DNA from: Spirogloea muscicola
Lineage: Eukaryota; Streptophyta; Zygnematophyceae; Spirogloeales; Spirogloeaceae
Assembly (NCBI GenBank): GCA_009602725.1
Contig: WELB01000081.1
Span: 341,857-369,567 of the forward strand
Direction of reading: 5' to 3'
DNA length: 27,711 bases
Under the pieces are notes generated by a model. That model did not search any database. It saw only the letters and a program-made list of their open reading frames with translations, and was not told the DNA's origin. The position numbers and the translations under genes are program-made. Shown here piece after piece: positions 1-27,711 of this stretch; position 1 is the stretch's first letter, and each line of letters starts with the position of its first letter.

Positions 1-11
1 GCCGCCATTGC

Positions 12-14
<3 letters not shown>

Positions 15-42
<28 letters not shown>
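15..42. repeat. (GGC)n trinucleotide run
   Basis: An almost pure run of GGC triplets sits in a very GC-rich first 250 bases. Similar CGG/CCG runs occur before the cornichon start near 2930-3060 and in the C2/GRAM leader near 11150, so this is probably the leader or first exon of a gene at the window edge. The long open frames across it are low-complexity by-products. Confidence 0.7.
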
Positions 43-524
43 CAGGGCTGCCGCAGCAGAGCCGCCGCAGCGGCCATGGTGGTCGAGACGGCTGACGAGC
101 TGGGCAGCCCAGAAAGCCCCTCCAGCCCAGGCGGCGCTCTCAGCTCATGAGCCGCGCCGCCACCGCCGCCGCCGCCGCCGCCTCCGCCGCGCTCAGATTC
201 CGCCCGCCGCGGCGCAATGTCCGCCGCGAGTCCCGGCGGCCATGGCGGCGCGCGGGGGCAGTTGAGCTGCAACAGGAGCCACGGACCCGGAGTGGCATTC
301 ACGGCAGCTCTGACGCCTCCCGTCAACGCCCTAACGGCAGCCCGGGAGCTGGGGCTCCCCAGTGGGCAATCGACGGCGTCAATGCAGCCGCGTGGCGAGC
401 TGCCGTGCGGCACCGCTTAGACGAGCCGGAACGGCCCGAAGACAAATCGTTTCAGTAGAAAGGGGCAATTTAAAATATTACATGTTGAGTAGATATTGTA
501 AGATGGACAATAATACAATGTGTA

Positions 525-665
525 AAATTTTGGCAGCACCAGCACCAGTAGCAGGGCCACCAGCAGAGCGACATAGAACTGCCCCAACACTAAGTAAAAC
601 CTAGTCAGCTGCCTCATGTTGGAAGAGACTGGCAGCAGGGACAGTCCCGCCCGCCCCTGCGGGAG
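525..665 (-). CDS. Possible transmembrane exon of an unidentified membrane protein
   Basis: I do not recognise this gene. Reading leftwards, a consensus-like acceptor (CTCGCAG at about 666-672) opens a frame with a polar stretch (LPQGRAGLSLLPVSSNMRQL) followed by about 25 hydrophobic residues (FYVALLVALLLVLVL). That is a convincing membrane span rather than random translation. The open frame runs on to 417, but the sequence after the span is AT-rich and carries TGTAA near 478-482, so it may be 3' untranslated sequence with the true stop or splice site not identified. The pattern of a short basic/polar segment before a tyrosine-containing helix resembles algal multi-span receptors, but no family signature is present. 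Upstream exons may lie at 690-720 and 1182-1451, where minus-strand frames are open but featureless. Confidence 0.3.
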
Positions 666-1710
666 CTGCGAGAGCAGCAGCAGGGCATTACCAGCGCGCA
701 AGTGCAGGACATAGGTCCTGGAATGTTGTGGTGAGGCCGAAGTTCCATGTGCTACACAAACACCAGTGAGAAGCACCAGTGTAGATGGGAGCCTCAAGTA
801 CAGATAGAAGCCTACTGTCCACGACCCACATCTTGAAAGAGTGGATCTCACCAAGCGAAGGCAGCGGTGGCAAGGCGAGACACGCAATCAGTTGCTTAGA
901 AGCATCCTGAAGCCACGTTCTTCTTAACCCCGAGCAACCTGCAAAAGGCCGGAGTTGCTGGAATCTAGGACCGGCCATCGAGTGCACCTCCCTCACTCAG
1001 GCTCGACCACACCCCTTGTTCGCCTTCTCTGGACTGTTTTGGCCACTTCTGGTGGCTGTCCTCTCTCTCGGACCAAGAATGAAGCGCTTGCTGGTGCACT
1101 AAGGCAATTGCAAGTTGAGGTGCGTGATGAGTTTGCAATGCTTGATTGGCAAGTACCTCCTGAAGCCAGTCTGCCTATAGCTCAGACTAGGCCTCGCCCT
1201 CGCGTGACACCAGCAGCCTCATCGTCGACGTTGTCGGACTGCCTGCTGATATTGGCGCACTCATGAGCTGGGGCCAGATCGTCAGAGACTTTATCAGATC
1301 TGCTCGCACCACTTGACAAGTCCAAAGTGTGCCCGGAATGTCCAGCAATAGCTGGGGCTGAATGCTGAAGAAGTCCTAATCTCTCAGCCGTAGTAGAATC
1401 ACTTTCACATTGCACCTCACAGAGGCCACTTGATAGCTCAGCGCGCAGCACTTGTCAGTCCATTGGCAGCTTCATGAATGGTCAACAGGAGGGCTGCTGG
1501 CTCGCCAGCAGCTACAAAGCGCGTTGTCATCTTGCCGGCCTACATTGCCAGGTGCCAAGTGGGCTCTTGTATGGAGCTCATAAAACAGCAGCGAAAGCTG
1601 CGGTCAATGTGTGGCACGGTGGTGCGCATGCTCAATGCCGTCGCCCTCCATCAGCATGTAGACAGTGGACTCGACCAGCCTGCCGCCACACGAACGAGAG
1701 CAGCCATTGT

Positions 1711-2928
1711 TCAGCAGGCAAGAAACAGGCTACTTGACAAGTACCTGAAGTGCGGCAATCTTAGGCTCCTTGAATAATCTCCGCGACTTTGAGGTGAAGC
1801 GAAACATACAAGTTTGTAGCTGTCAGGGTTGTCTTGCTGTGTAGCGTTCAGCAGAGTTGTCAAACTTGCCGTCGCAAGTGATGCAATTGCAAGCAGCAGG
1901 CTGCAATAGCGGCAGCCAAGGCTGTCTATGGAGGTGGCAACGCACTTGTAGATGGCGATGACAAAGAGGAGGAGGTAGAAGAAGAGCTTCAGCAGGCGCA
2001 TCTTCTTCGCCACTGGCAGCTGCACGAAGATCTCCGTCACGTCCACGAGGTGCTCTCGCCGTTGCCAACTACCACCGCTCCCGCCAATGCCAAACAACCT
2101 CCCGTCAGGCCCTGGCCAAGGCGTACTCGGCGGCCGGGCACAGCAAGCGGCTTCACGGTCGATCAAGGCAGCCCATCTGCAATGGGTACGCTAAGAACGC
2201 CATTCGATGCCTTGCAGCGACTCAAAGTGAGGCCGTTCCTACAGTGCCAGAAAGGCCAGCGCTGCACAGGCGGCTGGCCCTAAGTGCGCAAAGAGGTAAG
2301 GGGGTCCTCACAGGCGGGCGTGGTACGCGACGAGCGGCGCGTTGAGGAGCGCGAAGATCCAGCGGCCCGTCACGAGGTGCAGCACAGAGAGGCCGGCATG
2401 GAGCGCCGCCTCGGGCGCGACGAGGAAGTTGATGCGCGAAGCCGAGTCGTGCGGGTTTATGAAGTCGTTCTCCAGGTCAGACAGGCAGATGAGCTGGACC
2501 CAAGCAATTGCCGCCGCCGCCAGACTCGAGTCACATAGTGTGTACTGGTGAGTATCATTTAGTTGGTCAAAGTGTCGAATTAAGAACATGGAGATACAAC
2601 CTAAGAACATGGAGATACGTGTTCAGCCCCCAATACTTGCCAACTTCGACGTACTTAGAAGCGTCCCTGTGCTTGATGCTGTTAGCTCAGCTTTTAACTC
2701 CTCGGCTTTTTACGTCAGGCGGCTCTAATTAGGCCGCCAGGTTTGGGAGGGCAGCGGCGGCTAGCCAGGCAGCAGGGCATTAGGGCTTCAGACATGAAAG
2801 CCCAAGACCTAACCCTAAACTCCAGGGTTGAGCGCCGCTCGGCGGCTGCGCACCATGTACATGACGATGCCGAGGAGCGCGGCGACGGCGAGGAAGGACG
2901 CCAGCCACAGCGCGAACGCCGGCGTCAT
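1711..2928 (-). CDS. Cornichon family ER-to-Golgi cargo receptor
   Basis: Cornichon proteins are small ER membrane proteins that recruit cargo into COPII vesicles. Four exons join in phase: 2854-2928 (25 residues, first membrane helix, MTPAFALWLASFLAVAALLG), 2312-2493, 1946-2068 and, less certainly, 1711-1744. Exon 2 opens with LICLSDLENDFINPHDS, the family hallmark, followed by a second helix and LLNAPLVAYHARL. Exon 3 carries HLVDVTEIF and a hydrophobic helix ending FVIAIYK. The predicted product is about 137 residues, a usual family length. Splice sites are ATG/GTGCGC, CT/GTGAGG and AA/GTGCGT, with acceptors ending CAG or TAG. The last exon (YLSSSLFLAC, then stop) rests only on phase and splice signals; the frame could instead read through from exon 3. 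The leader upstream of 2928 is CCG-rich and holds an undetermined base at 3032. Confidence 0.88.
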
Positions 2929-3060
2929 GCCGCCGCCGCCTCTGCCGCCGCCGCCGCCGCCGCAAATCGCTCAGCGCCGCACCGGCCGCCGCCTCTGCTG
3001 CGGCTGCTGTCGCCGCCAGCTCCGCCGCAAGNCGGCGGCGAGCTCCGAGGCTGCAGCGCG
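2929..3060. repeat. CCG-rich leader with one undetermined base
   Basis: Upstream of the cornichon start lies a (CCG)n run and wider GC-rich DNA, probably its 5' untranslated region and core promoter. The single N at 3032 falls inside CG-repeat sequence. The other two Ns of the window (11160 and 23408) also fall in GC-rich or proline-codon tracts, which suggests a sequencing difficulty rather than a scaffold gap. Confidence 0.5.
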
Positions 3061-3199
3061 AGAAGGGTGGAGCTGGGTGCGAAGAGAATTGCGGCTACTA
3101 ATACTGAAATTACGGCTGTAAGTAACAACTATTCCGATTTAACTGCAATAGCTGTGAGAGGCCAGCCCAAAGAAATGCACAGGGACGAGAGTCCGTCCA

Positions 3200-3770
3200 G
3201 TTTAAGGTAGTGGCTGGGGAAGTAGCAAAGACAAGTGGCACTCCCAATGGGGCCAAGGGCTGTGAAAAGCCGGCCCCAAAAAGACTGGACAATGTCCAAA
3301 GCCAACAGAAGAGCCGGAAAATGAGGAGCCGGAAAATGACTACACCACAAAACACTGCAAAACACAAGCAAGCAAGCGCGCCCAGATTAACTGGTGGCTG
3401 GGAGAGGCCAGCCCAAAGGAGAAGTGGCTCTCCCAACGGGGGCAAGGGCTGTGAGAAGCCAGCCCGAAAAGAATTGACAAGGTTCGAAGGGGCCAAAGTA
3501 CGAGCTAAGCAGCGACTGCGGGGCCTGAAGAGGCTATGGCAGAACGGGGGAGGATGGACCACTCAGTAGTTACGAGTGAGGAGCCTCACATCCGACAGAC
3601 TAGCTGCCGGAAAACTATCCCCCTGACGAAAGCCGGAGGCTGCAGCGAGAGCACGGCCAGCACGCAGATGCAGAGCCCAAAGGAATGGACAAGGTCTGAA
3701 GGAGCCGGAGTGCTAAGGACTGAGACAGCAGCAAGCGCAGGAATGGGTGCCTGGGCGTGCCATTGACACT
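3200..3770 (+). repeat. Interspersed repeat, copy 1
   Basis: This stretch is matched in reverse complement by 11740-11965, 13436-13450 and 20530-20600. Shared landmarks are AGAACGGGGGAGGATGGACC (3540-3559), ACTCAGTAGTTACGAGTGAG after it, AAGGTCTGAAGGAGCCGGAG (3689-3708), and an internal submotif around GGGGCAAGGGCTGTGA that recurs at about 3250 and 3440. Translations are low-complexity and differ between copies, so it is treated as non-coding mobile or repeat DNA, perhaps the untranslated part of the retroelement whose 3' coding end is at 12574-13360. Confidence 0.75.
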
Positions 3771-4403
3771 ATCACAATGGCTGGGCATGCCACATTGAAG
3801 CCACTATGAAAGCTTTCCTACGCTGTAAGAACTTGGAAGGGCAAGGTATGTGAGGCAATACTTTCTGGTGAGCAGTCTATGGAATTGTCATGCCAACTAG
3901 AGAAAGAACACCAGGGCACCTTTGAACACCTATCAGAACGTGGAGTGGCCCTGTCTGCTTGATCAAGCCTTGACTCTGCTGCATTTACCAATACACAAAG
4001 CAATAGCTAAGAGAACCATACCGGCAGCAGTAAGGCTACGGTGGCCAGCTGGATGTATCTCAAGGCTGCACTAGAGGTCTGGCAGGCAGAATTCACAGGC
4101 TGTGTAAACTCCACCACGTGACGACAAAGATGGGCGGAGGCACAGCTTGCAAGAAAAACATATGGAGGTTCACATTATTGTACATAATTTAAGTAGGCGC
4201 GTGTGCAACTCCAAGTGCGGTGCACGAAGGCTTTGCCATAGTAAGCTAGCCAACAATTCTCACAACTCCGGGTTTGAGGTCAGGGCTTTGGGTTGGAGCA
4301 TCAAACCATTCCTGCCGGCAAATGCTGCCGGTGTGTGAGGCTAAGGGGCTGTCAGCAGCCCCTAAAGAGGCCCATTATTCGGCCTCCATGGAGAATAAGT
4401 TCA
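3771..4403. other. Intergenic DNA and C2/GRAM 3' region
   Basis: No gene is supported here. The right part is the 3' flank of the C2/GRAM gene and contains the hairpin cluster at 4315-4386. The rest shows no conserved coding signal on either strand. Confidence 0.5.
4315..4386. other. Three tandem short hairpins downstream of the C2/GRAM stop codon
   Basis: Three perfect inverted repeats follow one another: CCGGCA/TGCCGG (4315-4331, 5-base loop), AGGGGCTG/CAGCCCCT (4344-4363, 4-base loop) and GAGGCC/GGCCTC (4367-4386, 8-base loop). They begin 18 bases beyond the stop at 4404 and so lie in the likely 3' untranslated region, where they could fold in the RNA. Function is unknown. Confidence 0.6.
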
Positions 4404-7400
4404 TCAATTGCCACTGAGCTTCACATCAGATTGCGTTAGAGCACCCTGCGTGTGGCTGAGAACCTCCTTGACGAAAATGTCTACCACGTCCTTGACGTGC
4501 TGCTTGTGGTACTCGATTACATTTGCGCTAATCTTCTTCTGGAACAGCGTATTCTTGTGCCATGACACTCCCACTAGCACTCGGAGTTCTGAGAGCGCCG
4601 GCTTCTCTGACTTCTGCCGGAGCTCCTTCCTTGTCTCGACCTGCATGGCAGTACAGTCTCTAAGGACAATGACATCAGAAGAGCAGCAAACAAGTGTCTC
4701 ACCTTATCCTTGCCATATAGAAACTAAGCGGAACTAAACATTGAGCTAGGTACAGGCTGAGTCGCTGAAGGACATTGTGCCATGGCTAGGGAATTGTCGT
4801 TACACCTTTGAAGCAGGTGGCTGTGAAGGCGGATTTAGGTAACTAAGGTCCAGAGGTAGCTAAGGTTCTAGAGCCGATCTGACATGTGAAAGTACTATCG
4901 AAGTGCAGGTGGTGGGATAGCAGCTGCCGGTCATCACCTGGAAGTGGTCGCCAAATGGGACGTCGTGCAGGGTGATGAGCTCCTCCAGCATGCAATTTGT
5001 CTTCTCAGCGGTGCGGCTCTTCTGCTGCATGATTGTCACCCTCGTGCCAAACGAGCACACCTTGCGCGAGTACTGGTACTTCACCTCGCGCTGCATCTTG
5101 AGCTCCTCACCAGTGCGCTCCCAGTCGGTTGCTGTATAATTCAGGTGACCCATATGCTCCGCAACCTTCTGGTCTAGCTGCTTTGTGTCCATTAGGCTCA
5201 GGAACTGTGCTACCTGTGAGCACGTGTATATGAATGAAGTGCAATTTGATCAGGACATATAGATCGATGCAACAAGTGCAACAATCACTTCACTCAAGTC
5301 AGCGGGACTGCTACTTGTGAACCACATCAGAAGCACAATGTCCTGGGCACGATCTGGAAGTACCAGCAGCAACTTATGCAAGCATGCATGAAGTCAAGTA
5401 GCTCACTGTGATTGGAACGTCAAGGTGTGCAGCCTCCACCATCTCTGCTGGGTCAACACCCAAGAAGGCGCCCTCATCATCAGCCTGCTTCTGCTGGCTC
5501 TCTTGGATGTGGCCTTCTCCTTCCCGGACCTCCGCTTCTGCTACCTTCTGAATTTGCTGGTCAAGCGGTAGTGTTCTGTTCTTCCAGAGAACTACGATGG
5601 TCCTAGAACGGTTGAAGTGCACAAGAAGCAGAGTCAGATGAGAAATTGGACACGCAAAGCAATATAAAGATACGGCAATCTGTCAATCGATCTGCGTATT
5701 GCCTGACATCACAAAATTGAAAGTAACAGATGAAACCTTCTAGCACCTGCCACCATGTTGTATTGTCTCAAATGTGGGCAATCAGTAACATCCTTGCCAC
5801 TATGGCGGATATCAGACCTAAAAGCGGGGCCCGGACGAACAAAGGACATGAACCGCAGCTTCAGTCTGCCTTGAGCGTCTGATCCATATGCCCCAACGCG
5901 GGAGTCTCCGCCCCTGCCCTTGCGGATGTAAAGCGTGATGGACGGATTTATCATGCGGTTGAAGGAGTTGATGGACACTGCATTCTCCTTGATCTCGTCG
6001 ATGTCCTCCCACATCACTGCAAACTTGACCTTGTGGCCAAAGAGATTGGAGTAGAACCCCAGCTGCCGTGGGGAGATGAAAAGGCGGCCCTGCCACCAAG
6101 AACCCAGCATGCTTGAGCACGATAACAGGTAATGCTCAATCTAAGTCCTGACACAAGAATGCCTCACAGCTAGCAGGAGTATTTATCCAGAGCAGCTTGA
6201 CATAAACCTGGAGTGGAAGCTTCTTCTTGACGGAGCAGGAATAGTCATTGATCAGGAACTCCGAATCCGGAACAGAGAATAGCCGCTGGAATGACAGATT
6301 CTTCTGTGCCGACCGCTTGACAATCTGCAAAATGACTACTAAGTGGCAAGTCAGAGCGATCTCACTGCAACATGTCCCGTACTCAGACAGTGATCTAGCC
6401 TCAGCTACAACCTGCAGGGCAGAATTCAGTAGCTTGAATGTGGCTGCTGAGTACTGCCTCATAGTAACGAACAAATGACTTACTGTATCATTGCCTTTAT
6501 CAGTTTAGAGTGACAGGAACGCTTGCCTTGGTGCCGACTTCCTTCTCCACCCTCTGCATCAGAGGCTGCAGTGACTCGCCATCCCGTGTATTGGTCAAGA
6601 AGAGCCTGAGGTGGATCTTGGAGCCAGCGGCCTTGGCCCGCCGGCCCTCTAGGGGGAGCCACAGGTCGCCGAGCGCCTCCGCCGACAGCTTGAGGAAATT
6701 GACTTCGGCGCGTCCCAGCGACTCAGCCTGTGCGAACGGGCCCTCGTAATCGAATACCTCCAGCGAGAGCGTTGATGGCGCGTCATCCATGGCGTCAAAT
6801 TCCAAGATCTCTGCAATTCAACATGTTACACGACAAACTTGAAGAACTCGCATCCACAAGTGTTTCCAGCGTACCCAGCAGGCGTTTCTTACGCAATGCA
6901 GACTACCAGAGCCATGAGACGCAACCCTTCAGCAAGACAACTTGACTGCAGTCTATTTCAAGCTTCAAGACAAGTTGGCTTGATTTTGCACTGTACTGAC
7001 TGAAAATTCTCTATATGTCTCAGTAATAAGGCATATCTGAGCAGTAGAACATCAGAAGGTCTATAAACCCCTGCTGTGGAGCTTCAGGCAGCTTAGCAGA
7101 GAGCCCATGAAGGTCACCATTAATGAGGTGAGGAGTACGTACCGTTCCATGTGGGGTTGAGTGTCTGGAGCTTGACAGAGCTGGTCCGCGATTTGCCGTT
7201 GCAGGTGAACGTGATATAGGGGTCGGAGATGCCCGTGAGGCCGGCGGCTGCCAGGCTCTGACCCTCTAGCAGCGTCACAGTGACCAGCCAACCCTCGCCA
7301 TTGGCTTTCAACCCGTGGTCTCCGCCTGCAATCAGCGCAGACATGGCTTCAAAGGACGTCAAAATACATATACATGTCCTAATGTGTCATCTGGCAGAAA

Positions 7401-10400
7401 TGTACTGAAGCCAAAGCCACGGTGCTTGTCAGTTGCTTTATTGCTCTAATCCCTTGGCATTGTCTTTAACCCTAGATTGTGAGGGTCAACAAAGAAATTG
7501 ATTGAAGGGGTAGCTCTGTGCACATGTAATTACTAGCGCTAGACCCCTAGCCTTGCAGAAAGAAAACGCACGGGCAACAAACAGACGATATATCTGCATT
7601 CCTTGTCACAGCCAAGCAAGAGAAAGATCGAAGTGGGGAGCTCACGTTGCAATATACGTGTACGGACAAACTTGTTGACGCGCCAGATGAGACGCTCGCC
7701 AGCCAGCGCAAATATTACGGACCAGAAGAGCTCCCCTACTGAGTCCGGCAGGTCAAGGCTGTAAAACTCGATGCCCTGCCGCACCTTTGGCCGCGAGCCC
7801 AAGAGATGGACGAGGATGAGGAGCGAGACGGCCAGGCTGACACCAACCCAGGGATGCCCAAAGAACTCCATAGCAACCTCCAGATTCGACATGGGCTTCA
7901 ACTCTTCCTTCACAAGCGCCCGATCCCCACTGCCCGCCGGCTTCACATACTTTGGCGACAGCGTCTGGACAGAGCAAGACGCCCCTGGACGAGTATGTAA
8001 GAGTAGGTAGCTGCAGCGGTGCCAGTCATTCACAGCGGCCATTGACCACCTCTGCTTTTGCGAGTTTATCGTGCGTCAGATTAGTGTGCTTTCAAGGAGA
8101 GCATCACTGGAGGGGGCATGGTCGCATAGTGAACCTTGAGGTAAAGGATGTATGTGTCACGGATGCCGGAGCGCATGCCACCCTCGATCATGCCCTTCAT
8201 CATAGTGCTCTGCAAAAAGTTGGCGCGCCATGACACTCGGAGGTGGGACTGCTGCGGATCTGCAAGGCCAGAACAACGGCAACCGTCAAATCCCTGAGGA
8301 CCTGTCCAAGCAGTCACACTGAGGGGCTCCGCAACAGCATTATGCTCATGTACTTGGTCATGAGATCAATTACTATGTAAAACAAGATTCTGGTCACGGA
8401 GTGGAGGAGTGGAAGTATTGGCGCACGGAGGGAGCTCGGCTCAAGCAAGAACTGCATCTCCGTGCGGAACGTGCTCCCATATGGCACGTCGGGCGTGGAC
8501 ACTGAGACATCCACGAGGTAGCCCGCCTGGTCGGCACGGCGGTACGTCTGCGTCTCCGTTGCCTGCACCGCATCAGCACAACCAGAGCCTTGAGGTCCGC
8601 TTGGTTAGATAATTGTGCACCCAAAGGATGTGGCAGGCAGGAGAGGAAGCAATAACAAAGTCCGTAGCCACATACGCACCTTGTATGCCTTAACAAGGGA
8701 CGAGGCCGGAACCATGTATGAGTGTGAGCGCTGGATAGTGCCGTCGGGCAATCGCCGCCAGGGTGAGAACTCGGCCTGTGAGAGTTTGGAGGCTGCCGTC
8801 ATCTCATCTCGAAATGCACTTCCAGGCTTCCACATCACCTCATTCAGCTCCTGCGACGTTTACAATTTGTGGAGGCTTCAGTAATTCAATTAAAGTCCTG
8901 CACCTGTGAACGCACTCAACTGCTTCTCATTTCAAAACAAAGTTAGCTATAAGAATTTTTCTTAGAATGGTGAAAGTATATAAAGTGAAAAATTCAGTAA
9001 TTTGCTTAAGTCGATTGATTCATTCAGTGTTTTTTGTCAGATTATACCATGGCTTCAATGTAAACAAGTGACAGGGGCGGGACCTGGACGGAGGCATCAA
9101 ACATCTGGTCGAGGACAATGCCGCCAGGGAGCGGCGGCGGCATTGGCCCTGCACTGGCGTCCTTGCGAGGTTCGCTGAACCACTCCAATGGAAGCTCCTC
9201 TTGAGCACCATCGCTACAACTGTTGAGACTGTCGCCTGCCGCCGCTCTCTCCGCAATACCACTCTGTGGCCACGAGATGCTAGGAATGCTAATTAGCACC
9301 ACCTTCACGTACGGCGACATGAGACACGCTATAGGCATGTGGTGAGGCGCTTTGGCACCGGAGAAACAGCACGAGCACCCCACCAGTAAGGGGCTGGCGA
9401 GCATGGCCGCTGTCGGAGAGCCTGGCATGCCGGCCCCTCGCAGGTGCGGCATGCTGGCCAGGTGCGTCGTGACCACCGCCGTCCTGCAGTAGCGGCATTG
9501 CAGCCTTGGGTCAGCTCTCACAATATAGAATAATATCATTGATAGTATATTTTTATGTATCGTTATTGATATCAAAACAGAGCCAAGTCATAGCTTTGGC
9601 ACGCCCCTGACAGCAGTGCGCAGCATAGATAAGTGGTGCCGGATAGCCAGGTGGTGCGGTAACGCGCACCTAGGGGAGTGGACCACTGGCATGCTGCCGG
9701 TGTGCGTGAGCGAAGCCGCGATGCGGTGTCGCAGCGACGGCCGGGACGGTAACACGGCTCTCCCGTGCTGCAGCCGCCACCAAGCGCAGGGGGCGCATCA
9801 GCTGCACCACACTGACAACCGTGCAGCGACTGCAATGCTTTTGGCGATGGGGACCAGCTCACGTTGGAGTCGGTCGAAGCGTCCGACGACGCAGTCGAGT
9901 CCGTGCGCATAAGCTCGCCGGAAGTCGGGATCCCATTGACTGTGGTCGCGGTGTCATCAGAGCTTGCGAGCAAGCCTGAAAGGGTCTCTGATGACCGGCG
10001 GGACGAGCCATTGAGAGACCCCGCCGGCGAGCTGGGCTCCGTATCGGACTTGCCATACAGGCTAAGCCCCACGAAGATGTCGCCTGCACATGCATGCACA
10101 CACCAAATCTCGTCGTCTGAATGAAGGTTATCAAGATCGCTTTGTGACTTGCCAAACACTGTCATAACTGGACATTCTCTGGAGAGCTCTCACAGCAGCA
10201 TCTGAGAGGAGCAGCAGCAGTGCACCTTGGACGCGGGACTTGTCGCTGCGCTTCTGGAGCGGGTACCAGGTTGGCGGCAGGGTCTGGCCGTCAGCAGCCG
10301 CCACGTCCGCGACTGCAATACACAGCTGGCCCAGGAAGTCGTCGCGCGACATGTAATCCTCGTCCCACAGCATCATCTGCTCCCCCAAGACACAGCAGCC

Positions 10401-11262
10401 CTGCCTCAGCTTCTGCAGTGCACCATAGATGGTGGTTGTGGGTGGAGGCCTGGTCTCTGGCACGTCCACTGAAGGAGCAGCAGGAGCACAGCAGAGGTCA
10501 GTGCTGCCGCTGTCCCTTCTGATGCGTAACCGCGGTCATCAGAGCTGGCTTGGATGCCAGACGGAAACGATAGAGAGAAAATGACGCGAGACTCATGAGA
10601 GCCCTGCGCAAGACTACTCGTCGTATTCGTCATAAGTGTCGCTTAAGCAGCCATTATAGTCACTTGAGACGCCCTCTGCCACTGACAGGGAAGCTGGAGC
10701 AGCTAATGCCGGCACCCACGATAGGCGTATCATGAGAGGGCCATGCCAGTCCCGCTGCAGCGCCAGGCGGTGAGGGCTGCTATGGAGACGGGCGCTGTGG
10801 CGGCGTGGCGGCGGCCACCTGGAGGACGTCGGACTGCGGCGAGCGGACGTCGAAGGTGAACTCCTCGTTCCACACGGGGTTGAGGCTCTTGTACACCACC
10901 GCCGACTTGGCCTTGGCCTCCCCGACCTGCAGCTTCACGTACGGGTCGCTGCCCGCCGCATTGTGCGCCGCGGACGGCGGCGCGGCTTCAGCAGCTCCCT
11001 CTACGTGGCGACGACGGCAAACGGAGTGGCGGCGTGGCGGCGCAAAGGCGAGCGCCACCGGCTCCTGCCGCTGGCTGCCGCCGTACCGTCGAGGGCGCTC
11101 TGGCTGCACCGCGGCCGGAGGCGCGGCCGGGCCCTGCGCCGCGACTTGCGGCGGCGGCGNCGCCGCGATTGGCGGCTTGCAGGCCGGCGCGGGCGGCGGC
11201 GGCGACGGCTGGCCGCTCGCTGACGGACTGTGCTGTATTTTGTTCACATATGTGCTGGGCAT
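4404..11262 (-). CDS. C2-VASt-TM-C2-GRAM-VASt protein (plant C2/GRAM, At1g03370-like)
   Basis: This is a putative lipid/sterol-transfer protein of membrane contact sites. Exons are 10819-~11262, 10226-10376, 9863-10083, 9066-9263, 8680-8850, 8427-8562, 8135-8259, 7646-7964, 7143-7325, 6527-6810, 6208-6324, 5818-6089, 5407-5602, 4938-5213 and 4404-4640; all phases agree. C2-1 shows SDPYVKL, LNPVWNEEF and WDEDYMSRDDFLG. VASt-1 shows LDQMFDASVQVPPLSL, FRDEM, DVPYGSTF and HLRVSWRANFL. A helix (VGVSLAVSLLILVHLL, about 7840) follows. C2-2 shows SDPYITFTCNGKSRT and LNPTWNEI; GRAM shows FSVPDSEFLINDYSCSV and GRLFISPRQLGFYSNLFG; VASt-2 shows DVPFGDHFQ and LRVLVGVSWHKNT. Known plant proteins of this type are about 1020 residues; this one is about 1100. 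Intron 10 has a GC donor (AAG/GCAAGC). The N-terminus is uncertain: the first C2 strand is poorly conserved, GC-rich and interrupted by an N at 11160; starts at 11262 or 11269 are possible. Confidence 0.92.
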
Positions 11263-11559
11263 TATTCATTCATTTCATGTTGTTTTCTGAGATGGCCAAT
11301 CACTGCCATCGCCCTAGAAGAGTGTCTCACTTTGATATGCGCGCTGCCCGGCTCGCTCTCTGGTCATCAGTAGCCAAGACCTGCGGTTGCCTGAAACAAT
11401 GAGCGGCATGTACAAGTTCCTCAGGTGCATGCAGAGGTTGTTCATGATTATCTTAGCGGAAGCCACAAGCTAGAAAGAACAGAGAATGACAGGGCGCTCT
11501 CAGGGATCACCGAGTGCTTCGTAGCTTGCTTCGTTTCTTTTCTGTGCTTGTTGTTCTTC
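11263..11559. promoter_or_regulatory. Upstream region of the C2/GRAM gene, no motif recognised
   Basis: The compositional switch from the GC-rich first exon to mixed sequence at about 11240-11280 suggests that the promoter lies here. I see no TATA-like or other specific element that I can defend. Confidence 0.25.
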
Positions 11560-12130
11560 GTACTTCCCCTGGCCCGTTCTCGTCCTTCGTTCATTCTTTC
11601 TTGGGCTGGCTTTGCCAGCCCCTCTTCTCTATGGGCGCGCACTTCTCCCTTTTTCCAGCCCCTATCCTCAATGGACGAGCCCTTCATCTTAGTATCCCTG
11701 TGGCAGCGCTTACATGTCAGAAGAAGTCTTTCGGATTTGAGGCTCCTCACTCGTAGCTACTGAGTGGTCCATCCTCCCCCGTTCTGACATAGCATCTTCA
11801 GGCCCCTTCGTAGCTGCTTAGCGCTTTTGAGGCCCCTCCATCATTTGGCCCTTTCGAACCTTCGTCAATTCTTCTTCGGGCTGGCTTTTCACAGCCCTTG
11901 CCCCCATTAGGAGTGCCACTTCTTTGCTTTCACAGCCCTTGCCCCCATTAAGAGTGCCACTTCTTCTTTCCCCTCTGAATGCGTTCGGCTGGCTTTCACA
12001 GCCGCCCCTTTGCATCAGCATGCCGCGTGCTACACAAATGGAGTCCGTGTGCCCTTCCGGCCCCCTCTTCTCTATGGGCGAGCAGATCTCTTTTTCCGAG
12101 CAGCCGCTTAATGAGTGGGGCACCCACTGA
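11560..12130 (-). repeat. Interspersed repeat, copy 2
   Basis: It matches copy 1 in reverse complement (GGCTCCTCACTCGTAGCTAC, CTGAGTGGTCCATCCTCCCC and on through CCCTTTCGAACCTTCGTCAA). It also has its own internal duplication: CACAGCCCTTGCCCCCATTA at 11890 and again at 11931, a 41-base period. A further submotif, CCCCTCTTCTCTATGGGCG, occurs at about 11616 and 12061. No coding function is seen. Confidence 0.75.
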
Positions 12131-12380
12131 CGTAAGCGTGCGGCGAGCCACGCGGGGAGGGGGGTGCCCCGTGGGCTTCCAGAGTCTTTCTTCCAGAAGG
12201 GGCTTTTGGCGCCTTCGAGCCCTTCATCGTCGGGGGCTTCGGGTCTTCAGTTGGCGGCGGCGCTGGCTGCTGCAGCGGGGCCCCGCCACACTCCGCTGCC
12301 CTATCCTGGCGCTGCGCGCACAAGCGGAGCCACCATAGACAGGGTGCGGGCTCCGCCCGCTAGGGTGGCCGCACCTCTGG

Positions 12381-12440
12381 CCTCTCTCTCTTTCTTCTTC
12401 TTTTCTTCCCCTCTTCTTCTCCTCGTCTTCTCCTCCCCTG
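12381..12440 (+). repeat. Polypyrimidine (CT)n/(CTT)n tract
   Basis: Sixty bases made almost only of C and T lie between repeat copy 2 and the retroelement 3' end. It is simple-sequence DNA, perhaps a decayed tail or a replication-slippage product. Confidence 0.7.
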
Positions 12441-12573
12441 AGAGAAGGCGCGCGGTGCGCATGAAATTGAGAGGGAGGCCACTTCAAGCCTTACAAATGA
12501 CCTCTTAACTGGGTAATGAGCAGGCTAAGGGGGACACTAATATCCCCGAGTGAGCACATGTATATCTGACAAG

Positions 12574-13360
12574 CTAAGCTGAGGCACCACCACCACGGAA
12601 GCCATTAGCCTGTGCTAATGCACGACCGGCACGCTGGTGTATCGCGAGTGCCTGGGAGCGCTGTAGACTCAATGATAACCGCATTCTATAGCATGCAACG
12701 ATGGCTTGCGGGACGCTAGAATGCCCCAAGCTACCCGCCCGACTACGTCGGCGGGCATCGACATGCAGTGCCAAGCGATGGAGGAGGGAAGACCACTTCG
12801 TTCCGTAGCCGCCGTAGATGTCCATGGCGCATGGGAAGAAGTGGTCGCCCCGGGGGTGGTCATTGTAGTGCCTCTCCTTCTTCCTCTCCACATGATGTGT
12901 CGCCCAACCTGGCACAGTCGGTGTGGGTGCCCCTGGTTGGAATGCGTCGATGAGAACGACGTCGAGGAGAAGACGAGGCCCACCACTCCGGGGGTTGGCC
13001 ACCACATCCAGACGCCTGACGTAAGGCCTGCCACGCTTCTGGAGCACCGGCATGATGCCCGGCACCTCCATGGCCGCATAAAACCTGCCTCGCGCACCAA
13101 GCCATACATAGCGTCTCTGAGAAGATTGTGGGAGGCATTACGTTCACTTCCCTCAAAACATCGAAGCATGTGGGCTGCCAAAGATATCTCATCCTCCGAA
13201 CGATGGCCACATTCACATTGTCGAATGCCAGCCAGACAAAGTGGAGGGAGGCCGAGATGGTGGTGGACAGCCGTCTGGAAGAGGTCGTCGGAGAGCCGGA
13301 GGGATTCATAAATCGGCAAAGCGTTGAGCCACTCCGACGCCCCCGGCGAGCTGACTCCAC
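12574..13360 (-). pseudogene. 3' end of a non-LTR retrotransposon ORF, frameshifted
   Basis: Two minus-strand frames join into one retroelement C-terminus. The first (to about 13090) has a cysteine/histidine cluster, QCECGHRSEDEISLAAHMLRC, then HNLLRDAMYGLVREAGF. The second (from about 13090) has RRLDVVANPRSGGPRLLLDV, VERKKERHYNDH and FFPCAMDIYGGYGTKWSSLL, then MRLSLSLQRSQALAIHQRAG. This order (zinc-knuckle-like motif, N-x-L-R-D, R-x-DV, LDV, E-x-K, P-x-A-x-D-x-G) is typical of the endonuclease-like tail after reverse transcriptase in LINE-type elements. One extra base near GGTTTTATGCGG (about 13085-13095) breaks the frame, and reverse transcriptase is absent, so the copy is dead. A diverged second copy of its last part lies at 20655-20850 on the plus strand. 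Confidence 0.7.
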
Positions 13361-13394
13361 TTGTCCTTCTCTTTTCTTTTTCGCTAGCTATTCA

Positions 13395-13450
13395 GATTTG
13401 CATCTACTGACTAGAGGTTACTGAGAGGTTACTGAGTGGTCCATCCTCCC
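13395..13450 (-). repeat. Interspersed repeat, truncated copy 3, with 11-base tandem duplication
   Basis: GAGGTTACTGA is present twice in a row (13414-13424 and 13425-13435), followed by GTGGTCCATCCTCCC as in the other copies. Copies 1 and 2 continue with CCGTTCTG; here the match stops abruptly at 13450 and bacterial sequence begins. Confidence 0.7.
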
Positions 13451-13452
13451 AG

Positions 13453-13680
13453 GCGGAGAACATATCTACCGCGGAAGATCCGGTAGAATTTAACCTGGCG
13501 GGCATCAATCAGGTGCAGATGCATGAAGATATCGGCCTCAATTTTGCCGCCGCCCTGCGCTCATTTTAGCGTCAAGATCCGGATGTTATCATGGTGGGCG
13601 AGATTCGCGATTTTGAGACATGTGAGATAGCCATCAAAGCGGCTCTTACGGGCCACTTGGTGCTCTCTACACTGCATACC
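13453..13680 (+). pseudogene. pilB: Type IV pilus / type II secretion ATPase (PilB/GspE) fragment
   Basis: PilB-type ATPases drive pilus extension. The fragment covers the Asp box ([17 protein letters not shown]), the Walker B region ([15 protein letters not shown]) and the His box ([10 protein letters not shown]), roughly 75 of about 570 residues. An in-frame TAG at 13567-13569 interrupts RSF*RQDPD where the family has a leucine, one base change from TTG. The fragment starts at the algal repeat break and ends at 13680, where the expected asparagine after LHT is lost and another gene begins. Confidence 0.88.
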
Positions 13681-13682
13681 AA

Positions 13683-14138
13683 GCTTTCACAAAAGTATTC
13701 GGACCTTTCTTAGTTTACCCCAACGTTGCCGCCAACTACCAGAGTGCTTACGATGACGCGGTGACCCGAGGTAAAATTGAATTAAGAAAATGGCCATATA
13801 GTTTTCCCCTCGCATCGGCTTACGTGCCTCCTGCCAAACGTGGCAAAGTCTATGGCCGCATTGTCGTGGTGGATTCTACCAATGGTTTGCAATCGGGCGG
13901 TAATGGTTGGGTGGGGTTGGTAGATAGTACATTGCAGGGGCCTGGCGCCTCGTGGCAACAGGATGTGAGCAAATATCAATATTGGGAGCAAACCGACGGC
14001 GGTGGAAATTTTGCCATTTCAGGAGTCATTCCTGGGTCGTATCAGTTGGTAGCGATGGTTCCGGGAATCATTGGCAACCTTTGGTATACCAAAAATGTGC
14101 GCGTCGATAAAAATTTGCAGAGTCTCGGAATTGTTAAC
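13683..14138 (+). pseudogene. Rhamnogalacturonan lyase (polysaccharide lyase family 4) fragment
   Basis: PL4 enzymes cleave the rhamnogalacturonan I backbone of pectin. The frame reads [14 protein letters not shown], then WPYSFPLASAYVPPAKRGKV, GWVGLVDSTLQGPGASWQQD, KYQYWEQTDGGGNFAISG and VIPGSYQLVAMVPGIIGN, which is the end of the catalytic barrel plus the fibronectin-III-like domain. The catalytic N-terminal part and the C-terminal carbohydrate-binding part are missing. No stop codon interrupts it. Such enzymes occur in plants, fungi, oomycetes and bacteria; the bacterial neighbours argue for a bacterial source but do not prove it. Confidence 0.72.
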
Positions 14139-14521
14139 ATGCAAGCTGTAGCGTTATTCCTGATGCATTGCCTTGCTCGCTCTGGCATTTGCGTTTTCAG
14201 GATGCCGAGAAGACGGCTGTTTGGCAACGTATGGGCTGCTCTGCAGTATGGGTGTGGGAGCTGTGGGGAGGCGTGGTAGAGGTCGGGGCCTGGGATTGGC
14301 TTGCAGCTCTTGGGTGCATTGAGCGGGCTGGCAAGGTGCCTGTGCCTTGGCTGCTGGCGACGCGTCGCCGCTGCACAACGAAGTTTTTACGGCTGGCAGC
14401 GCGTTTGATCGATGCCGCGGTGCGTGCACCGGTATACAGCCCAGAGATCGCTCTGCGGCTCTTGACAAGCTACGACGAGCCGCGTGCGTTGGTACAATCA
14501 AAGCACCCCGATGTGCTTTGA
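14139..14521 (+). pseudogene. Unrecognised open frame, probably one or two gene fragments
   Basis: The frame runs through QDAEKTAVWQRMG, then a tryptophan/glycine-rich stretch, then LRLAARLIDAAVRAPVYSPE and ends at a TGA inside the hairpin at 14487-14532. Composition is protein-like in the last third only. I recognise no family, and a junction inside it near 14230-14350 is likely. Confidence 0.3.
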
Positions 14522-14532
14522 TTGTACCAACG
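14487..14532. repeat. Perfect 20-bp inverted repeat with 6-base loop
   Basis: CGTTGGTACAATCAAAGCAC (14487-14506) is followed by CCCGAT and then its exact reverse complement (14513-14532). No T-run follows, so it is not a typical bacterial terminator. Such fold-backs can be natural cruciforms, element ends, or scars of amplification or template-switching chimeras. It sits at a probable fragment junction. Confidence 0.85.
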
Positions 14533-14547
14533 GCTCGGCTCGGCTGC

Positions 14548-15388
14548 ATGCATGGCTCTCGTCATGCCACAAATCGTTATTCTTCGGCCCACAAATCCGG
14601 TCTATTCGTTATTTGTATAGCGGTGATTATTGTTGTGTGGGCCTTGATGTTCACCAAGAATGTATTGCCCTTAAACGAACCATTCTCCTCGGTTAAAGGC
14701 TCCTATGTGGTCAGCCCACTCGTTGAACCAAGAGAAAAGCGAAAACAGCCAGTTGACGCAACTATTATGAATACAGAGACAGAAAAATATCTCACTCATG
14801 AGGCTGTGACAGAAGGAAACTTCTCTCACCTGCAAGATCTCGCATACACAGAAAATTTTAATCTGCAGAGCTATTCTCAGCTAAGCAAAAAGGTTTTGCG
14901 AACGGCAGATGAAGTTCACCATTTTCAAACTCTTCTCGCAGATTCGCGTCATATCTCGGCAGCGAGGCATGTTCTTTTGGCGCGCGGAGTTGGTGCCTTG
15001 ACTGAAGCTGACGGGCTGGCACGCATGGGAGAGATTGATTTTCTAGCGGATGCTATTGCATGGCCAGAAAATCCCGCGCGTCAACAAGCGCTCAACACGG
15101 TTAAGGATATTTTACTTGAAAACAAACAAACACCCGAGGAACGGCGTAAAGATCGCGTCTTGGAGCTTGAGGCTGAAAGTCAACGTATAAGAGACAAGCT
15201 TGCTTCGGCACATTTAGAAAGTTTGCAGTTGGATCGGGCGAGTCAGCGCGACGTGGTAAGAAATTTTGGGATGTATCTGCAACGCGGCACGGTGGTCATG
15301 AGTGCACCTCCTAATTTAAACATGACAACGAATAATTTTATGCGTTGGATTCGTAAGCGTTCGGAATACTTCTTTCAGCCAACGCGTT
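14548..15388 (+). pseudogene. Uncharacterised bacterial single-span membrane protein, C-terminus lost
   Basis: I do not recognise the family. From the methionine at 14548 the product has a short basic N-terminus, one membrane helix (LFVICIAVIIVVWALMF, about residues 18-34) and then about 240 mostly helical, charged residues with a likely coiled segment (KDRVLELEAESQRIRDKLAS). The layout suggests an inner-membrane anchor with a periplasmic helical domain. The frame is natural until about RSEYFFQPT (15385), where it meets a TPR-protein fragment and becomes arginine-rich junk. It is the longest continuous piece of the mosaic. An upstream ATG at 14347 is in the same frame but would include the previous fragment and the hairpin, so 14548 is preferred. 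Confidence 0.55.
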
Positions 15389-15391
15389 ATT

Positions 15392-15590
15392 GCCGGCAAC
15401 GCTGCGGCCAACCCGGCAGCCGATCAAGAGGAGCTGAAAACGCTCATGGAAAGTCTGCGGCAGCGCCCCGACGATCTAAACGTAACGCTGCGCTTAGCGC
15501 ACCTGCTGCTGCGCAACCAAATGATTGAAGAGGCCCGCCTGGTCAATGACCGTGCCTTGAAACTTAACGCCAAGATCGGCAAAGGTTACG
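15392..15590 (+). pseudogene. Tetratricopeptide repeat (TPR) protein fragment
   Basis: The frame AGNAAANPAADQEELKTLME, then RQRPDDLNVTLRLAHLLL and EEARLVNDRALKLN, is one TPR with a preceding alanine-rich linker, as in CcmI-like or other bacterial TPR proteins. The next part (GKGYVGCCEDF) no longer fits a TPR, so the piece ends near 15590. Only about 65 residues are present; the exact protein cannot be named. Confidence 0.65.
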
Positions 15591-15702
15591 TTGGCTGCTG
15601 CGAGGATTTTGCTGCTGTGGGTGCCGGGTAGCAAGAGTTACACCACGTTTGGCTGCGCCGGGGCTTAAAAGAGGAGTTAAGTTCATAGACAGATAGGCAG
15701 AA

Positions 15703-15945
15703 ATGGCACAAAAGTGCACCGATGAGCGCCTTGGAGCGGAGAAGCTTCTGGCACAAGCGCTGCATCGTGTGCAGGCGGAGACCTTTTTGGCCACCTGCCA
15801 TGCCGACGAAGTTGAGGTGGTACAACGTGAAGGGGTGCCAGCGCGGATTGAGGTCATGCCGCAGGGCCGTGAATTCATCTATGCGGCGGTGGGGGGCAGT
15901 GTTGGCGTTGGCAAGCGTTTTGGATTCAACCACGACGGCCAACGC
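15703..15945 (+). pseudogene. Unrecognised bacterial open frame
   Basis: An ATG opens a frame MAQKCTDERLGAEKLLAQAL, then EVEVVQREGVPARIEVMPQG, then glycine-rich sequence, up to the metallophosphoesterase piece. The amino-acid use is protein-like, but no family is recognised and no clear ribosome-binding site precedes the ATG. The first part may come from a different gene than the end. Confidence 0.3.
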
Positions 15946-15950
15946 CGAAC

Positions 15951-16115
15951 GACGAAGAAGTATGGTACCTAGACCGACCTTCTGGCGGTAAAAGCTGGTA
16001 TTGTAATACCGGCACCTGGATTGCGGTGTTTACCCACGACGTTTTGATGCCTCGCGAACGCGTCCAGTATACTTTCTTACATATTCGCGACGAGACCGGT
16101 GAGCTCCTACATTGG
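15951..16115 (+). pseudogene. Calcineurin-like metallophosphoesterase, C-terminal fragment
   Basis: The frame DEEVWYLDRPSGGKSWYCNT, GTWIAVFTHDV, then VQYTFLHIRDETGELLHWS fits the end of bacterial metallophosphoesterases, where an N-T-G-T/S-W motif follows the last metal-binding histidine and a final beta-strand pair closes the sandwich. The metal-binding part is absent. It runs in frame into a MetF fragment, so a naive translation gives a chimeric protein. Confidence 0.55.
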
Positions 16116-16310
16116 AGCCAGCACTTGACGCGTTTTTTAGACGCCACCGCCGATATCGATGTACCCGTGCTGGTGGGCCTTCTGCCCCTAGCAAGCTACC
16201 GCAATGCCGAGTTTATCCACAATCACATCCCCGGCATGAGTGTCCCAGAAGAGGTTCGCAATCGCTTGCGGCAAGCTGGCAAAGGCGATGCCGCGCGCCG
16301 TGAGGGCACC
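16116..16310 (+). pseudogene. metF: 5,10-methylenetetrahydrofolate reductase (MetF) fragment
   Basis: MetF reduces methylene-THF to methyl-THF for methionine synthesis. The piece DIDVPVLVGLLPLASYRNAE, FIHNHIPGMSVPEEVRNRLR, then KGDAARREGTTIG matches the C-terminal half of the barrel as found in MetF or fused homocysteine methyltransferase/MetF proteins. About 60 residues are present. It is joined in frame to different sequences on both sides. Confidence 0.8.
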
Positions 16311-16433
16311 ACCATCGGTGCGGCGGTTGGCGTTCCGCAGTCAACATTTGACACCGAGATTGTCTCTGGTGGCTCAGGCCCTGCCCAAACCGGGCAGGTT
16401 ATTGGTGCGGCGCTGCGCGACCAAGCTCTGTAA
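16311..16433 (+). pseudogene. Unrecognised C-terminal fragment
   Basis: After MetF the frame continues as FDTEIVSGGSGPAQTGQVIG and ends with LRDQAL and a TAA stop. It looks like the natural end of another bacterial protein. The MetF family does not end this way, so a junction lies near 16310. The family is not recognised. Confidence 0.35.
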
Positions 16434-16457
16434 CGGCGTGTGCCAGGTAGGGGCCTA

Positions 16458-16671
16458 TCAGCGACGGGGCATCGCTAAAAAACTTGCCTGTGTTAACAGG
16501 GTGTCGATATCGATGGGCTTCGATAAAAACATCGCGGCCCCTGCACGCATAAGGTTTTCTTCTTGAACATGATCTTTTGTTTCGGCGAAGGCGAATACCG
16601 GCACGTGGTGGGTCTCTAGATGCGTTAATAAACGAAAAATATCAGGGTCGTTGGCATCTACCACCCGATGT
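16458..16671 (-). pseudogene. Response-regulator receiver domain, C-terminal fragment
   Basis: The piece [55 protein letters not shown] has the second half of a receiver fold: the beta-4 strand ending in a small residue, the AGA-x-x-FLSKP stretch with the conserved lysine-proline, and the last helix. The phosphoacceptor aspartate is missing. The frame ends with a stop at 16458. At its N-terminal side it is fused in frame to isocitrate lyase. Confidence 0.72.
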
Positions 16672-16965
16672 GAGAGCTCAAACATGCCATGGTTTAAGGC
16701 GTGAAAGCCGGCCAACGTCACAAACTGAAACTTGTACCCCATGGCTCCGAGCTCGCGTTGAAACTTGGCAATGGTAGACTCATCTAGATGACGCTTCCAG
16801 TTAAACGATGGTGAACAATTATAGGCCAACATCTTACCTGGATACTTGCTGTGGATGCCGGCAGCAAACTGCTTGGCCTCCTGCAGATCTGGGGTGGAGG
16901 TTTCACACCACAGGAGATCGGCGTAGGGTGCATACGCCAGGCCCAAATCCCTCACGGCGCAAGAC
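16672..16965 (-). pseudogene. aceA: Isocitrate lyase (AceA) fragment
   Basis: Isocitrate lyase splits isocitrate in the glyoxylate shunt. The frame [20 protein letters not shown], then [40 protein letters not shown] and [20 protein letters not shown] is highly conserved in the family, lying after the catalytic KKCGH loop, which is absent. About 95 residues remain. The frame then switches to a receiver domain with no stop, an in-frame chimera. Upstream of about 16965 the frame no longer fits. Confidence 0.9.
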
Positions 16966-17035
16966 GCATGCATCACAGCCACCACATGCCAGAGATCCGA
17001 TCGGGTCATAGCAGGAATGCGTTTCGCCGCTCAAA

Positions 17036-17128
17036 GGAATTTATCCAAGTATTTTAAAAAAGCCTGAGATTGGCGCTGCCGCACAAGAGGTTTTCAATGC
17101 TGGCAAAGCCAGATTGACGGGCGCATAG
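17036..17128 (+). pseudogene. Possible cobalamin-dependent methionine synthase (MetH) fragment
   Basis: A 30-residue frame, GIYPSILKKPEIGAAAQEVF then NAGKARL, resembles the MetH segment that reads roughly YPxIxxxxxxGxEAxxLxxDA before the activation domain. It ends with TAG at 17126-17128. Length and similarity are limited, so another protein is possible. Confidence 0.4.
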
Positions 17129-17223
17129 CGGACTTGCATCGTCGCGCTCCGCGCCTGACGCTTGCGACCTGGTGGGATTGTTAAGAGATACGTAAAGGCA
17201 ACAGATTGAGCAGCAAGGCTCTC

Positions 17224-17415
17224 CTATAAACGCTGTGAACTCCCGATTAAGCGACGGTTTTGAGCAGCTCGAACCGTTACCAGATGCCGCTCAGAGCGAC
17301 ACGCCCAGGCGAGCAATTCCTTGAAGTCAGCTCCGGCATCCAGCTGAAACCAGCGCGGTGTATCAGCAGCGAGAGCGTCGAACGTGCGATTAACTTGGAG
17401 ACTGCGGCTTGTATG
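17224..17415 (-). pseudogene. IS4-type transposase fragment
   Basis: The frame LQVNRTFDALAADTPRWFQL, DAGADFKELLAWACRSERHL, VTVRAAQNRRL has the pattern around the second catalytic aspartate of IS4-family DDE transposases (W-x-Q-x-DxGAD, then a short spacer, then LVTVRA-x-xxRR). The insertion sequence ends and the other catalytic residues are missing. It is the only trace of a bacterial mobile element in the mosaic and is itself cut on both sides. Confidence 0.6.
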
Positions 17416-17565
17416 GCAAGATCTCCAGGAGGTTATGGGCAAGCTTGGACTATCGGTTTAACGGTTACTTTCAGGGCATCATGGCCGTCATGCTAGCCGT
17501 CGCAGGGGCGCCATTGGCCGCTGCGAACGAGGTGCTTGAGCCGAACCTTCTTGTAGATCATAGTA

Positions 17566-17871
17566 CCGCTGATCCACAAACACCGCGACACCGCCACGGC
17601 CGTAACCTTCGTAAGAGGTTTCCTCAACAGGCGGCCCTTCGAGGGCGCCCGTACCTTTTTTGATCGCACGATCAATATTGTCAGCGGGCATGCTTTGCGC
17701 CTTGGCGGCAGCAATGGCGGCACGCAGACGCGGGTTACCGTTAATATCGCCGCCGCCCATACGTGCTGCGGTGGTAACCTCGCGCACAAGCTTGGTGAAA
17801 ATTTTGCCTTTTTTGGCGTCAATTTCACCTTTTTTACGCTTAATTGTTGCCCATTTACTGTGACCTGACAT
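17566..17871 (-). pseudogene. yebC: YebC/PmpR-family regulator, N-terminal fragment
   Basis: The protein begins [20 protein letters not shown], then [40 protein letters not shown] and [17 protein letters not shown], unmistakable for the first 100 of about 245 residues of YebC, a widespread DNA- or ribosome-associated regulator. The start is the natural one, but no ribosome-binding site precedes it because another fragment is joined directly upstream. After VFVDQ the sequence loses similarity (about 17566). Confidence 0.92.
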
Positions 17872-17874
17872 GGG

Positions 17875-18011
17875 GCATCGGCTAACACAGGGCAGGCATC
17901 AAGGCAACTGGATTCGCTGCGATAGATGTGTTTAATGTCAGTTTCTAGAGGATCTAACTCTAGGAATCCTTGAACCCGCCATTGTAGAAATCCGACAGCA
18001 GCCCAACCCAA
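17875..18011 (-). pseudogene. Unrecognised bacterial fragment
   Basis: The minus-strand frame reads GWAAVGFLQWRVQGFLELDP, then [20 protein letters not shown]. It has protein-like composition and lies directly upstream of the YebC start in a different frame. The family is unknown. Confidence 0.3.
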
Positions 18012-18087
18012 TCTACTTTACCCTGACATCAGCGGCCTCATCAACGAGGCTTGCTCGGTCAGGGACGGCTTACGAGCTTGTGCAATC

Positions 18088-18400
18088 TTGAATCTTGCGG
18101 ACCCTGGGGCTGGTTCCAGCGACAACCGCGAGGCTGCCCTCGCGGTGGCCGACTTCTCTAATCTTGAGTACCTCGATGCACCAATCCGGCGCCGAAAAGC
18201 ATTCGGTGGGCTGTCGCTGGCCGAATCTTGGCAACGCCATGCGTCAAATTTTTACGAAATTGTTACCCAAGCAGACGCAGCTCAGCTGTTGACGCTCCAA
18301 TCCCCGTATAGTACCGCAGAACTTCTAGAAAGTGTCTGCCGCGGTGGCTATCCCGAGCCCGCTCTGGAACGGCAAGATCCACTGTTCGGCCCCGCAAGAC
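18088..18400 (+). pseudogene. Unrecognised frame ending in a DUF4143-like ATPase motif
   Basis: The frame contains FSNLEYLDAPIRRRKAFGGL, then [20 protein letters not shown] and [11 protein letters not shown]. The RGGYPEPxL motif is typical of the C-terminal DUF4143 part of bacterial AAA-type ATPases. The first half need not belong to the same gene. The rest of the ATPase is missing, and from about 18400 the PP2C fragment on the other strand takes over. Confidence 0.35.
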
Positions 18401-18439
18401 CTAGCGGTATCCCATTTGGCGTCAACGCTATCGCGTTGT

Positions 18440-18702
18440 AGGACTCCAAACCCTGGGTTTTCGTCGTAGGTGACGGCGCGGTCTTCCTTGTAGGGCCAAG
18501 TAATTTCTTTATCGCGCGCAGTATCAACAAAAAAATTGGCCAGGGTCTCTACCGCAATCTGTGAGGCCACTTCGCCGGAAGCATGCCCCCCCATACCATC
18601 GGCAACGACGTAAAGGTTTTCCTCAGCCAAGAGGAAAAAATTGTCCTCGTTGTGGGCTCGCTTCATACCGACGTGTGTGCTGCCGGCGTAGCGGATCTTC
18701 AT
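18440..18702 (-). pseudogene. PP2C-type serine/threonine phosphatase, N-terminal fragment
   Basis: Bacterial PP2C (Stp-type) phosphatases oppose Hanks-type kinases. The frame [58 protein letters not shown] carries both N-terminal metal-binding motifs (RxxNED and DGMGGHxxGExAS). About 87 of about 250 residues remain. The start at 18702 is natural for the family. The segment [17 protein letters not shown] after it resembles Myxococcota members, which supports a donor of that type. The piece ends within PGFGVLQ. Confidence 0.9.
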
Positions 18703-19130
18703 TCGATGACTCTTCTACGGAAGCGGACGGCCCACCAATGGGCCCTTAACCCTGCAGATTGTCGTAACACGCTCATCTAAGTCAATCAAGCCATCCGCAC
18801 GGTCCAGCACTGGGTGCCCGCAATCACCCACTTTGGGTGGTACTCTGAGGTCCCGTTGTGCGGTACAATTTTGGACTGGCGGCGAAATCGTGCCCTACTG
18901 TGTGGAGTCGGCCGTCATCTTTTGTTACGTGCTCACAAACGTTATTAGGACGTCCAGGGGCAGCTTGTATGAACAAGTTTTTCGATATGTTGACGCGGGG
19001 CAGCTTCTCCGAAGCCTCACAGCGCCGCGGAGTTTCAGGTGGTGCGCGATTGGCACGGGCGCATGGCAGACCCCGCAGACCCTACCAAGAAAACGCTGCG
19101 GTGTGTTTTATTGGATAGTATATGCCGCAG
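18703..19130. other. Mosaic stretch without recognisable family
   Basis: Several short open frames exist on both strands. On plus, MNKFFDMLTRGSFSEASQRR from 18970 and FQVVRDWHGRMADPADPTKK in another frame from about 19036 look protein-like but cannot be assigned. Frame changes suggest at least two junctions here. Confidence 0.4.
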
Positions 19131-19139
19131 CGCTTATAA

Positions 19140-19290
19140 TTAACGAAACTCTGCTTTGTGAAAGGCGCGTGCGATAGCCAGCACCTCGCCAACACGTGCG
19201 GCAATGCGATGGCTGTCGCGTGGGGTAGTTTCGAGCAGGCATACCACAGCGTCTGCCGCCAAATTTGCAAAATGTTGGGGTCCCAGGGCG
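19140..19290 (-). pseudogene. Unrecognised C-terminal bacterial fragment
   Basis: The frame FANLAADAVVCLLETTPRDS, HRIAARVGEVLAIARAFHKA ends with EFR and a TAA stop. It is helical and looks like a natural protein end. An overlapping frame upstream (FKQRWQEEWIKHDEQRYTRY, about 19290-19370) looks equally genuine and probably belongs to another fragment. Neither family is known to me. Confidence 0.35.
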
Positions 19291-19391
19291 CCGCTGGCGT
19301 CTTTCCAAGGTAACGTGTGTACCTCTGTTCGTCGTGTTTAATCCACTCTTCTTGCCAACGTTGCTTAAATACAGCACCCGACGGACAACCC

Positions 19392-19623
19392 CAGGTTTTT
19401 TAGGACGCACCCGGGTGCGCCAATCACCGCTGTGAGCCCCATGCTGAGCCTCTGCATTCTGCAGGCCGGCATATGCCTGCGGACACATCAAGCTGCGCCG
19501 ATATTGACGAGAAGGCCCGATCTGCAACGTATCAACGGCCCGATAAGGTTGCGATGACGGCACACTTTGCGCAAAAGCACTGGAAACAACCGGCGGCCGT
19601 ACAAAAAGATGAAGCGACGACAT
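19392..19623 (-). pseudogene. N-terminal fragment of an unknown bacterial protein with ribosome-binding site
   Basis: GAGGTG lies 5 bases before the ATG at 19623, the clearest bacterial ribosome-binding site in the window. The frame MSSLHLFVRPPVVSSAFAQS, VPSSQPYRAVDTLQIGPSRQ has a short hydrophobic-plus-AFAQ-like N-terminus that could be a weak signal peptide. The family is unknown. The frame degenerates at about RVRPKKPG (19392). Confidence 0.4.
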
Positions 19624-19675
19624 TTAACACCTCGTAGGATAAGGTACGCGATTGCGCCGCGAACCCGCAGCCTCG

Positions 19676-19858
19676 TTAGCCGAAGGTGCTCAACAACGCA
19701 AACAAATCGGCCAGAGCTTCGGCATCATCTAGATAGACGCAGTAGGCATCGAGCCGACCGTCAATCTCGCGCGCCGCGCTCATCACGGATTTAAGACGTC
19801 GGTTGGCCTGCGCGGGATCACGTGCACGCTGGTCCCGACGTGCCAAAACAAAGACCAC
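19676..19858 (-). pseudogene. Unrecognised C-terminal bacterial fragment
   Basis: The frame VFVLARRDQRARDPAQANRR, LKSVMSAAREIDGRLDAYCV, YLDDAEALADLFALLSTFG ends in a TAG stop. It is clearly protein-like, with a regular helix pattern, and represents the end of a gene whose start is lost at about 19860. I do not recognise the family. Confidence 0.4.
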
Positions 19859-19865
19859 CCGGGGA

Positions 19866-20480
19866 GCTTTGCCATCAGAAAACGTGCGGCCGTGCCAAGT
19901 TTGCTGGGCCGTTCCCTGACTTGGTGCGTCTGTTAAGAGGCCAGGGTTGGTCGCTGCCGCCCACCGCGGCGGTCCGTCTCACCGGATCTGGGGCAGCCCT
20001 CCTAGCGCAGCCTTTTCGTCTGCGCGTCGATGTTGCTTCCAACCTGCTGGGCGGCAGTGCTGCCTCCACGGCGCAGGCCTATCGTAACCTACCCATACTG
20101 CCGCAAATGACTCAGTTTGCCATCGACCGAGTTAGCGGCGCAGATCCTCGCTCAGCTCGTGGCGAGGTTCTGCACTATGTTGCGCAAAAGTATGCGAGCA
20201 TTGGTTGCTCGATCAGCTGTGCGTGGCAAGCGTCGTAGAAGCATGGTGACCTCGAGAGGTGCATCGAGAGTCACCGAAACACTGCTGAGGCAGCGTGAAC
20301 AGCTAGCGCTGAGATGAAAAACTGCGCAACCACGTACATGCACAATTTCGTCGAGTGTGATTGCAATAGGCTGCTTTTAGCAGGTCGTACTTCGCCCAGA
20401 GCAAAGCCGAGTAAAAATGTTTCGGTGTAGTTTGGCAGCGTGAGCGCTCGACGGCAGCGGTTACAAGCGCCAGCTTTTGG
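19866..20480 (+). pseudogene. Last part of the bacterial mosaic, unrecognised frames
   Basis: A plus frame reads WSLPPTAAVRLTGSGAALLA, then RLRVDVASNLLGGSAASTAQ to about 20110. A second plus frame, 20117-20317 (MPSTELAAQILAQLVARFCT), is basic and ends in TGA. On minus, TETFLLGFALGEVRPAKSS at about 20360-20420 looks protein-like. No family is assigned. The boundary with the algal repeat is between about 20470 and 20500. Confidence 0.35.
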
Positions 20481-20489
20481 ACTTCGGAA

Positions 20490-20640
20490 GCCTGGTCAAA
20501 GGAGAGCCACTTCTTCTACTGAGAGTCCGCTTGCTGCTGTCTCAGTCCTTAGCACTCCGGCTCCTTCAGACCTTGTCCACTCCTTTGGGCTGGCCTCTCC
20601 CAGCCACCAATCTGGCCGCGCTTGCTTCTTTTTTTAGAAC
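20490..20640 (-). repeat. Interspersed repeat, copy 4
   Basis: CGCTTGCTGCTGTCTCAGTC and CTCCGGCTCCTTCAGACCTT (20530-20570) are the reverse complement of copy 1 at 3687-3735, followed by GGGCTGGCCTCTCCCAGCCACC, which matches about 3394-3415. The copy marks the return to algal DNA after the bacterial block. Confidence 0.75.
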
Positions 20641-20654
20641 ACCAGCATTCCGCA

Positions 20655-20850
20655 GGCTTTGGTTGCATGTCACAGGATGCGGCTTTTCGCTTGATTTGCA
20701 GCGCTCCTAAGCTGTGCATATTCACCAACGTGCTGGGGAGCGCTCCAGGTCAGGCCACCGGCTTCCGCGGCGGTGCTCCGGCTCCCCCACAATTAGCTTG
20801 TCGGCATTGTGCTCACCTGTGGGTACCTACGTCACTGTTACCTTAGCCAC
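20655..20850 (+). pseudogene. Second retrotransposon 3' end, short and diverged
   Basis: Compared with the minus strand of 12540-12690, this stretch has the same order of matches: GTTGCATG, GATGCGG, CAGCGCTCC, CCAACGTGC versus CCAGCGTGC, GGCTTCCGCGGCGGTG versus GGCTTCCGTGGTGGTG, TTAGCTTGTC and TGTGCTCAC. The peptide ending GQATGFRGG corresponds to AQANGFRGG in the first copy. Only the last tens of codons and the start of the 3' untranslated part are present, as in 5'-truncated LINE insertions. Confidence 0.6.
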
Positions 20851-22180
20851 CTTAGCATAAAGCTTCGAATTACGTAGCCCTGTTTATAAGGGAGCGGCCT
20901 GCGAGCGGCCTTCGCCTTGCTGCAGTTGACATTTTTGGCTGCTTAGGTCCTCGTTTCCAAACTCTCCTGCAGAATACTGCCAATCTAGGCTATGCACGAC
21001 GTGCAGATGTGTTTCCGGCTGAGATGGGCCTGCCAGCTGCACATCTGTCGTTCTTGCGACAACGCGTTTTGGCCTGTTTGCAGCGTGCTCAGGCGAAAGC
21101 TTTGCACCAAAAAGCTGGGCGAGCTCTGCTTGGTATCAGAAGGGCTTCGTATCTGCCATCCAGCATTTAGGCATCGATTAGCGACCTTCATGAATTGACC
21201 CGTGGTTACTGAGCGGGTCAATCTGCTGTAGATGATGTACGTCTCTAGATGTGCTTCCCTCTGTTCTTGGCCATTTGGCCTTTGTTTGTTTCAAATACAC
21301 GAAGATTTCCCTGCCGCGTTGATCATACTGTTACCGAGCCCTTTGCTTCTGCGCCACCCCTGTTTAATCGTCCAGCGCACTCCTGTTATCAGTGTTCCAT
21401 CTTTCACATAATTCACTTTGATGACGTTGCGTGTGTTCGCCAGTAGGCGCCATGTACTAATATGAGCAATGATGTCCAAAGACTAATTGGACAGCAACTG
21501 TGCATTCAGTGGACACTGCCGACATCACATGGTGGGGGCGCCTTGAATGTCGTGCGACAAGTCGAATGTGAGAGTTGCAGACGACGCACAAATCCAGTTT
21601 GTGAGATCTCTCTTAATCCTTCCTACTCACAGTCAAGCCCATCCCCAGTTTTCCAGCATACGGTACGGACGTTAGACGACCTCCCCGACAGGTTCCTCAA
21701 CAAGTTACAATATCTATAAGACATGTCTGCATTCTAAGCAGGAAGCCAAGACACAGGCAACTATGGCACCGATTCGATGATGATGTGATTGTATGCCTGT
21801 TGCAAGGAAATCGAAAGTCTAGGAGTATAAAGCAATGCCAGCTTGTATGTCTTCAGTCTAACAAGGTTTGTATGAAACGTTGAGACAGCCTGTACTTCTT
21901 GAAACCCGTAATCTGCTTGACATGCCACCTCGCAAAGGGATGGCTCAAATTCAATACTCAAGGACGGCCGCTTGAGTCACAGCTGAGCAGACCAGCAGAA
22001 GGACCTCGGTGAATCCAGCACATGCAACTAAAGAACGAGCTCGCCTAGCAATTTGAACAAAGAATCAGGACTTGTTCAAGCCGATAAAATTTGGAAGTGA
22101 CTCACTCTGAGCCCTGCTGAGCGGGTGGACAGTGGCTCTCATGTGCCCCTCGCATACCTGCCTAAAAAAATAAAATGAAT
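20851..22180. other. Unassigned intergenic DNA
   Basis: No gene is supported. The only structure noted is an inverted repeat, ATTGACCCG (21194-21202) and CGGGTCAAT (21214-21222), whose loop TGGTTACTGAG contains the GTTACTGAG seen in repeat copy 3. This suggests more retroelement debris. Open frames up to 85 codons show no family signature. Confidence 0.5.
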
Positions 22181-22183
22181 GTC

Positions 22184-22188
22184 TTACA
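22184..22188 (-). terminator. TGTAA polyadenylation signal of the proline-rich gene
   Basis: On the minus strand TGTAA occurs 42 bases after the stop at 22231. TGTAA is the usual polyadenylation signal of chlorophyte algae. No TGTAA was seen in the 263 bases between the SGNH region and the proline-rich exon. Confidence 0.6.
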
Positions 22189-22230
22189 ATCTCTACTCTA
22201 TGCTTGACCGTGGCACTCACAAGAGCTGAC

Positions 22231-23804
22231 CTAGGCTAACATGAAGGCCAGCACAGAGCCCACGGCAAGGGTGCTCAACAAGTGCAAGGGCATGTTGCGC
22301 CTGGAGCGTCCTACTGGTGGGGAGGGCGAAGGAGGGGACTGAGGCGGGGGAGCTGCCTCAGGCGGGGGCCCGGAAATTGGAGGAGGGATCCCGAGGGGAG
22401 GTGGCAATGCCCTTGGTGGTGCAACTGGCGAGGGGATGTGCACAGGAGGGGGGTGCAGCAGGAGAAGCGGAGGACTGGTCACTGACACAGGCGGGACTGC
22501 TGAATTAACAGCTGGGGGGGGCTGAGGAAGCGGAGCAGCGGCCGGTGTAGGAGGTGCTGCTGGGTTAGCTGCTGGCGGAAAGGAGGGAGGGCTGGCATTG
22601 GGAGGGGGCGGAGAAACGACTGGCGCAGGAGCCGGCATTGACGGCTGGGGGGGTGAGGGGGGTGGGAGTGTCGCAAGAGGGGGAGCAGCCTGCGGTGCAG
22701 CTCCAGGGGGCGGCGTGCCTGGACCGGGGGCCGGAGGAGCACCCCTGTCATCGACAGGGGGCGGTGATATATCAGTACCAGCGTGTGGTGGCGGGTGGGA
22801 GGAGGGGGGCTGGTGTGGTGGCGCCAATACTCTGGCTGGGGAGTGTAGAGGACGCAGAGATGGCGGTGGCTGTGAAGGTGAAGGTGACGAAAGTGGTGGA
22901 GGGTGGCGTATTGCAATGATGGGCGATGATGGCGGCGGCGAGTGGCTAGGCGGGGGTGAGTGTGGCGGCGACAGGATGGAGAGGAGCGGAGGAGGCGGCC
23001 ACGGTGAAGGCAGCTGCTTGGCAGGAGGTTGCGGAGGAGGGTGCTTCAGTGTTGGAGGAGGGTGGGGAGGAGGCGAGGAGTGACCAAGGACAGGCGGTGG
23101 TAGTAGGAATTTGGCAACAGGACCCCCGGGGGGTGGTGCTGGGGCTGGAGGGAGAGCCATGGGCGGTGGGGCCAGAGGGGGCGAATGTGGGGGAGGCGAG
23201 AGAGGCAGAGGTGCTGGCGCTCGCAATTGAGGAGGGGGCCGCAGAGGTGGGGGCGAGCTGGGAGGAGGGGCGTGCGGCTTGGGTGGGGGCGAGCTGAGAG
23301 GAGAAGGGACTTGCAGCTTGGGTGGGGGCCGCGGAGGCGGCGGCGAGCTGATAGGAGGGGGGTTGTGCTGCTTGGGTGGGGGCCGCGGAGGTGGCGGCCA
23401 ATGAGGANGAGAGCACCGGGCCAGGCGAGCGACGGGGGCCTGGCGTTGGAGGGGTCGGCGGCATGGCTGCACCTGCAGGACCTGGCTGCGGGGCGGCTGC
23501 TTGGGGAGGGGGGCTCCGGGTGGGGAAGGGGGGTGGCGCTACAGAGGGAGGGGGCGAGGAGGGAGGGGAGCCGGGGGGGACGGCGGCGTCAGGAGCCGGG
23601 CCAGCTGGAGAAGGTGTGAAGCCTCCCTCTGGAGAGGAAACCCGTGGAGGCGGTGCTCCGCCGGCACCGCCGCTAGCCCCGGGCGGGGACGGGCGGGGGG
23701 GCATGGCCGCTACCGGCGAGGGTGCAAGGGTGCCATCCGGTGGTGCGGCGAGGGGGGTGGCTGCCGGCGGCTGGGGTGGTTGTAGTGGAGGAGGGGGCCT
23801 GGCA
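22231..23804 (-). CDS. Long proline-rich (extensin-like) exon with C-terminal GPI-type tail
   Basis: About 520 residues, very rich in proline, serine and alanine, with SPPPP, PPPRPPPK and SPSPP-type blocks, form a hydroxyproline-rich glycoprotein-like rod as in volvocine and chlorellan wall proteins. It ends with RSRRNMPLHLLSTLAVGSVL plus AFMLA and a stop, a basic-then-hydrophobic tail typical of GPI attachment signals (a plain membrane anchor is the alternative). The undetermined base at 23408 splits the frame; leaving that base out gives one continuous frame (SPGPVLSPHWPPPP). The start at 23804 is a splice acceptor: a (CT)n tract followed by CCGCGCCAG. It supplies the one base needed to complete the split codon left by the donor at 24237, so this is probably the last exon of the SGNH gene. 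An independent gene starting at ATG 23971 would lack a clear signal peptide. Confidence 0.75.
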
Positions 23805-24237
23805 CTGGCGCGGAAGAGGAGAGAGAGAGAGAGAGCAAACGCATGAGGCAAGGGGGCATGGTCTAAGTTCAAGGCGGGTGAGCTGCAAGGCACGGACGGG
23901 CGACCAGCCACCAGTAGCAGGTGAGAGAGCATCTGGTCAAGGCAGGCCTCTCCGACCTCTGTACTGTGCATTCCTAGGAGCAGTCGGAGTGGGACTGCAG
24001 CGCAAGGTCCTTGGCAAGAAGTTGTCCTTCTTGGTAAAAGCCGAGCGAGGGACTTCTGAGCTGGCTCCTGCCTTGCTGCTTTATTTGGATGGCGTCTTGG
24101 TGATGTCCCCCATTCGTTTGCCTCGGGCTTTTGACGGCGGGGCTCATGCGGCGCACTGAGAGGTGGGAGAGTGAAGGGCGAGTGGGGGCAGGGTGGGGCG
24201 TGGTGTTGTTGTTGCGTGTGTTGTGGGAGCTACTTAC

Positions 24238-27200
24238 GGCTGGAGGCCTGTGGTGGAGGAGAGGAGCTTGGCGATGAAAGGCATCATGCAGCTCGCCCAC
24301 TGCCCGTACCCATATTGCGAGAGGTGAAGCAGTTGGAACGAGTCCTGAGCCCAAGAAGAGGCATACGACTTGACTTCATAAGCACAATCACAAACAGCGA
24401 TGAAGCACTGCAACCCTTGGCAAAAAAGACATGTGACGTTGATGCATATTGTGTCCAAGGTAGTCAACAACAATGCTCACAGTGTGGTCACAGAACATGT
24501 AGTTACAGGACATGTCCTGTGATGAACACTTCCTTTGTTTCTTTTCGGAGGACTTGATAGAGTCATGTAAGCCTCCTTGAGTTATGGATCATACACATGA
24601 AGCTAGCATGAAGTAAGCCAAGAAGGCTAACAAGAGCATTCACCTTGACATACAGTTGAGGATTAAGGGTGCCCGAAGGCGTGAGGAAATGACTACTGCA
24701 GTCAATGTATTTGATCAAGCCCCCTGCTCACACAAGGATACAAGGCCCCGTGATTACAAATGACAGCCGAGGCCGCGACCAAGATGCTAACAGCGTGCAA
24801 TCGAAAACACCCAAACCATAACCTTGCAAGGTCCAGCACTATCCCATGCTAAGACTTGTGATAAGCAATACAGTGACTTCAGAATGTAGCCAGCGACGTT
24901 GTCAAGGACTTTACCGGATAGAGGCAGCAGCTGTGCGTTCACCAGGCCCGTCCAGCCAATTGGTTGACTGAGATTTGGAGTCCCTCCCTCGAGAAAACTC
25001 TGTCATCAGAAGGCAGTCAAGCAGCAGCCTGTGAGGAAGGGCATGCCTTGATCCACTGCTGATGAAGCATGGTGAAGTAAGCAAGCAGATTATGGTAACG
25101 TTTCTGTGCGATGCCATGCAAACCTAAAGATCAACTCACAAACACATGAGAGCAAATTACACACAAAATGACATGGCATGTATGACAGCAGCCAGCATGA
25201 GTTGCTAGATGCTACATCTACTACTATGACAGACTGATGTAGAGATGTCTACAGACATGGTACGAGAAAATCACCTCAGGAAGAAGGCCATTCACAAGCA
25301 CAGCAGTGTTTGGGTGGCTTTCTCGAATAGCAACCACAAGTTTCGCTATCTGGGAATTTCAAAGTACAGCCAACAATTGGTCATTCAAAAGCAGATGAAA
25401 AGTAGATTGCCAAAAGCCAGGGCATGTTGTATACTTCATGCCATGCAGTGGCTATGGAGCCATGCAGTGGCTATCCAGAAGAGCACATCAACGCTCTTTT
25501 AACCAGAGTCCAGCATGAAGCAACATACCATATGAAACACTGTAAAGTGAGGGTAATTTCACAAGTCAGCTGCAAAATGTGACAGACTGAGCTGGACAAA
25601 CTCGACAGCTGGAAAGAGTAGTTACATTGGCTGCTGTTGTGGAGATGGAGGAATTGGTGAGGAGATCATTGATGCCGATGCAGAGCACCACAACTTTGAC
25701 AGAAAGCGAGCTGGGCAGCTCAGGAGTCCCTGAATTCTGCGCAGTGAGCAACAGTGTTCCTCATCATCTTTGTGAACAACAAGTAACCAGGTGATCATGA
25801 TCAATTACCACAACAATCTCCTACAGAAATTTGTTAAGTCCAGCATAGCCTAATCTGCACACTCCTACATACCAGGAGACGCCACAGGACATTGCGTGAT
25901 GTGTCCTGTGCAATGCCAAAGTCAAAGTATGACAGAGGCTTGCCCTGGCCATTCCCTAGATCTGCCATCAGCTTCTGAAGCTGCGCCCTGCAGATGAAGA
26001 GGCGCCGCACATAACGTGAAGTGTCATAATCATGCAGTCTCTTATGCTGCTGCTAATACATCAGGGCAACCTTCACGTACAAGGTCACGTGTTTTGGCCA
26101 GATGAAGGGCAACAAGGTGCAAGGAGCATGAACTGGCCGAGAAGAGCTTGTGGAGGTAAGGCAGAGTCCTCACTTGGAACCGTGATAGAGTCCCACAGGG
26201 TACCCTTTCAGGGTCTCTTCCCAGCCCTGAACATATGATCAACAAGGATACAATGGGCTCATCATCAACCATCTCAGCCAAAAAAGAGCGAGCCCATGTA
26301 GGCAAATCCTAAAGCCTGTACGTGCCTCATCCTATCGGACTCAGAGATTGTCGAATAATGTTCTAACTGCGTTCATTATACAATGTCTATGACTTTCTGC
26401 ATTGGCAGAAGTCGGAGAGGTGGGGACAAGACATAGCAGCCATGTACCTCAGTGATGGAGTCACCGACGAAGATGACGTCAACATACTTGGTGCCCAGGG
26501 CCTGCGACACGTACTGGTTGTGCAGGGACAGCCACCGGGCATCATTGAGCTTTGGCGTGCCGGCGTCGCCCAGGCCCGCCGACCCTGTCGGCACGGGGCT
26601 CACAATACCGCTCCCAGAGGCCGGCGCTGACGAGGGCGCCGCCTGCTTGCCGATCGTCGGGAAGCTGTGCGTGTCGACCTTGCCCACGGGACTGGGCTGC
26701 GGGGGCACCAACCCCTTGATGATGTTAGGCGGCGGTGGCAAGGCAGGCCCCCTGCCCCCAGTGCCATTGTGTGGCGGAGGCGGATGCCGTTTCTGTGAAG
26801 AAATGGACGGCGGCGGCCACAGTACGCTGGTGCGCTTCGGAGGCGGCAGCGCCCTGGTGGTCTTCTTGTGGCCACCCTTCTTCGTGGTCGTCGTCGCGGC
26901 CTTCGGCGGCGGGGGACGCCTCGCGGACCCGCCGGTGCCCGGCGGAGGCGGATGCGGAGCCGGCCCTGTGGGCTTCTTGTGATGGCCGCGGATCACGCGC
27001 ACAGACGGCGGGGGCGGGTGCATGCCGGCGCTGCCCGGCGGCACTGGCAGATGCGGCGGAGGCGGCTGCTTGTGATGCCCGCGCGTCGGCCGTGCCTTGA
27101 CCGGCGGCGGCGGCTTCTTCTTGATAATGCCACCAACAGGCGGCGGCGTCGAGCGCTTGTGATGGCCGCGGCTGGCGGCGGCGGCAGGCGGCGGCAGTGA

Positions 27201-27344
27201 TCTCGGTAGCGGCGGCGCCTTGGCCAGGAGGCTCTCCCCGGCGGCGTTGGCGCCGCACAGGGCCGCGACGAGGCAGACGACGGCCGCAACGAAGGCAGCG
27301 ACCAGCGACGCCTGTGGCGGGGCGCGCCGGCAGCGGACTGCCAT
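24238..27344 (-). CDS. Secreted proline-rich / SGNH (GDSL) hydrolase protein
   Basis: A putative cell-wall or extracellular esterase of the PAF-acetylhydrolase-like SGNH family. Exon 1 (26448-27344) has a signal peptide (QASLVAAFVAAVVCLVAALC ending GANA), then about 180 proline-rich, basic residues with three RGHHK and one GGHKK repeat, and SGNH block I (YVDVIFVGDSITE). Exons 2 (26174-26226, GWEETLKGYPVG), 3 (25873-25987, FDFGIAQDTSRNVLWRLL, block II), 4 (25626-25736, VKVVVLCIGINDLL, block III) and 5 (25275-25349, HPNTAVLVNGLLPE) join in phase. Exon 6 starts at 25103 (KRYHNLLAYFTMLHQQWIKA), but its 3' end is unresolved. Exon 7 (24644-24723, IKYIDCSSHFLTPSGTLNPQ) and exon 8 (24238-24344, DSFQLLHLSQYGYGQWASC, block V histidine) again join in phase. 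The usual D-x-x-H aspartate appears as glutamine (QLLH). The frame reaches a TAA at 24234, but a GTAAGT donor just before it probably splices to 22231-23804. Start 27344 is preferred to 27431 because the signal peptide then begins at the N-terminus. Confidence 0.85.
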
Positions 27345-27711
27345 CTCTGCCGACGGCCTCTCACATGAACGGCAACCTATGCAGCAGCCTAGGCCTGGCG
27401 CCGTGCCGCTGCACATGACATCGCCAGCCACCGGCAGCGAGAGTCAGATGGCTCTGACGGCCCCGACAACACATCTTAACGGGGACCCGGCGGGCAGTCC
27501 CACTGGCGTTCGGAGATAGATCAAGAGGTGCTGACGACGAGGCTCAGAAGGCAAGCCGGCATCGGCAGCACTGATCAGAGCACCATCAGAAAGCCTGCCG
27601 ATAAGGCCGGCGAGCAGGCGCAGCGGCGTCATGGAGCGCCGCGGCCTCGCCCGATCCGCGGTGCGGACGGTCCGGCCTTGCAACCGGCGCCGGCGGCGCG
27701 GCGGGGGGGGG
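27345..27711 (-). promoter_or_regulatory. Upstream region of the SGNH gene
   Basis: GC-rich DNA precedes the SGNH start and ends in a G-run at the window edge. A longer in-frame N-terminal start at 27431 exists. No promoter element can be named with confidence, and no gene on the plus strand is supported. Confidence 0.3.

Follow-up and report, generated by a model that had tools for sequence, protein, structure and literature searches.

What brought a run of unrelated bacterial gene pieces into the DNA of an alga? The window analysed, by which we mean the whole stretch of 27,711 nt, contains a bacterial mosaic at positions 13451-20500, with both edges set to the base. The mosaic is present as a single copy in the genome and contains no gap letters (N). 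The initial annotation had recognised it, placing the right edge at 20480 rather than 20500, and had offered two readings. Of these, we retain the one in which pieces were ligated one after another, as happens with organelle DNA in nuclear genomes, and have set aside an amplification or assembly chimera. Our preferred explanation, to which we assign a probability of roughly 75%, is that many short bacterial DNA pieces were captured at a break in a copy of an algal repeat, R2.

Composition of the mosaic

Fourteen pieces of unrelated bacterial genes were assigned, seven per strand, covering approximately 3.6 of the 7.05 kb. This confirms the earlier description of gene pieces on both strands; its count of at least fifteen is plausible given the approximately 3.4 kb without assignment, although fourteen can be named. 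Six of the fourteen pass a Pfam cut-off (PilB, PL4 lyase domain II, AceA, YebC, PP2C and, barely, QueC). The MetF and IS4 pieces are NCBIfam matches by E-value, falling below cut-offs meant for whole proteins, the TPR-like and receiver-like pieces are weak (best E approximately 7e-4, below cut-off), and the other four were identified solely by homologous ORFs in Myxococcota. The family signatures listed previously thus hold for PilB, PL4 lyase, AceA, YebC and PP2C, by E-value only for MetF and IS4, and weakly for TPR and receiver.

The left half begins on the plus strand with a PilB/T2SSE piece (13456-13683, over the Pfam cut-off, with an in-frame TAG at 13567), showing protein identities of 92% to genome G001 and 93% to a G002 locus. 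It is followed by PL4 lyase domain II (13698-14114; PF14686, E 2e-13), which is 36% identical to G103 and has matches in 3 of 195 Myxococcota genomes. A 273-aa open frame (14566-15384) belongs to a myxobacterial protein family and was identified by homologous ORFs in Myxococcota, at 24-36% identity over parts of the frame and with matches in 29 of the 195 genomes (best E 1e-12); a genome-collection scan found no relatives of it. It may be most of a gene, which qualifies the claim that none of the pieces is complete. Between these two pieces lies a perfect 20-bp inverted repeat with a 6-nt loop (14487-14532), together with a longer imperfect palindrome (67 bp, 85%). Further plus-strand pieces are TPR-like (15416-15568; PF14561 E 7e-4, PF14559 E 9e-4), a piece of an unnamed protein with two similar stretches in G001 (15697-15966; 39-42% to L112, no Pfam match), a piece of another unnamed protein (15948-16118; without a Pfam match, and 67% identical to an ORF of 436 aa in G007) and a MetF piece of the bifunctional HMT/MTHFR type (16119-16319; NF006396 E 6e-17). 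The MetF piece is 67-68% identical to G009, and its Pfam MTHFR score is also under the cut-off. The homologous 436-aa ORF is itself without a Pfam match, and the metallophosphoesterase named earlier was not recovered.

The assigned pieces of the right half lie on the minus strand, starting with the receiver-like piece (16488-16631; PF00072 E 7e-4) and an isocitrate lyase (AceA) piece (16668-16943; NF011645 E 3e-50, also over the Pfam cut-off) with identities of 82% to G058 and 85% to a G005 locus. The stretch 16945-17028, previously described as MetH-like, scores instead as the C-terminus of QueC (PF06508, 22.7 bits against a cut-off of 22), and an IS4 transposase piece (17089-17340; NF033590 E 1.5e-9 and 37 bits, where the cut-off for whole proteins is 160) carries an in-frame stop at 17224. 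The N-terminal piece of YebC (17572-17874; PF20772 E 3e-32) is 80-81% identical to G001 and G002, and that of PP2C (18457-18702; PF13672 E 2e-7) is 91% identical to G001 in protein and 82% in DNA. The last bacterial piece (20442-20500) extends to the right edge and was identified by its homologues in Myxococcota, with matches in 2 of the 195 genomes. One of these is G011, to which it is 84% identical across 61 nt; in protein, 21 aa of an ORF of 682 aa match at 90%. Adjoining pieces abut at 16118/16119 and 16943/16945. An order of seven plus then seven minus pieces was considered as a pattern and rejected, since the right half may also hold plus-strand pieces, near 18071-18260 and 19961-20160, according to a codon score trained on ten of the pieces. 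Rfam and tRNA scans were empty.

Ten assigned pieces contain two in-frame stops in approximately 1,056 codons, a count biased by the picking of open frames, and the event can be called recent, as had been proposed, only loosely. Mostly intact frames would also be expected of a chimera with a companion bacterium, formed during library preparation, amplification or assembly; the two stops speak against a single noisy read. The mosaic reads as decaying debris, and we propose no function for it.

The perfect hairpin would suit a block that had formed beforehand in a bacterium or plasmid, as an integron-like array or laboratory construct, and was then inserted whole. We regard this as highly improbable. 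Apart from the hairpin, the repeats found within the block are short and imperfect, and on both strands the block is made of fragments of unrelated genes rather than of whole cassettes; on these grounds an integron-like array was ruled out. None of 93 matching plasmid records covers 80% of the query, the best 10 of the 93 match AceA alone (4% of the query), and plasmids searched at the protein level with 19679-19876 gave no match.

Myxococcota as a probable source

Homologues in Myxococcota were found for 10 of the 14 assigned pieces, eight of them in a single order, that of G001; the TPR, receiver, QueC and IS4 pieces are the four without placement. Protein identity to relatives in this order reaches 92-93%. 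The PP2C, PilB and YebC genes lie on three separate contigs in G001, and PP2C and YebC are 31 kb apart in G008 as opposed to 0.6 kb in the mosaic. None of the genomes searched was seen to hold all pieces. Furthermore, the genomes matching the PL4 piece and the 273-aa frame include none of the eight G001-order genomes that match eight other pieces, which speaks against one donor. As the closest donor found reaches only approximately 82% DNA identity over a whole piece, we can do no more than infer the number of pieces, any microhomology at their junctions and a single donor for all of them. On the right, the bacterial match runs up to the algal edge and may overlap it by 2 nt.

The retroelement copies at the edges

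An algal host, apparently a green alga, is supported by the 153-Mb genome with its high-copy repeats and by a gene of C2-GRAM-VASt type that lies in the left flank. R2 is a high-copy element that resembles LINEs in its constant 3' end, variable 5' ends and target-site duplication; this pattern fits a LINE insertion, and we call R2 LINE-like. At the mosaic, algal sequence breaks off at a fixed point of R2 and restarts approximately 113 bp further on, on the same strand. The left stub (13430-13450, plus strand) is identical at 21 of 21 bases to positions 11758-11778 and 3548-3568 of the window and to 6 of 24 matches in R2 loci, with most copies differing by 1-2 bases; upstream of it the left flank diverges from R2, a point against our preferred explanation. 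The right stub (20501-20517, plus strand) is the R2 3' end, its 17 bases equalling the commonest R2 ending, of which the last three bases vary between copies. Among the 24 left-motif matches, from 20 R2 loci at the top of a match list, the right motif follows 113-114 bp on and on the same strand in 21 and 130 bp on in one, the other two being too close to the end of the retrieved stretch. Two other R2 copies in the window have spacings of 113 and 130 bp. By the spacing of these edge motifs in other copies, the mosaic stands in place of 113-114 bp of R2.

Outside the stubs lie the halves of another algal retroelement, R1, both on the plus strand. The left half (13383-13427) is 93% identical to C28 and C45, 92% over 37 nt to C78 and 96% over 24 nt to C10; the right half (20517-20630) is 93% identical to C28, 92% to C10 and C122, and 81-83% to C45 and C78. 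Four other loci, picked by a match to one flank (C28, C10, C45 and C78), carry the two halves without interruption, and the weaker C122 agrees via a 14-base left match only. Matches to the two halves share 9 nt in L146, L147 and L149 and 7 nt in L148. The overlap, TACTGAGAG, occurs once in those R1 loci and twice around the mosaic (13419-13427 and 20517-20525, plus strand), as a 9-bp target-site duplication. The R2 copy with the mosaic is, as these alignments place it, nested within an R1 copy. Set against paralogous copies, rather than an allele, R1 is contiguous and 113-114 bp of R2 are missing.

The R2 register, together with contiguous R1 elsewhere, indicates that the flanks were once one locus, which makes an assembly or library chimera unlikely. 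A chimera had been the first choice, and bacteria are usual companions in algal cultures; we dropped it on this register, since both edges fall in register in one nested R2 copy and within one R1 copy, and chance would have to strike twice. The absence of gap letters also counts against it. Searches with two marker families, T2SSE and Sigma54, did not point to bacterial contigs in the source assembly, although a filtered assembly would look alike, and cleaning or withheld stretches could hide such contigs. The single T2SSE match is the mosaic piece itself, and the single Sigma54 match is weak (28 bits); in controls, all 14 genomes gave a match to each family, with 13 and 14 of them, respectively, scoring above the cut-off. 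The search covered these two families, so that other mosaics may exist in the assembly. Overall, we consider a chimera very unlikely.

Under the preferred reading of capture at a break, an R2 copy would first have inserted into an R1 copy, creating the 9-bp duplication, and R2 would thus be older than the mosaic. A later chromosome break inside that copy would have been closed by end joining of many short DNA pieces (tens to approximately 800 bp) from a myxobacterium-like cell, linked end to end in both orientations, with 113-114 bp of R2 lost at repair.

Alternatively, the bacterial pieces may have come in with R2 retrotransposition itself, when a broken R2 cDNA became attached to fragments of bacterial DNA. 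The 9-bp duplication would then flank the whole block, and it does enclose both R2 stubs and the mosaic, with the stubs in register. However, R2 would have to split into two in-register stubs at once, and a later break of a normal copy is simpler; we hold a single event to be unlikely. A version in which retrotransposition captured digested myxobacterial DNA, from prey, predator or companion, and the mosaic was built within the new R2 copy, seems distinctly doubtful. If true, algal chromosomes could gain shredded environmental bacterial DNA via LINE activity.

Relation to known insertions

Capture at a break would make this a base-resolved case of fragmented DNA resembling a free-living bacterial lineage being incorporated into a eukaryotic chromosome much as organelle DNA is. 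Bacterial DNA could in this way enter algae without gene-sized transfer, leaving debris only, and genuine sequence of this kind could be deleted by decontamination filters. The question becomes testable through split retroelement copies with foreign filler in long-read algal genomes. A literature search lacking most subscription journals found no earlier report of a bacterial-fragment mosaic in an alga.

Bacterium-to-eukaryote transfer can bring in whole genes or long genome segments, in which the genes are contiguous. The mosaic shares with it the presence of bacterial DNA in a nuclear genome; unlike such transfers, the few pieces placed in relatives are not neighbours there. Plant T-DNA and vector concatemers comprise scrambled full and partial foreign fragments in a chromosome (PMC6338467), and the mosaic is likewise a concatenation of foreign fragments. 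Those concatemers are delivered experimentally by Agrobacterium from few sources, whereas the mosaic has many chromosomal genes as its sources, and nothing that would serve as a delivery system was seen.

In form, the mosaic is also like complex organelle-DNA insertions (numts, nupts and numins), for which PMC6215612 describes several short fragments at one nuclear locus in any order and strand, NHEJ as the filler mechanism and some target deletion. The mosaic, too, brings together at one nuclear locus a number of fragments that differ in origin (14 pieces, two weak and one marginal), free in order and strand, with a target deletion and, on the preferred reading, with end joining as the filler mechanism. 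It differs from them in origin: the placeable pieces, PilB, AceA, YebC and PP2C among others, resemble Myxococcota and not host organelles, the organelle search having covered the assembly.

Composition of the mosaic

The window (G000:C81:341857-369567) belongs to a genome of 153.1 Mb in 471 contigs, and its block 13451-20500, the mosaic, is bacterial DNA in every readable part. The mosaic is single-copy in the genome and contains no N; the three isolated single Ns of the window lie at 3032, 11160 and 23408. Fourteen pieces were assigned, seven per strand, accounting for ~3.6 kb out of 7.05 kb. Six passed the Pfam cut-off (PilB/T2SSE, PL4 domain II, isocitrate lyase, YebC, PP2C and, barely, QueC), while the MetF and IS4 transposase pieces gave NCBIfam E-values of 6e-17 and 1.5e-9, respectively, below a cut-off set for whole proteins. 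The TPR and receiver pieces are weak matches, and 14566-15384, 15697-15966, 15948-16118 and 20442-20500 were assigned by homologous ORFs in Myxococcota. Between two pieces lies a perfect inverted repeat (14487-14532; 20-bp arms, 6-nt loop), possibly a fold-back at a junction or a bacterial terminator.

Ten assigned pieces contain two in-frame stops (13567 and 17224) in ~1,056 codons, and six (PilB, YebC, AceA, PP2C, MetF and 15948-16118) align to relatives free of gaps. From these data we infer a divergence since insertion of about one or a few percent, an estimate biased low because pieces were partly picked for open frames. Both stops may already have been present in the donor.

Elsewhere in the window, minus-strand open frames (4866-11265) encode VASt, GRAM and C2 domains and are probably exons of a single gene, the C2 frame lying ~2.2 kb from the mosaic. 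Long proline-rich open frames at 22237-23538 and 26382-27443 had no Pfam match; judging by eye, we take them to be pherophorin- or extensin-like.

Edges and insertion site

Both edges fall in R2, a high-copy, LINE-like host repeat nested here in a second repeat, R1. The 21 bases at the left edge (13430-13450) are identical to two other R2 places in the window. Among the 24 hits in fetched R2 loci, 6 are exact matches and the rest are off by 1-2 bases. The right edge (20501-20517) is the commonest ending of R2, the final three bases of which differ between copies. Across 20 fetched R2 loci, taken from the top of the match list rather than at random, the left motif is followed by the right motif on the same strand at 113-114 bp in 21 of the 24 hits; the distance is 130 bp in one, and two run off the fetched stretch. 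In two further R2 copies within the window, the motifs are spaced by 130 and 113 bp. Copies of R2 have a constant 3' end and differing 5' ends, as LINE copies do; the exact 5' end of the present copy is uncertain, since the left flank upstream of the 21-base stub is divergent from R2.

The initial annotation had considered a chimera with a companion bacterium. Such an artefact must join foreign DNA to host sequence twice, at two points of one element ~113 bp from each other and in the same nested copy, which speaks against it. Among bacterial markers, PF00437 (T2SSE/PilB) has the mosaic as its sole match across the whole assembly, and PF00158 (Sigma54) has one match on another contig (E 1.3e-4, 427-aa open frame); both families were found in 14/14 control genomes, with 13 and 14 of these, respectively, exceeding the cut-off. 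A companion bacterium may nevertheless have been present, as the public assembly may have been cleaned and the search covered its accessible stretches.

The two halves of R1 (13383-13427 and 20517-20630) are contiguous in four loci fetched for this purpose, on contigs C28, C10, C45 and C78. They overlap by 9 nucleotides in C28, C10 and C78 and by 7 in C45, so that TACTGAGAG is present once in the other loci and twice at the mosaic. The left match in C10 is just 24 nt, and a fifth locus, C122, agrees via an ungapped 14-base left match. Just left of R1, an additional high-copy element (12440-13354) is truncated at 13354; with 40 candidates scored, the matches listed include 41 near-full ones at 89-97%, and two other copies extend beyond this point.

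On this sequence comparison, the simplest history is that an R2 copy entered R1, producing a 9-bp duplication, and that the mosaic later substituted for 113-114 bp of R2. Neighbouring pieces abut at 16943/16945 and 16118/16119, and the right edge is compatible with a 2-nt overlap. Together with the use of both strands and the target loss, these features point to end joining with filler as the probable mechanism.

Bacterial relatives and donor

When the PP2C piece was searched against the genome collection, the best-ranking matches were Myxococcota (91% and 89%); 80 of 549 relatives were retained, some of other phyla. With the 7-kb DNA query, PilB, PP2C, YebC, AceA, MetF and 15948-16118 were matched in genomes of the order or phylum of G001, a myxococcotal genome; DNA identity of mosaic pieces to Myxococcota is mostly 66-82%. 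The phylum-wide run gave matches in 190/195 genomes, a figure that says little because scoring was limited to the two best candidates of each genome and the matches listed are mostly PilB and AceA. All PilB matches listed in that run end at 13682; a few weaker PilB rows of other searches end at other bases. Protein identity to fetched loci is 92-93% for PilB, 91% for PP2C, 82-85% for AceA, 80-81% for YebC, 67-68% for MetF, 67% for 15948-16118 and ~40% for 15697-15966.

Myxococcota homologues were found for 10/14 assigned pieces, leaving TPR, receiver, QueC and IS4 unplaced. Eight of these ten have homologues in one or more of the 8 genomes searched in the G001 order. The match of the right-most piece is in G011, a member of that order and one of 2/195 genomes with any match to 18703-20500. 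One donor near this order is the simplest reading of the homologies, though not proven. Counting against it, the 273-aa frame (14566-15384) resembles protein parts in 29/195 genomes and the PL4 piece has matches in 3/195, none of them among the 8 searched genomes of the order. As to whether one genome carries the pieces, and at what spacing, a question raised at the outset, the comparable genes are not neighbours: they occupy three contigs in G001, and PP2C and YebC lie 31 kb apart in G008, another myxococcotal genome. Relatives of the 273-aa piece adjoin an ORF that may be Hint-like in two loci (L120 and L123), and several genomes carry two such relatives close together.

Comparison with known insertions

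As its placed pieces resemble Myxococcota and not organelle DNA, the mosaic is not a numt. Organelle mosaics in plants are built alike (PMC6215612) and T-DNA concatemers resemble the mosaic (PMC6338467). We file the mosaic as a variant of complex filler insertion.
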